Below are positions 1-64,000 of a stretch of DNA of 64,000 nucleotides, in pieces. How positions within the stretch are numbered: position 1 is the stretch's first letter; every line of letters starts with the position of its first letter. Location: NCBI GenBank assembly GCA_020160915.1, contig JAIUPK010000003.1, positions 248,001 to 312,000 on the forward strand, in the 5' to 3' direction. Source of the stretch: Actinomycetota bacterium (GTDB lineage Bacteria; Actinomycetota; Actinomycetes; Actinomycetales; Microbacteriaceae). The notes under the pieces were generated by a model. That model was not told the DNA's origin. It saw nothing but the letters and a program-made list of their open reading frames with translations, and ran no database searches. The translations under genes and the position numbers were made by a program.

Positions 1-170
1 GAGGTGGTCCCAGCGCATGGGGTGACCCTAGACCGGCACATCCCGGCTGGGAAACGGGTTATCCACAGCTTGATCGCGAGCATGGACAGAGGGGCCCCGA
101 CCTGCTTAGGTGGTCTCTACCCGCCGCAGGGTTGACAGGAATTTCTGGCAATTCTGTGAGGTGGGTGTCG

Positions 171-596
171 ATGAGTTCAGCGCTTCCGTCCAAGGTCATC
201 CGCGCGCGGTTCGAGCCAGACGAGTTCTTCGGCCTGCAGCCGACCTCGACCAGCTCACTGCCCAATCCCGCGCCCCTGGTTGAGAACCTCACGCGCTGCG
301 TGATCGAGATTCTCGCCGGAGCGCGCGATCTCGAACAGATCTCGCGCTGGGTCACCGACGACGTCTACCGTCACCTGCTCAAACGCGTCGTGCTCTCCGC
401 CCGCGCCCGGCAGGCCAAGGGCCAGCCCATCGCAAGACCCACGTTCGGCATCGGTTCGACGACCATCTGCGAGCCAGCGGATGGCGTCGTCGAAGCCGTG
501 GTGATCGTGCGCGGCCGCGCGCGCACCCGGGCGGTCGCGATCAGGCTCGAGGGCATGGACAACCGCTGGCGGGCGAGCGCGATCAACGTGCTCTGA
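171..596 (+). CDS. Rv3235-family protein (DUF6459)
   Basis: A 141-residue protein of the actinobacterial Rv3235 family, normally found beside secA; its biochemical role is unknown. It has no signal peptide and no membrane segment. The N-terminal ~35 residues are low complexity. The rest is a compact alpha/beta domain with conserved-looking parts such as CVIEILAGARDLEQISRWV and a C-terminal VRGRARTRAVAIRLEG strand region. I chose ATG 171 because a GAGGTG stretch lies about 8 nt upstream; the frame is also open back to a TTG at 132. It is convergent with the lipoprotein gene that follows. Family assignment is by resemblance and neighbourhood (secA, hpf); function is not inferred. Confidence 0.75.
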   Translation: MSSALPSKVIRARFEPDEFFGLQPTSTSSLPNPAPLVENLTRCVIEILAGARDLEQISRWVTDDVYRHLLKRVVLSARARQAKGQPIARPTFGIGSTTICEPADGVVEAVVIVRGRARTRAVAIRLEGMDNRWRASAINVL

Positions 597-620
597 CGCC
601 GGACGCGCTCGGGCTAGGGA

Positions 621-652
621 GCGCGCAGGTTAGGGTCGCGCGCAGGCTAGGG
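621..652. repeat. Short direct repeat, 15-mer twice
   Basis: GCGCGCAGGTTAGGG at 621-635 recurs with one mismatch at 638-652, with a 17 nt period, in the gap between two convergent genes. The second copy includes the stop codon of the lipoprotein gene. No function is evident. Confidence 0.5.
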
Positions 653-1213
653 CGCGTTCCAGCCGGCGATCTCAACGCTCAGCGCGGTGGCCGAGGCCAC
701 CAGAGTGTCGCCGAGGGGGATGCACGCGTCATCCGGTGCGAAGTCGCAGACGGCATCGGAATAGGCGGCAGTGTCTGTCGCTGCCTGCGCCGCCGTCGGG
801 GCCGAACCCTCAAGGCCGGCGATCGACGACGCCGAGTCGGGAGCGATATTGACGGTGTCGGCCAGCAGCGGGGCCAGGTCGTTGACGCCCTGCACGATGC
901 CCGAGATCTGGATGTTGCAGTTGAAGTCGCCGGCCACCACCTTGTCCATGGTGCAGTCCTGCGCATCCCAGAATCCGAGGAAGTCAGACAGCGAGGTGCG
1001 CGCATCGTCGACGGCCGTGAACCAGGCGTCGTCGGGCACGAAGTCGCCCGTACCAGCGGGCACGTCGCTCGGCTGGTCGGCGCCGGCTGTGGGCCCATCG
1101 GTCGGTTGGTCGGCGGGAACCGACGGTGACGAACAGGCAGTGAGGGCCACCGCGAGAACCGCGGCAGACAGGGTTGAGATCAGGGTCGTGTGCTTGATGG
1201 GGTGCTGAGCCAT
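647..1213 (-). CDS. Small secreted lipoprotein, unknown function
   Basis: A 188-residue protein with a type II signal peptide: a short basic N-terminus, a hydrophobic core and the lipobox LTAC with the modified cysteine at residue 27. A Ser/Pro/Gly/Asp-rich linker (about 30-62) leads to an acidic soluble domain. That domain contains two CxxxxxxC-like pairs (CTMDKVVAGDFNC and CDFAPDDAC) that could form disulfides outside the cell. I do not recognise the domain family. The start at 1213 is placed where the signal peptide begins. A TAGAGT hexamer 7 nt upstream suggests a leaderless transcript. It lies downstream of secA but is separated from it by a hairpin. Confidence 0.8.
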   Translation of the reverse strand: MAQHPIKHTTLISTLSAAVLAVALTACSSPSVPADQPTDGPTAGADQPSDVPAGTGDFVPDDAWFTAVDDARTSLSDFLGFWDAQDCTMDKVVAGDFNCNIQISGIVQGVNDLAPLLADTVNIAPDSASSIAGLEGSAPTAAQAATDTAAYSDAVCDFAPDDACIPLGDTLVASATALSVEIAGWNAP

Positions 1214-1220
1214 GACGAAT

Positions 1221-1226
1221 ACTCTA
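1221..1226 (-). promoter_or_regulatory. Candidate leaderless -10 for the lipoprotein gene
   Basis: TAGAGT on the minus strand fits TANNNT and ends 7 nt before the ATG at 1213, so the transcript would begin at or next to the start codon. No clear -35. Confidence 0.45.
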
Positions 1227-1264
1227 GGCAACCTGAGCGGCGATCCGCATCGGTTGATTCGCCA

Positions 1265-1297
1265 TTCGGGCATCAGTCGTTCCACTGATGCCCCGAA
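1265..1297. terminator. Hairpin after secA
   Basis: Inverted repeat with about 12-13 bp in the stem, one bulged C and a 6-nt loop (TTCGGGCATCAG ... CTGATGCCCCGAA). It is placed 19 nt downstream of the secA stop on the minus strand. There is no U-tract, as is common for actinobacterial terminators. Confidence 0.6.
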
Positions 1298-1315
1298 CGG
1301 GCCAGCGAGGAGCTG

Positions 1316-4132
<2,817 letters not shown>

Positions 4133-4139
4133 CGAATTA

Positions 4140-4164
4140 CTCCTTCTTGTCGGGCTATCCCGAC
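4140..4164 (-). promoter_or_regulatory. secA ribosome binding site with adjoining hairpin
   Basis: Reading the minus strand, AAGGAG (4145-4140) precedes the secA GTG by 6 nt. A GTCGGG-CTAT-CCCGAC stem-loop (4149-4164) stands 3 nt before it. A -10-like TACGAT is at 4206-4201. The SD decides the start codon; any regulatory role for the hairpin is guesswork. Confidence 0.55.
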
Positions 4165-4240
4165 TCGACGGCACGCCGAATGGAGCGTTACCGAATCGCA
4201 ATCGTACCAACTCGGGACTGGGAAAGACCTCCCGGAGCGG

Positions 4241-4912
4241 TTACGCGCGGCGCGAACGCTTCGCCGGCGCCTCCTGCTGCTCCTCGAGGCCGATCACCCC
4301 GTAGTCCCAGCCCTTGCGGCGGTAGACGACGCTCGGGCGGTCGGTCTCGGCGTCGATGAACAGGAAGAAGTCGTGCCCGACCAGTTCCATGTGATCGACG
4401 GCGTCGCTCACCGTCATGTGCGTCGACGGGAAGACCTTCTCGCGGATCACAACGGGCGAGTACTCCTCCTCGGCGGCGTCCACCGCCTGCACCGGGATCT
4501 CCCCGGTCGCGACGCGCTCGAGCACCTCGACACTCGCCGGGGTGATGTCGACGATGCTGAATCCGTCGGCCGACGCCTCGTGCAGCGACACGGGGCGGTG
4601 CTTGCCGCGGTGCACCTTCTTGCGGTCCTTCGACTGGCGCATCCGCTCAACCAGCTTGGCCATCGCCAGATCGAATGCCACGTACTTGTCTGAACCGGAT
4701 GACTCGGCCCGCACCAGCGGGCCCGGTCCGATGAGCGTCAGCTCCACCCGGTCGTCGCCGCTGGAACCTCGGGTCTCATGGTGTCTGGCGACCTTCACCT
4801 CGAAGGCGATCGCCTTGTCGGCGAGGTGGTCTATCTTGCCGGCCTTCTCGGTCGCGTACTCCCGGAAACGGTCTGTAACCCCAACGTTTCGTCCGGTGAT
4901 GGTGATGTCCAT
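4241..4912 (-). CDS. hpf: Long ribosome hibernation promoting factor
   Basis: A 223-residue long-form HPF. This factor binds the 30S decoding region and dimerises ribosomes into inactive 100S particles in stationary phase or stress. The N-terminal S30AE domain (about 1-105, MDITITGRNVGVTDRFREY) carries the rRNA-binding basic stretch. The C-terminal dimerisation domain (about 160-215) includes the EEYSPVVIREKVFP and FFLFIDAETDRPSVVYRRKGWDYGVIG segments. ATG 4912 gives the conserved N-terminus, and longer in-frame starts would add an unrelated extension. It sits between comF and secA, the order seen in Mycobacterium (Rv3242c-Rv3241c-Rv3240c). Confidence 0.96.
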   Translation of the reverse strand: MDITITGRNVGVTDRFREYATEKAGKIDHLADKAIAFEVKVARHHETRGSSGDDRVELTLIGPGPLVRAESSGSDKYVAFDLAMAKLVERMRQSKDRKKVHRGKHRPVSLHEASADGFSIVDITPASVEVLERVATGEIPVQAVDAAEEEYSPVVIREKVFPSTHMTVSDAVDHMELVGHDFFLFIDAETDRPSVVYRRKGWDYGVIGLEEQQEAPAKRSRRA

Positions 4913-4952
4913 GACGCCCTCCAGCCTGCTACTAGCGCGGCCGCCGGGTCTG

Positions 4953-5708
4953 TCAGGCGGTCTTATGCGCCTCCTTGTCGTTACCGTACTCCTGCCCCTC
5001 GGCAATGTCACGGATCGGCAACAACCTCGGAGTAAATGCCAATGTTGCGGCGCCGAGCACGTCGCCACCGGCCGCCCTGACGGCCCGCGCGACCTCGAGA
5101 ATCGTCGCCCCCGAGGTGACCACGTCGTCGACGACGATGAATGACCGACCGCTCAGATCGCGCCGCGCTCGGAAAGCACCGTCGCGATTGGCCGCCCGCT
5201 GCTCGACGCCGAGCGCCTTCTGCACGCCGGTCGCACGCACCTGATGCAGCTCGCGCACGACCCGCAGGCCGGCGCGGGACGCGAGCAGCCGAACCGGGTC
5301 GTAGCCTCTGCGGCGGTACGCGGCGCGACTGGTGGGCACGAGCAGGAGCTCGGCGGCGGGAGCCGTGCTGAGCGCTGCCGCGACTGCGGCGGCGAGGGGG
5401 CGGGAGAGGGCTGCCGCGGCATCCGTGCGCCCCTGCTCTTTGAAGGCGAGGATGACGCGCCGCACCCGACCCTCGTAGCGTGCCCCGCTGTGCACCCGCA
5501 GGCCGTCGCGCCCAGGCCCGCCCACCGACCGCACGGTCACGTCAGGTTCCAGGGCGGCCCGGCACTGGTCGCACAGGGAGCGGTCAGCGCTGTCGCACCC
5601 CGCGCAGTCCACGGGGAACAGCACCGACCGGGCGTCGAGCAGGGCATCGCGAAGGGCAGGGGGCAGGGCGCTCAGCAACGCGTCGAGCAGGGCATCACGC
5701 AGCGGCAT
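4953..5708 (-). CDS. ComF-family phosphoribosyltransferase
   Basis: A 251-residue ComF/GntX-type protein. An N-terminal four-cysteine zinc motif (C35, C38, C46, C49) precedes a type I phosphoribosyltransferase fold with the PRPP-binding loop VVDDVVTSGAT. The central VPTSRAAYRRRGYDP segment is also typical. In naturally competent bacteria ComF is needed for DNA uptake. In actinomycetes the role is not settled, and the enzyme may act in nucleotide salvage. It lies 40 nt upstream of hpf and 57 nt downstream of lpqB, all on the same strand. Confidence 0.9.
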   Translation of the reverse strand: MPLRDALLDALLSALPPALRDALLDARSVLFPVDCAGCDSADRSLCDQCRAALEPDVTVRSVGGPGRDGLRVHSGARYEGRVRRVILAFKEQGRTDAAAALSRPLAAAVAAALSTAPAAELLLVPTSRAAYRRRGYDPVRLLASRAGLRVVRELHQVRATGVQKALGVEQRAANRDGAFRARRDLSGRSFIVVDDVVTSGATILEVARAVRAAGGDVLGAATLAFTPRLLPIRDIAEGQEYGNDKEAHKTA

Positions 5709-5765
5709 CCCCCCACCGTGACGCCGCCGTTACGACCCGCCCGGCGCGGGCCAGCGACCCGTGGA

Positions 5766-7415
5766 CTACTGCTTGGTCGCGAGCACGCGTGCGGAGAGGC
5801 CGGTGGTGACCCAGCTGCTGCCCTGCGGCCGCAGCACCTCTCCCGACGTGCGCAGCACGCGAAGTCCATCCGCGCCGCCGTTGCCGCCGACGATCGTCGA
5901 GGCGTCGGGCACCTGGCCGAACGTGGCGCTCGGACCGCCGATCTCGTACAGGGTCACGGGGGCGACCTCACCGCCTCGCGACACCGTGGCCACGGTGCGG
6001 GCGTCGACCCAGGTCGCATCGATCGGCGCATTGCTCGCCACCGGAAGGTACTCGAGCTGGCCCAGCGCCGTCGGTACGTTCTTCTGGTCGCGGATGATGC
6101 CCGCCACCGCCAGTCGCGGCCCGAGCGGCGTCGACAGGTAGAGCAGCAGGCGCGCCCCGTCACGCGAGACGTCGAGCGAGACGACGGCGGAATCCGCTGG
6201 CGCACTCGAGGTCAGGGCATGCTCGGTTCCGTCGATTTCGAAGGTGCTGATCGTCGCGGCGCTCTCCGCCTGAGCTGACCACACGAAGCGGAAGGGGTCG
6301 ATCGACGGGGCAACCAACCCGGGCCGGGCATCCACCGGGTCGCCGAGGTCATTGCCCCGCTGAGCGACAGACACACCGTCCGGCCCTAAGAAGGCGACGT
6401 ACTGCTCGTCGTTGGACAGGGTTGCCGCGGTCGCACCCCCGGCAATCACCGTCGCACTCAGGCCCTCCAGGGGTGCGACGCCCGCGCCCGTGTCGAAGCC
6501 GAACTCGGTGTCGGTGCCCACGAGCGTCGCGGGCTCGACTGACGGATCCTTGGTGGCCTGCGGCCCTGTCGCCGGCGCCGAGATGTCAATGCCACTGACG
6601 GTCATCACCACGTTGGCGACATCGAGGGTGGCGGCGAGCTGTTGGCGCATCCTGTCCCGGTCGGTGGCGCTGGCCGCGAGCGCCTCCTTGCTCAGCTCCA
6701 CGGTCGCGACACCCGAGTCGATGGATGCGGTGTCGAGCGTCGTCGAGATCGGGAACGCGCTGAGCACGACGCCCTGCTGGAGCCACTGGGCAGGCCCGTC
6801 GAGCAGCTCACGCACGGCCCACCCGGGCAGGGTCGCCCTGGACGCGAACCAGCGCACGTCGGGAATCAGGTAGGTGTAGGTCGGGTCGAAGAAGTACAGC
6901 GCCCGCTCGGTGAACACGACCGAGAAGCTCGACTGGGAGAGCACGATGCCGTCGGGTCCGCCGCTGATGCGCCACTCCCCGTTCTCCTGCACGAAGGAGT
7001 AGGTGAGCACCTGCGTCGCGGGCCCCGGCTCGAAGTAGCGACCGTCGGCGTCGACATAGGCGCGGGTGGTGATCGTGTAGTCGAGAGTGTTCGGCGCCTC
7101 CCCCGGGGTGGTGGCGGGGATGCCGGTGCGGATCGTCGCGCTCGCGTCGGGTGACCACTTCGTTGCGAAGTCCTTGGTGAGGAACTCGCGAGCGATCTCA
7201 TAGTTGCCCTGCGGCCCCCGCAGGGCGAGCATGAAGTCGGTGAGGATGTCCTCCGGAGCCGACCCGGCGCGCGGACCCGACGGGTCGATGACGAAGTCGG
7301 GATCGAGCTGTTCGTCGATGACCGGACCGGTCTCGACTCCGCCCGAGGTGGGGATGCCGACACAGCCGGTGAGCGCGAGGCAGACGACGAATCCCAGGAT
7401 GAGCGCCCTACGCAT
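5766..7415 (-). CDS. lpqB: LpqB lipoprotein of the MtrAB system
   Basis: A 549-residue lipoprotein that interacts with the extracellular part of the MtrB kinase in mycobacteria and affects MtrA signalling and cell wall homeostasis. It has a lipobox LTGC with Cys18, then a GerMN-type domain in the first half and a beta-propeller-like C-terminal half. The GTG/ATG-region start at 7415 overlaps the end of mtrB by 8 nt, so translation is probably coupled. Gene order mtrA-mtrB-lpqB is the conserved actinobacterial one, which supports the call. Confidence 0.95.
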   Translation of the reverse strand: MRRALILGFVVCLALTGCVGIPTSGGVETGPVIDEQLDPDFVIDPSGPRAGSAPEDILTDFMLALRGPQGNYEIAREFLTKDFATKWSPDASATIRTGIPATTPGEAPNTLDYTITTRAYVDADGRYFEPGPATQVLTYSFVQENGEWRISGGPDGIVLSQSSFSVVFTERALYFFDPTYTYLIPDVRWFASRATLPGWAVRELLDGPAQWLQQGVVLSAFPISTTLDTASIDSGVATVELSKEALAASATDRDRMRQQLAATLDVANVVMTVSGIDISAPATGPQATKDPSVEPATLVGTDTEFGFDTGAGVAPLEGLSATVIAGGATAATLSNDEQYVAFLGPDGVSVAQRGNDLGDPVDARPGLVAPSIDPFRFVWSAQAESAATISTFEIDGTEHALTSSAPADSAVVSLDVSRDGARLLLYLSTPLGPRLAVAGIIRDQKNVPTALGQLEYLPVASNAPIDATWVDARTVATVSRGGEVAPVTLYEIGGPSATFGQVPDASTIVGGNGGADGLRVLRTSGEVLRPQGSSWVTTGLSARVLATKQ

Positions 7416-9015
7416 CGAGCACCCCCAACGTCGCCGACTCCTCCGGTGGCGGTAGCTCCAGCGGCGACGACTTCAGAACCGCACCGCGCACCCGCGGAAG
7501 CGTGAGCCGGAAGCACGACCCCTCGCCCGGGGCCGACCACACCTGCAACCAGCCGCCGTGGAGCGCTGCGTCCTCGAGGGAGATCGCCAGGCCCAGTCCC
7601 GTGCCGCCGGTGGTGCGTTGGCGGGACGGGTCGGCGCGCCAGAACCGGTCGAAGACGCGTTCCATTGCGGCAGCCGTCATCCCGACACCGTAGTCGCGCA
7701 CGGCGATCGCGACCGCCTCCTTGTCGCTGTCGACCCAGATGACGATGGGCCTGCCCTCGCCGTGATCGATGGCATTGCCGAGCAGGTTGGAGATGATGCG
7801 ACGGATGCGACGAGCATCCACCTCGGCTTCGAAGTAGCCGCCCGGCGCAACCACCCGCAGCTCGGAGCCCTTCGATTCGGCGAGGGACGCGACGGTGTGC
7901 ACGGCGTCTTCGACGAGGCGCACGAGGTTGGTGGGCTCGGTCTCCATGTCGACGGCGCCGGCGTCGTAGCGACTCATCTCGAGAAGGTCGGCGAGCAGCA
8001 GCTCGAATCGCTCGACCTGGGTGTGCAGCAGTTCGGCGGTGCGCGCAGTCGCGGGCGGGAAGGACTCGCGCTGGTCGTAGAGCACGTCACCCGCAAGGCG
8101 GATGGTGGTCAGCGGGGTACGCAGTTCGTGCGAGACGTCGGACACGAAGCGCTGCTGCACCTGGCTGAGCGCGGCCAGCCGGGTGATCTGATTCTGCAGA
8201 CTCGCGGCCATGCCGTTGAACGAGCGGGCGAGCGTCGCGATGACGTCATCCCCCTTGACGGGGATGCGCACCTCGAGCTGGCCCGCCGCCAGCTTCTCGC
8301 TCGTCTCGGCGGCCAGCTGCACCGGGCCGACGACGAGCCGCACCACGATGTAGGTCACGGCACCGATGAGGAGCACGAGGGCGAACCCGCCGAAGACCAG
8401 CGTCTGCTGCACGAAACCGAGGGTCTGTGCGACATCCGCGATGTTGTACACGAGGTACAGCTCGTAGCGAGCCCCGCGGATCTCGAGGATCGACCCGATC
8501 ACGAGCCCCGGCTGCTGAACCCCATCCACGGTGAGCGAGACCGACTGGGAGTGGGTGCGCAGTTCGCTCGAGCCCTGCACTGCGGCGCGAAGCTCGGGGC
8601 TGATCACCTGGTCGGTGTCGAGCCCCCGGGTCAGGATGTCCGCCGGCGTGCTCGGTCCGTCCTGTCCGGGTGAGCGCAGGATGGCGAACAGGGTGCCCGC
8701 ATTGGTCGACGCGGCGCTGAGGATCGTCGTCGCGGCATCCCCCATCGTCACCTCGATCTCCTCGGATGACACCTGCTCGGCCGCCTCGCTGAAGATGCGC
8801 TGCCCGGCCAGGGTCGCCTTCTCGGAGGTGGCGGTGAGGTCGACCCGACGCGAGTCGAACAGGTTGGTGCCCACGCTGAACGACATGTAACCGCCGATGA
8901 CGAAGACGGCCACCGCCGACAGCAGCACGGTGATCGCGACCGTGCGCACCTGGAGGGAGGACCGCCAGAGGCGACCCAGCTTGTCCAGCCAGGCGCGCCA
9001 GTCCAGATCGGGCAT
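7408..9015 (-). CDS. mtrB: MtrB sensor histidine kinase
   Basis: A 535-residue membrane sensor kinase. TM1 spans about residues 23-45, a ~160-residue extracellular sensor follows, and TM2 spans about 205-228. After a HAMP linker comes the HisKA H-box VSDVSHELRTPL, with the phosphorylated His at 296, then a HATPase domain with an RIISNLLGNAIDHG N-box and DYGVGM / GGTGLGLAI ATP-lid motifs. It phosphorylates MtrA, which controls cell division, wall hydrolases and, in mycobacteria, replication timing. It starts 3 nt after the mtrA stop and overlaps lpqB. Confidence 0.97.
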   Translation of the reverse strand: MPDLDWRAWLDKLGRLWRSSLQVRTVAITVLLSAVAVFVIGGYMSFSVGTNLFDSRRVDLTATSEKATLAGQRIFSEAAEQVSSEEIEVTMGDAATTILSAASTNAGTLFAILRSPGQDGPSTPADILTRGLDTDQVISPELRAAVQGSSELRTHSQSVSLTVDGVQQPGLVIGSILEIRGARYELYLVYNIADVAQTLGFVQQTLVFGGFALVLLIGAVTYIVVRLVVGPVQLAAETSEKLAAGQLEVRIPVKGDDVIATLARSFNGMAASLQNQITRLAALSQVQQRFVSDVSHELRTPLTTIRLAGDVLYDQRESFPPATARTAELLHTQVERFELLLADLLEMSRYDAGAVDMETEPTNLVRLVEDAVHTVASLAESKGSELRVVAPGGYFEAEVDARRIRRIISNLLGNAIDHGEGRPIVIWVDSDKEAVAIAVRDYGVGMTAAAMERVFDRFWRADPSRQRTTGGTGLGLAISLEDAALHGGWLQVWSAPGEGSCFRLTLPRVRGAVLKSSPLELPPPEESATLGVLDA

Positions 9016-9018
9016 GGT

Positions 9019-9699
9019 CTAGGGCGTGCTGCCCGCGCGATAGCCCACGCCACGCACGGTCATGACGATCTGCGGGTTGTCGGGGTCCTCCTCGACCTTC
9101 GCGCGAAGGCGCTGCACGTGAACATTCACGAGACGGGTGTCGGCCTTGTAGTGGTAACCCCAGACCTGCTCGAGCAGCATCTCCCGGGTGAAGACCTGCT
9201 GGGGCTTCAGGGCGAGGGCGAGCAGCAACTCGAACTCCAGCGGCGTGAGGTTGATCTTGGTGTCGCCGCGCTTGACCTCGTGGCCGGCGACATCCACTGT
9301 GAGGTCACCCACGGTGAGGGTGCCGGTGGACGTCTCTGGCGTCGGCCGCAGCCGGGTGCGGATGCGCGCCACCAGCTCCTTGGGATTGAACGGCTTGACG
9401 ACGTAGTCGTCGGCCCCGCTCTCGAGCCCCTTGACCACGTCGGCCGTGTCGCTCTTGGCGGTGAGCATGATGATCGGCACGCCGGATTCCTCGCGGATGC
9501 GGGCGCAGACGTCGATACCGCTCAGGCCGGGCAGCATGAGGTCCAGAAGCACCAGGTCGGGCTTGGCGGAGCGGAAGGCGTCGACTGCGGCACCGCCGTC
9601 CTCGCAGAAGTGCGGCTCGAAGCCCTCCGTGCGCAGCACGATTCCGATCATCTCCGCGAGCGCGGTGTCGTCATCGACTACAAGAATTCGCGCGTTCAC
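9019..9699 (-). CDS. mtrA: MtrA response regulator
   Basis: A 226-residue OmpR/PhoB-type regulator. The receiver domain has the acidic pair of ARILVVDDD, the phosphoacceptor D53 in VLLDLMLPG and the conserved K of VVKPF. The winged-helix effector domain includes TPLEFELLLALALKPQQVFTRE truncated here to its core and ends VRGVGYRAG. The start is either TTG 9711 or GTG 9699. I prefer GTG 9699 because it places VNARILVVDDD at the N-terminus and has GAGGAAG/GCGAGG stretches upstream. MtrA is essential in mycobacteria. First gene of the mtrA-mtrB-lpqB operon. Confidence 0.95.
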   Translation of the reverse strand: MNARILVVDDDTALAEMIGIVLRTEGFEPHFCEDGGAAVDAFRSAKPDLVLLDLMLPGLSGIDVCARIREESGVPIIMLTAKSDTADVVKGLESGADDYVVKPFNPKELVARIRTRLRPTPETSTGTLTVGDLTVDVAGHEVKRGDTKINLTPLEFELLLALALKPQQVFTREMLLEQVWGYHYKADTRLVNVHVQRLRAKVEEDPDNPQIVMTVRGVGYRAGSTP

Positions 9700-9823
9700 T
9701 AGTCCTCGCAACTTCCTCGATCCCGCTTGTATTCACTCTGCGGGAGCTTTCGCACAAGAGTAGTCGAGTGTGAAAGCATGATTGCGATCGATCCTCGAAC
9801 TAGAGCTTCAGAGAGGCCCTGAC

Positions 9824-11011
9824 GTGACCGACAGTTCCCCGTGGCAGCCGCCCACCGATGTGACCGGTTCTGCCGCGTCCGCCGCAGGCCCGTTCGAGTC
9901 CCCGACCGGCGTTCCCGCTCCACCGGCGGGCCCGCAGGCGGGCTGGACGCCACCACCGAAGCCCGGACTCATCCCGCTGCGACCGCTCACCCTCGGCACG
10001 CTGCTGGGCGCGTCGTTCCAGGTGCTGCGGCGCAACCCGCGACCGATGTTCGGGTTCGCGCTGCTCGTGACCGGCGTGGTCTTCTTCGCGTCGTTCCTGC
10101 TCGTCGGGCTCGTCGCCCTCTTCGCGTTCTCGCGCGCCGCCAGTGCCACTGGGGCTGATTCGGCCACCGTCTCTGCCGGATCGGTCGCGCTCGTGGTGCT
10201 CGCTGGCCTCATCAGCGTCGCTCTGTCGCTTGTCGCCTCCGCGATCCTCCAGGGCGTCGTCTCGCTCGAGGTCGCGCGGGGAACGGTCGGCGAGAAGCTG
10301 CGACTCGGCGGGCTGTGGAGGGCGGCCCGGGGACGCATCGGCGCCCTCATCGGCTGGACGCTGCTGATCACCGCCGCGGTCGTCGTCGTGATCCTGCTGC
10401 TCGTGCTCATCATCGGCCTCATCGCCGCATTCGGTGGTGTCGTAGGAGCCGTGATCGCCGTTCTGCTCGGCATCGCCGCGTTCTTCGGTGCCATCGTGCT
10501 CGGTGCCTGGTTGGCGACCCGCCTGTCGCTGGTGCCGAGCGCCATCATGATCGAGCGTCTGCCGCTGCGTTCGGCGATCGGGCGTTCGTGGCAGCTGACG
10601 ATCGGATTCTTCTGGAAGACCCTGGGCATCCAGTTGCTGGTCGCCGTCATCGTCTCCTTCGTGACCAACATCGTCTCGACGCCGCTGCAGCTCGTCATCG
10701 GGCTCGGCAGCTCCCTGATCAACCCCAACGATCAGCAGAGCGCGGCCCTGATCGGCATCGTCGTCGCGTACATCCTCACGGTCGTTCTGACGGTCGTGGT
10801 GGGAGCGATCGGATCGGTCATGCAGTCGGCGACCGCCGCGCTCATCTATATCGACCTGCGCATGCGCAAAGAGGGGCTCGACCTCGAACTCCAGCGTTTC
10901 GTCGAGGCGCGCCAGGCCGGTGACACCTCAGTGGGCGACCCGTATGCGCCGCCCGCCAGCAGCGTGACCTTCCCGCCAGCATCGCCACCCCCGCCAGCAT
11001 CGGCACAGTGA
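9824..11011 (+). CDS. Membrane protein, GPDPase membrane-domain family
   Basis: A 395-residue polytopic membrane protein. A Pro-rich cytoplasmic head (about 1-65) precedes at least six hydrophobic segments, and the tail is Pro/Ala-rich. It resembles the membrane domain found attached to glycerophosphoryl diester phosphodiesterases, but no catalytic phosphodiesterase domain is present. Two long TM arrays, such as TLLITAAVVVVILLLVLI, bracket a short amphipathic loop. I chose GTG 9824 because GAGAGG stands 8-13 nt upstream. First gene of the DUF4129-DUF4350-MoxR-DUF58 operon, with a 3-4 nt overlap to the next gene; divergent from mtrA. Confidence 0.75.
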   Translation: MTDSSPWQPPTDVTGSAASAAGPFESPTGVPAPPAGPQAGWTPPPKPGLIPLRPLTLGTLLGASFQVLRRNPRPMFGFALLVTGVVFFASFLLVGLVALFAFSRAASATGADSATVSAGSVALVVLAGLISVALSLVASAILQGVVSLEVARGTVGEKLRLGGLWRAARGRIGALIGWTLLITAAVVVVILLLVLIIGLIAAFGGVVGAVIAVLLGIAAFFGAIVLGAWLATRLSLVPSAIMIERLPLRSAIGRSWQLTIGFFWKTLGIQLLVAVIVSFVTNIVSTPLQLVIGLGSSLINPNDQQSAALIGIVVAYILTVVLTVVVGAIGSVMQSATAALIYIDLRMRKEGLDLELQRFVEARQAGDTSVGDPYAPPASSVTFPPASPPPPASAQ

Positions 11012-11649
11012 TGCTGCCCTGGGACGTTCCCGTCGACCCCGAACCGCCCGAGGCCAGGCAGTGGCTGGTCGACGAGTTGTCGAAGCCCCAGTACCAGGCC
11101 GCCAAACCCACCCTGTTCGACCAGATCGCCAAGGCGATCTCCGACTGGTTCTCGTCGCTGCAGATCGGAACGGTCGAAGGACCACCCGCCTTCGGACTTG
11201 GGGTGATCCTCGTGCTCGTCGCCGCCGCGCTGGTGGTGGCCTTCCTGATCTTCGGGGTGCCGCGACTCAACCGCCGATCCCGGGTCGCGGGCGTGCTCTT
11301 CGGCGACGACGACGATCGCGGCTCGGCCGATATGCGACGGGATGCTGCGGCCGCGGCATCCCGAGGCGACTACGCGACCGCGATCGCCGAGTTGTTCCGC
11401 GCTCTCGCACGCGGACTGGCCGAGCGCACGATCGTCACCGTGACGCCGGGCACCACAGCGCGGGGATTCGCCGGCCGGGCCGGGATCACGTTCCCGCAGT
11501 TCGCCGATCGACTGGTGACGGCCGCCGAGGCGTTCGACGACGTGCGCTACCTCGGCCACCCGGGCTCGGTCGAAGGGTATGAGGCGTTGGTAGCACTCGA
11601 GTCTGAGGTTCGTGCCGCCCGACCCGCCCTGGAGCCGGTGCCGGCGTGA
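11008..11649 (+). CDS. DUF4129 membrane protein
   Basis: A 213-residue protein with one central TM helix (about residues 66-86, LGVILVLVAAALVVAFLIFG). A short N-terminal region precedes it, and a cytoplasmic helical DUF4129 domain follows (DAAAAASRGDYATAIAELFRAL, a TPR-like helical pair). The start overlaps the preceding stop as GTGATG, so either GTG 11008 or ATG 11011 is used. The next gene begins with a GTGA overlap. DUF4129 proteins regularly accompany MoxR/DUF58 systems; the molecular role is unknown. Confidence 0.85.
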   Translation: MMLPWDVPVDPEPPEARQWLVDELSKPQYQAAKPTLFDQIAKAISDWFSSLQIGTVEGPPAFGLGVILVLVAAALVVAFLIFGVPRLNRRSRVAGVLFGDDDDRGSADMRRDAAAAASRGDYATAIAELFRALARGLAERTIVTVTPGTTARGFAGRAGITFPQFADRLVTAAEAFDDVRYLGHPGSVEGYEALVALESEVRAARPALEPVPA

Positions 11650-12863
11650 CCGATCAGCAGACGATGACTCGGCCAGCGATCGGCCAGCCAGCCGCCGACA
11701 CCGCGGTGCTGACCCCGCGGGCGCGCACCGTGCTGCGCCGCTGGCTGTTCTGGATCGGCGCCGGGCTCGTCGCCCTGGTGATCGGCGTTCTCGCCTTCGC
11801 GTTTGCTGGCTCGGCGGCCGCGGGCGGCTACCTCGACCCCGAGAGTGCCGCACCGCAGGGGTCGATGGCCGTCGCCGAGGTGCTCCGTCAGCAGGGCGTC
11901 ACCGTCGTGGTCACGACCAGCCTCGAAGATACTCAGCAGGCCATTCAGTCGCCCGACGCGACCTCGCTGTTCGTGTACGACACCGACCAGTTGCTCGAGG
12001 CCTCGCAGTGGCGCACAGTCGCGGGGCTCACCCACCGGGTGATCATCGCGGACGCTGGCTTCGTCACCCTCCGTGTCGCAGCCCCCGCCGTCGCACAGGC
12101 CGGAGTCGTCGACGGCACGCTGAGCGCTGATTGCGACCTGCCCGTCGTGCAGCGGGCAGAGACCGTCACCGGATCGGGCACCGGCTTCCGGGTGGTCGAC
12201 GACGCAGCGACCGCCACCGCCTGCCTCGGCAGCGGCGACGGGGTGTTCTCGCTCGTCGAGGTGCCGCGCGGTGAGGGCACTGTCGCGATCCTGGGCGCCA
12301 CCGACGCCGTCACGAACGAGCAGGTCGTCGACAACGGCAACGCCGCCTTCGCCCTCGGCCTGCTCGGCGAGGACGAGACCCTCGTCTGGTACCTGCCGAG
12401 CTTCGCTGACGTGGAGTCGACGGGACCTGCGACCCTCGGCGAACTCACTCCGCCCTGGGTGACGCCCGCTCTCAGCCTGCTCGTCATCGCCGTCATCGCG
12501 GCGGCCGTGTGGCGCGGTCGGCGGCTCGGCCCTCTGGTGATCGAGAATCTGCCGGTGACGGTGCGGGCGAGTGAGACCATGCAGGGTCGTGCGCGGCTCT
12601 ACGAACGCTCGAACGCACGGTTGCGCGCGCTCGATGCGTTGCGCGTCGGCTCGGTGCAGCGACTGGCCGCGACCTGCGGGCTGTCCCGGCTCGCCAGCGT
12701 CGACGACGTGATCGGGGCGGTAGCTGCGGCGACCGGCGGGCAGGTGGGTGCGATCCGGGGTCTGCTCGTCGACGACATCCCGACCACCGATCGTGACCTG
12801 CTCGCACTGTCGGATGCCCTGCTCACCCTGGAGCGCGAGGTCACCCGCGCGCTGCGCCCCTGA
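11646..12863 (+). CDS. DUF4350 domain protein
   Basis: A 405-residue membrane-anchored protein. TM1 is near residues 32-58, followed by a large external/periplasmic-side domain of the DUF4350 type (about 65-260). A second TM is near 275-297, and a ~105-residue cytoplasmic tail follows. The start codon GTG overlaps the preceding TGA, which suggests tight translational coupling. It belongs to the MoxR cluster, where DUF4350 is thought to be a substrate or partner of the AAA ATPase; that is inference from context. Confidence 0.85.
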   Translation: MTDQQTMTRPAIGQPAADTAVLTPRARTVLRRWLFWIGAGLVALVIGVLAFAFAGSAAAGGYLDPESAAPQGSMAVAEVLRQQGVTVVVTTSLEDTQQAIQSPDATSLFVYDTDQLLEASQWRTVAGLTHRVIIADAGFVTLRVAAPAVAQAGVVDGTLSADCDLPVVQRAETVTGSGTGFRVVDDAATATACLGSGDGVFSLVEVPRGEGTVAILGATDAVTNEQVVDNGNAAFALGLLGEDETLVWYLPSFADVESTGPATLGELTPPWVTPALSLLVIAVIAAAVWRGRRLGPLVIENLPVTVRASETMQGRARLYERSNARLRALDALRVGSVQRLAATCGLSRLASVDDVIGAVAAATGGQVGAIRGLLVDDIPTTDRDLLALSDALLTLEREVTRALRP

Positions 12864-12902
12864 CCGTCCCTGCCGCCGAGCCATCCACCGAACCGACAAC
12901 CG

Positions 12903-12949
12903 CCCAACCGAGAACCCACCCAACCGAGAACCCGCCCAACCGAATAGGA
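12903..12949. repeat. 16-bp tandem repeat upstream of moxR
   Basis: CCCAACCGAGAACCCA (12903-12918) is followed directly by the same 16-mer ending in G (12919-12934) and a partial third copy (CCCAACCGA, 12935-12943). It fills part of the 98-nt gap between the DUF4350 and moxR genes. Confidence 0.75.
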
Positions 12950-12955
12950 CAGAAT
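12950..12955 (+). promoter_or_regulatory. Possible leaderless -10 for moxR
   Basis: CAGAAT, one base from TAGAAT, lies exactly 6 nt before the moxR ATG. It would give moxR an internal leaderless promoter inside the operon. No strong SD is seen before this ATG. Confidence 0.3.
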
Positions 12956-12961
12956 CGTTCC

Positions 12962-13918
12962 ATGACTGACACTCAACTGCGCGACGCGTTCGCGAAGCTG
13001 CGCACCGAGGTGGGCAAGGCCGTCGTCGGACAGGATGCCGCGGTCACCGGCCTCACCATCGCCCTGCTCGCGGGCGGGCACGTGCTGCTCGAGGGCGTTC
13101 CCGGTGTCGCGAAGACGCTGCTCGTGCGCACCCTCAGCCACACCCTGAAGCTCGACACCAAGCGGGTGCAGTTCACCCCCGACCTGATGCCCGGTGACCT
13201 CACCGGCTCGCTGGTGTACGACTCGAAGGCGGGTGAGTTCGAGTTCCGCGAGGGGCCGGTGTTCACCAACATCCTGCTCGCCGACGAGATCAACCGCACG
13301 CCGCCGAAGACCCAGTCGGCACTGCTGGAGGCCATGGAGGAGCGCCAGGTCTCGGTGGATGGCGTGACGCGCAAGCTGCCCGTGCCGTTCATGGTCGCGG
13401 CGACGATGAACCCGATCGAGTACGAGGGCACCTACACGCTGCCCGAGGCACAGCTCGACCGGTTCCTGCTCAAGCTCGTGCTCGACCTGCCCGAGCGTGA
13501 CAACGAGGTGGAGGTGCTCACCAGGCACGCCGCCGGCTTCAACCCGCGCGACCTCAAGGCCGCAGGCGTCACCCCCGTGCTCGATGCCAAGCAGCTCGCC
13601 GCGGCGCAGGCCGCCGTCGCCAAGGTCGGCGCCAGCGCTGACGTACTGGCGTACGCCGTCGACCTCGCCCGTGCCACCCGACAGAGCCCCTCGGTGAAGC
13701 TCGGAGTGAGCCCGCGCGGGTCTACGGCACTGCTGGCCGCAGCGAAGGCGTGGGCGTGGCTCAACGGGTTCGATGCGATCACCCCGGACCACGTGCAGGC
13801 GATGGTGTTGCCCGTCATGCGGCACCGAATCCAGCTGCGGCCGGAGGCCGAGCTCGAGGGCGTCTCGGCCGACACGATCCTGCGCGCGATTCTGCAGCAG
13901 GTGCAGGTGCCGATCTAA
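12962..13918 (+). CDS. MoxR-family AAA+ ATPase
   Basis: A 318-residue AAA+ ATPase of the MoxR/RavA clade. Walker A is GVPGVAKT (45-52) and Walker B lies in ILLADEINR, followed by the sensor-1 region VAATMNPIEYEGTYTLPEAQLDRF. The C-terminal helical lid is present. MoxR ATPases act as chaperones that mature metal-dependent or membrane-bound complexes. The DUF58 protein encoded 4 nt downstream (MIDAS-like fold) is the usual client or partner. A clear standalone start at ATG 12962, perhaps with its own leaderless promoter. Confidence 0.95.
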   Translation: MTDTQLRDAFAKLRTEVGKAVVGQDAAVTGLTIALLAGGHVLLEGVPGVAKTLLVRTLSHTLKLDTKRVQFTPDLMPGDLTGSLVYDSKAGEFEFREGPVFTNILLADEINRTPPKTQSALLEAMEERQVSVDGVTRKLPVPFMVAATMNPIEYEGTYTLPEAQLDRFLLKLVLDLPERDNEVEVLTRHAAGFNPRDLKAAGVTPVLDAKQLAAAQAAVAKVGASADVLAYAVDLARATRQSPSVKLGVSPRGSTALLAAAKAWAWLNGFDAITPDHVQAMVLPVMRHRIQLRPEAELEGVSADTILRAILQQVQVPI

Positions 13919-13922
13919 GCGC

Positions 13923-15230
13923 ATGGCCGTCTCGGGGTGGTTCGTTCTGCTGGTGGCGTTCGGCGTTGTGCCGATCGCCGTCTCGGGCGACCCCGCGATG
14001 TTCCTCTACTGGCTGGCGTTCTGCCTCGTTGTCGGGTTCATCGACCTCGCCATCGCGGCGTCTCCGCGCGCGGTGCGACTCGAACGCGACCTGCCGTCGC
14101 GCCTGCGCCTCGGCGAGACGGTGCAGTCAACGCTGCTCGTCACCAACACCGGCAGGCGCGGGATGCACGGCCTCATCCGCGACGGCTGGCCCCCCTCGGC
14201 CGGCGCAACCCCGCGGCGCACCCGCCTGGCCGTTCCCGCCGGCGAGCGCCGCGCGATCACGACAACGCTCACCCCGTTCCGTCGGGGCGAGCGCCGCGCG
14301 GCCCACGTGACCATCCGATCGTTCGGCCCGCTGCGCCTCTGGGCGCGGCAGGCGACGCTGTCGGTGCCCGGGGCGGTGCTCGTGCTGCCGCCGTTCAACT
14401 CCCGCAAGCACCTGCCCTCGCGGCTGGCCCGCCTGCGCGAGCTGGATGGCGCGACGAGCGTCATGGTGCGCGGCCAGGGCACCGAGTTCGACAGTCTGCG
14501 CGACTACGTGCGCGGCGACGACGTGCGCTCGATCGACTGGCGGGCGACCGCTCGGCGCGCCGCGGCATCCGGGCCGGGCTTGGTCGTGCGCACCTGGCGA
14601 CCCGAGCGCGACCGACGAGTCGTGATCATCGTCGACAGCGGGCGCACCTCGGCGGCGCGCATCGACAACGAGCCGCGCATCGACACCGCGTTCGAGTCGG
14701 CGCTGCTGCTCGGCGCTCTCGCGTCCAGCGCGGGTGACCGCGTCGACCTCGTGATCTTCGACCGCCGGGTTCGCGCCCGAGTGCAGGGAGCCACCGGCGC
14801 AGAACTGCTCTCGCGCATGGTGTCGAGCATGGCGCCGGTCGAACCCGAACTCATCGAGATGGACTGGTCGGCGGTGCCGTCCCTCGTGCGCTCGGTGACC
14901 CCGCACCGGGCCCTCGTGGTGCTCGCCACCACGATCGACGCGCCCGGGGCGTCCCGCGGCCTGCTGTCGGTGCTGCCCCAGTTGACGCGCCGACACACGG
15001 TGGTCGTGTCATCCGTCACCGACCCCACGGTCCTGGATGCCACGCACTCCCGCACCACGCGGGACGAGGTGTACCTGGCCGCCGCCGCGGAGCGCGCGCT
15101 CCTCGACCAGGAGCGGGTGGCCGCCGCCATCCGCCAACTCGGCGGGGATGTCGTGACCGGGGCTCCGCAGGAACTGCCGCCCGCGCTCGCGGATCGTTAC
15201 ATCGCGCTCAAGGCGGCCGGCCGGCTCTGA
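13923..15230 (+). CDS. DUF58 domain protein
   Basis: A 435-residue protein with two N-terminal TM helices (about 3-45), a beta-rich middle part and the DUF58 core. The core contains the GTEFDSLRDYVRGDDVRSID motif followed by a vWA-like domain (VVIIVDSGRTS). It is the standard partner of MoxR. ATG 13923 follows the moxR stop by 4 nt. The 3' end overlaps the 3' end of the catalase gene on the other strand by 34 nt, which is unusual. Confidence 0.92.
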   Translation: MAVSGWFVLLVAFGVVPIAVSGDPAMFLYWLAFCLVVGFIDLAIAASPRAVRLERDLPSRLRLGETVQSTLLVTNTGRRGMHGLIRDGWPPSAGATPRRTRLAVPAGERRAITTTLTPFRRGERRAAHVTIRSFGPLRLWARQATLSVPGAVLVLPPFNSRKHLPSRLARLRELDGATSVMVRGQGTEFDSLRDYVRGDDVRSIDWRATARRAAASGPGLVVRTWRPERDRRVVIIVDSGRTSAARIDNEPRIDTAFESALLLGALASSAGDRVDLVIFDRRVRARVQGATGAELLSRMVSSMAPVEPELIEMDWSAVPSLVRSVTPHRALVVLATTIDAPGASRGLLSVLPQLTRRHTVVVSSVTDPTVLDATHSRTTRDEVYLAAAAERALLDQERVAAAIRQLGGDVVTGAPQELPPALADRYIALKAAGRL

Positions 15231-16669
15231 CCCGGCCCAGTCTGACCGCTCACGGCGGCGCCGAGATCGGCATCCACCGACGTCCAGTAGGCGTCGAATC
15301 GCTCGACGATGCCGGGCACGGTCAGCAGAGCCCGCTGACCGCGCAGGGTCGCGTGCAATCGGTCACGCGAGTCGACGGTGAGAACGTCACGGTAGAGCGT
15401 GCCGGCCTGACCGAAGTCGGAATCCTCGGAGTGCAGGCTCGCCGCGGCGCGCATCAGCTCGCCATCAGACTCCCAACGCGAATCGAGGCCTGATTCCGGC
15501 ACCGCCACCGGACCGCCGAACGAGTTCGGCGCGTAGACGGGCAAGCTCGCCGGGGCGAACCGCGCGCGGGCGGCGCCATCCTGGCTGTAACTGTGCGTGG
15601 TGACGCGCGGCGAGTTGACCGGTACCTCGGCGAAGTTCGCGCCGACCCGGTACCTCTGGGAGTCGGGATAGGCAAACACGCGAGCCATGAGCATCTTGTC
15701 GGGGCTGATGCCGACACCGCGCACGGTGTTGCCCGGTGAGAAGGCGGCCTGCTCGATCTCGGCGAAGAAGTTCTCCGGATTGCGGTTCAGGGTGTGAGTG
15801 CCGACCGGGATGAGCGGGAAGTCGGCGTGCGGCCAGACCTTCGTGACGTCGAACGGATTGAACCGGTAGGTCTTCGCGGTCTCGAATGGCATGACCTGCA
15901 CCTTCAGGTCCCACGACGGGAAGTCGCCGCGCGCGATCGACTCGTGGAGGTCACGGCGGTAGTGATCGGCATCGGCGCCGGCGATGAGCTCGGCCTCGGC
16001 GGCATCCAGAGCGTGATCGCCCTGGTTGGTGACGAAGTGGTACTTCACCCACGAGCGCTCGCCGGACTCGGAGGTCCACTGGAAGGTGTGCGAGCCGAAG
16101 CCGTTCATCTCGCGCCACGACCGTGGCAGACCCCGGTCGCCCATGAGGTACAGCACCTGGTGGGCGGACTCGGGCGAGAGCGTCCAGAAGTCCCACTGCA
16201 TGTCGGCGTCGCGCAGCCCCGAACCGGGCAGCCGCTTCTGGGAGTGGATGAAGTCGGGAAACTTCATCGCGTCACGGATGAAGAATACCGGGGTGTTGTT
16301 GCCCACGATGTCGTAGTTGCCGTCAGTCGTGTAGAAGCGCACCGAGAAGCCGCGCACGTCGCGCCAGGTGTCGGGCGAACCCTGCTCACCGGCGACACTG
16401 GAGAAGCGCTGCAGCGTCGGCGTGACCGTGCCCGGCTGGAACACTGCCGCGCAGGTGTACTCGGACACATCACCCGTGACAACGAACTCGCCGTGCGCCC
16501 CGCCGCCCTTCGCGTGCACCACCCGCTCCGGGATGCGCTCGCGGTGGAACTGCGCGAGCTTCTCCAGCAGGTACCGGTCGTGGAGAACTGTTGCGCCGTC
16601 CGGCCCGACGGTGAGGGACTCGGAGTCGCTGGCGACGGGCGCTCCGGACTGGGTTGTCGTGGCATCCAT
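15197..16669 (-). CDS. katA: Monofunctional haem catalase
   Basis: A 490-residue clade-3-sized (small subunit) catalase that converts hydrogen peroxide to water and oxygen. The active-site His52 sits in ERVVHAKGGGAHGEF. The conserved Asn lies in the NNTPVFFIRD segment, and the proximal haem-ligand motif is RVFAYPD. Length and motifs are complete. I start it at ATG 16669, giving MDATTTQSG, with GAAGG 9 nt upstream. It is divergent from an aquaporin gene across a 161-nt promoter region, and its 3' end runs 34 nt into the DUF58 gene. It interrupts the usual DUF58-SpoIIM adjacency. Confidence 0.95.
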   Translation of the reverse strand: MDATTTQSGAPVASDSESLTVGPDGATVLHDRYLLEKLAQFHRERIPERVVHAKGGGAHGEFVVTGDVSEYTCAAVFQPGTVTPTLQRFSSVAGEQGSPDTWRDVRGFSVRFYTTDGNYDIVGNNTPVFFIRDAMKFPDFIHSQKRLPGSGLRDADMQWDFWTLSPESAHQVLYLMGDRGLPRSWREMNGFGSHTFQWTSESGERSWVKYHFVTNQGDHALDAAEAELIAGADADHYRRDLHESIARGDFPSWDLKVQVMPFETAKTYRFNPFDVTKVWPHADFPLIPVGTHTLNRNPENFFAEIEQAAFSPGNTVRGVGISPDKMLMARVFAYPDSQRYRVGANFAEVPVNSPRVTTHSYSQDGAARARFAPASLPVYAPNSFGGPVAVPESGLDSRWESDGELMRAAASLHSEDSDFGQAGTLYRDVLTVDSRDRLHATLRGQRALLTVPGIVERFDAYWTSVDADLGAAVSGQTGPGQSRPAALSAM

Positions 16670-16754
16670 GGGACCGACCTTCGCTCGCGCCCGAGCGTGA
16701 AGGCGATGGGCCGATCGTGCTCCCCCTACCTGACCGACCTCACAGACTCGCGAC

Positions 16755-16792
16755 GCGGCGGCCCACCCGCCGCACGTCAGGAGCGATAAGGT
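16755..16792 (+). promoter_or_regulatory. Catalase/aquaporin divergent region: inverted repeat and -10
   Basis: GCGGCGG (16755-16761) pairs with CCGCCGC (16767-16773), and a TANNNT hexamer TAAGGT follows at 16787-16792 ahead of the aquaporin GTG. The repeat could be an operator, but no match to OxyR, FurA or CatR consensus can be claimed by eye. Confidence 0.3.
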
Positions 16793-16830
16793 CGAGTCGT
16801 TCCCAGCGAACTCAACAGAAAGGCTCCATC

Positions 16831-17586
16831 GTGGCCAAGACCGTCGCCAATGCCGATGTCGATCTCGACACCACCTCCTCGCTGCCGCAGCGAGTGACGG
16901 CCGAGTTGTTCGGCACCTTCCTGCTCGTCTCCGGAGTCGTCGGCACGGCACTCTTCGCGGGCAACTCCGTGGGCATCCTCGGCATCGCACTCGCCGTGGG
17001 CCTGACCGTTGTCGCCGGCGCCTACGCCGTCGGCCACATCTCGGGCGGCCACTTCAATCCGGCCGTCACCATCGGCGCCGCGGCCGCGGGCCGATTCGCC
17101 TGGTCGGATGTCGGCTACTACGTGTTCGCGCAGATCATCGGTGGAGCTCTCGGCACCACCTTCATCTTCGTGCTCGCCGCCAACGGTCCCGCCGGCCTCC
17201 TCGACCAGGTCATGGGCTCCGGGTTCGCAGCCAACGGCTTCGCCGAGCACTCCCCCGGCGGCTTCGGACTCGTCGCCGTGCTGGTCACAGAGGTCGTGCT
17301 GACCGCGGTCTTCCTCTACGTGATCCTCGGCGTGACCGACCGTCGCGCTGCATCCGGCTTCGCGCCGCTGGCGATCGGCCTCACGCTGACCCTCATCCAC
17401 CTAGTCGCCATCCCGGTCTCGGGTGCGTCGGTGAACCCGGCCCGCTCCATCGCGTCCGCCATCTACGGTGGCCCCGATGCGCTCATCCAGCTCTGGGTGT
17501 TCATCGTCGCCCCCATCGTGGGCGCGCTGATCGCCGGCCTCACGTACGGCCGCCTCTTCGACCGCACGGCTGCCAAGGCCGAGTAG
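16831..17586 (+). CDS. Aquaporin (MIP family)
   Basis: A 251-residue six-TM channel with both signature loops, HFNPAVT and SVNPARS, in the two halves of the inverted repeat. The length and the absence of a glycerol-facilitator-type insertion suggest a water-selective AqpZ-like channel. Several such channels also pass hydrogen peroxide. GTG 16831 is preceded by GAAAGG at 16818-16823, which decides the start. Divergent from the catalase gene, which suggests a joint peroxide-related role (inference). Confidence 0.93.
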   Translation: MAKTVANADVDLDTTSSLPQRVTAELFGTFLLVSGVVGTALFAGNSVGILGIALAVGLTVVAGAYAVGHISGGHFNPAVTIGAAAAGRFAWSDVGYYVFAQIIGGALGTTFIFVLAANGPAGLLDQVMGSGFAANGFAEHSPGGFGLVAVLVTEVVLTAVFLYVILGVTDRRAASGFAPLAIGLTLTLIHLVAIPVSGASVNPARSIASAIYGGPDALIQLWVFIVAPIVGALIAGLTYGRLFDRTAAKAE

Positions 17587-17598
17587 CCGCAGTGCTCA

Positions 17599-17630
17599 GG
17601 ATGCCCGGGGTCGGTCGGCCCCGGGCATCC
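17599..17630. terminator. Perfect 12-bp-stem hairpin, bidirectional terminator
   Basis: GGATGCCCGGGG (17599-17610), an 8-nt loop and CCCCGGGCATCC (17619-17630). It lies 13 nt after the aquaporin stop and downstream of the convergent MFS gene. No U-tract on either side. The rest of the gap to 17800 is GC-rich and shows no gene. Confidence 0.75.
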
Positions 17631-17800
17631 GCGCGTTAAGGCGCTCGCGGCGGCGCGAAGAGCAGCACGGGCCGCGATGCGCGGAACGCGCGCGGCACGC
17701 CGCTCAGGGATAACCCGCCGCGCCGCGCCGTGCCAGATTCGTGCATCTGCACACGCCACCGACCGCGGCCGGGCGCGGCCGGGCGCGATCGGCGCCAGCG

Positions 17801-19075
17801 CTACTGCTCCACGAGCTCGGTCGGCAGAGTGCGCATGCGCGTGATCGGCGAGAACAGCACCCAGAACGAGCCGACGGCGGTGCCCACGACGCCGATCCAC
17901 ATGGTCGGCAGGATGCCGATCGTTGACCCGAGCGCCCCAGCCGCAAGCGCGCCGATCGGCATGACGCCCCAGACGACGAAGCGAATGGATGCGTTCATAC
18001 GCCCGAGCAGGCGGGCGGGCGTGAGCCGCTGCCTCGCGGTGACCTGCGTGATGTTGTAGACCAGCACGAGGAACGAGTTCACGAACGACCCGAGGATGAG
18101 TATCGGCAGGGCGACACCGGGGAACGTTCCGGCGAGCGGTATCGCAGCGGATGCCGCAGCCATCGCTAGGGCGGACAGCGACACCGCGGTACCCTCCCCC
18201 ACGTGCTTGGTCACCCACGGTGTAGCGAGCGCCCCGAGCAAGCCGCCGACGGAGCCGATCCCCATGATGAGGCCGAAGCTTGCGGGCGACAACACGAGTT
18301 CGCGCAGGATGAGGATGGCCTCGAGGGTGCCGACGAGCATCCCGAACAGGTTGGAGGTGCCGGTGGTGAGGGTGATGCGCCACAGCACCGGGTGTCGGAA
18401 CACGAACCGCAGCCCCTCGGCGATCTCGCGACGAAGGCTCTCTCGCTCAGCAGCCGGGCGCAACGTCTCGGTGTCACGCACTCGGGAGAGCGCGAACGCC
18501 GAACCGACGAACGAGATCGCGTCGGCGATGAGCAGCACTGGCGCGGTGAGGATGGTCAGCAGCAGGCCGGCCAGGCCGGGGCCGCCGATGCGACTGATCT
18601 GGCCCGTGGTCTCCAGCAGCGAGTTGCCCGCCCCGACCAAGGGCCCCGGAAGCAGAACGGGCACGAAGCTCTGATACGAGACATCGAAGAACACCGTTGC
18701 CACGCCGATCACCGTGGCGATGACGATGAGATGCCAGATCTCGAGCACACCCGCGAACCACAGCACCGGCACCGCCGCGAGGAACAACGCACGAATGAGG
18801 TCGGCGGCGATCATCACGCGGCGCTTGCGCATGCGGTCGATCCACGCGCCGGCGGGCAGTCCGACGACGAGGAATGCCGCCGTTTCGGCCGCCGTCAGAA
18901 CACCGACCTGGAATTCGGTGGCATGCAGCAGCGTGACGGCGATGACGGGGATCGCCAGCTGCGTGAACTGGGTACCGAGCTGACTGATCGCGTCCCCGCC
19001 CCAGAGCCAGAGGAAGTTGCGATTGCGCAGCAGTTGGCGGCGTGGGGCGTCGGCGGTGGCATCCGCGGTGGTCAT
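17801..19075 (-). CDS. MFS transporter, EntS/MFS_3-like
   Basis: A 424-residue major facilitator with 12 predicted TM helices. The loop 2-3 motif is GLPAGAWIDRMRKRRV, the MFS signature of the EntS/MFS_3 subfamily, which exports siderophores or small drugs. The substrate cannot be read from sequence. ATG 19075 follows an open stretch with no closer alternative. It stands alone between the aquaporin (convergent, with a hairpin terminator between) and the SpoIIM gene. Confidence 0.9.
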   Translation of the reverse strand: MTTADATADAPRRQLLRNRNFLWLWGGDAISQLGTQFTQLAIPVIAVTLLHATEFQVGVLTAAETAAFLVVGLPAGAWIDRMRKRRVMIAADLIRALFLAAVPVLWFAGVLEIWHLIVIATVIGVATVFFDVSYQSFVPVLLPGPLVGAGNSLLETTGQISRIGGPGLAGLLLTILTAPVLLIADAISFVGSAFALSRVRDTETLRPAAERESLRREIAEGLRFVFRHPVLWRITLTTGTSNLFGMLVGTLEAILILRELVLSPASFGLIMGIGSVGGLLGALATPWVTKHVGEGTAVSLSALAMAAASAAIPLAGTFPGVALPILILGSFVNSFLVLVYNITQVTARQRLTPARLLGRMNASIRFVVWGVMPIGALAAGALGSTIGILPTMWIGVVGTAVGSFWVLFSPITRMRTLPTELVEQ

Positions 19076-19147
19076 GGGTGATCCGTCATTGGTGATCCGT
19101 CATGGGCACTCGGCCAGGGCAGTCAGTCATGGAGGATCCGTCATGGA

Positions 19148-20143
19148 TCATCCGGCGACCAGCTGCCGTGCCCCCGATTCGAACTCCTCGAGATCGCCGG
19201 TCTCGCCAGCGCGGGCGGCGCGACCGCCGACCACCCACTGGTAGACGAGGAACGCCGACAGTGCGATCGTGCCGATGCCGATCTTGATCACCCACGGCCA
19301 GTCCTGGCGGGTGACGAAGCCCTCGATGACGCCGGAGACCAGCAGAGCAAGCGCGAGCCCGATGACGATCGTGAACAGCGCGCGACCGGTGTGCGCGAGG
19401 GACTGCGCGCGCGTTCGCGTGCCCGGGGCGATCCAGGCCCAGAAGATGCGAAGCCCGGCGGCGCCGGCGACGAAGATCGAGTACAGCTCCAGCTGGCCGT
19501 GCGGCGCGATGTAGAGGAAGAACTGGTCGAGATGGCCGAACTCCGACATGATGGCGGCGCTCAGGCCGAGGTTCTGGGCGTTGCTGAGCAGCACCGCGGG
19601 CGTGAACACCCCGAGGATACCCAAGCCGATCGCCTGGGCGGCGACCCAGGCGTTGTTGGTCCACACCTGCGCCGTGAACGAACTACCGGAGTAGTTCGAG
19701 TAGTAGGCGATGAAGTCTTCCTCCGCGAACTGACGGCGCTCCTCCGGGGTGAGCAGCCCGGCCAGCACGGCGGGGTTGGAGATGGCCCACCACGCATAGA
19801 TGAACGCGACAACGAAGGTCGCGAGAGCCACAGCGAGTGTCAACCAGCGGATGCTGTACAGCGCCGCGGGCAGCTGCGCCGCGAAGAACTTCGGAATCTG
19901 GCTGAGCACATTGGCGGATGCCCCGGTGAACCGCAACCGCGCCCTGCTCAGTGACAGCGACAGCCTGTCGCCCTGAGCCGACTCACCAACAGTGGTGCGG
20001 ATCACGGAGAGCTGGCTCGCACCGGACTGGTAGTGGTCGATGAGTTCGTCGGCCTCGACCCCGCTGAAGCGACGCTTCGCGGCGAGCCGGGCAAGGCGAT
20101 CCCACTCTTCGCGGTGTGCGGCGGAGTAGGCGTCGAGGTCCAT
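19148..20143 (-). CDS. SpoIIM-family membrane protein (stage II sporulation protein M)
   Basis: A 331-residue protein. A ~100-residue cytoplasmic N-terminus (MDLDAYSAAHREEWDRL; ADELIDHYQSGASQLSVIRT) precedes several TM helices of the SpoIIM domain, with the last helices near residues 255-315. In non-sporulating actinomycetes this family regularly accompanies MoxR/DUF58/RDD genes; its function is unknown there. ATG 20143 is preferred because homologues begin at MDLDAY; a longer start at 20161 is possible. Divergent from the RDD gene with only 16 nt between starts. Confidence 0.88.
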   Translation of the reverse strand: MDLDAYSAAHREEWDRLARLAAKRRFSGVEADELIDHYQSGASQLSVIRTTVGESAQGDRLSLSLSRARLRFTGASANVLSQIPKFFAAQLPAALYSIRWLTLAVALATFVVAFIYAWWAISNPAVLAGLLTPEERRQFAEEDFIAYYSNYSGSSFTAQVWTNNAWVAAQAIGLGILGVFTPAVLLSNAQNLGLSAAIMSEFGHLDQFFLYIAPHGQLELYSIFVAGAAGLRIFWAWIAPGTRTRAQSLAHTGRALFTIVIGLALALLVSGVIEGFVTRQDWPWVIKIGIGTIALSAFLVYQWVVGGRAARAGETGDLEEFESGARQLVAG

Positions 20144-20147
20144 CTGC

Positions 20148-20153
20148 TTAAAT
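20148..20153 (+). promoter_or_regulatory. Possible leaderless -10 for the RDD gene
   Basis: TTAAAT ends 6 nt before the ATG at 20160. It deviates from TANNNT at one base, and the promoter would lie inside the SpoIIM start region. Confidence 0.25.
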
Positions 20154-20159
20154 GATCGC

Positions 20160-21017
20160 ATGGCACGCGCCGAGACGGTCGATTCCGATCCCTATGAGGA
20201 CTACGCGCAGCAGCTCATGACCGGCGAGGCCGTCGCCCTCGACCTCAGGCCCACCAGCTTCTTCCTGCGGGCGGCCGGTTCCGCCATCGACTTCCTCGTG
20301 TACATGGGCGCCTATGTGGGGATTCTTCTGACCCTGTTCTCGGTCTCGGGCAGCCTCGGGCTCGATGAGGCGCTCGTCGCGGCGATCTCTGTCACGGGCG
20401 CCGTGCTGTGCCTGCTGGCGATCCCGGTGGCGGTCGAGACCCTCAGCCACGGCAAGTCGTTGGGTCGCCTCGCCGTGGGGGCACGGATCGTGCGGGACGA
20501 CGGTGGGGCCGCAGGTTTCCGGCACGCGGTCATCCGCGGTCTCGTCGGGGTGATGGAGCTGTTCATGACCTTCGGCGCCGTCGCCGGGCTCGTAGGGCTG
20601 CTCAACACGCGGGCCAGGCGACTCGGCGACATGGTCGCCGGCACGTACAGCCAGTACGAGCGGGTCAGCGCGGTGGTCACGCCGACGTACGGGGTTCCCG
20701 AGGTGCTCACCGACTGGTCTACGACAGCGGATGTCGCGAAGCTCCCCGACGCGCTGGCTCGCCGTGTGGCGCAGTTCCTGCGGTCGGCGCACGGTTTCAC
20801 GCCCGCGACGCGGGAGCGTCTCGCCCGGTCACTCGCCAACGAGGTCGCCGTGTACGTGTCACCGGTACCGATGGTGCATCCGGAGCTGTTCCTCGCGGCG
20901 GCAGCGGCGATGCGCCGGGAGCGCGAGTACACGGCTCTGCAACTCGAGCAGCAGCACCTCGCGCGCCTCTCCCCCGCTCTCGGTGGCCAACCGCACGGGT
21001 TCCCGGAGCGCGGCTAG
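20160..21017 (+). CDS. RDD family membrane protein
   Basis: A 285-residue protein. The RDD domain (about 35-165) has an arginine-aspartate-bearing first helix region (FFLRAAGSAIDFLVYMGAYV) and a final segment NTRARRLGDMVAGTY, as in the family. RDD domains are transporter-like membrane modules of uncertain substrate. A hydrophilic ~110-residue C-terminal tail follows. It starts inside the SpoIIM start region and ends at a palindromic repeat. The usual last member of MoxR-DUF58-SpoIIM-RDD neighbourhoods. Confidence 0.9.
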   Translation: MARAETVDSDPYEDYAQQLMTGEAVALDLRPTSFFLRAAGSAIDFLVYMGAYVGILLTLFSVSGSLGLDEALVAAISVTGAVLCLLAIPVAVETLSHGKSLGRLAVGARIVRDDGGAAGFRHAVIRGLVGVMELFMTFGAVAGLVGLLNTRARRLGDMVAGTYSQYERVSAVVTPTYGVPEVLTDWSTTADVAKLPDALARRVAQFLRSAHGFTPATRERLARSLANEVAVYVSPVPMVHPELFLAAAAAMRREREYTALQLEQQHLARLSPALGGQPHGFPERG

Positions 21018-21021
21018 CGCG

Positions 21022-21093
21022 GGTTGAGTAGGCCGCAGGCCGTATCGAAACCCAGGCCCGGGTTTCGATACGCGGTTGCGCCGCTACTCAACC
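21022..21093. repeat. 72-bp palindromic REP-like element
   Basis: Nested inverted repeats: outer arms GGTTGAGTAG (21022-21031) and CTACTCAACC (21084-21093), and inner arms GTATCGAAACCC (21042-21053) and GGGTTTCGATAC (21060-21071) around a 6-nt loop. The element lies exactly between two convergent genes (RDD and ahcY), starting 5 nt after the RDD stop. Elements with these arm sequences are, from memory, scattered through Microbacteriaceae genomes. It probably also serves as a terminator. Confidence 0.8.
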
Positions 21094-21096
21094 GGC

Positions 21097-22566
21097 CTAG
21101 TACCGGTAGTGGTCGACCTTGTACGGCCCGTCGACACTCACGCCGATGTACGCCGCCTGCACGGGTGTCAGCTCGGTGAGCACGACTCCGAGGGCGTCGA
21201 GGTGCAGCCGCGCGACCTTCTCGTCGAGGTGCTTCGGCAGCACGTACACCTGATTCGCGTAGTGCCCGTCGCCGTTGTTGGCCCACAGCTCGATCTGAGC
21301 GAGCACCTGGTTGGCGAACGAGTTGCTCATCACGAAGGACGGGTGCCCGGTGGCGTTGCCGAGGTTCATCAGGCGACCCTCGCTCAGCACGAGCACGCTG
21401 CGACCGGACGGCAGGCGCCACTCGTGCACCTGCGGCTTGATCTCCACCTTCTCGGCGCCGGCGAGCGACTCGAGGCCGGCCATGTCGATCTCGTTGTCGA
21501 AGTGACCCACGTTGGCGACGATCGCGAGGTGCTTCATCCCGAGCAGGTGGTCGACGGTGATGACATTCTCGTTGCCGGTGCCGGTGACGAAGATGTCCAC
21601 CTCGCCGAGCACGCTCTCGATGGTCGTGACCTGGTAGCCGTCCATGGCGGCCTGCAGCGCGCAGATCGGGTCGATCTCGCTCACGATCACGCGAGCACCC
21701 TGGCCACGAAGGGCCTCGGCTGCGCCCTTTCCGACGTCGCCGTAGCCAGCGACGAAGGCGACCTTGCCGCCGATGAGCACATCGGTGGCTCGGTTGAGCC
21801 CGTCGGGCAGTGAGTGGCGGATGCCGTACTTGTTGTCGAACTTGCTCTTGGTGACGGAGTCGTTGACGTTGATCGCGGGGAACAGCAGGTCGCCGGTCTT
21901 GGCGAGCTCGTACAGGCGGTGAACGCCGGTCGTGGTCTCCTCGGTGACGCCCTTGATCTCGGCGGCGATGCGGGTCCAGCGGTCGGGGCTGGCGGCCAGA
22001 GAACGGCGGAGCACATCGAGGATGACGCTCCACTCGTGGCTGGCGCCCGGCTCGGTGGCGGGAACGGCGCGCGCGAGCTCGAACTCGCGGCCCTTGTGCA
22101 CGAGAAGAGTGGCATCCCCGCCGTCATCGAGGATCATGTTGGGGCCGGTCGCTCCCTCAGCAGACCAGTCGAAGATCTGCTCGGTGCACCACCAGTACTC
22201 CTCGAGGGTCTCGCCCTTCCAAGCGAAGACCGGCACGCCGTCGGGTGCGTCGGGGGTGCCGTTCGGGCCGACCGCGATGGCGGCAGCGGCGTCATCCTGG
22301 GTGGAGAAGATGTTGCAGCTCGCCCAGCGCACCTGCGCGCCGAGGGCGGTGAGGGTCTCGATGAGCACGGCGGTCTGCACTGTCATGTGCAGCGAGCCGG
22401 CGATGCGTGCGCCGGTGAGCGGCTTGGATGCTCCGAACTCGCCGCGGAGGGCCATGAGCCCTGGCATCTCGTTCTCGGCCAGGCGGATCTGGTGACGTCC
22501 GGCTTCGGCCAGGGATAGGTCGGCGACCTTGAACGGGAGGGCGGTGGTTGTCGCGGCTGCGGTCAT
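21097..22566 (-). CDS. ahcY: S-adenosyl-L-homocysteine hydrolase
   Basis: A 489-residue AdoHcy hydrolase, which splits S-adenosylhomocysteine to adenosine and homocysteine and so keeps methylation reactions going. The NAD-binding motif GYGDVGKG lies in the central Rossmann domain. The C-terminal YRY ending and the [14 protein letters not shown] and [14 protein letters not shown] segments are typical. The length matches actinobacterial SahH, which has a ~40-residue insert compared with mammalian enzymes. I start it at ATG 22566 ([17 protein letters not shown]); a GAGAAT hexamer ends 6 nt upstream and may be a leaderless -10. It follows, convergently, the palindromic element. Confidence 0.97.
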
Positions 22567-22572
22567 GGTTCC

Positions 22573-22578
22573 ATTCTC
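22573..22578 (-). promoter_or_regulatory. Possible leaderless -10 for ahcY
   Basis: GAGAAT, one base from TAGAAT, lies 6 nt before the ahcY ATG on the minus strand. No riboswitch-like structure is evident. Confidence 0.25.
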
Positions 22579-22701
22579 GCAGACGGGTGGGGCCGGGTTG
22601 GCGCGCGGGCGCGCGGTCATCGGCCGGGTCGTCTGGGGTGGTCAGCGCGGCGCGGTCGCCGCTGGCCCGCACGGTCGGGGCCGCACGGTCGGGCCGAACG
22701 C

Positions 22702-24141
22702 TCACGGCCGCACGCCCGCTGGCTCGAGCAGCCGGGCCAGCGCAGCGCTCTTGGATCGGGCGGGCACGGGTGTGCGGTGTGGGTCGATGTCGGACGGCGG
22801 GATGAAACTGGTCTGCCCGTGGGTGCGGGTGACCTCCCAGCCGTTGTTGTGCACCAGCCTGTGGTGATGCCTGCAGAGCAGGATGCCGCGATCGATGTTG
22901 GTGTGCCCCTCGTCTCGTTGCCAGTGATCGATGTGATGCATCTCGCACCAACTGGGCGGACGATCGCACACGCCGAACTGGCATCCGCCATCTCGCGCGG
23001 CCATGCCCACCCCTTGCCTGCCACTGAAGAACCGATGCTCGCGACCAAGGTTCACGACTTCGCCGTCGTCATCGAATCGGATGGGCAGAAGACCGGCCGT
23101 GCACGCGTGGCGTTCGATGGTCGCGATGGACACGCGTTCAGTCTGGCCCTCGATGAACCCGAGGCCACGGCGAGCCCGCAGGTCAGCGTCGGTGACCAGA
23201 AGCTTGATTCCGGGTCGCTTCGCGCCCAGCACGATCGTCGCATCGGCCGCAGTGCCGATGCGGATCAGCTCGACGAACGCATCCAGTGCGAGCTGCTCGG
23301 TGGTGCGATCATCGGCGATCACCTGTTCTGCCCGCGCAGCGAGCGTGGGATCGACGAACCTCGGTCCCCCACGCCGCGGCGAGGTGACCGCGTCGAAGGT
23401 GGCGGTCACGATCGCGGCACTCTCGGGGTCGAGCAGACCCGACAGTCGCGTCATGCCGTCGGCCTGAGGGTAGAGGTGCAGGTACCGTCGCGAGCGCAGG
23501 TACTCCTCACGTTCGGCGACCCGATCGAGATCCAGCGCCAGCCGCAGATGGCGCGCGCGAGCGGCTAGCTTCTCCACTGTCAGAGTGGATGCCTCGCGAA
23601 TCAGCAATTCGGCCGCTTCGACAAGTGACTCAACCGAAACGACATCGTCAGCTTGCCCTAGACCGGCTCGAATGGCATCCGCCGCCTCCAGAGACATCTC
23701 GCCGTCGGCCACAGCAGCCCCGACCGCCACCAGCCACGGCCGCTCGTCGGGGATTTCCGGCGCAGGTGGCGCCAGCAGAGCGCCCACGCGAACCATCGTG
23801 GATGCCTCCCGCGAGGTCGCCCCGGTGAGATGCTGCACCAGTCGCTCCGGGGTGCGCGCCCCGAGCCGCTGCGCCAACCCTCCGGAGCCGAGTTCGCGGC
23901 GGGAGCGGTGCTCGATCTCGGCGGCGAGGGCGGCGGCCGTGGCATCCACCCGGCGGCGAATCTGTGCGACCTGTCGTTGCGCAGACAACAGAGCCGCATC
24001 GTCGAGGGCGCCGGTGACCGGTGGCGCGAATGGCAGAGCCAGATCGGCCAGATGCGCGAAGCTCAGCCCAGCCGACCCAGCCGACCCGACCGACCCGACC
24101 GACACAACCGCCGTAGCGGGCGAAGTGTCGGTGAGGGTCAT
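22702..24141 (-). CDS. DUF222 / HNH endonuclease (13E12-type)
   Basis: A 479-residue protein of the actinobacterial DUF222-HNH family (REP13E12 proteins). The DUF222 domain is helical and spans about residues 40-330. The C-terminal HNH nuclease motif has the zinc/metal residues C...C...EMHHIDHW...ILLCRHHHRLVH. The N-terminal ~25 residues are a Gly-Ser-Ala/Val repeat encoded by 9-bp tandem repeats. Start ATG 24141 has GGGAG and AGGAG upstream. A perfect 16-bp LexA palindrome is placed 20-35 nt upstream, so DNA damage induction is likely, as reported for mycobacterial members. Confidence 0.92.
   Translation of the reverse strand: MTLTDTSPATAVVSVGSVGSAGSAGLSFAHLADLALPFAPPVTGALDDAALLSAQRQVAQIRRRVDATAAALAAEIEHRSRRELGSGGLAQRLGARTPERLVQHLTGATSREASTMVRVGALLAPPAPEIPDERPWLVAVGAAVADGEMSLEAADAIRAGLGQADDVVSVESLVEAAELLIREASTLTVEKLAARARHLRLALDLDRVAEREEYLRSRRYLHLYPQADGMTRLSGLLDPESAAIVTATFDAVTSPRRGGPRFVDPTLAARAEQVIADDRTTEQLALDAFVELIRIGTAADATIVLGAKRPGIKLLVTDADLRARRGLGFIEGQTERVSIATIERHACTAGLLPIRFDDDGEVVNLGREHRFFSGRQGVGMAARDGGCQFGVCDRPPSWCEMHHIDHWQRDEGHTNIDRGILLCRHHHRLVHNNGWEVTRTHGQTSFIPPSDIDPHRTPVPARSKSAALARLLEPAGVRP
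24071..24106. repeat. Four 9-bp tandem repeats within the DUF222 gene
   Basis: GCCGACCCA, GCCGACCCG, ACCGACCCG and ACCGACACA in direct succession. On the minus strand they encode Gly-Ser-Ala/Val triplets. The period is a multiple of three, so copy-number change would not shift the frame. Confidence 0.8.
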
Positions 24142-24147
24142 GCTCCT

Positions 24148-24176
24148 ATTCTCCCAGAAATCGAACATATGTTCGA
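24148..24176 (-). promoter_or_regulatory. LexA (SOS) box and -10 of the DUF222/HNH gene
   Basis: TCGAACATATGTTCGA (24161-24176) is a perfect palindrome that fits the Gram-positive/actinobacterial LexA consensus CGAAC-N4-GTTCG. A GAGAAT hexamer (24148-24153) ends 6 nt before the ATG 24141. The box therefore covers the spacer/-35 part of the putative promoter, a classic repressor position. Confidence 0.85.
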
Positions 24177-24231
24177 GTAGAAGATCTTTGGCGAAGTGCG
24201 CCTGTGGAGGAGAGGAAACTGCGAAGCAGGC

Positions 24232-24486
24232 TCAGGGACTGAGGACGCCATCGTGGCCGAACAGGCCGGTAACGATCGCGAACGCCCCTATAGCAACGCC
24301 GAACAAAGCCGGGATCATCAACGAAAGCGGTGACGATGCCTGCCTCTCCCGGAATGTCTTGGCATGAGGTTTGTTGCGTATTGCCCGCCACCCAACAATC
24401 GAGCGGTAGGTCATGAATACAGACACGCAGATCAACACCAGACCAATGCCGACTACCAGGATGTCGATCCCTGATCGCGGAGTCAC
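24232..24486 (-). CDS. Small two-TM membrane protein
   Basis: An 84-residue protein. TM1 is at about residues 8-30 (ILVVGIGLVLICVSVFMTY) and TM2 at about 57-79 (LMIPALFGVAIGAFAIVTG), with a basic hydrophilic loop between. The family is unknown to me. GTG 24486 overlaps the stop of the preceding small membrane gene as GTGA, which decides the start over longer upstream options. It may form a complex with its neighbour (inference). Confidence 0.65.
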   Translation of the reverse strand: MTPRSGIDILVVGIGLVLICVSVFMTYRSIVGWRAIRNKPHAKTFRERQASSPLSLMIPALFGVAIGAFAIVTGLFGHDGVLSP

Positions 24487-24728
24487 ATCGGCCTCGTCAT
24501 GTCGCTTGCAAAGACGGCTCCAATTGCAATGAGGGTGACTCCCACTGCGAGAAGTGCGATCAGTACCCACATTCCGACAGCCCTCACCCGGCTCTCAAGC
24601 TGTGCGCTCTCACCGACGAACGTCGCCAAGAACTGGGCTGCCATCTTGGCCCAAGGCCGGAGGAGTAGCAACTGAACGAGCGCAGCCACCGCGACAATCG
24701 CTCCGAAAACCGCGAGCGGGCTACTCAC
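24483..24728 (-). CDS. Small two-TM membrane protein
   Basis: An 81-residue protein with hydrophobic helices at about 6-26 (VFGAIVAVAALVQLLLLRP) and 50-74 (AVGMWVLIALLAVGVTLIAIGAV). No family recognised. It starts 14 nt after the HAD gene ends and overlaps the following 84-residue membrane gene by GTGA. The two look like a coupled pair downstream of HAD-IIB and upstream of the LexA-regulated DUF222 gene. Confidence 0.65.
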   Translation of the reverse strand: MSSPLAVFGAIVAVAALVQLLLLRPWAKMAAQFLATFVGESAQLESRVRAVGMWVLIALLAVGVTLIAIGAVFASDMTRPM

Positions 24729-24742
24729 GAGGCGCTACCCCG

Positions 24743-25564
24743 CTACCGCGCAACCAACGGCGGCAACGTCGCCACCGGGAACTCGCCGCCACCGGCATCC
24801 AGCCAATCGCACACTGCGGTGACGGCGGCCAGCGTGTCCGGCCAGCCGTGCACCGGTACCGAGGCCACGCCCATCTCATAGACCGGATAGTCGTTGCCCG
24901 CCTCGTCGAGGCGATCGCCGATGAACAACAGGTTGTCGATGCCGCAGCCGAGCTTCTCGAGAAGCTTGCCCACGCCGTACGCCTTGTCGATGCCCTTGCG
25001 GGTCACGTCGATCGAGGTCGAGCCACCGCCGCGCACCTCGAGGTCGGGCAGACGCTTGGATGCGTACGCGCCGAGCGCGCGCTTCTTGGCGCCGTCCGGG
25101 TCCCACGCCGTCTTCTCGGCGACGGGCGCCTGCTGGCCGAGCGCGGAGAACGTGATCTGGCTTCCGCGATCCTCGATGATGTCGCCCCAGGTGTCGTCTC
25201 GCCACAGTCCGAGCTCGCGGGCACCCTGCTCGAGCACCGCGATGGTGCGCGCCTTCTCGTCGTCGGTGAGGTCCTCGGCGTACTGCAGCCGCCAGTCGCC
25301 CTGCTGCCACAGGTAGTAGCGGGTGCCACAGGTGGGCATGAGATGCAGGCGCCCCATCTCCTCGTCAGAGGCCCGGAACCCGTCGAGCGCCTGCGCCCCG
25401 AACTGCTCGAAACGGCCGCCGGAGATGATGCACACCTGGGTGTGATCGAGCAGGCGGGCGAGGGCCGCAGACATCGCGGGGTCCATCGTCGACTTCGACG
25501 GGGCCAGCGTGTCATCGAGGTCGAAGACGACCGCCGTCAGGTCGGAGGCCCTACGAAAACTCAT
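24743..25564 (-). CDS. HAD-IIB hydrolase, possible alpha-phosphomannomutase type
   Basis: A 273-residue HAD superfamily phosphatase of subclass IIB (Cof/PMM-like). Motif I is VVFDLDDTLAPS, motif II is the Ser in CIISGG, and motif IV is FIGDRLDEAGND. The cap region contains SQITFSALGQ and GGSTSIDVTRKGIDKAYGV, which recalls the substrate-binding part of eukaryotic-type phosphomannomutases (SFDV-x4-WDK). It lies where many actinomycetes have the phosphohexomutase manB (between DUF3499 and ahcY). Its first 14 nt overlap the end of the DUF3499 gene. It could also be a generic sugar phosphatase. Confidence 0.85.
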   Translation of the reverse strand: MSFRRASDLTAVVFDLDDTLAPSKSTMDPAMSAALARLLDHTQVCIISGGRFEQFGAQALDGFRASDEEMGRLHLMPTCGTRYYLWQQGDWRLQYAEDLTDDEKARTIAVLEQGARELGLWRDDTWGDIIEDRGSQITFSALGQQAPVAEKTAWDPDGAKKRALGAYASKRLPDLEVRGGGSTSIDVTRKGIDKAYGVGKLLEKLGCGIDNLLFIGDRLDEAGNDYPVYEMGVASVPVHGWPDTLAAVTAVCDWLDAGGGEFPVATLPPLVAR

Positions 25565-25766
25565 GCCCCAAGACTACGTGGCGCACGACCTGCCACCCTT
25601 GCGGGGCGCTGAGGCGGTCGGCGTGACGCTCGCACAGGTCGTAGCTGTGCGGTTCGGCGGACTGGCTGAGCGGGCCCAGCACCGCCATCGAGTCGGCGTA
25701 GACGTAGGTGAGCGTGGCGACGGCGTCGTCGTTACAGGCGACCTTGCTGCAGGGGCGACCATTCAT
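25551..25766 (-). CDS. DUF3499 protein (Rv3258c family)
   Basis: A 71-residue actinobacterial protein (MNGRPCSKVACN...VATLTYVYADSMAVLGPL). Four potential zinc ligands, C6, C11, C45 and H48, suggest a small zinc ribbon. The C-terminus VVRHVVLGHEFS fits the family. Function unknown. It is divergent from the Rv3259-like gene over 65 nt, the arrangement seen in Mycobacterium (Rv3258c/Rv3259). It runs into the HAD gene with a 14-nt overlap. Confidence 0.9.
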   Translation of the reverse strand: MNGRPCSKVACNDDAVATLTYVYADSMAVLGPLSQSAEPHSYDLCERHADRLSAPQGWQVVRHVVLGHEFS

Positions 25767-25775
25767 CTCGCGGTC

Positions 25776-25781
25776 AGCCTA
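25776..25781 (-). promoter_or_regulatory. Candidate -10 for the DUF3499 gene
   Basis: TAGGCT on the minus strand, 9 nt before the ATG 25766, would give a 5' leader of 2-3 nt at most. Confidence 0.35.
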
Positions 25782-25819
25782 CGACCGCGCGGGTCCCGTT
25801 CGGTCGCGGCACGCCACAG

Positions 25820-25825
25820 TAGAAT
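25820..25825 (+). promoter_or_regulatory. Leaderless -10 for the Rv3259-like gene
   Basis: TAGAAT, a near-consensus -10, ends 6 nt before GTG 25832. The expected transcription start coincides with the start codon, and there is no SD. Confidence 0.6.
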
Positions 25826-25831
25826 CGGCGA

Positions 25832-26275
25832 GTGGCCCGAGCTTCGAGAAACCAGCCTGCGCCGTCGGCTCGGCCGGGCTGGCGGGATCGTCACGGCCGA
25901 GGCATCCGGGCCGCCGTCACGGGACCGCACCTGCCCCTGCTGCGCAGCCGCGCCGGCGACTTCGAGGTCACAGTCGCCTCGACCGCCGAGTACCTCAAAG
26001 ACCTGTGGCCGGATGAGCTGGCCGGAGTCACCTTCGAGGTGGCGGGTCTCCCCGCCGAGCTGGGTTCATCCCCGTCGGTGGACCGCTGGCGCGTGATGCC
26101 GCGCGAGCGCCGCGTGATTCTCTACCGCCTGCCCATCGAGCGTCTGTCGCGACTGCATCGCTACGACGACCTGCACCGGCGCATGATGGTGGAGAGCTGC
26201 GTGTTCCGTGCTGTCGCCGAGCTGCTCGGCAAGGACCCGTGGGATCTCGCGCCGGAGCGCTTCCGGCACCTCTGA
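25832..26275 (+). CDS. Rv3259-like metallopeptidase-family protein
   Basis: A 147-residue protein named after the zincin-like metallopeptidase family (COG3824). The N-terminal ~35 residues are basic. The core WPDELAGVTFEVAGLP ... RRVILYRLPIERLSR is family-like. The place of the catalytic helix reads RMMVESCVFRAVAELLG, where the HExxH histidines are missing; as I recall Rv3259, it also lacks a full HExxH. It is probably not an active protease. GTG 25832 is set by the leaderless promoter. The gene is flanked by DUF3499 and DUF5719. Confidence 0.85.
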   Translation: MARASRNQPAPSARPGWRDRHGRGIRAAVTGPHLPLLRSRAGDFEVTVASTAEYLKDLWPDELAGVTFEVAGLPAELGSSPSVDRWRVMPRERRVILYRLPIERLSRLHRYDDLHRRMMVESCVFRAVAELLGKDPWDLAPERFRHL

Positions 26276-26331
26276 GGCGCGCGCCTGACGCGACGCCGAG
26301 CGCGCAGCCGCAGCCGCAGAGCCGCAGCCCG

Positions 26332-27876
26332 CTAGCGGTACACGCGGATCGGCTCAGACCCCGCACCGGAGGGCTGCGCCGAGTACCGCGCGATCATGCC
26401 GTCACCGGCGAGGCTGACCGCCGCGTACAGCGTGTCGAACCCGCTGAGGGTGTAGGTCTCGCCACCCTCCACGGGCAGACTCGTGGATGCCCCGGCGGGC
26501 AGTTCGACGATGGTGCCCTCGCCCCCGGCTGCGGTGAGGGTCATGCTGACGGCTGCCGTGGTGGGGTTCGCGATGTGCAGCAACGGCGACGGTCCGGTGG
26601 CGACGGTCAGTTGCGCGGTCGTGGTGAGCGCTACGGCGGCGGTCAGCCACGCGAAGTCCGTGGCCGCGGGGGTGTCGGCGTTGGCGGCGGGGGCCGCGTT
26701 GCTGACGCGGACCGCGGCGAGGGTGGGGGCATCCGCGACGATGCGCACCGTGTAGTTGCCGCTCTCGAGATCCGTGATCGGCACCTCGGCGACTCGACCC
26801 GCGTCGAACTCGTAGGGGAACGACGTGCCCGTGCCGACCCCGTCCTCAGGGATGACGCTGATCGTCGTCGACACCGTGCCCTCGCCGGGGGCGTACAGCC
26901 TCAGCACGGTCTGCAGGTCGGCGAAGCTCGCCCCACCGACCAGCAGAGTCTGCACCGACGCGAGGTCGTCGACTCGCAGGCCCGGGATGACGACTTCCGT
27001 CGCCGGGGCCACCGTCGCGCCCACGATGTCCAGGCCACCCGGCTCGAGTCCGCGCACCGTGGACTGCTGCAGCTCGGCGGTGACCTGTCCCCCGGTGCTC
27101 GTCACGTGCACGACCGGCGAGACCACGTCGGGCGCGAAGCCGGCGAGGGAGAGCACCCGCTGGCCGCTGGCCGGCACGACGATGCCGCTGGTGCCGGGGG
27201 CTGTGATCGCACCGTTCTCACCGAATAGCTCGAGGTCGACCGTCGCGGGCACCTCGGTCGGGTTGCTCAGCGTGAGAAGAGTTGTGCGGCCGACCGCGGT
27301 CGAGCCCCCGACCAGCCAGCTGTCGGCGGAGACCGCCGAGCAGGTCGCGGCCGCGAGCCCCACGAAGTCGCCCTCGTTCACCTGCTGCGACTGCGCGCCG
27401 CTGAGCAGGATGACCTCCGCGGGGTCGGCCGCGTTGGGTGGGGTGCTGATGACTACGGGCGCCTCGGCGGTGCCGCCAGTCGAGGCATCCGATTGCTGCA
27501 GCGGGGTGCGGGTCACCGAGCCCGAACTCGAGGCCGAGCTGGTGGTCGGCACCCCGAGCGCCGAGGAGGTCGTCGCACCCTGGCCGGTGTCATCCGCGAG
27601 TCTGAGCACCGCGCCGGGGCAGACCTGCTGCTGGGCCGTCGGCACCGGGGTCACGAGCGTGCTGGGCGGGGTCGAGCTGACGGTCGGCAACGGCAGAAGC
27701 ACGGATGCCGCGATCGTGACCGTCGCAACGCCGAGTCCCACGACTCCCGCCACGAGCCGCACGCCCACGATGGCGACGCGCCGTGCCGTGAGCGGTTCGC
27801 GGGTGGCGACCACCTCGTCCTCCTGCTCGGGGAACAGGTCGGGTTCGGCCGCGGGCGGCAGTTCGGTGTCACTCAC
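26332..27876 (-). CDS. DUF5719 membrane-anchored protein
   Basis: A 514-residue actinobacterial protein with a ~30-residue acidic cytoplasmic head and one TM helix (about 33-60). A long Ser/Thr/Ala-rich extracytoplasmic part follows, made of repeated beta-strand-like segments of the DUF5719 type (APATDFAWLTAAV etc.). Function unknown; it regularly follows a large membrane glycosyltransferase. The start at 27876 overlaps the upstream glycosyltransferase stop by 8 nt, so the two are co-translated and may act together at the cell envelope. Confidence 0.85.
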   Translation of the reverse strand: MSDTELPPAAEPDLFPEQEDEVVATREPLTARRVAIVGVRLVAGVVGLGVATVTIAASVLLPLPTVSSTPPSTLVTPVPTAQQQVCPGAVLRLADDTGQGATTSSALGVPTTSSASSSGSVTRTPLQQSDASTGGTAEAPVVISTPPNAADPAEVILLSGAQSQQVNEGDFVGLAAATCSAVSADSWLVGGSTAVGRTTLLTLSNPTEVPATVDLELFGENGAITAPGTSGIVVPASGQRVLSLAGFAPDVVSPVVHVTSTGGQVTAELQQSTVRGLEPGGLDIVGATVAPATEVVIPGLRVDDLASVQTLLVGGASFADLQTVLRLYAPGEGTVSTTISVIPEDGVGTGTSFPYEFDAGRVAEVPITDLESGNYTVRIVADAPTLAAVRVSNAAPAANADTPAATDFAWLTAAVALTTTAQLTVATGPSPLLHIANPTTAAVSMTLTAAGGEGTIVELPAGASTSLPVEGGETYTLSGFDTLYAAVSLAGDGMIARYSAQPSGAGSEPIRVYR

Positions 27877-30664
27877 CGTCGGTCACCTCCTGGGCGTCAC
27901 CAGCACGGGTCGTGCGCACGCGTCGGCGCCGCGAGGTGGGGATCGCCAGTAGCAGGGTGAGGGCGACGATGACGCCCTGTCCGGCGAGGATGCCCGCGCC
28001 GATCGGAGTTCCCGTCGCACCCGGCCCGCTCGGCGCGACACCGTCGGCGAGCCCCTCGTAGTGCCAGAGGAAGCCGTTGGCGGTCTCGCCGATCGGGTTG
28101 AGCAGGCGGTTGCCGTCGAGCGCCTGCACGAGGCGCACGCGGTCGGGCTCGTCGGCTCCGTCGGGCACGAGCACGAATCCGAGCTGCAGGGCGTCGAGCT
28201 CGGCGGCGATGTCGAACCCGCTGCGGGAGGCGAGGTTGCCGGCGAGGGTGGCGAGCCGGGCATCCGCTTCGCTGACGGCGGTGTCGGTGGCATCGAGAGT
28301 CGACTGCTCGTCGAAGGTCGTGCCGAGGCCGCGGTGCACCGTCGTGGCGATGCCGCCCCCGGGCTCCGGGCTCAGTTGGAGGGTGCCGAGGCCGGGGTTC
28401 GTTGCCGCCTCGGCCGAGACGAAGGCGGGCAGCAGGCGGCCATTGCTCTCAGCGACCGCGGTCTGACCCGTCGCGGCGGCCGCGAACAGGGGCACGGCGA
28501 GCGCGACGACGCCGATGCTGACGAGGAACGCCGGCACGGTCGCGCGGGTGGCGAGCGATTCGAGTGCGGCCATCACCGCACCAGCAAGACCGAGCCAGTA
28601 GAGGCTGAGGGCGGGAGCAACCCAGATCGAGGTCGTCTGCGATCCGACCAGTGTCACGTCGATGTGGGCGGCGATGACGGCCGTCACGAAGCCGAGCAAC
28701 GCGACGAGCATCGCGGGAATCGACCGACGCGAGCCCGGCAGGAACAGCGACAGCAGCGCGAGAACCGCGAGCGGTGCGAGTGCAACCACGACGACGACGG
28801 AGCCGCCCGCCGGGATTCCCAGCCCGTCCAGGAAGGCATCCCAGCCGTGCAGGCCGCCCGACGGCGAGCCGATGGCCAGCTGCAGTCCGCTCGGTGTGCC
28901 CGAGATCACCGGATGCCCGGGCGTCGCGAACAGCGCGAGCCAGTTGCCGCGCCCGAGCTGCTGTACGACCAGTGGCGCGAACAGCGCGGCCGCGGGGATC
29001 ACGATGCCCACGAGACGGTGGATGCTGGTCGGCCGTGCCGCCATCCAGACCAGAAGCAGCAGCACGAGGGCCGGAACGAGCACCGGCGCACTTGCAGCGA
29101 CGACGGCGAACAGGAGCGCTGCTCCCGCCGCGGCAGCCCAGCTTCGCGCGGCGGAGACGACCGCCAGCACGAGCGCGGGCAGCAGGATGTGGGCAATGAC
29201 CGCGCCGAGCTGACCATCCCCCAGCGAGACGAGGAAGGGCGGGGCTGCGGTCCAGATGATCGCAGCGACGGCCGGTCCCCAACCCCGGGTGGAGAATCTG
29301 GCCGCGCACAACCATGCGGTGAGCGCTGCGAGCGGCAGCGCGAGCAGGTAGATCAGCACGACACTGAACGAAGGATTCCAGAAGGTGACGGTGCCGAGCA
29401 CGGCGAGCACGTACGCGAACGGATCGGCGGCCCCCGTGAAGCCCGCGCCGATGTCACGCCAGCCGTAGCCCACGTGTGACCACAACTCGCCGACTGTCGC
29501 GCTCAGAGGCACGAGTCCGCCCCCCGCCAGCGCCTGGGCATTGATGAAGCGCCCGAAGACGATGAACCCGGCGACCGCGGCGACCAGCACCACCCAAGCG
29601 CCGCCACCGGCGAAGAATCCCGGACCTTCGCGCTGCGGGGCACCCGTGCCTTGGGCGACAGCTCGGTCGTGGGCTCGACGTTCGCGCAACTCGGCGGGGG
29701 GCATCCGCAGCGCTGCGATCGAGGCCCAGCCGAGCACACGGGTGCGACGGATGCCACGGCGCGCCCGACCGACCGAGCCGTCGAACGCCGCCCCGAGCCC
29801 CGCCGCGAGCTCGCCGCCCACGCTGCCGGGGCGCTTGGCGATGAGTTGGGCGAGCGATCGCAGCACCGCGAGCGGCACGAGCGTCAGCCAGTGCAGGACG
29901 AGGGTGATGCCCGGGGCGTAGGTCATGCGCCGGTGCAGCTGCGCCGATCGACGGATGCGGTTCTGGGCGCCAGCAGACAACGACTTGCGACCGAACAGTT
30001 CGACGGGTCCGGCGCTGGCAACCCGGGCCGAGGGCACCCCGATGACACGGTGGCCGGCCAGGCGGGCCCGCACGCAGAAGTCGAGCGCGGCATCCACGCT
30101 GGGAAGGCCGGGATCGAAGCCGCCGAGGGCTGTGAAGACGGAACGGCGCACGAGCATGCCCGATGCGGCGACACCGAGCAGATCGCTCTGCACATCGTGC
30201 TGGGCCTGGTCGAGCTCGTTCGCGACGACCGGCAGCGAGCGCCCCAGGCGGGTCATGGTCTCGCCGAAACCCACGATGAGGTCGGGCGAATCGAGGCTCA
30301 TGAGCTTGGGTCCGGCGACGGCGACCGACGGGGCGACCTCGACGGCACCGAGCAGCGCCGAGAGCGCCCCGGGGGCCGGCGCGTTGTCGTGACCGAGCAG
30401 CCAGAGCCATTCGTCGTCGCCGGTCGAGGGAACGGAGGCGAGGGCGTGCGAGAGTGCCCCGCCGAAGGTGCTTCGACCCGGCGTGCGCACGAGTTCGCCG
30501 GGATATGCCTTCAGCATCAACTCGGGCGACAGATCGGTCGAACTGACGTCGACGGGGATAACGCGGTCGGGTCGCCGAGTCTGCGCCGCCAGTGCGGCTA
30601 GCGTTTTCGGTAGGTACTGCGCCCCGTTTCGGGCGATGAGCACCGCAGTGACTCTCGGCTGCAT
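27869..30664 (-). CDS. GT2 glycosyltransferase fused to a large membrane domain
   Basis: A 931-residue protein. An N-terminal GT-A domain of family 2 (about 1-230; VTAVLIARNGAQYLPKTLAAL near the start, with a WLLGHDN motif in the DxD region) is followed by a short linker. More than twelve hydrophobic segments follow from about residue 265. A hydrophilic ~130-residue region and a final TM with a basic tail end the protein. It should transfer a sugar to a cell-envelope acceptor at the membrane; donor and acceptor are unknown. It overlaps DUF5719. TAGTCT lies 10 nt upstream of ATG 30664. Its position next to a WhiB2-like gene is conserved in Microbacteriaceae (from memory). Confidence 0.88.
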   Translation of the reverse strand: MQPRVTAVLIARNGAQYLPKTLAALAAQTRRPDRVIPVDVSSTDLSPELMLKAYPGELVRTPGRSTFGGALSHALASVPSTGDDEWLWLLGHDNAPAPGALSALLGAVEVAPSVAVAGPKLMSLDSPDLIVGFGETMTRLGRSLPVVANELDQAQHDVQSDLLGVAASGMLVRRSVFTALGGFDPGLPSVDAALDFCVRARLAGHRVIGVPSARVASAGPVELFGRKSLSAGAQNRIRRSAQLHRRMTYAPGITLVLHWLTLVPLAVLRSLAQLIAKRPGSVGGELAAGLGAAFDGSVGRARRGIRRTRVLGWASIAALRMPPAELRERRAHDRAVAQGTGAPQREGPGFFAGGGAWVVLVAAVAGFIVFGRFINAQALAGGGLVPLSATVGELWSHVGYGWRDIGAGFTGAADPFAYVLAVLGTVTFWNPSFSVVLIYLLALPLAALTAWLCAARFSTRGWGPAVAAIIWTAAPPFLVSLGDGQLGAVIAHILLPALVLAVVSAARSWAAAAGAALLFAVVAASAPVLVPALVLLLLVWMAARPTSIHRLVGIVIPAAALFAPLVVQQLGRGNWLALFATPGHPVISGTPSGLQLAIGSPSGGLHGWDAFLDGLGIPAGGSVVVVVALAPLAVLALLSLFLPGSRRSIPAMLVALLGFVTAVIAAHIDVTLVGSQTTSIWVAPALSLYWLGLAGAVMAALESLATRATVPAFLVSIGVVALAVPLFAAAATGQTAVAESNGRLLPAFVSAEAATNPGLGTLQLSPEPGGGIATTVHRGLGTTFDEQSTLDATDTAVSEADARLATLAGNLASRSGFDIAAELDALQLGFVLVPDGADEPDRVRLVQALDGNRLLNPIGETANGFLWHYEGLADGVAPSGPGATGTPIGAGILAGQGVIVALTLLLAIPTSRRRRVRTTRAGDAQEVTDGE

Positions 30665-30674
30665 AACGCTTTCG

Positions 30675-30680
30675 AGACTA
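30675..30680 (-). promoter_or_regulatory. Candidate -10 for the GT2 membrane gene
   Basis: TAGTCT on the minus strand, 10 nt before the ATG 30664; a leader of about 3 nt would result. Confidence 0.35.
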
Positions 30681-30724
30681 TGCGTGTGTGCTCATGATCG
30701 AGGTCGGGGCACGCCGGGCTATTC

Positions 30725-30747
30725 CCGACGAAGCGCAGCTTCGTCGG
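30725..30747. terminator. Hairpin after whiB
   Basis: CCGACGAAGC (30725-30734), a GCA loop and GCTTCGTCGG (30738-30747): a perfect 10-bp stem in the gap between whiB and the GT2 gene. Weaker GC-rich inverted repeats follow up to 30780. No U-tract. Confidence 0.6.
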
Positions 30748-30790
30748 CGCAGCGGCTGTGCGCCGCAGAAGCGGCGGCGCACTCATAAAC

Positions 30791-31114
30791 TCAGGCGCGC
30801 TTGCGCAGTTTGCGCCGCTCACGCTCCGAGAGACCGCCCCAGATGCCGAACCGCTCATCGTTCTCGAGCGCGTACTCGAGGCAGCGGCTGCGCACCTCGC
30901 ACGACGCGCAGATCTTCTTGGCGTCGCGGGTCGAGCCGCCCTTCTCAGGGAAGAAGGCTTCGGGGTCGGTCTGAGCGCACAGGGAGTCGGACTGCCACGC
31001 GAGCGGGTTCTCGTCGTCGTCGGGCGTGATCTGGCGAACGCCGGGAACACCCAGCTTGATGGGGTCGACGAACCAGTCGTCAGGAACACCGGTGCGATAC
31101 CCGTTGTTCGCCAT
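30791..31114 (-). CDS. whiB2: WhiB-family iron-sulfur regulator (WhiB2/WhmD type)
   Basis: A 107-residue WhiB protein. Four cysteines (46, 69, 72, 78) in the C-x22-CxxC-x5-C pattern bind a [4Fe-4S] cluster. The GIWGGLSERER turn and the basic RRKLRKRA tail form the DNA-contact module. The neighbourhood (DUF3499, Rv3259, manA, ahcY) matches WhiB2 (Rv3260c), an essential regulator of cell division in mycobacteria. ATG 31114 has a strong GGAGGGGAG site. Transcription probably starts from the TTGACG/TGTAAT promoter at 31165-31193, leaving a ~45-nt leader. Confidence 0.96.
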   Translation of the reverse strand: MANNGYRTGVPDDWFVDPIKLGVPGVRQITPDDDENPLAWQSDSLCAQTDPEAFFPEKGGSTRDAKKICASCEVRSRCLEYALENDERFGIWGGLSERERRKLRKRA

Positions 31115-31164
31115 GTGTCCGTCTCCCCTCCGCGAATGACACAACCGCCAGCGCGTTAGTGATA

Positions 31165-31193
31165 ATTACACCGGTGTAGTTCCGCTACGTCAA
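31165..31193 (-). promoter_or_regulatory. whiB promoter with overlapping palindrome
   Basis: -35 TTGACG (31193-31188), a 17-nt spacer and -10 TGTAAT (31170-31165) on the minus strand. The palindrome TACACCGGTGTA (31167-31178) spans the -10 and the adjacent spacer and could be a repressor or regulator site. Confidence 0.75.
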
Positions 31194-31218
31194 GTCGCGG
31201 ATGATAAATGGCTCAAGT

Positions 31219-32193
31219 TCACTCTGAGGGTTGTGACGCGCCGCGTGTTGCTATCCATTGCGTCTCGACCATCTCGCGCAGGGTGTGGCGCATCCGCCAA
31301 TCCAGGTCGCGCGCCGCGAGGTCGCCCGCGGCGACGATGCGGGCGGGATCGCCGGCACGCCGGGGAGCGATCTCGGGTGTGAACGGGATGCCGGTGACCT
31401 CGGCCACCGTCGCCATGATCTCGCCGACCGACACCCCGTCGCCGCTGCCGAGGTTGTAGGCGGGCTCGAGCGGTTGGCCCGCATCCAGCCGCTGGGCCGC
31501 GGCGACGTGGGAGGCCGCGAGGTCGACCACGTGGATGTAGTCGCGCACGTTCGTGCCGTCCGGAGTCGGGTAGTCGTTGCCGTTGATGCGCGGGGTTCGA
31601 CCCTCGACGAGCGCCGTGAACACGAGCGGGAACAGGTTGTGCGGGCTCGAGTCGTAGAGCGTGGGGTCGCCGGAGCCGACGACGTTGAAGTAGCGCAGGC
31701 TCGTGTGGTGAAGGCCGCGAGCCACACCCTGGTCGGCGAGCAGCCACTCCCCGATCAGCTTGGACTCCCCGTACGGCGACTGCGGGTTCTTGGGGGTCTC
31801 TTCTGTGACGAGGTCGGTGTCGGGTGTCCCGTAGACGGCCGCGCTCGAGGAGAACACGATGCGATCGACGTCGGCGGACTCCATTGCGGCGAGGAGTCGC
31901 GCGGTGCCCGTCACGTTCTGCTCGTAGGTGCGCAGGGGCTCCTGAACCGAGACGCCTGCGTACTTGAACCCCGCGACGTGGATGACGCCAGTCACCTCGT
32001 AGTCCTGCAGGGTCTGAAGCACCAGGCTGCCATCGAGGATGGTTCCGAGCACGAAGGGCACATCGCGCGGAACGAACTGCTCGTGACCCGACGACAGGTC
32101 GTCGATCACCACGCACTGCAGGTCCGCCGAACGCAGGGCCCGAACCACGTGGGATCCGATGTATCCGGCACCGCCGGTGACAAGCCAGGTCAT
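31219..32193 (-). CDS. galE: UDP-glucose 4-epimerase
   Basis: A 324-residue extended SDR enzyme that interconverts UDP-glucose and UDP-galactose. The NAD motif is VTGGAGYIGS at the N-terminus. The catalytic Ser lies in FSSSAAVYG and YxxxK in SPYGESK. The ~338-residue family length fits. ATG 32193 gives the Rossmann start directly. A TAGCGT hexamer ends 7 nt before it, which suggests a leaderless transcript. It supplies UDP-Gal for the glycan genes nearby. Divergent from the GlxA-type regulator. Confidence 0.92.
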   Translation of the reverse strand: MTWLVTGGAGYIGSHVVRALRSADLQCVVIDDLSSGHEQFVPRDVPFVLGTILDGSLVLQTLQDYEVTGVIHVAGFKYAGVSVQEPLRTYEQNVTGTARLLAAMESADVDRIVFSSSAAVYGTPDTDLVTEETPKNPQSPYGESKLIGEWLLADQGVARGLHHTSLRYFNVVGSGDPTLYDSSPHNLFPLVFTALVEGRTPRINGNDYPTPDGTNVRDYIHVVDLAASHVAAAQRLDAGQPLEPAYNLGSGDGVSVGEIMATVAEVTGIPFTPEIAPRRAGDPARIVAAGDLAARDLDWRMRHTLREMVETQWIATRGASQPSE

Positions 32194-32200
32194 GGTCTCA

Positions 32201-32206
32201 ACGCTA
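32201..32206 (-). promoter_or_regulatory. Leaderless -10 for galE
   Basis: TAGCGT on the minus strand, 7 nt before ATG 32193; no SD between. Confidence 0.45.
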
Positions 32207-32274
32207 TCGCCGGTTGAGTGGCACCACGTGCGTGTGCAAACGGGCACCCTCGTGGCAGTATTTACCTGTGCAGC

Positions 32275-32280
32275 TATAAC
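32275..32280 (+). promoter_or_regulatory. Candidate -10 for the GlxA-type regulator
   Basis: TATAAC lies 19 nt before ATG 32299, with GGGAGG as SD at 32288-32293. A -35 is not clear. Confidence 0.35.
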
Positions 32281-32298
32281 CTGCCATGGGAGGCATCC

Positions 32299-33252
32299 AT
32301 GCTGAAGAATGTGGTCTTACTGGCGATTCCCGGAGTCGCCCCGTTCGAGTTCGGAGTCGTCTGCGAGGTGTTCGGCATCGACCGCAGCGACACCGGCGGG
32401 CCGCGCTTCGATTTCACCATCGCCACGGCCACCCCGGGCCCGGTCGAGACGAGCCTCGGATACGACATGGTGATCACCCAGGATCTGAGCGTTGCCGCCC
32501 ACGCCGACCTCATCGCGGTGCCCGCGCACCGCATCGAAGCCATCGACGAGCGATTCCTCGACGTGATCCGCGCCGCCGAGGCTCGTGGTGCGTGGGTGCT
32601 GAGCGTCTGCAGCGGGGCATTCACGCTCGCCCAAGCGGGCATCCTCGAGGGTCGGGGCGCGACCACCCATTGGATGCACGCCGATCGCCTCGCCCGCATG
32701 TACCCGGGCACGCGGGTGGACCCGGACGTGCTCTTCGTGGAGGACCGCAAGGTCGTCACGAGCGCCGGCACCGCCGCGGGAATCGACGCCGCCCTGCACA
32801 TCGTGCGCAAGGAGCACGGGGCGGCAGCCACCAACGTCATCGCCCGCCGCATGGTCGTACCGCCGCAGCGCGACGGCGGGCAGTCGCAGTACATCGAGAG
32901 CCCCGTTCCTGCGGTGCGCGGCGATTCCTTCGCCCGGGTGACCGAGTGGATGCTCGAACACCTCGACGAGGACCTCACCGTCGACCAGCTCGCCCGCAGG
33001 GCGCTCATGTCCGGTCGCACGTTCGCGAGGCGGTTCCGTGCGGACACCGGGGCGACTCCCGCGGCCTGGCTGAACCGGCAGCGGCTCATCCGGGCGCAGC
33101 AACTGCTCGAGGAGAGCGACCTGGGCCTCGAGCAGATCGCCCAGCAGACCGGCTTCGGAACCGCGGCGGTCATGCGCCACCACTTCATCAAGGTGCTGCA
33201 GACCTCACCTCAGGCCTACCGGCGCGCGTTCGGGGTGCGGGAGGCGGGCTAG
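32299..33252 (+). CDS. GlxA-family AraC transcriptional regulator
   Basis: A 317-residue regulator. An N-terminal DJ-1/PfpI domain (about 1-180) carries the nucleophile-elbow-like VLSVCSGAFTLAQAG. A C-terminal AraC double helix-turn-helix (about 215-310) has LARRALMSGRTFARRF and IAQQTGFGTAAVMRHHF. Such proteins (GlxA, CdhR, FtrA) sense small metabolites and activate nearby operons. The target here is not evident. ATG 32299 is set by GGGAGG at 32288-32293. Divergent from galE over 105 nt. Confidence 0.92.
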   Translation: MLKNVVLLAIPGVAPFEFGVVCEVFGIDRSDTGGPRFDFTIATATPGPVETSLGYDMVITQDLSVAAHADLIAVPAHRIEAIDERFLDVIRAAEARGAWVLSVCSGAFTLAQAGILEGRGATTHWMHADRLARMYPGTRVDPDVLFVEDRKVVTSAGTAAGIDAALHIVRKEHGAAATNVIARRMVVPPQRDGGQSQYIESPVPAVRGDSFARVTEWMLEHLDEDLTVDQLARRALMSGRTFARRFRADTGATPAAWLNRQRLIRAQQLLEESDLGLEQIAQQTGFGTAAVMRHHFIKVLQTSPQAYRRAFGVREAG

Positions 33253-33259
33253 CCGCGAG

Positions 33260-34294
33260 TCATCCGGCTGCCACGACTTCTGCGACGAACGCTTCGAGCG
33301 TGGGGGTGAACGCCTCCCCGTCGTAGATGTCGCCCGAGTAGACGGACACCAGGCTGCCGCCGATGCTGAAGAAGGCGTAACATCCGTCGCCGCACCCCCA
33401 GGCCGCGGCGTCCGCACCGGCGACCTCGATCTGTTCCAGGCTCCTCACGGAGTAGGTGGGCTGCCCGTTCGCGAGAATCGGGGCGAGCGCCCACGCGCCG
33501 CCGGGCAGCACTGTGACGCTGTTCGGGCCGACGGTGCACTGCAGCATTCCGGCGCGACCTGCGGCGATGGACCCGACGGTGGAGTCGTCTCCGAGACCCT
33601 GCCCAGCGCAGATGCCTCCCGCAAGAACGCCTGACGGCACGATCCAGTCCGGGCGCGGTGGCCCGGCGCTCGAGATCGCTGCGGTGACCGAATCCACGAT
33701 CGCGCGCAGGTTGGCCTCGACCGCCTCGCGAGTGAGCGACCTATCGGAGCCTCCCGTCTGCACGTAGGCGTGCGCCCAATACCCGTCGACGAGCACATTG
33801 GCGAAGCATCCCGCGTAGGTCGGCTCCACCCAGGAGCAGAGATACTCCGAGGTCGTCGAGCCGTCGGGGTAGACGATGGCGCCATCATCCACCTGCCACA
33901 CGTTGGTGTCGAATGCCTCCGCGCCGTCGGGAAGCGCGTCGAGCACGATGGTCTGGTCCCAGCCGTTGTCGGTCTTGTCGTCGGCGCCCCAGATGCAGCG
34001 CGTGGCTCCGGCCTGAAGGGCGGCGGCAGTGTACGTCGAGCGCACCGACGTCTCCGAGACCTTCAGCGTGACGGGCAGGAACAGCAGGTCGGAGGCCGCC
34101 TGCTCGGAGAAGAAGTCACCACAGGTCAGCGGAAGCGTCGGCAGCGGGTCGCCCTGCGCCTGGGCCGTCGGTGTCGGCGATGCCACGCCGGACGCGGGCG
34201 ACGACGGAGCGGGCGCGGAGGGCACACCACACCCGGACAGCGAGGCGACCACCGCGCCCACGACGGCCACCACGAGCAGCGAACGCGGAATCAT
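33260..34294 (-). CDS. Lipoprotein, unknown family
   Basis: A 344-residue secreted lipoprotein with signal peptide MIPRSLLVVAVVGAVVASLS and lipobox LSGC (Cys22). A Pro/Ser/Ala linker (about 25-50) leads to a soluble domain with at least six cysteines, including CGDFF, CIWGA, CSW, CFAN and CGDGC. This suggests a disulfide-stabilised extracellular fold, possibly two related halves (the two start LPTLPLTCGDF and VPSGVLAGGICAGQG). No family recognised. ATG 34294 (GTG 34300 two codons earlier also possible). Downstream of manA by 9 nt, so likely in its operon. Confidence 0.82.
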   Translation of the reverse strand: MIPRSLLVVAVVGAVVASLSGCGVPSAPAPSSPASGVASPTPTAQAQGDPLPTLPLTCGDFFSEQAASDLLFLPVTLKVSETSVRSTYTAAALQAGATRCIWGADDKTDNGWDQTIVLDALPDGAEAFDTNVWQVDDGAIVYPDGSTTSEYLCSWVEPTYAGCFANVLVDGYWAHAYVQTGGSDRSLTREAVEANLRAIVDSVTAAISSAGPPRPDWIVPSGVLAGGICAGQGLGDDSTVGSIAAGRAGMLQCTVGPNSVTVLPGGAWALAPILANGQPTYSVRSLEQIEVAGADAAAWGCGDGCYAFFSIGGSLVSVYSGDIYDGEAFTPTLEAFVAEVVAAG

Positions 34295-34303
34295 GCTCAC
34301 AAT

Positions 34304-35449
34304 CTAGCCGCGGAGCTCCGATGCCGCGAGGTAGAGATCGCCATCACCCGCGAACGTGAGCACCTGCTCGTCGCCGGTGATGAGAAGTGACTCGCCACGC
34401 CGCACGGTTGCGCTGGTCAGTGCACCGGTCACCGTGGTGGTTCCACCGACGCTGAGGAGGATGGCGGGCCCATCCGGTCGCAGGGTCGCGGCTCCCGTGA
34501 TGTGGGCCAGCGCGAGGGGAGCCCCGGCCGGCGCGTAGATCTGGGCACCGCCGAGGGACACCGCGGGTAGGTACGGAACCGGCAGCGGCGCGAAGTCCAG
34601 GACGGTCATGAGCTCGGCGACATCGACGTGCTTGGGGGTCAGGCCACCGCGCAGCACGTTGTCCGACGATGCCATGAGCTCGATGCCCAGACCCGACAGA
34701 TAGGCGTGGATGTTGCCGGCCGGCAGGAACAGCGCCTCGCCGGCGCTGAGCGTGACGTAGTTGAGCAGCACGCTCACCGCGATGCCGGGGTCACCCGGAT
34801 ACTGCGCGGCCAGCTGGCGCACCACCGCGAACTCGGGGCGGTCGTGGTCGGTGCCCTCCGCCTCGGTCGCGGCCGTGCACAGGTTGTCGAGCACAGCGAG
34901 CTCACCGTGCTCGGCGGCGGTGAACCACTCGAACGCCGCGCGCATCGGGTCGGGACCGTTCAGCCGTTCGAGCAGCGGCTGGAATGCCGGACCCTCGCCG
35001 CGATGCGCGATGAGTTCGAACACCTCGCGCGCTGCCGCCGGTTCGCGGAATCCGCACAGGGCCTCGAACCCGTCGGCCACGGCGACGATGAGCTCGGGCT
35101 TGGCCGAGGCGTCGCGGTAGTTGCGGGTGGGGGCATCCAGTGCGATGCCTGCCACGTTCTCCCGCGCGAAACCCTCCCGCGCCTGCTCGGTGGTGGGGTG
35201 CGCCTGCAGCGAGAGGGGGGATGCCGCGGCAAGCACCTTCAGCAGGAACGGCAGGTCGATGAATCCCGCGAGTGCCTCGTGGCCGCCCGCACTCGCCGGG
35301 TCGAGGATTCGCGCGGGCGAACCGGGGTGCGAGCCCAGCCACAGCTCGGCCTCGGCACGACCGGTCGGGGCCGTGGCGAGCAGCGTCGAGATCGCCGAGG
35401 CGGAGCCCCAGGCGTAGTCGCGGGGAGTATTGGTGATGCCTAGGAACAC
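34304..35449 (-). CDS. manA: Mannose-6-phosphate isomerase, class I
   Basis: A 381-residue zinc-dependent type I phosphomannose isomerase (fructose-6-P to mannose-6-P). Conserved parts are the DYAWGS N-terminal motif, QAHPTTEQA (metal ligand), KPELIVAV and the IELMASSDNVLRGGLTPKHVDV signature. It feeds GDP-mannose, the precursor for the Gmd/Rmd pair nearby. GTG 35449 is the only sensible start, because upstream in-frame codons contain no start. A leaderless 10-codon reading frame (35472-35440) runs into its first codons. Confidence 0.93.
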   Translation of the reverse strand: MFLGITNTPRDYAWGSASAISTLLATAPTGRAEAELWLGSHPGSPARILDPASAGGHEALAGFIDLPFLLKVLAAASPLSLQAHPTTEQAREGFARENVAGIALDAPTRNYRDASAKPELIVAVADGFEALCGFREPAAAREVFELIAHRGEGPAFQPLLERLNGPDPMRAAFEWFTAAEHGELAVLDNLCTAATEAEGTDHDRPEFAVVRQLAAQYPGDPGIAVSVLLNYVTLSAGEALFLPAGNIHAYLSGLGIELMASSDNVLRGGLTPKHVDVAELMTVLDFAPLPVPYLPAVSLGGAQIYAPAGAPLALAHITGAATLRPDGPAILLSVGGTTTVTGALTSATVRRGESLLITGDEQVLTFAGDGDLYLAASELRG

Positions 35450-35472
35450 GGGGACACATCCTGAGGGGCCAT
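35440..35472 (-). CDS. Candidate leaderless 10-codon leader ORF before manA
   Basis: Minus-strand ATG 35472 begins a 10-codon frame MAPQDVSPCS, whose TAG stop (35442-35440) lies inside the fourth-last codons of the manA start region (GTG 35449). TACGGT ends 6 nt upstream, as for a leaderless start. Seen in sequence only; translation is unproven. Confidence 0.25.
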   Translation of the reverse strand: MAPQDVSPCS

Positions 35473-35478
35473 GGCATC

Positions 35479-35484
35479 ACCGTA
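35479..35484 (-). promoter_or_regulatory. -10-like hexamer upstream of the manA leader ORF
   Basis: TACGGT on the minus strand, 6 nt before ATG 35472, compatible with a leaderless transcript for the short ORF and manA. Confidence 0.3.
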
Positions 35485-35548
35485 CCAACCGGGGGCGGGG
35501 GCGGCCCGCGCCGGGCTCGACCACCGCACGGGCTCAGCCGCAGTCGTC

Positions 35549-35554
35549 TAGCCT
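35549..35554 (+). promoter_or_regulatory. Leaderless -10 for the first O-antigen-ligase-like gene
   Basis: TAGCCT ends exactly 6 nt before ATG 35561; no SD is seen. Confidence 0.5.
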
Positions 35555-35560
35555 TGCCGC

Positions 35561-36898
35561 ATGCGGTTGATCGAGGACACACGGGTACGGTCGGCGTACC
35601 TGGTGCTCCTGCTGGCCGTCCTCCTCGCCGGGGATGCCTGGCGCTACGCGTTCGGCTGGTGGGCGTGGGCGGTGCTCGCCAGCGTGCTGGTGGTGGCATC
35701 CGTCGGCCTGCTCATCGTGCACCGCGACCGCTGGGCGTTCGGGTCGCTGCCCTATCCGCTTCTCGTGTTCATGCTGTTGGCCACGGTGTCGATCGTGTGG
35801 TCGGCCTATCCCGCTGCGACCGCGCTCGGCCTGGTGACCACGTGGGCGACGGTCATCGCGGGCGTCGCCGCGGCCACTGCCTTCACGTGGGCGGAGCTGC
35901 TGAGAGGGCTGGGCCGGGTGCTCAAGGCGATACTCGCGCTCTCGCTGGCCTTCGAACTGTTCGTCTCGCTGGTGGTGCGGGCGCCGGTGCTGCCCCTGTT
36001 CGTGCAGCCCGGGGTCGACTACTCGATCTACGACAAGATTCCCAAGATGCTGTACTGGTCGCGCAACGAGCTGTTCCAGGTGCTCGACGAGGGTCGCATC
36101 CAGGGCATCGTGGGCAACGCCAACACCCTCGGCTTCCTGTCGCTGCTCGCGGTGATCGTGTTCGGCATCCAGCTGGCCGACCGTACGGTGAAGCGCGGCC
36201 GCGCGATCGCGTGGCTGGTTGTCGCACTCGTGGTCATGGCTTTCACCCGCTCGGCAACGGTGACCGTGGCCCTCGCCGTGGTGATTGCCGCAGCGGCGGC
36301 CGTGCTCCTCGTGCGTCGGGCCAAGAGCCCCCGCGGCAAGGCCCTGACGTACGGCGCGCTGGGTCTCGGCACCCTCGCCCTCGGTGTCGTGGTGTTCACC
36401 CTGCGCACACCGATCCTCGCGCTGCTCGGCAAGAGCTCGGACCTCACCGGCCGCCTGGGCATCTGGCAATCCGTGATCGAACTCGCCCAGCAGCGGCCCG
36501 TCGCCGGGTGGGGGTGGGTGAGTTTCTGGGTGCCGTGGGCCGCGCCCTTCGACGACCTGGCCTTCCGCAACGGCGTGCGCCAGCTTCAGGCGCACAACAC
36601 GTGGATCGATGTCTGGTTCCAGCTCGGAGTGATCGGCCTCGTCGTGTTCGTGGCCCTCGCGCTGACCGCACTCCCGCGGTCGTGGTCGTTCGCTGTCGAT
36701 CGCCCCCAGAGCGCACCGAGTCAGAGCCTGCCCTACTCCGCGACCGCACTCCTGCCCGTGCTCATCCTCACCGCTCTGCTGGTGCAGAGCCTCACCGAGA
36801 GCCGGCTGCTCGACGAGTACGGCTTGGCCCTGCTCGTGCTCATCGCCGTGAAGACCAAGATGCCGGATGCCGCACCCCGACCGGTCTCGAACAGATGA
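35561..36898 (+). CDS. O-antigen ligase / Wzy-like membrane protein (copy 1)
   Basis: A 445-residue polytopic protein with about 11-12 TM helices and the O-antigen ligase (PF04932-type) core. Its large external loop carries LTGRLGIWQSVIELAQQRPVAGWGWVSFW and the HNTWIDVWFQLGVIGLVVF helix, both typical of Wzy/WaaL proteins. It should polymerise or ligate lipid-linked oligosaccharides. The start ATG 35561 is set by the leaderless promoter. It overlaps copy 2 by ATGA, so the two are co-translated. The cluster contains no separate wzz. Confidence 0.88.
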   Translation: MRLIEDTRVRSAYLVLLLAVLLAGDAWRYAFGWWAWAVLASVLVVASVGLLIVHRDRWAFGSLPYPLLVFMLLATVSIVWSAYPAATALGLVTTWATVIAGVAAATAFTWAELLRGLGRVLKAILALSLAFELFVSLVVRAPVLPLFVQPGVDYSIYDKIPKMLYWSRNELFQVLDEGRIQGIVGNANTLGFLSLLAVIVFGIQLADRTVKRGRAIAWLVVALVVMAFTRSATVTVALAVVIAAAAAVLLVRRAKSPRGKALTYGALGLGTLALGVVVFTLRTPILALLGKSSDLTGRLGIWQSVIELAQQRPVAGWGWVSFWVPWAAPFDDLAFRNGVRQLQAHNTWIDVWFQLGVIGLVVFVALALTALPRSWSFAVDRPQSAPSQSLPYSATALLPVLILTALLVQSLTESRLLDEYGLALLVLIAVKTKMPDAAPRPVSNR

Positions 36899-38193
36899 CT
36901 TTCCCCAGGCCCACCAGCGACACCGTCGCAGCGATTCGCGCCTTCCTCGCCGATCCGCGATTCGCGAGTGCGTCGACGCTCGCCGCAGTCGGCATGGCAG
37001 TGAGCGCCCAACTCATCCAGAATCTGATCGGATGGCCCGGTCTGGTCGCCATCCTCATCACGCTGGTTGTGCTGATGAGCGGGTCGCTGCTGGCCCGCCG
37101 AGACGACATCGAGTGGCAGGGTCTGCTGCCGGTGTCGCTGCTGATGTTCGTCGGGCTCGCCACGATCTCGCTGCTGTGGAGCGAGTACCAGTGGGCGAGC
37201 CTCGGCGGTGTCGCCTACCTGCTCGCGTTCACGATCCTCGGCATCTCGGTCGCTCTCACGCGCGACACCATCCAGATCGTGCGGGCCTACGGCGACGTCT
37301 TCCGACTGGTGCTCGGGGTCTCCATCGCCCTCGAGATCGTGTCGGGCCTGTTGATCGACACCCCGATCCCGTTTCTGGGCGTCGAGGGCAGGCTCGCCGA
37401 GCTCGGTCCCATCCAGGGCATCATGGGCTCCCGCAATCAGTTCGGGCTCGTCGCGCTTCTGGCGCTGATCACCTTCGGCGTCGAGTTCGTCACCAAGTCG
37501 GTCAGTCGGCGCACCGCTGTCGCGTCCCTGGTGCTGGCCGCGGGCAGCGTGCTGCTGTCCCGGTCACCCGTGATGCTCGCGGTGGTCCTCGTCGTTGCGG
37601 CAGCCGCGGGGGCCCTCGCCCTGCTGCGCCGGGTGGGGCCCGAGCGGCGCCGCATCGGGCAACTCGGAGTCCTGGCCGCGGCGGTCGTGGCGGCCATCGT
37701 GGTCTGGTTCGCCCGGGCCAGAGTCATCGAGCTCTTCAGCGCGAACAGCGAACTGGGCTACCGCCTGACGCTGTGGCGCGGTGTGCTCGACCTCATCTCG
37801 CGAAACCCGCTCGAGGGCTGGGGGTGGATCGGCTACTGGCGTCCCGACGTGCAGCCGTTCCCGGTCTTCGCGATCGCGGGCCAGCGCGAGCCCAACTCCG
37901 CCCTCAACGCCTACCTCGACGTGTGGTTCCAGCTCGGGCTGATCGGGCTTCTGCTGTTCCTCGGTCTCGTGGTGCTCACCTTCACCCGCTCATGGCTGCT
38001 CGCCGGCCAGCGCCGCAGCCTGATCTTCGCGTGGCCCGCGCTCGTGCTCGTGGCCCTGCTCAGCGCATCCCTCGCCGAGAGCTCGATGCTCGTCGAGTAC
38101 GGCTGGATGACGTTCGTCGTCTGCTCGGTCAAGGCCGCGCGTGAGTTGAGCTGGCGACGAGCCTTCGCCCGCACCGACCTCGACACCGCCTAG
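36895..38193 (+). CDS. O-antigen ligase / Wzy-like membrane protein (copy 2)
   Basis: A 432-residue paralogue of the preceding protein with the same TM layout. The signature GYRLTLWRGVLDLISRNPLEGWGWIGYW and NAYLDVWFQLGLIGLLLF align directly with copy 1. ATG 36895 overlaps the copy 1 stop as ATGA. Its own TAG stop is shared, base for base, with the opposite-strand stop of the Rmd-like gene in the sequence CTAG. The two copies may polymerise and ligate, or form a heteromer (inference). Confidence 0.88.
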   Translation: MTFPRPTSDTVAAIRAFLADPRFASASTLAAVGMAVSAQLIQNLIGWPGLVAILITLVVLMSGSLLARRDDIEWQGLLPVSLLMFVGLATISLLWSEYQWASLGGVAYLLAFTILGISVALTRDTIQIVRAYGDVFRLVLGVSIALEIVSGLLIDTPIPFLGVEGRLAELGPIQGIMGSRNQFGLVALLALITFGVEFVTKSVSRRTAVASLVLAAGSVLLSRSPVMLAVVLVVAAAAGALALLRRVGPERRRIGQLGVLAAAVVAAIVVWFARARVIELFSANSELGYRLTLWRGVLDLISRNPLEGWGWIGYWRPDVQPFPVFAIAGQREPNSALNAYLDVWFQLGLIGLLLFLGLVVLTFTRSWLLAGQRRSLIFAWPALVLVALLSASLAESSMLVEYGWMTFVVCSVKAARELSWRRAFARTDLDTA

Positions 38194-39140
38194 ACGGTGC
38201 CGGCCGCGATCGCTAGGTCGGCATCGACCATGGCGTTGACGATCTCCTCGAACCCGACGGTCGGAGCCCAGTGGAGCGTCTCGCGGGCGTGTGTTGAATC
38301 GCCGAGCTGCTGCGGTGCGTCGCCACTGCGCAGCAGTGAATCGTCCACCCGCACCCGCGACTGCCAGTCGTCGATGCCGACGCGGCCGAAGGCCGCCCGC
38401 ACGAAGTCCTCCACGGAGTGCGCGACGCCGGTGGCGATGATGAAGTCGTCGGGATGCTCCGCCTCGGCGATCAGGCGCAGGGCCTCCACGTAGTCGGGTG
38501 CCCACCCCCAGTCCCGGCGCGACCCCAGATTGCCGAGCTCCAGTGTCTCCTGGAGCCCCAGCGAGATGCGCGCGGCCGCTGCGGTGATCTTGCGCGTCAC
38601 GAAGGTCTCGGGTCGGCGCGGCGATTCGTGATTGTAGAGAACGGCCGATGCGGCCCACACCCCCGACGATCGGTAGACACCGACCAGGGCGTGGGCGTAT
38701 GCCTTCGCCGCACCGTAAGGAGAAGTCGGACGGATCGCTGTGGATTCGGTCTGCGGCACAGTGGCCGGAATCCCGAAGATCTCGGCACTGGATGCCTGCA
38801 CGAACCTGAGCTCGTGCCCCGCCGCCCCCAGCTCGCGCACCGCCGCCAGCATCTCGGCCACCGCGAGGCCGTTGATACTGGCGGTGAGCTCGGGCTGCTG
38901 CCACGAGCCGTAGACGGAGCTGATCGCCGCGAGATTGACGACGACGTCGGGACGAAGCTCGCGGATGAGATCACCCACCCCCCGGGCCGAGAGGTCGACC
39001 TGATGCGTGGTGACGCCGCCGGTCACGAGCTCGTCGGCACGCTGCACCGTGCCGTGCACCTCATCGCCACGAGCGATGAGGGCCTCGGCGAGGTAGGAGC
39101 CGTCCTGCCCGGTGACTCCGGTGATGAGAACGCGTCTCAT
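38190..39140 (-). CDS. GDP-4-keto-6-deoxymannose reductase-like SDR (Rmd type)
   Basis: A 316-residue extended [16 protein letters not shown] binds [14 protein letters not shown] carries the catalytic Ser, and [11 protein letters not shown] supplies YxxxK. It is translated with gmd by an ATGA overlap, so its substrate is probably GDP-4-keto-6-deoxy-D-mannose. Reduction would give GDP-D-rhamnose or GDP-6-deoxy-talose; a fucose synthase (epimerase-reductase) is less likely from the sequence. Its stop codon lies within CTAG, shared with the convergent Wzy-like gene. Confidence 0.82.
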
Positions 39141-40126
39141 GCGAGGCCGGCGAGCCTCTTCTGCTCGGCGACATCCGACTCGACCATCATGGTGACGAGT
39201 TCCTCGAAGCCCACCTTCGGGGCCCATCCGAGCTTCTCACGAGCCTTGGTCGAGTCCCCGATGAGCAGGTCGACCTCGGCCGGCCGCATGAAGCGCGGGT
39301 CCTGGGTGACGAGGTGTGACCAGTCGCTGATTCCCACCGTGGCGAAGGCGGCGTCGAGGAGGGCTGAGATGGTGTGAGTCTCACCGGTCGAGATGACGTA
39401 GTCGTCGGCGACATCCTGCTGCAGCATCAGCCACATCGCTTCGACGTAGTCTCCGGCGAAACCCCAGTCGCGGCGAGCGTCGAGGTTGCCCAGCGTGATG
39501 GAGTCCTGGAGCCCGAGGTGGATGCGCGCGACCGCCTGACTCACCTTGCGGGTCACGAACTCCGGACCGCGCCGAGGCGATTCGTGATTGAACAGCACTC
39601 CGGATGACGCGTGCATGCCGTACGACTCGCGGTAGTTGATCGTCATGTAGTGGCCGTAGACCTTCGCCACACCGTACGGCGAGCGTGGCCACAACAGGGT
39701 GTCCTCGTTCTGGGGCACCGCCTGAACCTTGCCGAACATCTCGGAACTCGACGCCTGGTAGAAGCGCACCTGCTTGCCGCTCGTGCCCTCGTAAAGGCGC
39801 ACGGCCTCGAGCGCATTGAGCACACCCATGCCCGTGACCTCGCTCGTGAGGTGGGCGTTCTCCCACGAGTACGCGACGAAGGAGATCGCCCCGAGGTTGT
39901 AGAACTCGTCGGGTTGGGCCGTGTTCATGGCCCGCATGAGGCTGGACAGGTCGGTGAGATCACCCGTGAGAATCGTCACGTCGGGGATGAGTTCGTCGAG
40001 TAGGGCTTTCTTCGGGTTGTTCTGGCCGCGCATGAGGCCGAACACCTCATAGCCCTTGGAGAGCAGCAGCTCAGCGAGGTAGAGACCGTCCTGGCCGGTG
40101 ATCCCGGTGATGAGTGCGCGCGCCAT
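39137..40126 (-). CDS. gmd: GDP-mannose 4,6-dehydratase
   Basis: A 329-residue Gmd that converts GDP-D-mannose to GDP-4-keto-6-deoxy-D-mannose. The [16 protein letters not shown] dinucleotide motif, SSSEMFG catalytic region, [11 protein letters not shown] (YxxxK) and NHESPRRG-x-EFVTRKV are all standard. It is the first enzyme of deoxyhexose synthesis and depends on ManA-derived mannose-6-P. ATG 40126 is 35 nt before the flippase stop on the same strand. It overlaps the Rmd-like gene as ATGA. Confidence 0.96.
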
Positions 40127-40161
40127 CTATGCAGTTCCGTTCCGTGCTGGTCCTCGCCGAT

Positions 40162-41442
40162 TCAATCGAGCAACTCAACGGTACTGGATGCGCCGGGCCG
40201 CACGGCCACGATGAATCCGCCCGCTCGGCGGCGAAGTGTCAGCACCGAGATCGTCTGTGCCGTCACCGACACCATCTCGCCGATCGCCAGACCCCAGGCT
40301 CCACCGGCCGCACCGAAGATCGACGACAGCAGGATTATCGCGGGAACACCCACCGACGCCGCCAGGAGGACGCTTACCAGGAATGCCCGATTCGCACCCA
40401 TCCCGATGAGAGTGATCCTGCCGAGGCTGGTGCCCAGAGCGATGCCCAGCGTCGCCGTGCCCAGACCGAACGCCGTCATCTGGTCGATCGCGACGATGGG
40501 GCCGAAGAGCACCGCCGACAGCCACGGCCCGATCAGTGCGAACGCCGCGAAGCCCAGCACTCCCAGAGTGAGATGAAGCAGCAAGGATGTCCTGACCCGC
40601 CTGCCGAACTGGGCGGTGCCCTCCTCGACCACCCACCCCTGAAGCGCGTTGCCGAGGGCCGACACCGAGTACTGCCCGATGCGGTACAGCTTGTCACCGG
40701 ACACATAGGAGGCCGCCTGGGCTGTCGTCGCCGCCCCGCCGACGAGGGTGACAGCGAGGGAGTTGTAGGCGCCGCCGGCCAGCTCGGTAGCCGCGGCCGC
40801 CCGGTTCGTTCGCAGGACCCCGCCGAAGTCACTCCAGCGCGTCGCCGCCCAGTCGCGGGCTCGCAGGGTGCGAGCCCCGTAGCCCCCGACGCTCACGATC
40901 AGCGCGACGATCAGCAGGATCGGGTACGAGAGCACCGGTCCGCCGGTGACGACGATGATGGCGGCCGCGACGGTGGCAACGATCCGCGGCGCGATCTCGT
41001 AGATGGCGATCGACGACGCCCGACCCAGCCCGATCATGAACCAGGCCGAGGAGAGGCCGGTCATGGTCATGGCCACGGCCATGAGCCCGGCATCCAGTCG
41101 GTGGGATGACGGTGCGATGACCACTGCGACGGCGGCGGCGAGCACCGCGCTGGGGATCCACACCAGCACCCGTGCCCGAAGGCTTCGCGCGAGCAGCATC
41201 GGACGCGCGTCTCGGTCGGAGACCGCGACCATCGGCGGACCCACGGTGTTGTATCCGAGAGCGACGATGAGGGCGAAGAATCCGCCGCTCGACTGGCCGA
41301 CAGCGAAGGCGAGCCAGGCATCCGCCCCGGCAACGCGCGCGAGAATCGGTAGGAAGAGGAACGGGGTGATCAGCGAGAGGAACGGTAGACCTGCGAAGCC
41401 GATGATGCGCCTGGCGAATGAGCCGCGCGTGGCTGCGGTCAT
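40162..41442 (-). CDS. Wzx-like oligosaccharide flippase
   Basis: A 426-residue membrane protein with about 12 TM helices and a long positively charged C-terminal end, in the MOP flippase superfamily (polysaccharide biosynthesis type). It should flip undecaprenyl-linked repeat units. I prefer ATG 41442 (MTAATRGSFARRIIGF); an upstream ATG at 41454 is possible. Divergent from the N-acetyltransferase gene by 103 nt. First gene of the operon that continues with gmd and the Rmd-like gene. Confidence 0.85.
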   Translation of the reverse strand: MTAATRGSFARRIIGFAGLPFLSLITPFLFLPILARVAGADAWLAFAVGQSSGGFFALIVALGYNTVGPPMVAVSDRDARPMLLARSLRARVLVWIPSAVLAAAVAVVIAPSSHRLDAGLMAVAMTMTGLSSAWFMIGLGRASSIAIYEIAPRIVATVAAAIIVVTGGPVLSYPILLIVALIVSVGGYGARTLRARDWAATRWSDFGGVLRTNRAAAATELAGGAYNSLAVTLVGGAATTAQAASYVSGDKLYRIGQYSVSALGNALQGWVVEEGTAQFGRRVRTSLLLHLTLGVLGFAAFALIGPWLSAVLFGPIVAIDQMTAFGLGTATLGIALGTSLGRITLIGMGANRAFLVSVLLAASVGVPAIILLSSIFGAAGGAWGLAIGEMVSVTAQTISVLTLRRRAGGFIVAVRPGASSTVELLD

Positions 41443-41498
41443 GCCGAAGCACATCCGGTCGGCTGCTGGCTGCGCATCTGACTAAGGTACCAACCGGC

Positions 41499-41504
41499 TA
41501 GAAT
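41499..41504 (+). promoter_or_regulatory. -10 for the acetyltransferase-aminotransferase-dehydrogenase operon
   Basis: TAGAAT at 41499-41504 precedes ATG 41546 by 41 nt. GGAG of the SD stands about 8 nt before the ATG. No strong -35. Confidence 0.5.
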
Positions 41505-41545
41505 CTCATACGTCCGCACGCCGCTTCTCGTCTTCGGAGATTTCC

Positions 41546-42151
41546 ATGACTGTCTCGACTGGATACGTGCACGAGACGGCGGATGTCGCATCAAGCGCGT
41601 CCATCGCCGCCGGCGCAAAGGTCTGGCACTACGCGCAGATCCGCGAGAACGCCCAGATCGGCGCGAACGTGATCGTGGGCCGAGGTGCTTATGTCGGCAC
41701 CGGCGTCGAGGTCGGCGACAACTGCAAGATCCAGAACTACGCACTCGTCTACGAGCCCGCGAAGCTGGGGCGCGGCGTCTTCATCGGCCCGGCGGTCGTG
41801 CTCACCAACGACCACTTCCCCCGAGCGATCAACGCCGATGGCACGCCCAAGTCGGCTGACGACTGGCACCCGGTGGGCGTCGACATCCGTGAGGGCGCAT
41901 CGATCGGGGCGAGCAGCACGTGCGTGGCTCCAGTGACGATCGGGCGGTGGGCACTGGTCGGTGCCGGCTCTGTCGTGATCAAGGACGTTCCCGACTTCGC
42001 GCTCGTGGTGGGCAGCCCCGCGCGCCGCGTGGGCTGGGTCGGCATGGCGGGTCACCCGCTCACAAAGGATTCCGAGCGCATGTGGGTCTGCCCGGTAACA
42101 GCAGCGCGCTACCAGCAGGTGGGCGACGACGAATTGATTGAGGTGCAGTAG
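41546..42151 (+). CDS. WbpD/WlbB-like UDP-sugar N-acetyltransferase
   Basis: A 201-residue left-handed beta-helix acetyltransferase. The hexapeptide-repeat body spans about 15-150 (IRENAQIGANVIVGRGAYVG ...), followed by a LTNDHFPRA loop typical of the WlbB/WbpD subgroup. It acetylates the 3-amino group of UDP-2-acetamido-3-amino-glucuronate with acetyl-CoA. The next two genes code for the aminotransferase and dehydrogenase that make its substrate, which supports the call. GAGGTG before the next ATG and direct TAG-ATG adjacency show an operon. Confidence 0.9.
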   Translation: MTVSTGYVHETADVASSASIAAGAKVWHYAQIRENAQIGANVIVGRGAYVGTGVEVGDNCKIQNYALVYEPAKLGRGVFIGPAVVLTNDHFPRAINADGTPKSADDWHPVGVDIREGASIGASSTCVAPVTIGRWALVGAGSVVIKDVPDFALVVGSPARRVGWVGMAGHPLTKDSERMWVCPVTAARYQQVGDDELIEVQ

Positions 42152-43228
42152 ATGATTCCAGCAGCCCGCCCGGAGATCGGTGACGAGGAGCGCGCGGCAG
42201 TCGATCGCGTCATGCGATCGGGCATGCTCGCCCAGGGCCCCGAGGTAGCCGCGTTCGAATCGGAGTTCTCCGCGATCGTGAACGGCATGCACTCGATCGC
42301 CGTCAACTCCGGCACGTCAGCCCTACACATGGCATTCCTCGCCGCGGGTGTCGGGGCCGGCGACGAAGTCATTGTGCCGTCGTTCAGCTTCGCTGCGACC
42401 GCGAACTCCGTCGCCCTGGCCGGGGCGACCCCGGTATTCGTCGACATCGAGCTCGATCACTTCAACGCCGCACCGGCCGCCATCGAGGCCGCGATCACCC
42501 CGCGCACCAAGGCGATCATGCCGGTGCACTTGTACGGGCATCCCGCTGACCTCGTCGCCATCAAGGCGATCGCCGACAAGCACGGTCTGCTGCTGTTCGA
42601 AGACGCGGCTCAGGCCCACGCGGCGTCGGTCAACGGCGTACCGGTTGGTGCCTGGGGCATCGCCGGGAGCTTCTCGTTCTACCCGACCAAGAACATGACC
42701 TCGGGCGAGGGCGGAATGATCACGACCCCGTCTGACGAGGTTGCACGCCTGGCGCGTGTTCTACGCAACCAGGGCATGGAGCGCCGGTACGAGAACGAGG
42801 TCGTCGGGTTCAACACCCGCATGACCGACATCCACGCGGCTATCGGCCGGGTGCAGCTCACCAAGCTCGCGGGCTGGACGGCCAAGCGCCAGGCGAACGC
42901 TGCGTTCCTGAACGCGCACATCGAGGGTGTTGTCACGCCGCCGACGGCTCCCGGGGCCGTACATGTCTTCCACCAGTACACGATCCGGGTCGTCGACCAT
43001 GACCGGGATGCGTTCGCCGAGCAGCTGAGCCAGCGCGGCGTCGCGAGCGGCGTCTACTACCCGACGCCGATCCACCGGCTGCCGTCGTTCCGGCTCGACC
43101 TCGACCTGCCCACTACGGAGATTGCGGCCACCCAGGTGCTGTCGCTGCCGATCTACCCCTCCCTGACCGACGGCGAACTGGAGACGATCGTCGAGGCGGT
43201 CAACGAGGTCGCCAAGGCTGGCTCCTGA
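42152..43228 (+). CDS. WbpE/WlbC-like DegT aminotransferase
   Basis: A 358-residue PLP-dependent sugar aminotransferase of the DegT/DnrJ/EryC1/StrS family. It transfers an amino group from glutamate to the 3-keto sugar. The internal aldimine Lys lies in FSFYPTKNMTSGEGG, and the AVNSGTSALHMAF phosphate-binding region is near residue 50. It follows the acetyltransferase stop without a gap and overlaps the dehydrogenase start as TGATG, so the three proteins are made together. It acts on UDP-2-acetamido-3-keto-glucuronate (inference from neighbours). Confidence 0.92.
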   Translation: MIPAARPEIGDEERAAVDRVMRSGMLAQGPEVAAFESEFSAIVNGMHSIAVNSGTSALHMAFLAAGVGAGDEVIVPSFSFAATANSVALAGATPVFVDIELDHFNAAPAAIEAAITPRTKAIMPVHLYGHPADLVAIKAIADKHGLLLFEDAAQAHAASVNGVPVGAWGIAGSFSFYPTKNMTSGEGGMITTPSDEVARLARVLRNQGMERRYENEVVGFNTRMTDIHAAIGRVQLTKLAGWTAKRQANAAFLNAHIEGVVTPPTAPGAVHVFHQYTIRVVDHDRDAFAEQLSQRGVASGVYYPTPIHRLPSFRLDLDLPTTEIAATQVLSLPIYPSLTDGELETIVEAVNEVAKAGS

Positions 43229-44202
43229 TGGTGTTGCGCGCCGGGCTCCTCGGTCTGGGGGTCATGGGCAGCAACCATGCTCGGGTGCTCTCCTCACTCG
43301 AGGGTGTCGAGTTCGTGGGCGTGTTCGACCCGTCGCCGACGGTGCCCGATCAGGTGTTCGAGCGCCCCGTCATCCGCGATCTTGATCAGTTCCTGGAACT
43401 CGGACTCGACTACGCCGTGGTGGCCGCACCCACGATCTATCACTTCGACATGGGCAGCCGGCTGGCCGAGGCCCGAGTGCATGCCCTCATCGAGAAGCCC
43501 GTCGCCTCGACGCTCGAGGAGGCGGTCGCCCTGCGGGATCTCTTCGCTGCGCGCGGCCTCATCGGGGGCGTGGGGCACATCGAGCGCTACAACCCCGCGC
43601 TGCAGGCGGCCCGCAAGCGCATCGAGTCGGGAATGATCGGCGAGGTCTACCAGATCGCCACCCGCCGCCAAGGACCGTTCCCCGGGCGCATCGCCGACGT
43701 CGGCGTCATCAAGGATCTCGCATCGCACGACATCGACCTGACGGCCTGGGTCGCCCAGCAGGAGTTCGTCTCGGTGAATGCCCGCACGGCACACCGCAGC
43801 GGGCGACCGCACGAGGACATGGTCGTGGCCATCGGCACCCTGTCAGGCGGAACCATCACCTCGCACGTGGTGAACTGGCTGACACCGTCGAAGGAAAGGG
43901 TGACCGTCATCACGGGCGAGAATGGTGTGCTCGTCGCCGACACACTCACCGCTGACCTCACCTACTACGAGAACGGGCGCATCCAGGTCGACTGGGATCC
44001 GGGAGAGTTCCGCGGCGTGTCCGAGGGCGACGTGACCCGCTTCGCGCTCGACCGCAAGGAGCCCATGCTCACCGAGCACGAGTGCTTCCGCGACTCGGTG
44101 CTTGCAGGGGAAGCGCGCGGCATCGTCACATTCGCCGAGGGCGCTCGTGTGGTCGAGATCGCCGAGAATCTGGTCGCTGACGGGTTGGATCGACGGCTGT
44201 AG
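43228..44202 (+). CDS. WbpB/WlbA-like Gfo/Idh/MocA dehydrogenase
   Basis: A 324-residue NAD(P)-dependent dehydrogenase. The N-terminal Rossmann motif is GLLGLGVMGSNHARVL, the EKP motif lies in HALIEKPVASTLEEA, and the catalytic His lies in DLASHDIDLTAW. In the WbpB/WlbA role it oxidises C3 of UDP-N-acetyl-glucuronate to the 3-keto form. Because it overlaps the aminotransferase gene by one base, a joint function is likely. Other Gfo/Idh substrates cannot be excluded on sequence alone. Confidence 0.85.
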   Translation: MVLRAGLLGLGVMGSNHARVLSSLEGVEFVGVFDPSPTVPDQVFERPVIRDLDQFLELGLDYAVVAAPTIYHFDMGSRLAEARVHALIEKPVASTLEEAVALRDLFAARGLIGGVGHIERYNPALQAARKRIESGMIGEVYQIATRRQGPFPGRIADVGVIKDLASHDIDLTAWVAQQEFVSVNARTAHRSGRPHEDMVVAIGTLSGGTITSHVVNWLTPSKERVTVITGENGVLVADTLTADLTYYENGRIQVDWDPGEFRGVSEGDVTRFALDRKEPMLTEHECFRDSVLAGEARGIVTFAEGARVVEIAENLVADGLDRRL

Positions 44203-44306
44203 GCCCGCAGCGCATACTGCACCACGGGCAGGGTGATCCGCTCGTCATCTGGTGCATGGCGACACTCCGAATGGCCGAATTCTCAGGCGGTATCGAACGG
44301 GCGGGC

Positions 44307-44312
44307 TAAACT
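44307..44312 (+). promoter_or_regulatory. -10 for the cell-wall-binding-repeat gene
   Basis: TAAACT, 35 nt before ATG 44348, with GGGGGATAGG close to the start as SD. The 145-nt gap after the dehydrogenase gene shows nothing else. Confidence 0.45.
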
Positions 44313-44347
44313 CGTGGTCTGAGAGCGTCGGGGGATAGGTGCACGCC

Positions 44348-46081
44348 ATGGCTGGAACACGGATTCGACTACTGCGCGGGCTGATCGGTGGCCTCGCGCT
44401 TGCGGGCCTGCTCGTGCCATCGGTGATGGCGCCCGCCTCCTCCGCTGACGGCGCCCAAGCGATCTCCGGCAGCGACTTCCTGCCCGGCTACATCATCAGT
44501 GACGACGCGTTCTACGACAGCAGCGCCATGTCGGAGTCCGAGATCCAGACCTTCCTCGACGGCAAGATCGGCACCTGCGGCAATTCGAACTGCCTCAACA
44601 TCAAGCGCCTCGACACCTACGACCGACCCGCGGACGGAAGCATCTGTGCTGCGGTCACTGGCGCTGCCGGCGAACTGGTGTCAAGCGTCATCTTCAAGGT
44701 GCAGCGCGCCTGCGGAATCAGCGCCAAGGCGCTGCTGGTGCTCCTTCAGAAGGAGCAGTCCTTGGTCACTGCAACGGCGCCGAGCGACTTCAGGCTCTCG
44801 CGCGCAACCGGGTACGGCTGCCCTGACAGCGCCGGCGGCGGATGCGACGCGAAGTACTACGGGCTGTACAACCAGCTCTATGAGGCCGCTTGGCAACTCA
44901 AGCGCTACAGCACCCCCACCCCGTGGGGCCGCTACCAGCCGGGAACCCTCGAGATCCTTTACAACCCCAACACCGACTGCGGAACCCAGACGGTCACCAT
45001 CCGCAACAATGCGACCGCCGCTCTCTACAACTACACGCCCTACGTTCCGAACGCGGCAGCACTCGCGAACCTTCGCGGTGCCGGCGATGATTGCTCCGCC
45101 TACGGCAACCGCAACTTCTGGGTGTACTACAGCGACTGGTTCGGCGACCCCCTCGTCACCTATCCCCCGGGCGTGACGACCGATCGGATCGGCGGCAACG
45201 ACCGTTACGACGTATCGGTGGCCATCAGCCAGCAGAACTTCCCCAATCCAGTTGCCACCGTTTATGTCGCCACCGGCTCGAACTATCCGGATGCGCTCAC
45301 CGCCGCACCCGCTGCAGCCAAGGCCGGCGCGCCCCTGCTCCTCGTGCCCGCCAACTCCATACCCGATTCGGTACGGACCGAGATCCAGCGGCTGAGGCCA
45401 GCCGAGATCATCGTGGTGGGCGGACCGGCATCCGTTACTCCGGCAGTGTTCGATGCTCTCGCCCAACTGACGACCACCATCAGCCGTGACTCGGGATCCG
45501 ACCGCTACGAGGCCTCCCGCAATGTTGCGCTCCACGCGTTCAGCGCTGGCGCCGGTGTCGCTTACATCGCGACCGGTGAGACGTTCCCGGATGCGCTCTC
45601 CGCCAGCGCCGCTGCTGGATCCATCGGCGCACCGGTGATCCTGATCAACGGTCTGCTCACCACACTCGACTCGGCGACCGTGGACCTGATCAGTCAGCTC
45701 GGCGTGACGGACATCCGTATCGCGGGCGGGCCGGCGAGCGTGAGGCCCGAGCTTGAGGCCCAGATGTCGACGATCGCGGGAGTCACGAGCGTCAGGCGTC
45801 TGAGCGGCCCGGATCGCTTCTACGTCTCGGGCAACACCAACCGTGATGCATTCGCGTCGAGCAGTCGCGTCTACCTGGCATCAGGCTGGAACTACCCGGA
45901 CGCGCTGAGCGGCGCTGCTGTTGCCGGAGCGCAGCACGCCCCGCTCTACGTTATTCCGACGGACTGCATCCCGTCGTACGTCATCCAGGACATCATCTCG
46001 CTCGGCGCGACACGAATGACCGTGCTTGGTGGACCCGCCAGTGTCAGCCCTGGCGTGCTTCGTTTCGCCCAATGTCGGTAG
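44348..46081 (+). CDS. Secreted protein with cell-wall-binding repeats 2
   Basis: A 577-residue exported protein. The Sec signal peptide ends near residue 34 (MAPASSADG). An N-terminal domain (about 40-275) contains paired cysteines and ALLVLLQKEQSLVTATAPSD, which recalls a lysozyme/glucosaminidase-like fold often attached to these repeats. Three CW_binding_2 repeats (about 278-372, 373-470, 471-577) follow, each with a DRIGGNDRYD-like start and a GGPASV ending. Such repeats tether proteins to secondary wall polymers; here they may bind the glycan made by this locus. GTG 44339 is an alternative start. Confidence 0.88.
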   Translation: MAGTRIRLLRGLIGGLALAGLLVPSVMAPASSADGAQAISGSDFLPGYIISDDAFYDSSAMSESEIQTFLDGKIGTCGNSNCLNIKRLDTYDRPADGSICAAVTGAAGELVSSVIFKVQRACGISAKALLVLLQKEQSLVTATAPSDFRLSRATGYGCPDSAGGGCDAKYYGLYNQLYEAAWQLKRYSTPTPWGRYQPGTLEILYNPNTDCGTQTVTIRNNATAALYNYTPYVPNAAALANLRGAGDDCSAYGNRNFWVYYSDWFGDPLVTYPPGVTTDRIGGNDRYDVSVAISQQNFPNPVATVYVATGSNYPDALTAAPAAAKAGAPLLLVPANSIPDSVRTEIQRLRPAEIIVVGGPASVTPAVFDALAQLTTTISRDSGSDRYEASRNVALHAFSAGAGVAYIATGETFPDALSASAAAGSIGAPVILINGLLTTLDSATVDLISQLGVTDIRIAGGPASVRPELEAQMSTIAGVTSVRRLSGPDRFYVSGNTNRDAFASSSRVYLASGWNYPDALSGAAVAGAQHAPLYVIPTDCIPSYVIQDIISLGATRMTVLGGPASVSPGVLRFAQCR

Positions 46082-46097
46082 GCCCGGCGGTGCCGTC

Positions 46098-46937
46098 CTA
46101 GCGGTCGGCGGGAGGCCAGGGTTCGCGAGGGCTCCACCCGAGATCGCTGCTGATCGCCGTGATGTCGGCGCAACTGTAGCTGTCGACCTCGGGACCGATC
46201 ACGACGGCCTCGCGGGGCACCTGCGGCAGGGAATCCAGTAGATCCCGATTGCTGGTCGGGATGCCGCTGCCCACGTTGAGAACACGGAATCCCGCCGAGT
46301 CCGACTCCGCGGCTGACAGAATTGCTCGAGCCACGTCATCCACGTGCACGTAGTCGCGGACGAAGCCGTCAAGCCCGGTCAGGTGGGCAGGCGCCCCCGC
46401 GGATGCCGTCTGCAAGCGGGTCACGAGCGAGTCAGGCATCCCGGGGCCGTAGACATTGAACACCCGCAGAACATCGACCGCGACATCTCCAGCGGAGCTG
46501 GCGAGAACCTCCTCCGCCGTCAGCTTGGTCGTTGCATAGACACCCGTCGGGTCGGTCGAATCCTGCTCGGAGACTGGCCTGCGGCGACGATCCCCGTAGA
46601 CGGCAGCCGTGGAGATGAAGACGAGCCGCGCTACCTCGGCCGCCTGCGCGGCCGCGAGGATCGCGGCGGTGCCGCCGACGTTCACGCGTGCCGCGGTCGC
46701 CGGGTCGTTCTCGCATTCGCGCCCGACGATGGACGCCAAATGCACGATGGCCGCTGGCTTGATTGCGCTGATGGTCGCGAGCGTGGACTGTGGGTCGGTT
46801 ACGTCGAGACGCCTCTCGGGGTCGTCGCCCCGGGAGCCAGTCATAGCGAACATCGGTGTCCCGCTCGCACCGAGGCGCTGCAGCGCCCGGCCCAGCCTGC
46901 CACCGGAGCCGGTGACCAGGACCGGTCCCCGCGTCAT
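46098..46937 (-). CDS. NAD-dependent epimerase/dehydratase
   Basis: A 279-residue short SDR. The VTGSGGRLGRALQRL nucleotide motif, the ISTAAVYG catalytic region and YATTK (YxxxK) are present. It lacks residues that would fix a substrate; GalE-, RmlD- or WcaG-like activity on a nucleotide sugar is likely. It is encoded after the CapD-like gene with an ATGA overlap, so it may act on the keto product of that enzyme. Length is about 30 residues shorter than most epimerases. Confidence 0.82.
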   Translation of the reverse strand: MTRGPVLVTGSGGRLGRALQRLGASGTPMFAMTGSRGDDPERRLDVTDPQSTLATISAIKPAAIVHLASIVGRECENDPATAARVNVGGTAAILAAAQAAEVARLVFISTAAVYGDRRRRPVSEQDSTDPTGVYATTKLTAEEVLASSAGDVAVDVLRVFNVYGPGMPDSLVTRLQTASAGAPAHLTGLDGFVRDYVHVDDVARAILSAAESDSAGFRVLNVGSGIPTSNRDLLDSLPQVPREAVVIGPEVDSYSCADITAISSDLGWSPREPWPPADR

Positions 46938-48304
46938 TTGATCTCGAATCCCAGCTCTCGCAGCGCCTTCACCGCGTCGTCGTGAGATATCGAATAGGCG
47001 AGGGTGCGCTGCAGGAGGGACTCGATCGTCGCGATGAAGGCGGAGTGATCGAACTGCTTCTCGCCGCGAACGACGAAGATCTTCTGATTGGTCGTGCGAT
47101 CGACCCGATCCGGCTCGTAGCTGAGCTCTTCGAACATCTTCTCTCCGGGCCGCAGACCGGTGATCTCGATCGTCAGGGTCGGATCCACTGCGCGGATCAG
47201 ACTCTGGGCGAGGTCGAGGATGCGCACGGGTTCACCCATGTCGAGTACGAAGATCTCGCTGTCCTTGCCGAGGGCGGCCGACTGGATGATGAGCTGGCTG
47301 GCCTCATCGATGGTCATGAAGAACCGGGTCACTTCGGGATGGGTCACCGTGAGGGGCTCGCGCTTGGCGATCTGCGATCGGAAGATCTGCATGACGCTGC
47401 CGTTGCTCTCGATCACATTGCCGAACCGCACCGCGGTGAACCTCGTCGGTGACGCGGGGTCGGCAAGCGACTCCATGAGCATCTCGCCGATGCGCTTGGT
47501 GGAACCCATGACATTGACGGGATTGACGGCCTTGTCCGTGGACACGTAGACGAAGTTGCTCACCCCGTGCTCGATCGCCAGGCGCATCACATTGAGACTG
47601 CCCCACACATTGTTGTTGATCGCTTCGAGCGCGTTGCTCTGCATGAGGGGCACATGCTTGTAGGCGGCGGCGTGGAAGACGATGTCGGGGGCGAACTCGG
47701 AGAAGATCGCCTTCATGTGGGCCTGATTCTTGATGTCGGCGATGCGCAGCGCGACGTTCTCGCGGCCCGTCAGGGTCTGGCCGAGGTAGAACATGCCGTT
47801 CTCCCACCAGTCAACGCACAGCACCTCGGCGGCACCGGCGGCGACGATGTGCCTGGTGAGCCGAGACCCGATGGATCCAGCGCTTCCCGTGACGAGCACG
47901 CGCTTGCCCGCGAGGAACTTCTGCGAGACAACAACGTTGTGCTTGACCGGTTCGCGACCGACGAGATCCAGAACGTCGACGTCGGTGAGGTCGTTGATGT
48001 TGACCGTTTCCTTGGACAGGATGTCGTACGTTCGGGGCACGATCGCGATGTCCACGGCCGAGGAGTAGATCGAATTGATGAACTCTCGCACCTTCGCCGA
48101 GTTCGCCGTCGGAATGGCGAAGTACACCAGATCGATGGCGTGGGCCGCGACGACCTCGTTCACGTCGCCCAACGTGCCCAGCACCTCGTCGCTGGTCGAC
48201 CGATCGTCGAGGAAGCCGACAACGTCGCCGCCACGAGATCGGATGTCCTCGGCCAGCGAGATCCCTGCGGCGCCGTGACCGACTATCAGAATTCGCTCGC
48301 TCAA
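46934..48304 (-). CDS. CapD-like nucleotide-sugar dehydratase without TM helices
   Basis: A 456-residue polysaccharide biosynthesis protein. The N-terminal ~125 residues form a CoA_binding_3-like Rossmann domain. The C-terminal SDR domain (about 130-450) has VTGSAGSIGS, the FVYVSTDKAVNPVNVMGSTKR catalytic region and KHVPLMQSNALEAINNNVWG, as in UDP-GlcNAc 4,6-dehydratases (CapD, WbpM, PglF). The membrane helices of full-length family members are missing, so the enzyme should be soluble. It overlaps the genes on both sides by 4 nt. GC is lower than in the flanks. Confidence 0.88.
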   Translation of the reverse strand: MSERILIVGHGAAGISLAEDIRSRGGDVVGFLDDRSTSDEVLGTLGDVNEVVAAHAIDLVYFAIPTANSAKVREFINSIYSSAVDIAIVPRTYDILSKETVNINDLTDVDVLDLVGREPVKHNVVVSQKFLAGKRVLVTGSAGSIGSRLTRHIVAAGAAEVLCVDWWENGMFYLGQTLTGRENVALRIADIKNQAHMKAIFSEFAPDIVFHAAAYKHVPLMQSNALEAINNNVWGSLNVMRLAIEHGVSNFVYVSTDKAVNPVNVMGSTKRIGEMLMESLADPASPTRFTAVRFGNVIESNGSVMQIFRSQIAKREPLTVTHPEVTRFFMTIDEASQLIIQSAALGKDSEIFVLDMGEPVRILDLAQSLIRAVDPTLTIEITGLRPGEKMFEELSYEPDRVDRTTNQKIFVVRGEKQFDHSAFIATIESLLQRTLAYSISHDDAVKALRELGFEIK

Positions 48305-49503
48305 CGACGCACCTCCGGCGCTACATACGCACCACTGAGTACGGCATCCAGTGTCGGCAGCAGAATCGACGCTGCGCCAGATCGCATCGCGTACCTCTCA
48401 GCCCACCGGCGCCCCCGGCCAGCGATTGCGGCCAACTGCGTGGGATCGTCGAGCAGGCGCTTGAGGTTGCCGTAGACCTGATGATGTTTGGTTACGACCC
48501 AGCAGTCGTTGCTGTCCTTCGGGAGGTCAGTTTCGACACTTTCATCGGAACTCATCATCACGACGCAGCCTGCCGCTAGCGCCTCCACACCGAAAACCGC
48601 CGGGGAGAAACCGTAGAACTGGTTCAGCGCGATGTGTGCGCGCGCCAGTTCTTTCTTCACCACGGCATTGGTCACGCCAATGAGTTCGACGTACTCGAAC
48701 TCGTAACCCTCGTCGCGCAACTGTGCCACGGCCGCGCGAACCAAGGGAGTTCCCTTGATTACGGGCGAGGTGGTCGCGTGGACGACGACGAGGTGAGACA
48801 CGTCATCGAATTTGGCTGAGTTGGGCAGCGGCTCGTCGGAGAGGAAGTAGAGAAAGGGTTCGGTGCCTTTGGTCAGGTAGCTCAAGTGATCGACGGTGTT
48901 GCTGAACATGGCCGTCGCGTACCTGCTCGCCACCGCCGCAATCGCCCGCTTGGAATCGTCCCAAGCGACGGACTCGAATATCGGCCCGCGCTCGCCCATG
49001 TATGTGGAGATGTTGGGCATCCCTGTCTCCTTCTCCAGTTGGTGCATCAGCTTTATCGACCTAATGTCGGAGCCGCACCAGTAGCAGACGATCGGAACAG
49101 CCTTTCTGGCCAAATACGAGAACTCGAACTCTCGTTCGTCGAGCCCTGTCAAGAGGAAGCCGGTCGCTCCGACATAGATGAAGCCGGCGGCCTGGTTCAT
49201 GAGCCGACCTAGCAGAAGCGGACCCGCGATTATGCGCTCGGCCCATCTCCAACGCGAGCCCACGCTTGTCCTGAACCGATAGTCGTAGTTGGTTGCGTAG
49301 ACGAATTCCTCTGTGAAGTTGACCGAGTAGGAACCAGGAATGGCTCCCGACAGCTGGAGCACCATCGATGCACATTCATCGGGCCCAACGACCCAGGAGA
49401 TGGGATCCCGACTGAGCCGCCTACGAATCAGGCGATTGACGTTGTAGCTCGCGACCAGGAGGGCGCGCTGCAACATCGCCACGATGTGGGGGCGCAAATT
49501 CAT
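48301..49503 (-). CDS. Glycosyltransferase-like protein, family unclear (low GC)
   Basis: A 400-residue protein without signal peptide or TM helices apart from a hydrophobic stretch near residues 90-115. The C-terminal half looks like a GT-B nucleotide-binding domain: FSPAVFGVEALAAGCVVMMSS resembles the E-x7-E region. I recognise no family. The gene has GC near 50-55% in parts (47% in 49261-49320), well below its surroundings, so it may be transferred. ATG 49503 has GGAG 9 nt upstream. It overlaps the CapD-like gene. Confidence 0.7.
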   Translation of the reverse strand: MNLRPHIVAMLQRALLVASYNVNRLIRRRLSRDPISWVVGPDECASMVLQLSGAIPGSYSVNFTEEFVYATNYDYRFRTSVGSRWRWAERIIAGPLLLGRLMNQAAGFIYVGATGFLLTGLDEREFEFSYLARKAVPIVCYWCGSDIRSIKLMHQLEKETGMPNISTYMGERGPIFESVAWDDSKRAIAAVASRYATAMFSNTVDHLSYLTKGTEPFLYFLSDEPLPNSAKFDDVSHLVVVHATTSPVIKGTPLVRAAVAQLRDEGYEFEYVELIGVTNAVVKKELARAHIALNQFYGFSPAVFGVEALAAGCVVMMSSDESVETDLPKDSNDCWVVTKHHQVYGNLKRLLDDPTQLAAIAGRGRRWAERYAMRSGAASILLPTLDAVLSGAYVAPEVRR

Positions 49504-49539
49504 TGGTTCGTACTCCGTCGCTCATGGCTACTGCACTCC

Positions 49540-49545
49540 ATCCTA
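49540..49545 (-). promoter_or_regulatory. -10 for the glycosyltransferase-CapD-epimerase operon
   Basis: TAGGAT on the minus strand, 36 nt before ATG 49503, in the 90-nt gap after the ABC transporter gene. Confidence 0.4.
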
Positions 49546-49593
49546 GGACGGGCCCATTCGTGCTCAGTGGCGCACAACCTCGACCTGGGCCGA

Positions 49594-51372
49594 TCAGGTC
49601 AGTCCGGCAAGCGATGCCTGATGCGCGAAATCAGGGAATGTGGTCACGAGCTCGTCGAATGTGCCACAACCGGCCACTTCACCCTCCTGCATGAAGAAGA
49701 TGCGATCGGCGTGCCGAATCGTTGCCAACCGATGAGCGACGATGATCTTCGTCACGCCTCCGCCGATTGCGTCGAGGCCCGCCATGACGAGCGCCTCAGT
49801 ATTCGTGTCAAGTGCGCTCGTGGCCTCGTCGAGCACCAGGACGAGCGGGTCGCTGTAGAGAGCACGGGCGATTCCGAGGCGCTGGCGCTGACCCCCGGAC
49901 AGCGAGAGGCCGCGCTCTCCGACCCGGGCCTGGATGCCACCTTCGCGCGCAGAGACGAGCTCCCAGAGCTGCGCCTGCTCGAGAGCAGAGCGCACCCGGT
50001 CGGCATCGTAGCCATCGCCCCAGGTGAGGGCGACGTTCTGTGCGATCGTCGCGTCGAATAGCGCGACATCCTGCGGAACGTACCCGACACGGGATCGCCA
50101 GTCACTTCGCACCTCGGTCAACGAGACCCCATCGACCGAGATAGTTCCCTCGGTCGGCTCCAGCAGGCTGATCAGGAGGTCTACCATGGTCGACTTACCT
50201 GAACCGGATGCCCCCACGAACGCAACGGTGGAGCCGAATGGGATATCTAGAGACACGCCCTTCAGCGCAGCAGGGGCATCCGCGGAGTACTGGAACACGA
50301 CGTCATCCAGCACGATGCTCTTCGGGTTCGGCGGTACCGGCCCCGACGGTCGAGAGTTGACTTCAGCGCTGGACCGCTCGGTGTCCTCCAGTTCAGCCAG
50401 GACGCGCCGAGGATACTCGGAGATCGAGACCATGAGGGCGAGCACCGACTGAACGCGGATCACCGACGGCGCCATCCGGAATCCCGCGAGCGCGAAGAGC
50501 GCGACGGCTGCGATCGCCTGTTCGATACCGCCGATCAGGAAGCCCACACCACCGATGACGACGAACCCGACGATGAGACCCGACTCGAGTGCATACCGGG
50601 GCAGCTGTCCGAGGAAGTACATGTTGCCGCGCGCCCGGGCGCTGAGAGTGCGGGTCTCTGCAACGACATCGGCGACCTCGCTCTCCTTGTTGCGCAGCGA
50701 CACCTCTTTCATCGCGCCCACGATCTCGAGGACGAGGCGTGAGGCGCCGATCGTGTTGTGCACGTGCACCTCGCCGGCGGTACGCACGGGCCGGGCGATG
50801 CCGAAGAACAGAACCGACCCGAGAAGAAGCAGGTAGGCGAGCGTAGTGATAGCGAGGATCGGTTGCACGATCGCCAGGGTTCCGATGATCACGACGAGGC
50901 TCACGAATTCGCCGAGCAGCGTGGCGCCCGGCAGCACGAAGCTGTTGACCGTGGCGTCGACGCCAGTGTCGGCGAAACGCATGATCTCGGCGGAGTTCTT
51001 CTTCAGCCGGTCACGCCAGGGTGCGGTGATGTATGCCCGGAACAGGCGATCGCCGATCGCGACCTCGTATCGAGGGATGCGCCGAGTCGCCCACCACGTC
51101 ACCAGGACCGCCAGTGCCCCCTTGGCCACCATCAGCACGCAGATCACCAGGATGACCCACACGACCCCCACCGAGTCGAGGGTGCCGACGAGCGGGAGCG
51201 TCACCGCGGTACCCGACGCGACCGGGCCGATGACGGCGGCCAGAAGACCGAGTGCTCCAGCGTCGAAGATCGCGAGGGATGCGAGCAGCCAGGAGTAGAG
51301 GTTGAGGAACCGTGCCCCTCCGAGCGGGAAGACCGCGACGATGTCCCGGTACAGGGCCAGTACAGACCTCAC
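49594..51372 (-). CDS. ABC exporter, fused TM and ATPase (MsbA/PglK-like)
   Basis: A 592-residue half-transporter. Six TM helices lie in about residues 20-320, and the nucleotide-binding domain follows (about 355-590). It has Walker A in VAFVGASGSGKSTM, the signature LSLSGGQRQRLGIARAL, Walker B in VLVLDEATSALD and a later H-loop in IIVAHRLATI. The type resembles exporters of lipid-linked oligosaccharides or lipids. GTG 51372 is preferred because GGAGG lies 5 nt upstream; ATG 51384 is possible. The locus also encodes a Wzx-like flippase, so two export routes coexist. Confidence 0.92.
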   Translation of the reverse strand: MRSVLALYRDIVAVFPLGGARFLNLYSWLLASLAIFDAGALGLLAAVIGPVASGTAVTLPLVGTLDSVGVVWVILVICVLMVAKGALAVLVTWWATRRIPRYEVAIGDRLFRAYITAPWRDRLKKNSAEIMRFADTGVDATVNSFVLPGATLLGEFVSLVVIIGTLAIVQPILAITTLAYLLLLGSVLFFGIARPVRTAGEVHVHNTIGASRLVLEIVGAMKEVSLRNKESEVADVVAETRTLSARARGNMYFLGQLPRYALESGLIVGFVVIGGVGFLIGGIEQAIAAVALFALAGFRMAPSVIRVQSVLALMVSISEYPRRVLAELEDTERSSAEVNSRPSGPVPPNPKSIVLDDVVFQYSADAPAALKGVSLDIPFGSTVAFVGASGSGKSTMVDLLISLLEPTEGTISVDGVSLTEVRSDWRSRVGYVPQDVALFDATIAQNVALTWGDGYDADRVRSALEQAQLWELVSAREGGIQARVGERGLSLSGGQRQRLGIARALYSDPLVLVLDEATSALDTNTEALVMAGLDAIGGGVTKIIVAHRLATIRHADRIFFMQEGEVAGCGTFDELVTTFPDFAHQASLAGLT

Positions 51373-51440
51373 TTGAGCCTCCATTCGGCGAACCACGTGA
51401 GTCTACCCGGGCGGACCGGTGTGCCAGCCGAGCGTGGCCA

Positions 51441-51446
51441 TAGACT
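51441..51446 (+). promoter_or_regulatory. Leaderless -10 for the leader ORF at 51454
   Basis: TAGACT ends 7 nt before the ATG at 51454, in the 110-nt gap that separates the ABC and glycosyltransferase genes. Confidence 0.45.
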
Positions 51447-51453
51447 CGATGCC

Positions 51454-51486
51454 ATGTGTCGACAAGCCCCGGGACGATCGTGGTGA
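51454..51486 (+). CDS. Candidate leaderless 10-codon leader ORF
   Basis: ATG 51454 starts the 10-codon frame MCRQAPGRSW, whose TGA stop (51484-51486) overlaps GTG 51483 of the following glycosyltransferase as GTGA. The -10 TAGACT sits 7 nt upstream. Such an arrangement fits translational coupling. Translation is not proven. Confidence 0.35.
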   Translation: MCRQAPGRSW

Positions 51487-52640
51487 GCCAGCCAATGGAG
51501 CCCAAACGGATCCTCTGCGTCTCCTTCTCCCCCATCTACGCCGACTCCCGAGTACTGCGTCAGCTCGAGGTGCTGCGCCAGCGCGGCGAGGTGACCACGG
51601 TGGGATATGGGCCTGCTCCGGAGGGAGTGGCTCGTCACATTGAGGTGCCTGAGAAGGCGTCATCCCTGCCGGAGACTCCACTTGGTGTCGCGCGGCTGGC
51701 CCTTCACCTGCACAGCGCAGTCGAGCTGACCGCGCCGGGCGAGAAGGCCGTGCGCAAGGCAGTTGTCGAGTCGGGCCCCTACGACCTGGTCGTCGCCAAC
51801 GATGCCCGTGCACTGCCGCTGGCTTTCGCCGCAGCGGGGGACGTACCCGTGCTCGCCGACATGCACGAATGGGCGCCCGAGGAGCGTGCGACCGTGCTCA
51901 TCTGGCGTCTGCTCGTGGGGCCGTACATGGAACACCTCTGCTCGAAGTACCTGCCCCGTACCACGGCAGTGACCAGCGTGAGTTCCGGACTGGCAGGCCT
52001 CTACACCGAGCGATACGGCGTAGCCACCGAGATCGTGCGCAACGCAGCCGACTTCCAGAACCTCGCCCCGTCGCCGGTCGATCCGGCCGTGATCAAGCTC
52101 GTGCACAGCGGCACCGCCGATGCCGAGCGCAACATCATGGAACTGATCGAAGCCGTCGATCGGCTGGGCGAGCGGTTCAGCCTCGACCTCTACCTGCTCG
52201 AGGTTCCCGGCGGGCATCTGGATGTCATCCGCAAGAAGGCCGCCGTGACGCCGCGAGTGACGGTGCACCCGCCCGTGCCGCCGGAGACCCTGCCTCGCGT
52301 TCTGAACCAGTACGACCTGGGCGTCTTCCTCTACCCTCTGCGCACCTTGAGCCACCTGTATCACCTGCCGAACAAGTTCTTCGACTTCGTGCAGGCACGG
52401 CTCGGACTGGTGTTCTCGCCTGCCCCCGAGATCGATGCCCACCTCGCGCAGTACGGGCTCGGGCTCATCACCGCGGACACGAGTGCTGACGCGCTGGTCG
52501 ACGCCCTCAAGGACATCACCGTCGACGACGTCGTCGGTTTCAAGCAGGCGGCGGACCGCGCGGCTCGGGCACTCTCCAGCGAGCCGGACCGGGCGACCCA
52601 GGATGCCCTGGTCGCGCGACTGCTTGCTGGGCGTTCATGA
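51483..52640 (+). CDS. GT-B-type glycosyltransferase
   Basis: A 385-residue soluble glycosyltransferase-like protein. The N-terminal Rossmann part has ILCVSFSPIYADSRVLRQLE and DMHEWAPEE. The C-terminal part has IKLVHSGTADAERN and LPNKFFDFVQARLGL. It is a clear paralogue of the gene at 55200-56345 (shared SPVDP, LNQYDLG and LPNKFF segments). GTG 51483 overlaps the leader ORF stop; an alternative start is GTG 51456 or ATG 51495. It overlaps the next glycosyltransferase as ATGA. Donor and acceptor are unknown. Confidence 0.82.
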   Translation: MSQPMEPKRILCVSFSPIYADSRVLRQLEVLRQRGEVTTVGYGPAPEGVARHIEVPEKASSLPETPLGVARLALHLHSAVELTAPGEKAVRKAVVESGPYDLVVANDARALPLAFAAAGDVPVLADMHEWAPEERATVLIWRLLVGPYMEHLCSKYLPRTTAVTSVSSGLAGLYTERYGVATEIVRNAADFQNLAPSPVDPAVIKLVHSGTADAERNIMELIEAVDRLGERFSLDLYLLEVPGGHLDVIRKKAAVTPRVTVHPPVPPETLPRVLNQYDLGVFLYPLRTLSHLYHLPNKFFDFVQARLGLVFSPAPEIDAHLAQYGLGLITADTSADALVDALKDITVDDVVGFKQAADRAARALSSEPDRATQDALVARLLAGRS

Positions 52641-53794
52641 GGGTTGTGATCGCCAGCCGGATCTTCGCCCCCGAAGTTTCGGCGGCATCCGGCATTCTTC
52701 GAATTTGGGCGGAGGAGTTTCGTGATCGCGGCTTCGACGTCACGATTCTGACGGCGAAGCCGCCACGCGGCGCGGTGATCGATGATCCGCCGGGCATCGA
52801 TGTGCGCCGCGCACCGGTGAAGCGCGACAAGCAGCAGTACGTGCGCGGGTACCTCAGCTACATGAGCTTCGACATCCCGCTGGCATTTCGCATGCTGTTC
52901 TCGCGACGAGCCGATCTCTACATCGTCGAACCACCACCGACAACCGTGGCCGTGGTTCGCGTCATTGCGGCAATTCGTCGCACCCCCTACGTCGTTCGCG
53001 CGGCCGATTACTGGACCGAAGCGGCCGAACTGGTGACGAGTTCGCCCCTGATCCTGGGCACGCTCCGGCGGCTCGAGGCGTGGGGTCTGGGCGGCGCGAA
53101 GATTCTGTTCGCCGCCCACCAACCGCTCATCGACCGCTTCCGCACGCTGGGGATCACCACTCGTGCGGTGCCCATCGGATTCGGCGCCGATACCAAGGAC
53201 TTCCGGTACGAGGGCCAGGCGCCCCCCAAGCATCCGGTGTTCGTCTACGCAGGAACCCACTCGGAGTGGCACGGCGCCGGCATCTTCGTCGAGGCGATGC
53301 CCCAGGTGCTCGAGCAGTACCCCGGCGCACGACTGCTCTACTACGGCAACGGTGAGGAACGAGACGGCATGCGCGACCGCGCGCGCGAGCTGGGCCTCGA
53401 CGATTCGGTCGAATTCCACGGCCCTATTTCACCTGCGACCCTCTCGCCGATCCTGTCATCGGCCACGTCGACGGTGGCCAGCCTCACCCCCGTTCCCGCG
53501 AACGAGTACGCGCTCGCGACCAAGGTGTACTCCTCCCTTGCCGCCGGATGCCCCGTGATCTTCGCTGGCGTCGGCCCCACCATGGAGTTCCTCAACGACG
53601 CGGGCCACCCTCGCGCGGGTGTTGCAGTGCCGTACGACGTGACGGCGACCGCATCCGCCATGCTCGCCGCGGCGGCTGCCCCGCTGGCCCCGGATGCCCG
53701 TGCCGAACTCGCCGATTGGTCGGCCCGGGAGTACTCGCTGCGCGCGATAGCCCAGCAGGTCGTCGAGGAGAGCCTCGGCTTGATCGGCCGGTAG
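52637..53794 (+). CDS. GT4-like glycosyltransferase
   Basis: A 385-residue GT-B enzyme of the GT4 type. It begins VVIASRIFAPEVSAASG, with GTGGGG-like glycine context missing but EVSAASG present. The donor half has VFVYAGTHSEWHGAGIFVEAM and ALATKVYSSLAAGCPVIFA, matching the family pattern. Its end contains TAG of TAGAAT, the -10 of the dehydrogenase gene. It belongs to the operon started by the leader ORF. Sugar specificity cannot be read. Confidence 0.85.
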   Translation: MRVVIASRIFAPEVSAASGILRIWAEEFRDRGFDVTILTAKPPRGAVIDDPPGIDVRRAPVKRDKQQYVRGYLSYMSFDIPLAFRMLFSRRADLYIVEPPPTTVAVVRVIAAIRRTPYVVRAADYWTEAAELVTSSPLILGTLRRLEAWGLGGAKILFAAHQPLIDRFRTLGITTRAVPIGFGADTKDFRYEGQAPPKHPVFVYAGTHSEWHGAGIFVEAMPQVLEQYPGARLLYYGNGEERDGMRDRARELGLDDSVEFHGPISPATLSPILSSATSTVASLTPVPANEYALATKVYSSLAAGCPVIFAGVGPTMEFLNDAGHPRAGVAVPYDVTATASAMLAAAAAPLAPDARAELADWSAREYSLRAIAQQVVEESLGLIGR

Positions 53795-53797
53795 AAT
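53792..53797 (+). promoter_or_regulatory. -10 for the nucleotide-sugar dehydrogenase gene
   Basis: TAGAAT overlaps the stop codon of the preceding glycosyltransferase. GGAG near 53817-53820 is the SD for GTG 53829. Confidence 0.5.
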
Positions 53798-53828
53798 TGA
53801 CCCATCCACCCCAATCTGGAGAAACTCC

Positions 53829-55127
53829 GTGAAGATCGCCGTCATCGCCCTTGGAAAGATCGGGCTCCCGCTCGCCGTGCAGTTCGCCAGCAAGGGGCAC
53901 GACGTGATCGGCGTCGATGTGTCCCAGCGCACAGTTGACCTCATCAACGAGGGCATCGAGCCGTTCCCGGGCGAGGCACACCTGCAGGAGATGCTCTCCG
54001 AGCTCGTTCCGGCGGGCAAGCTGCGCGCCACCACGCAGTACTCCGAGGCGGTGCCCGGTGCTGACGCCGTAGTGCTCGTGGTTCCGCTGTTCGTCGACGA
54101 GGAGACCGCCGAGCCCGACTTCGGGTGGATGGATGGCGCGACCCGCTCCCTCGGCGAGGTCCTCACCCCGGGCACCCTCGTCTCGTACGAGACGACGCTG
54201 CCGGTCGGCACCACTCGCACGCGCTGGAAGCCCATGCTCGAAGAGGCATCGGGGCTCACCGAGGGCGTGGACTTCGATCTCGTCTTCTCCCCCGAACGTG
54301 TTCTCACCGGCCGCGTCTTCGCGGATCTGCGCAAGTACCCGAAGCTCGTCGGCGGGCTGTCGGAGCGGGGAGCCGCGAAGGCTGTCGACTTCTACCGCGC
54401 AGTGCTCGACTTCGATGAGCGACCCGACCTAGTTCGCCCGAACGGCGTGTGGGACTTGGGCAGCGCCGAAGCCGCCGAGCTCGCGAAGCTCGCCGAGACG
54501 ACCTACCGCGACGTCAACATCGGACTCGCCAACCAGTTCGCCCGCTACGCGGCGACCGCGGGCATCGACGTCTACCAGGTGATCGAAGCGTCCAACTCCC
54601 AGCCGTACTCCCACATCCACCAGCCGGGCATCGCCGTGGGCGGTCACTGCATTCCTGTGTACCCGCGGCTCTACCTGTGGACCGACCCCGAGGCGACGGT
54701 CGTCTCCGCTGCCCGAGCCGCCAATGCCGGGATGCCCGACTACACGATCGGGCTGCTTGAGGGTGCCCACGGCGACCTCACCGGCGCGAAGGTTGCCGTG
54801 CTGGGCGCCGCCTACCGCGGGGGCGTGAAGGAGACCGCGTTCTCGGGCGTCTTCGGCGCTGTCGAGGCGCTCAAGCAGCGGGGCGCGACGCCCGTCGTTC
54901 AGGACCCGCTCTACTCCGACGAGGAGCTGACCTCCCTCGGGTTCACGCCGTATCACCTCGGCGAGCAGGTCGATGCCGTCGTGATCCAGGCTGACCACGC
55001 CGAGTACCGCACACTGAAGCCCGCGGACCTGCCCGGCATCACCGCGTTCATCGACGGGCGACGGGTGTCGTCCGCCGAGCAATGGCCCGGCATCGCCTAC
55101 CGCGTCATCGGCAAGGCCATCGCCTGA
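53829..55127 (+). CDS. UDP-N-acetylhexosamine dehydrogenase (WbpA/WecC type)
   Basis: A 432-residue UDP-sugar 6-dehydrogenase. The N-terminal NAD motif is IAVIALGKIGLPLA, with Lys in place of the usual Tyr in GYxGLP. The active-site Cys is in VGGHCIPVYP. The central SSTVLPGT-like motif reads SYETTLPVGTT, and the C-terminal half has a second Rossmann fold. It oxidises UDP-GlcNAc or UDP-ManNAc to the uronate, and so can start the UDP-2,3-diacetamido-glucuronate route (41.5-44.2 kb). GTG 53829 is set by its SD. Confidence 0.9.
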   Translation: MKIAVIALGKIGLPLAVQFASKGHDVIGVDVSQRTVDLINEGIEPFPGEAHLQEMLSELVPAGKLRATTQYSEAVPGADAVVLVVPLFVDEETAEPDFGWMDGATRSLGEVLTPGTLVSYETTLPVGTTRTRWKPMLEEASGLTEGVDFDLVFSPERVLTGRVFADLRKYPKLVGGLSERGAAKAVDFYRAVLDFDERPDLVRPNGVWDLGSAEAAELAKLAETTYRDVNIGLANQFARYAATAGIDVYQVIEASNSQPYSHIHQPGIAVGGHCIPVYPRLYLWTDPEATVVSAARAANAGMPDYTIGLLEGAHGDLTGAKVAVLGAAYRGGVKETAFSGVFGAVEALKQRGATPVVQDPLYSDEELTSLGFTPYHLGEQVDAVVIQADHAEYRTLKPADLPGITAFIDGRRVSSAEQWPGIAYRVIGKAIA

Positions 55128-55142
55128 CGACCATCCACTGAC

Positions 55143-55189
55143 TCGACGGCGAGCCTCACTCGGCGTCGAGGGTGGCTGTCGAGCGTGAG
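55143..55189. terminator. Inverted repeats between convergent genes
   Basis: The 72-nt gap contains CTCGACG (55143-) paired with CGTCGAG, and CCTCAC paired with GTGAGG. The overlapping stems could end transcription of both convergent genes. No U-tract. Confidence 0.4.
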
Positions 55190-55199
55190 GGGCTGCGCG

Positions 55200-56345
55200 T
55201 CAGGCGCCGACCTCGGCGAGGAAACGGGGGCCTTCACCTCGGGTTGAGAAGTCCGATGCGGCGCGGTCTGCTGCCTGCTTCATAGCAGTGATCTGCTCAG
55301 GCGTGAGGGCATTGAGTGCGGCCGCGAGGTCGGCGCCGGTCCAGCCGTCGACGACCAACCCGAAACCGTGCTCCCGCACGAAGCCGACGATCTCGGGGCT
55401 CTCGCCGATGACGACGCCCAGTCGACCCTGGATCGCCTCGAAGAACTTGTTGGGCAGCGCGTAGATGTTGTTGGCGAACCGGGGCGGGAAGAAGATCAGC
55501 TCGAGATCGTACTGGTTGAGGGCGCTCGCCACCTCGGTGACCCCGACGGGCTCGCGGAACGTCGCGCGGCCGGCGGCGATGGCGGGATGCGCGCGCAGCG
55601 GCGCCAGGGAGCGCTCGTCCCCGAGCACCATGAGCACCAGGCTGAACCTCGGCTCGAGGAGCAGTGCCGCGTCGAGCATGATGTCGATGCCCCGCTCGAC
55701 CGCCGCGTAGCCGTGGTGCACGAGCACGATGTTCTCGGGATCCACCGGCGACGGCGTCAGCTCCTGGTAGGGCGCGATGTTGCGGATGACTCCGGGTCGC
55801 GCGATGCCGTACTGGTCCCGGTAGAGATCGGCGATGCCCTCGGCCACCGTGAGGTGCTTGGTGAACACGGGCGACGTGATGAAGGTGAGCAGCCAGTCGT
55901 CGTAGCGTGCGATGAGGAGCTTGTAGACGAGGCTCGTGCCGTTGCCCGAGTACACCTCGTGGAGGTCGAGGACGACCGGTCCCTTGGCGAGGGCCGGGAC
56001 CGCCTTCACGACCCAGGGTAGGAGGTGATGGTCATTGACGATGATGAGGTCGTAGGTGTTGCCCGCGAGCTCCGCGGTAGGCATGTACTTCTCGACGACA
56101 CCGCGGAACCGCGCACGCGGGGGGAGGAACGCGTTGACGATCAGCTTCAGCCGGCTCGAGGGGTGCCCGATGCGGAATCCCCGGCCCGTGGCATCCGGGT
56201 GCTCCGGACCCTGGCTGAGGATGTCGACGCGGTAACCCGCGGACTCCAGCCAGCGGATCTGGTTCGACACCCGGGCATCGCTGCCGACGGGCGAGTAGCA
56301 CATGACGAGGGCCCTCTTGGAGGGTTTGCTGGGCTGGCCTGACAC
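55200..56345 (-). CDS. GT-B-type glycosyltransferase (paralogue)
   Basis: A 381-residue glycosyltransferase, paralogue of the product at 51483-52640. Both share TPSPVDP, LVHHGYAAVERG/LVHSGTADAERN, LNQYDLE/LNQYDLG, LPNKFFE/LPNKFFD and a KQAADRAA ending. The N-terminus (ALVMCYSPVGSDARVSNQIRWL) matches the Rossmann start. I use GTG 56345 because TAGGAT ends 6 nt before it; GTG 56348 is the next choice. It is convergent with the dehydrogenase gene and divergent from the amidotransferase gene. Its own neighbours suggest the same glycan. Confidence 0.82.
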   Translation of the reverse strand: MSGQPSKPSKRALVMCYSPVGSDARVSNQIRWLESAGYRVDILSQGPEHPDATGRGFRIGHPSSRLKLIVNAFLPPRARFRGVVEKYMPTAELAGNTYDLIIVNDHHLLPWVVKAVPALAKGPVVLDLHEVYSGNGTSLVYKLLIARYDDWLLTFITSPVFTKHLTVAEGIADLYRDQYGIARPGVIRNIAPYQELTPSPVDPENIVLVHHGYAAVERGIDIMLDAALLLEPRFSLVLMVLGDERSLAPLRAHPAIAAGRATFREPVGVTEVASALNQYDLELIFFPPRFANNIYALPNKFFEAIQGRLGVVIGESPEIVGFVREHGFGLVVDGWTGADLAAALNALTPEQITAMKQAADRAASDFSTRGEGPRFLAEVGA

Positions 56346-56351
56346 CACGCC

Positions 56352-56357
56352 ATCCTA
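56352..56357 (-). promoter_or_regulatory. Leaderless -10 for the glycosyltransferase gene
   Basis: TAGGAT on the minus strand, 6 nt before GTG 56345; no SD. Confidence 0.45.
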
Positions 56358-56502
56358 TCGGCTCCGTCTCGCGGCTCCGGTCGGATGCACCCCCGGTGCG
56401 CCCGCCCCTCCCCGATCGACGTGGCATGATAGATCGTTGTGCGTGCCCGCTGACGTGTCGCGCGGCGAGCCCCCAACGACCCTACGAATCGGAGAACTAC
56501 AC

Positions 56503-58338
56503 GTGTGCGGAATCTTTGGCTTCATCGGCCCGGATGACCTCGACACCGCGTCAGCCAAGACTCTGGTGAAGCACGCACAGCAGCGAGGCCGTGACTCGAG
56601 CGGAATGGTCATCCGCGAGGCGGATGCCTACCACGCCTACCGCGCCGATTACCCGATCGGCTGGCTGCTCAAGCGCATCCCGCCGCTGGGCAACCTGTTC
56701 TTCGGCCACAGCCGGCTTGTCACCAACGGCACCGGCGACAACCAGCCCGTCTCCCGCGAGCAGGTCATCGTGCTGCACAACGGCATCGTGGTCAATCACG
56801 AGGCGATCTGGCCGATCCTCGGCAAGACCCCGACCCTGGAGATCGACACCGAGGTCATCCCCGCGATCATCGCCTCGCATCTCGCCGAGGGCGGTTCCGT
56901 CGAGACGGCGGCCGCGCGGGTGCTCAGCCTCACCGAGGGCGTGGTCGCCTGCGCCGCACTGATCCCGCGACTGGGCAAGCTCCTGCTGTTCTCGAACAAC
57001 GGCAGCCTCTACGTCGGTGACAAGAGCGGGGGGCTCGTGTTCTCCTCCGAGCGCTACCCGCTGCTGCAGATCGACGCGGAGAACATCCGCCAGGTGCGGG
57101 GCGGCGAGGGTGTCGTCGTGGATGTCCCGCCGCAGGAGGAGCAGATCGAGATCACCGAGTGGGCCAACCGCTCCGTCGACCTCGTGCCAGGGCTGGGCTA
57201 CTCGACGGAGGAGGAGCGGCTGCTGGTCTACCCGAAGCCCGACTTCCGTCGGTGCACCCGGTGCGTGCTGCCGGAGACCATGCCCTTCATCGCGTTCGAT
57301 GAGAACGGCGTCTGCAACTACTGCCACAACTACAAGCCGAGGAACCACCCGCGCCCCAAGGAGGAGCTGTTCGAGCTCATCGAGCCCTTCCGGCGGGCGA
57401 GCGGTGACGAGGTCCTGGTCCCGTTCTCCGGCGGGCGTGACAGCTCGTACGGACTGCACCTCATCATCCACGAGCTCAAGCTGCGCCCCGTCACGTACAC
57501 CTACGACTGGGGCATGGTCACCGACCTGGGCCGCAGGAACGTGAGCCGCATGTCCTCCAAGCTCGGCGTGGAGAACATCATCGTTGCCGCCGACATCACG
57601 AAGAAGCGCGACTACATCCGACGCAACCTCAACGCGTGGATCAAGTCCCCGCACCTGGGCATGCTCAGCGTGCTCACCGCGGGCGACAAGCACTTCTTCC
57701 GTCACATCGAGACCCTCAAGCGCCAGACCGGCGTGACGCTGAACCTCTGGGGCATCAACCCGCTCGAGGTCACGCACTTCAAGGCGGGATTCCTCGGCGT
57801 GCCGCCGGACTTCGCCGAGGAGCGGGTCTACAGCCATGGGGCGATGAAGCAGTTGCGCTACCAGTCGCTGCGCCTGAAGGCCATGCTCCAGAGCCCGGGC
57901 TACTTCAACCGGTCCGTTCCCGACACCCTGCTGGGCGAGTACTACCGCAGCTTCACGACCAAGAGCGACTACTTCCACATCTTCGACTACTGGCGCTGGG
58001 ACGAGAAGCTCATCGAGGACACGCTCGACGCCGAGTACGACTGGGAGCGCGCACCCGACACGCAGACCACGTGGCGGATCGGCGACGGCACCGCGGCGTT
58101 CTACAACTACGCCTACTACACGATCGCCGGTTTCACGGAGCACGATACGTTCCGCAGCAACCAGGTGCGCGAGGGTGACATCACCCGCGAGGAGGCCCTG
58201 CGCCTCGTCGAGGAGGAGAACACCCCGCGCTACCCCAACCTCAAGTGGTATCTGGATGTGGTGGGCGTGGACTTCACCGCCGCGATCACGGCGATCAACA
58301 AGGCGCCGCGGCTCTACAAGGAACTGGACCGGGACTGA
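56503..58338 (+). CDS. Class II glutaminase fused to a WbpG/PseA-like sugar amidotransferase
   Basis: A 611-residue fusion. Residues 1-~215 form an Ntn-type class II glutamine amidotransferase domain. Cys2 (after GTG 56503, removed by processing) is the nucleophile in CGIFGFIG; QQRGRDSSG, GHSRLVTNGTGDNQPV and VLHNGIVVNHE complete the glutaminase pocket. A zinc motif follows (C251, C254, C271, C274). Then an ATP-PPase domain with PP-loop VPFSGGRDSS (about 306-315) continues to the C-terminus, as in N-acetyl-sugar amidotransferases WbpG and PseA. It should amidate a uronic acid or related sugar with ammonia from glutamine. SD GGAGA lies 7 nt upstream. Confidence 0.9.
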   Translation: MCGIFGFIGPDDLDTASAKTLVKHAQQRGRDSSGMVIREADAYHAYRADYPIGWLLKRIPPLGNLFFGHSRLVTNGTGDNQPVSREQVIVLHNGIVVNHEAIWPILGKTPTLEIDTEVIPAIIASHLAEGGSVETAAARVLSLTEGVVACAALIPRLGKLLLFSNNGSLYVGDKSGGLVFSSERYPLLQIDAENIRQVRGGEGVVVDVPPQEEQIEITEWANRSVDLVPGLGYSTEEERLLVYPKPDFRRCTRCVLPETMPFIAFDENGVCNYCHNYKPRNHPRPKEELFELIEPFRRASGDEVLVPFSGGRDSSYGLHLIIHELKLRPVTYTYDWGMVTDLGRRNVSRMSSKLGVENIIVAADITKKRDYIRRNLNAWIKSPHLGMLSVLTAGDKHFFRHIETLKRQTGVTLNLWGINPLEVTHFKAGFLGVPPDFAEERVYSHGAMKQLRYQSLRLKAMLQSPGYFNRSVPDTLLGEYYRSFTTKSDYFHIFDYWRWDEKLIEDTLDAEYDWERAPDTQTTWRIGDGTAAFYNYAYYTIAGFTEHDTFRSNQVREGDITREEALRLVEEENTPRYPNLKWYLDVVGVDFTAAITAINKAPRLYKELDRD

Positions 58339-58357
58339 AGGAACTAGACCGGGACTG
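58318..58357. repeat. 20-bp tandem duplication at a gene end
   Basis: The 20 bp at 58318-58337 recur at 58338-58357 with one change (G to A at 58346). The first copy ends the amidotransferase gene. The second contains the CTA that is the stop codon (TAG) of the opposite-strand DUF2142 gene. Confidence 0.85.
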
Positions 58358-59867
58358 ACGACGCGCTGACGCTGCGACGCAACTGAGGCCACAGCACCAC
58401 GAGCAGCGCCGCGTAAGCGAGAGCACCGATCACCCACACGGCAGTCGGCCCCACGGGGAGGTTCGGCCACCACCATTCGGCGCCCGCGTCGAGGCTCACG
58501 CCCTGCTGGTCGGCACCCGTGACATAGCGCCGGATGTTGACCTGAAGTGACACCAGGTTGGCCAGCGTGAGAGCGCCCAGTACCGCGAACGTCTGAATCC
58601 GGGTGAACCGCATCTCACGTCCCGGAGGCATGGTCGCGAGGAGCAGCGAGAGCAACAGGATCAACGGCAGCAGGTAGCGCGGCTGCAACGCCTCGCCGAC
58701 CTTCATTCCGCCGACGGTGAGCACATACACGGGCAGCACCACGAGCACGAGCAGCACCCCGGCCACGCTGATGGCCTTGCGCCAATCGAGCCGACCCAGC
58801 CCCGCGAACGCAACGACGATGAACGCCGCCGCAGCCGCCCACGGGACGATCGCGGGCAGACCGGTGTCGAACCAGCCGAGGGCCCAGGTTCCCCACACCC
58901 CGGTCCAGAGGAACGGGAGCATGAGCAGGTTGTACGCGGCCAGCGCGAATCCCGACATGGGAGCACCGGGCGACACTGTGCCGTCACCGCTGCCGGCCCC
59001 GGGGCTCACGGCGGTACCGCCACTGAATCCGATCGCGCCGACGCCCGACTGCCCGGCGTTGACGAAGAACAGGACAGCGATGACGATTCCCGCCAGCGGA
59101 AGCGCCGCGCGAAGCGCCCACTCCCGGGTGCGAGCCGAGGCGATGATGGATGCCGTGACGCTGGCTCCCACCACGTAGACGCCGGCGTCCCCTCGTGCGC
59201 CCGCGGCCATGACCACTCCGACCAGGTAGAGGGCGCCGAGAGCCCACCGACGGCGCCCCTCGGTCTCGAACCAGCCGAGCACGGCAAGGAATGCCGTGCC
59301 GACGCCCGTGATGGCCCATCCGCTCGGATTGTTCGAAGGGATGAGGAAGATGCCGAGCGGGATCATGGCGACCAACCATCCCCACAGCAGAGTGCGGCGC
59401 CGGGTGAAGGGCGGGAGCACGAACAGGGCGGTCGTGAGGGCCACGAACAGGGCTGCGTTGACGAGACGCATCGTCAGCGCGCTGACCTGGATGTCCGACC
59501 CCGCGAAGAGATGCATCGTCGCGTAGTAGACGGGCGGGTACTCACCCGCGAAGTTGCCGCGGTCGGTCTCGTAGCGACCTTCGGCGTCCAGCGCCGCGGT
59601 CTGGCATTCGGCGCTGACGTCCTTCTTGCCTGCGTAGCAGATGATGTCGCGGAAGCCGGCATCCATGCTGCGGGTGCCGGGCTCGGAGCCAGGCTGGCAC
59701 TCGGGGCTGCCGCCGACCGCGCACCATGTGCTGATGAGGTGGTAGTCGTCGTCCGGGCCGGCGCCGACCGGCGAGGCGAAGGCCCAGGCGGAGAGCGCGA
59801 GGAAGGCTACAACGGGCGCGAGATGAATCCAGCGCAGCCGTCGAATCAGGCTGCGTACACCGTTCAC
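58344..59867 (-). CDS. DUF2142 membrane protein (copy 1)
   Basis: A 507-residue DUF2142 protein with about 11 TM helices and an external loop after TM1 containing SPVGAGPDDDYHLISTWCA, the family signature. Four cysteines are in the loop. DUF2142 proteins are suspected GT-C-like membrane glycosyltransferases acting in polysaccharide or teichoic-acid assembly. GTG 59867 overlaps the copy 2 stop as GTGA. The stop codon lies in the duplicated 20-bp unit. Confidence 0.85.
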   Translation of the reverse strand: MNGVRSLIRRLRWIHLAPVVAFLALSAWAFASPVGAGPDDDYHLISTWCAVGGSPECQPGSEPGTRSMDAGFRDIICYAGKKDVSAECQTAALDAEGRYETDRGNFAGEYPPVYYATMHLFAGSDIQVSALTMRLVNAALFVALTTALFVLPPFTRRRTLLWGWLVAMIPLGIFLIPSNNPSGWAITGVGTAFLAVLGWFETEGRRRWALGALYLVGVVMAAGARGDAGVYVVGASVTASIIASARTREWALRAALPLAGIVIAVLFFVNAGQSGVGAIGFSGGTAVSPGAGSGDGTVSPGAPMSGFALAAYNLLMLPFLWTGVWGTWALGWFDTGLPAIVPWAAAAAFIVVAFAGLGRLDWRKAISVAGVLLVLVVLPVYVLTVGGMKVGEALQPRYLLPLILLLSLLLATMPPGREMRFTRIQTFAVLGALTLANLVSLQVNIRRYVTGADQQGVSLDAGAEWWWPNLPVGPTAVWVIGALAYAALLVVLWPQLRRSVSASSVPV

Positions 59868-61390
59868 TGGAGTGCCTCGGGGGCGGTCGCCGGCCCGCGA
59901 TTCCAGCGAAGCCAAGTCACACCGAGCACGACGACTGTCGCAGCGAAGACCACGGATCCGAACACCCAGAGGGCGGTGGGGCTGAGTGGGAAATCGGACC
60001 ACCACCACTCGGCGCCCGACTCAAGGCGCAGCCCCTGCACGTCGAATCCGGTGACGTAGCGGCGAAGGTTCATGTACAGAGCGATCAGGTTCGCACCCGC
60101 GAGCAGGATGATCGCCGGGATCACGTGCCAGCGCCCGGGCCGCAACTGCCGCTGCGACTGGGTGAGCAGCAGGAGCCCTGCGAGCACCACGACGAGGGGC
60201 AGCAGATAGCGGGGCTGCACGTTCTCGCTGACCACGCTGCCACCGCGCGTCAGGATGTAGATCGGCAGCACGTAGAGCGTGGCGACGAGAGCGACCGTCA
60301 TGATCGCCTTGCGCGTGTGCATGAACCGGAGCCCGAGGGACGAAAGACCGAGGAAGACCGCGAGGGTCGCGAACTCTATCGTGGAGAAGCCGGGCCAGAC
60401 CTCCATGCGCCACCCGAGCCCCCACGAGCCGAACACGCCGGTCCACAACTGAGGAATCGAGACGATGTTGAAGGCCAGCGCCGTCGCCTGATCCCGGGTC
60501 GCCGCGTCAGGCACTCCCCCGTTGAGCCCGCCCACGGCAACTCCCGCGTAGCCCGAGGTGAAGAAGAAGATCACAGCCATGAGCACCAGACCCGCGGGCA
60601 GCAGCAGCTTCAGGAAGTACGTTCGCGTGCGCTCGAAGCCGAGGAACGAGGCGATCGCGAGCCCGATGATCGAGTAGATCGCGGCATCCGTTCGGGCACC
60701 GGCCGCCATCAGAACTGAGAGGGCTGTCAGCGCGCCGAGCGCCCAGGACCGCGGGCCGGTCGTCCTGAACCATCCCAGGGCGGCAAGCCAGGCGCCGCCG
60801 ACCCCGATGACCGCCCACGCGCCTGGGTTGTTCGACGCGATGAGGTAGCCGCTGAGAGGCACCATCGTGATCATCCAGCCCGCGATCAGGGGCACCCGCA
60901 GCACGACGGGAAGCAGTATCGCGAGCGCCGTCGTGAGGGCGACGAAGATGAGCACATTCACCAGTCGCATGACCAGCGCCGAGGCCTGGATGTCGTGGGT
61001 TGCGAACACATTCATGGCCGCGTAGTAGAGCGGTGGATACGCCCCGATCCAGTTGCCGTGATCTGCCGCGACGGTGGGCGTCGGTACGTTGGGCCACTCC
61101 TGGCAGCCCGCGCTCTTGGTGTCGTCGGCTACGTAGCACGGAGCAGTGGTGATGCCGGGAAGCACGAGGCGCCATCCGTCACCGTGCACCGGGTCGGGGG
61201 CACACAGGTCGGTGCGCGACTCGTTCGCGCACCAGATGCTGGCGAGGTGGTAGTCGTCATCCGGCGATGCGCCGATCGGCGAGGCGAAGGCCCAGGCCGA
61301 GAGCGCGAGCACCATGAGGACCGGCGCGAGGTAGATCCACCGGAACCGGCGGGTGAACCGCCTGATCCCAGTCAGGGCGGGCTCAGTCAT
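59864..61390 (-). CDS. DUF2142 membrane protein (copy 2)
   Basis: A 508-residue DUF2142 protein, paralogous to the next gene (FRWIYLAPVLMVLALSAWAFASPIGASPDDDYH shared in outline, split here). About 11 TM helices and a cysteine-bearing first loop are seen. ATG 61390 overlaps the DUF2304 gene by 8 nt, and its stop overlaps the copy 1 start. It is one of four co-translated genes of a GT2-DUF2304-DUF2142-DUF2142 set. Confidence 0.85.
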   Translation of the reverse strand: MTEPALTGIRRFTRRFRWIYLAPVLMVLALSAWAFASPIGASPDDDYHLASIWCANESRTDLCAPDPVHGDGWRLVLPGITTAPCYVADDTKSAGCQEWPNVPTPTVAADHGNWIGAYPPLYYAAMNVFATHDIQASALVMRLVNVLIFVALTTALAILLPVVLRVPLIAGWMITMVPLSGYLIASNNPGAWAVIGVGGAWLAALGWFRTTGPRSWALGALTALSVLMAAGARTDAAIYSIIGLAIASFLGFERTRTYFLKLLLPAGLVLMAVIFFFTSGYAGVAVGGLNGGVPDAATRDQATALAFNIVSIPQLWTGVFGSWGLGWRMEVWPGFSTIEFATLAVFLGLSSLGLRFMHTRKAIMTVALVATLYVLPIYILTRGGSVVSENVQPRYLLPLVVVLAGLLLLTQSQRQLRPGRWHVIPAIILLAGANLIALYMNLRRYVTGFDVQGLRLESGAEWWWSDFPLSPTALWVFGSVVFAATVVVLGVTWLRWNRGPATAPEALQ

Positions 61391-61727
61391 CCGAATCCTT
61401 GGACGACTTCTCGATGTCGAGAGCGAGTCGCTGAACGACCTTGCGGAGCTCATCGCGCGTGCGCGCGAGCTCGAGACTGATCTGCATGAGCAGCAGGAGT
61501 ATGACGAAGAACGCCCCCACGAACAGCAGGTTGATCGGCTGCTCGATGCCGAAGAAGTCGCTGATCGTGTCGAGCAGCGCCGGCCACGCGGAGAGCACGA
61601 TGCCGGCAACGGAGGCGACGAGCCACAGCACCGCGTACTTCTCAGGCAGCACGTAGGAACGCAGCAGAAGGATCACGGCGACGAGGAGTACCACGGCCAT
61701 GATGATCGCGAGCACCTGGGGCGTCAT
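61383..61727 (-). CDS. DUF2304 membrane protein
   Basis: A 114-residue protein with three TM helices (about 4-22, 33-52 and 66-87) and a charged helical C-terminus (ELARTRDELRKVVQRLAL) that may form a coiled coil. DUF2304 proteins typically follow a GT2 enzyme of the polyprenyl-phosphate type and probably help it at the membrane. The start overlaps the GT2 stop as ATGA. Confidence 0.9.
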   Translation of the reverse strand: MTPQVLAIIMAVVLLVAVILLLRSYVLPEKYAVLWLVASVAGIVLSAWPALLDTISDFFGIEQPINLLFVGAFFVILLLLMQISLELARTRDELRKVVQRLALDIEKSSKDSDD

Positions 61728-62467
61728 GCGGCAACCCCCTTCTGCTCGGCACGGCGCGCGGCCTTGAGCTGCGGTGGCACGCTGCGGATGCTCGCAAGGC
61801 CGAGGATGAACAGGATCCGACCCGTGTAGAGCGTCGCGCGCAACACGGACTGGGAGGGGGTACCCCCCGCACGCTCGTTCATGATGACGGGCAGTTCACG
61901 CACCGTCAGTCCCTGACGCGTCGCGAGCACTATCGACTCCACCGTGTCACCGAGCCACTCCACCGGGTAGTGCTCCGCGAACACCGCGACGGCACGGGGG
62001 CCGGCGATCCTGAACCCGCTGGTCGCATCGGTCAGCCGGGTGCGCGCATACATCGACACCACTCGCGCAATGAACCGCTGCACTCCCCGACGGGCGGCCG
62101 AGGACTTGAAGCTACCGCCGTCGGCATAGCGACTGCCGATCACGATGTCAGCGTGGTCGAGCGCGGCGATCAGATCGGCGATGTTCTCGGGCCGGTGCTG
62201 GCCGTCTCCGTCGAACTGGATGACCGCGTCGTAGCCGTTCTGCAGGGCGAACTTGAAGGCGGTGCCCATGGCGGCCCCTACGCCCAGGTTGATCGCGTGG
62301 GACACGACGCGTGCGCCTGCGGCTCGCGCGATGCTCGCCGTGGCATCACGAGAACCGTCGTCCACGAGCACGACATCGCTCAACGGATGAACCGCGGAGA
62401 GCGACGCCAGTACTTGACCGATGACCGCCGCCTCGTTGAGCGCCGGGACCGCGACAAGTACTCTCAT
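61724..62467 (-). CDS. GT2 polyprenyl-phosphate glycosyltransferase
   Basis: A 247-residue GT2 enzyme of the DPM/polyprenyl-phosphate type. It has VPALNEAAVIGQVLASL, the VVLVDDGSRDAT donor-binding motif, the DxD motif in FDGDGQHRPENI and GSRYADGG. It transfers a hexose from UDP- or GDP-sugar to undecaprenyl phosphate. The following DUF2304 and DUF2142 genes overlap, which points to a lipid-linked sugar donor used by GT-C-like enzymes. A hydrophobic C-terminal segment may attach it to the membrane. Confidence 0.92.
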   Translation of the reverse strand: MRVLVAVPALNEAAVIGQVLASLSAVHPLSDVVLVDDGSRDATASIARAAGARVVSHAINLGVGAAMGTAFKFALQNGYDAVIQFDGDGQHRPENIADLIAALDHADIVIGSRYADGGSFKSSAARRGVQRFIARVVSMYARTRLTDATSGFRIAGPRAVAVFAEHYPVEWLGDTVESIVLATRQGLTVRELPVIMNERAGGTPSQSVLRATLYTGRILFILGLASIRSVPPQLKAARRAEQKGVAA

Positions 62468-62478
62468 AGCCGCCTAGC

Positions 62479-63834
62479 CTACCGGGAGCGACTGAATCGG
62501 GAGGTCACGCGCGCGAGCGCACGTGAGGGTCCCTCGGCCCGCAGGTAGTGCCAGAACATCCGAATGTCGTGTGCGAGTCCGTAGGGCTTGCGACGCTTTC
62601 CCGACGCCGAGCGGTCGACTCGGCTTCCCACGCTGTCGGCGGCACGATGGGGATTCGCCACGAACTCCACGAGCGGTGCGAGGGTCTTCTCCCAGAGGAA
62701 GTCAGCGCGCACGCGCTCGACGTTGCGTCGCGTCTGCGCGATGAACTCCTCATCGAAGAGCACACGCTCGAGGGCCAGTTCGAGGGCCGCGACATCCCGT
62801 GCCGGCACAACGACCCCGAGTCCCTCGCGCTCGACCAACTCGGCGAAGCTGTCACCCTCGGTCACGACCATGGGCAGTCCGGCCCAGAGGTAGTCCAGGA
62901 TGCGAGTGCGGAACGAGAACGTGGTCTCGACGTGGGACATGTGCGTGCTCACGCCCGCGTCGGCCTCCATGAGCCAGCTCTGCCGATCGGCGTACTGCAC
63001 CCATGACTCGTTGAAGAACACCGAGGTGTCGAGCGCCCCCAGTTCGCGAGCGAGATCGAATGACTCGCGCACGATGCCCATCTCATCGACCCCGGGATGC
63101 TTCGTTCCCAGGAACAGCAGCCTGACACTCGGGCGTCGCTCGGCCAACTGTGCCACCGCCGTGATCAGCGTCAGCGGGTCGAACCAGTTGTACAGCCCGC
63201 CGCCCCAGATGAGCAGCTTGTCGTCGACGGCGACCCCGCTGCGCACACCCTTCACCACATCCGTGGTGTGGGCGGGCGGTGTGGAGCTCAGGCCGAACGG
63301 TGCAACCGCGATCAACTGCTCGAGGTGGGGGTCGTTCTCGTACGTCGCGGGGTTGACGCGCCCCAGCGTCGTCAGCTGTCCGAGATAGAACAGGCGCTGG
63401 CGTTCGGAGGCGCACAGGAAGAAGTCGGCGAGCGCGAGCTGCTCGTTGAGCACCCGGGTGGCGGTCGTGACTCTGAGTTCCCAGGTCGCACGACCGAGCT
63501 CGCGACCCTGCTCCAGCATCTCCAGATGCATCGGGTCGTAGATGTCGGCGACGACGACCTTCTCGGTGGTGCGCAGGGCGTCGAACTGTGCCATGGCGTG
63601 GCCCTGAAAGACGATGACGTCGGCCCAGGCGAGAAGGCGCGCAAACGCGGCATCCTCACCGGGCTTGACGCGGTGGAGCTCGAATGATGCATCGACCGGC
63701 TCCAGGAGGGTCGTCGTCATCAACGCGACCTCGTTGTCGATGGCCAGCAGTTGCGCCATGTTCCAGGCCCGGATGGCCGGACCCGCCATCTTCGGCCCGA
63801 TCGGGTCGCCCGTGATGACGAGAACTCGCGTCAC
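62479..63834 (-). CDS. GT4-like glycosyltransferase
   Basis: A 451-residue GT-B enzyme. It begins [25 protein letters not shown], the start region of a GT4 subgroup found in surface-polysaccharide loci. The donor half has [18 protein letters not shown] and [20 protein letters not shown] ~40-residue basic tail ([12 protein letters not shown]) follows. GTG 63834 overlaps the stop of rmlA as GTGA. The stop lies 11 nt before the GT2 gene, so all seven genes from rmlA to DUF2142 run in one direction. Confidence 0.87.
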
Positions 63835-64000
63835 CGTTGCTCCGCGAGCAGCCGCTCGAGGTATTCGCCGTAGCCGCTCTTGACCAGAGGCCGGGACAGG
63901 GCGAGGAGCTGCACGTCGTCGATCCAGCCCGCTCGCCACGCGATCTCCTCGATGCAGCCGATCTTGTAGCCCTGACGGGCCTCGATGACCCGCACGAACT
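63831..64000 (-). CDS. rmlA: Glucose-1-phosphate thymidylyltransferase, C-terminal part
   Basis: Only the last 56 codons are in the window. The end [20 protein letters not shown], then [19 protein letters not shown] and YLERLL is the C-terminus of RmlA (RfbA), which makes dTDP-glucose from glucose-1-P and dTTP, the first step to dTDP-rhamnose. The TGA stop overlaps the following GTG. The remaining rml genes probably lie beyond the right edge. Confidence 0.85.

What the first reader, a model, noticed from the sequence alone, without database searches (positions are those of the whole stretch)
56503..58338. Self-contained sugar amidotransferase: class II glutaminase fused to a WbpG/PseA ATP-PPase
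Seen: Cys2 CGIFGFIG with the RGRDSSG and HNGIVVNHE pocket motifs, then a CxxC-x16-CxxC zinc motif and PP-loop PFSGGRDSS on one chain. Known: WbpG in Pseudomonas takes ammonia from HisH2/HisF2-like partners (class I glutaminase), and PseA homologues usually lack a glutaminase. Inference: this fusion replaces HisH/HisF with an asparagine-synthetase-like glutaminase and channels ammonia internally to amidate a glycan uronate. The locus also contains the enzymes that make such a uronate.
Basis: partly seen in the sequence, partly recalled or inferred. Interest (0 to 1): 0.75.

Follow-up and report, generated by a model that had tools for sequence, protein, structure and literature searches.

The report
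Self-contained sugar amidine synthase
One bacterial protein joins a glutamine-splitting domain to a sugar-amidating domain, so it can probably put a positively charged amidine group on a cell-surface sugar, a job that other bacteria do with three separate proteins; relatives of it occur in many bacteria under unrelated labels.

The parts
56503..58338 (+). fusion gene: class II glutaminase + NASAT-like PP-loop amidotransferase, 611 aa
56491..56495 (+). likely ribosome-binding site GGAGA, seven bases before the GTG start
   Evidence: read in the sequence
56503..57126 (+). GlmS/PurF-like Ntn glutaminase domain, about residues 1-208, Cys2 nucleophile
57241..58335 (+). NASAT-like PP-loop domain, residues 247-611
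57253..57324 (+). tetracysteine zinc motif C251/C254/C271/C274
   Evidence: 85 of 85 sequences; zinc reported for LpNASAT (PMC10607449)
57421..57447 (+). PP-loop PFSGGRDSS, residues 307-315
   Evidence: SGGRDS in 85 of 85
53829..55127 (+). nucleotide-sugar 6-dehydrogenase (WbpA-type role inferred)
   Evidence: TIGR03026 293 bits, cut-off 189.8; 4r16 UDP-ManNAcA dehydrogenase
41546..42151 (+). WbpD/WlbB-type 3-N-acetyltransferase
   Evidence: 3mqg 131 bits, best PDB match (that 3mqg is WlbB is recalled)
42152..43228 (+). DegT aminotransferase, WbpE-like role inferred (3- or 4-amino not settled)
   Evidence: WbpE 230 bits, but six other distinct enzymes in between score higher
43228..44202 (+). 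Gfo/Idh dehydrogenase, WbpB-like role inferred
   Evidence: NF040723 183 bits, cut-off 450; not matched by the Gfo profile of the fusion loci
46934..48304 (-). WlaL (PglF)-like UDP-GlcNAc 4,6-dehydratase
   Evidence: 5bju 238.6 bits
46098..46937 (-). short SDR reductase/epimerase next to the dehydratase
   Evidence: below all cut-offs
49594..51396 (-). MsbA/PglK-like ABC exporter, candidate flippase
   Evidence: below cut-offs
51456..52640 (+). glycosyltransferase (GT4-like)
   Evidence: PF13439 25.9 bits, below gathering 28.5
52637..53794 (+). glycosyltransferase (GT4 type)
55200..56348 (-). glycosyltransferase, divergent neighbour of the fusion

Best explanation
A self-contained, glutamine-dependent N-acetyl sugar amidotransferase. 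The GlmS/PurF-like domain hydrolyses glutamine at Cys2. The PP-loop domain uses ATP, probably giving AMP and PPi, to activate the carbonyl of a sugar N-acetyl group. Ammonia passed inside the protein replaces that oxygen and gives an acetamidino group. The substrate is most likely a 2,3-diacetamido-2,3-dideoxy-uronic acid made by WbpA/B/E/D (and I), as nucleotide sugar or on the lipid carrier, and a companion glycosyltransferase uses or extends it. Shown here: two domains with intact sites, conservation across the family, no HisH/HisF partner in most loci, linkage to the uronate pathway. Inferred: amidine chemistry, substrate, internal ammonia channel.
For: Both sites are conserved. The model has both domain folds with pTM 0.88. 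One clade (0.934; 0.929, aLRT 95.5), sister to the NASAT subtype found in fusion loci (1.0, aLRT 100), of which 18 of 25 lie within 1.5 kb of HisH/HisF. Glutaminase in 84 of 86 distinct fusion-clade ORFs and 0 of 71 distinct other NASAT-like ORFs. HisH/HisF within 1.5 kb: fusion 3 of 86, NASAT 46 of 70 (49 of 71 in the recount). HisF2 over cut-off in 14 of 16 fusion genomes with an ordinary NASAT and 0 of 24 without. WbpD-type gene within 30 kb on the same contig in 32 of 35 genomes against 34 of 369 genomes having one at all in a proteobacterial draw. E. coli cluster with only the WbpA/B/D/E/I pathway, polymerase, transporter-like protein, two GTs and the fusion. Loss of a WbpG homologue removes a 3-acetamidino group in M. 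maripaludis (PMC2952790, passages, cited there as unpublished).
Against: No activity data for any fusion. It scores below the NASAT cut-off wherever seen (98-155 of 203.2 bits). 16 of 40 genomes already have a NASAT, so the fusion may do something else there. 24 of 70 NASATs have no HisH/HisF within 1.5 kb, so that contrast is not absolute. WbpD-type genes are common among actinobacterial relatives (35 of 60), so linkage in the window alone is weak. In the window no 2-epimerase, PglC, or gt4 profile match was found, and its Gfo protein is not matched by the Gfo profile of the fusion loci; the B/D/E-type genes lie 12 kb away. A viral homologue (L106) lacks the glutaminase.
Confidence: 0.75

Rival explanations
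1. The fusion amidinates the usual initiating sugar, di-N-acetylbacillosamine, not the uronate.
For: PglC-type and DegT genes occur together in 42 of 55 fusion loci with at least 7.5 kb on both sides; a frequent order is fusion-gt4-PglC-PglD-DegT.
Against: The E. coli cluster has no PglC/PglD/PglE set between galF and gnd and keeps fusion plus gt4. The ten fusion loci nearest to the window in sequence (L024-L033, some short) show no PglC, nor does the window; Glaciibacter L059, closer to them than most, does have it.
Confidence: 0.1
2. It forms a uronamide at the carboxyl group, like AsnB-type sugar amidotransferases.
For: Glutaminase plus PP-loop is the layout of asparagine synthetase; uronates are present; uronamides occur in such glycans (PMC3210612, passages).
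Against: The PP-loop domain is NASAT-like with the zinc motif; AsnB-type genes are also present in 16 of 55 fusion loci, which suggests another job.
Confidence: 0.08
3. It works on L-FucNAc (WbuX-like, giving L-FucNAm) or on several HexNAc sugars.
For: WbuX precedent (PMC10607449); the viral PP-loop-only homologue L106 lies with a 2-epimerase and a PseB/FnlA-like dehydratase.
Against: FnlA over cut-off in 0 of 40 fusion genomes, with one strong match below it (567 of 730 bits).
Confidence: 0.05

Closest known systems
WbpG / WbuX / LpNASAT (TIGR03573, N-acetyl sugar amidotransferases; 8WEX)
   Same: PP-loop domain fold, tetracysteine zinc motif, SGGxDS
   Different: standalone and often beside HisH/HisF; the fusion has its own glutaminase and scores below the TIGR03573 cut-off
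GlmS and PurF glutaminase domains
   Different: no isomerase or PRTase domain; 58 of 418 bits (GlmS) and 42.7 of 350 (PurF) in NCBIfam
Asparagine synthetase B and AsnB-type sugar amidotransferases
   Same: glutaminase followed by a PP-loop ATPase on one chain
   Different: both domains come from other branches; 39.7 of 267 bits; no zinc motif in AsnB (recalled)
   Same: a NASAT fused to part of its ammonia-supply machinery
   Different: the fused part is HisF (PF00977), not a class II glutaminase

Membership tests
NASAT, TIGR03573 | score over the curated cut-off 203.2 bits | tested here: not met
   123.8 bits; 98-155 bits for the fusions of 40 genomes
NASAT, TIGR03573 | tetracysteine CxxC...[GN]xCxxC and PP-loop SGGxDS | tested here: met
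   motif as given in PMC10607449
NASAT, TIGR03573 | fold of 8WEX | tested here: met
NASAT, TIGR03573 | standalone chain served by HisH/HisF | tested here: not met
   own glutaminase; HisH/HisF within 1.5 kb of 3 of 86 fusions; no HisH/HisF profile match in the window and no HisF2 over cut-off in the own genome
NASAT, TIGR03573 | forms acetamidino sugars | not testable with these tools
   needs an enzyme assay or glycan structure
Class II (Ntn) glutamine amidotransferase domain | Pfam GATase_6/GATase_7 over gathering score | tested here: met
   28.3 against 27 and 29.4 against 25
Class II (Ntn) glutamine amidotransferase domain | N-terminal Cys and glutamine-pocket residues | tested here: met
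   Cys2 84 of 85; R71, N93, G94, D115 85 of 85; the roles of the residues are recalled from GlmS
Asparagine synthetase (TIGR01536) | score over the curated cut-off | tested here: not met
   39.7 of 267.1 bits
GlmS (TIGR01135) | score over the curated cut-off | tested here: not met
   58 of 418.05 bits
QueC (PF06508), a label used for one member | Pfam QueC match | tested here: not met
   not among the families listed at E up to 1
Channelled amidotransferase | continuous ammonia tunnel between the two sites | not testable with these tools

The most novel reading that the evidence does not exclude
The fusion and its glycosyltransferase are a portable one-enzyme replacement for the HisH-HisF-WbpG trio across many phyla. 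Where both kinds occur in one cluster, each amidinates a different N-acetyl or residue, giving zwitterionic glycans with more than one cationic amidine per repeat.
Probability: 0.3. Interest if true: 0.7.

Novelty: new variant of a known kind. Interest (0 to 1): 0.55.

Why it matters
Acetamidino groups put positive charge on otherwise acidic surface glycans (chemistry recalled). In what I read no in vitro activity is reported for a NASAT: the LpNASAT structure paper has none in the parts read. A single chain that needs only glutamine and ATP would make the reaction assayable with one protein. Members are labelled hypothetical protein, glucosamine 6-phosphate synthetase or 7-cyano-7-deazaguanine synthase in records, so acetamidino glycans may be under-predicted from genomes.

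Tried and rejected
L-FucNAc as the general substrate, suggested by the viral locus L106, was tested with FnlA in 40 genomes and dropped (0 over cut-off). Bacillosamine looked strongest from gene order until the E. coli cluster without that pathway. An iqtree run timed out; FastTree and a fast LG+G4 tree were used instead. The tree of glutaminase domains failed on duplicate names; only its profile scores are used. There the class labels come from a motif pattern or from my ORF clusters; 25 reference chains were given (14 GlmS, 10 AsnB, 1 unlabelled), 21 matched, and the unlabelled one (L009) scored highest at 65.6 bits. Literature: ten searches showed no description of this fusion in their listings or in the passages I opened; most subscription journals are not held. 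A 2026 QueC-family paper (PMC13329287, one passage) mentions WbpG-type proteins of 300-400 aa, not this fusion. The paper on the E. [quoted passage not shown] PMC6120980 (passages) proposes a 605-aa 'AsnB' for the acetamidino group of a T. forsythia glycan; whether that protein belongs to this family could not be checked.

Rows dropped before counts: re-fetched copies and also L027 and L028 were left out of the 86 fusions, and the window itself was not in that set; the recount by sequence gives 86 distinct fusion ORFs with L027 and L028 in, again 3 near HisH/HisF.

Full report

Distribution. In a collection of one genome per species, 278 stretches matched the patterns, 256 encode a relative and the best 80 were kept; all 80 cover at least query residues 10-591. 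Record titles name Actinomycetota, Pseudomonadota, Bacteroidota, Planctomycetota, Verrucomicrobiaceae, Rhodothermales, Leptospiraceae, Bryobacterales, Campylobacterales, Bdellovibrio and others; many are MAGs, so single placements may be binning errors. Plasmid records add three full-length members, two at 66.8% and one at 41.4% identity; viral contigs add two full-length at 52% and one PP-loop-only. In the window's own order the family is rare: TIGR03573 matches at E up to 1e-20 in 4 of 396 genomes, three of which (G000, G315, G368) hold a fusion-clade ORF. In a draw of 60 relatives that includes the window's own genome, three carry the full fusion: G000, G014 and G019.

Family. In 85 aligned fusion sequences, the window's included, Cys2 is present in 84 and the other key residues in 85. 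In a FastTree of 156 PP-loop domains the 89 fusion-clade members form one clade (support 0.934, stem 1.67). In a 78-sequence set the clade is again single (0.929; aLRT 95.5) and is sister to the NASAT subtype found in fusion loci (1.0; aLRT 100); 18 of 25 such NASATs lie within 1.5 kb of HisH/HisF. I call them WbpG-like by gene order; the WbpG sequence itself was not in the set, and the fusion stem is long. Of 86 distinct fusion-clade ORFs 84 carry the glutaminase; the two without are L106 (viral) and L038 (a stop in the frame). None of 71 distinct other NASAT-like ORFs carries it (with re-fetched copies 90 of 92 and 0 of 85). The fusion's glutaminase profile scores 14 GlmS chains at 43-65 bits and 6 of 10 AsnB chains at 13-18 bits, the other 4 not at all. 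This fits one fusion event of a GlmS/PurF-like glutaminase with a WbpG-like enzyme.

Ammonia supply. HisH or HisF lies within 1.5 kb of 46 of 70 NASAT ORFs and 3 of 86 fusions (49 of 71 and 3 of 86); about a third of the NASATs have none so near, so the partner rule is not strict. In 40 of the 80 fusion genomes, an ordinary NASAT is over cut-off in 16 and HisF2 (NF038364) in 14; the 14 are all among the 16, and the 24 without NASAT have none (Fisher p 5e-9, not corrected for relatedness). Of the two NASAT genomes without HisF2, one misses the cut-off by one bit (309 of 310). At locus level the same holds less cleanly: of 55 loci 14 have both, 3 NASAT only, 4 HisF only, 34 neither. The window's genome has no other NASAT and no HisF2 over cut-off. 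A HisF-NASAT fusion in another genome (L154) shows the same coupling by a different route. So the fusion does not seem to need HisH/HisF, but it is not simply their replacement: in 16 of 40 genomes both kinds occur, in 14 of these on the same contig within 13 kb.

Substrate. Among 55 fusion loci with at least 7.5 kb on both sides, gt4 is in 45 (directly downstream in 32), PglC 43, DegT 45, PglD-type 42, WbpM 26, ugd 19, Gfo 19, HisF 18, HisH 17, NASAT 17, AsnB 16, WecB 7 (profiles and thresholds are mine). With the window's WbpD-like protein as query, 32 of 35 fusion genomes (34 of the 80 and the window's own) have a match on the same contig within 30 kb of the fusion (median 11.7 kb); two have it on another contig and one has none. 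The base rate is 34 of 369 in a draw from the class of G078, a Rhodocyclaceae genome, which includes three fusion genomes, but 35 of 60 among the window's relatives. Without the nine genomes that I class as actinobacterial from their titles, the linkage is 23 of 26; these 26 span several phyla, so the comparison is rough. The window protein's best PDB match is 3mqg, WlbB. The clearest case is in E. coli: 2 of 5,426 genomes carry the gene, with the same annotated cluster. Between galF and gnd lie a Gfo/Idh protein (501 bits to 3q2i, WlbA as recalled), a TviB-type 6-dehydrogenase, an acetyltransferase (297 bits to 3mqg), an aminotransferase (592 bits to WbpE), a 'lipopolysaccharide biosynthesis protein' (Wzx by position), an O-antigen polymerase, a GT4, a 2-epimerase (380 bits to UDP-GlcNAc3NAcA 2-epimerase 8sxv), the fusion (64% identical to the window's) and a second GT4 of the gt4 family, plus two frameshifted IS genes. 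No other sugar pathway, NASAT or AsnB is in that interval; HisH/HisF nearby are those of the histidine operon. WbpA/B/E/D/I gives UDP-ManNAc3NAcA (PMC10622841, passages). By elimination the fusion acts on that sugar.

Mechanism. The LpNASAT paper reports zinc and a PP-loop and proposes ATP-to-AMP chemistry, without an assay in what I read (PMC10607449, parts 1-2 of 4). Loss of the WbpG homologue MMP1081 removes the 3-acetamidino group in M. maripaludis (PMC2952790, passages, cited there as unpublished). From this I infer glutamine hydrolysis at Cys2, adenylation of the N-acetyl oxygen, attack by ammonia and release of AMP. What is shown here is only the presence and conservation of both sites.

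Limits. No tunnel was examined. Counts are of sequences, not independent events. The window is not the best case: its fusion stands between a divergent and a convergent neighbour, 1.4 kb from the 6-dehydrogenase and 12 kb from the B/D/E-type genes; a WlaL-like dehydratase is nearby, no 2-epimerase, PglC, HisH, HisF or gt4 profile match was found in the window, and its Gfo protein is not matched by the Gfo profile of the fusion loci.

Noticed in passing
   Followed up: partly
L153:4749-7727 (-): 993-aa ORF with AMP-binding, a QueC/NASAT-like PP-loop and a carrier domain: an NRPS-like module with a built-in amidating-type domain.
   Followed up: partly
L106:4992-6101 (+), IMG/VR contig: Viral contig encodes the PP-loop half alone (370 aa, 66-67% identical) beside a UDP-GlcNAc 2-epimerase and a PseB/FnlA-like gene; the neighbouring gene is no glutaminase, and the profile found none in the 9.2 kb held.
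   Followed up: partly
L104 and L105, IMG/VR contigs: Full-length fusion at 52% identity on viral contigs; the neighbouring ORFs, read by eye in L104, do not look like sugar-pathway genes.
   Followed up: no
L031:3760-4917 (-) and a few other NASATs: Some NASATs have lost zinc cysteines: 4-5 of 55 sequences have T, S or A at three of the four positions.
   Followed up: no
58344-61609 (-): Two neighbouring membrane proteins of one ORF cluster; the first is DUF2142. The cluster recurs in 9 of the 86 loci compared, all near the window's relatives.
   Followed up: no
44339-46081 (+): Protein with three cell wall binding 2 (CWB2) repeats inside the glycan locus.
   Followed up: no
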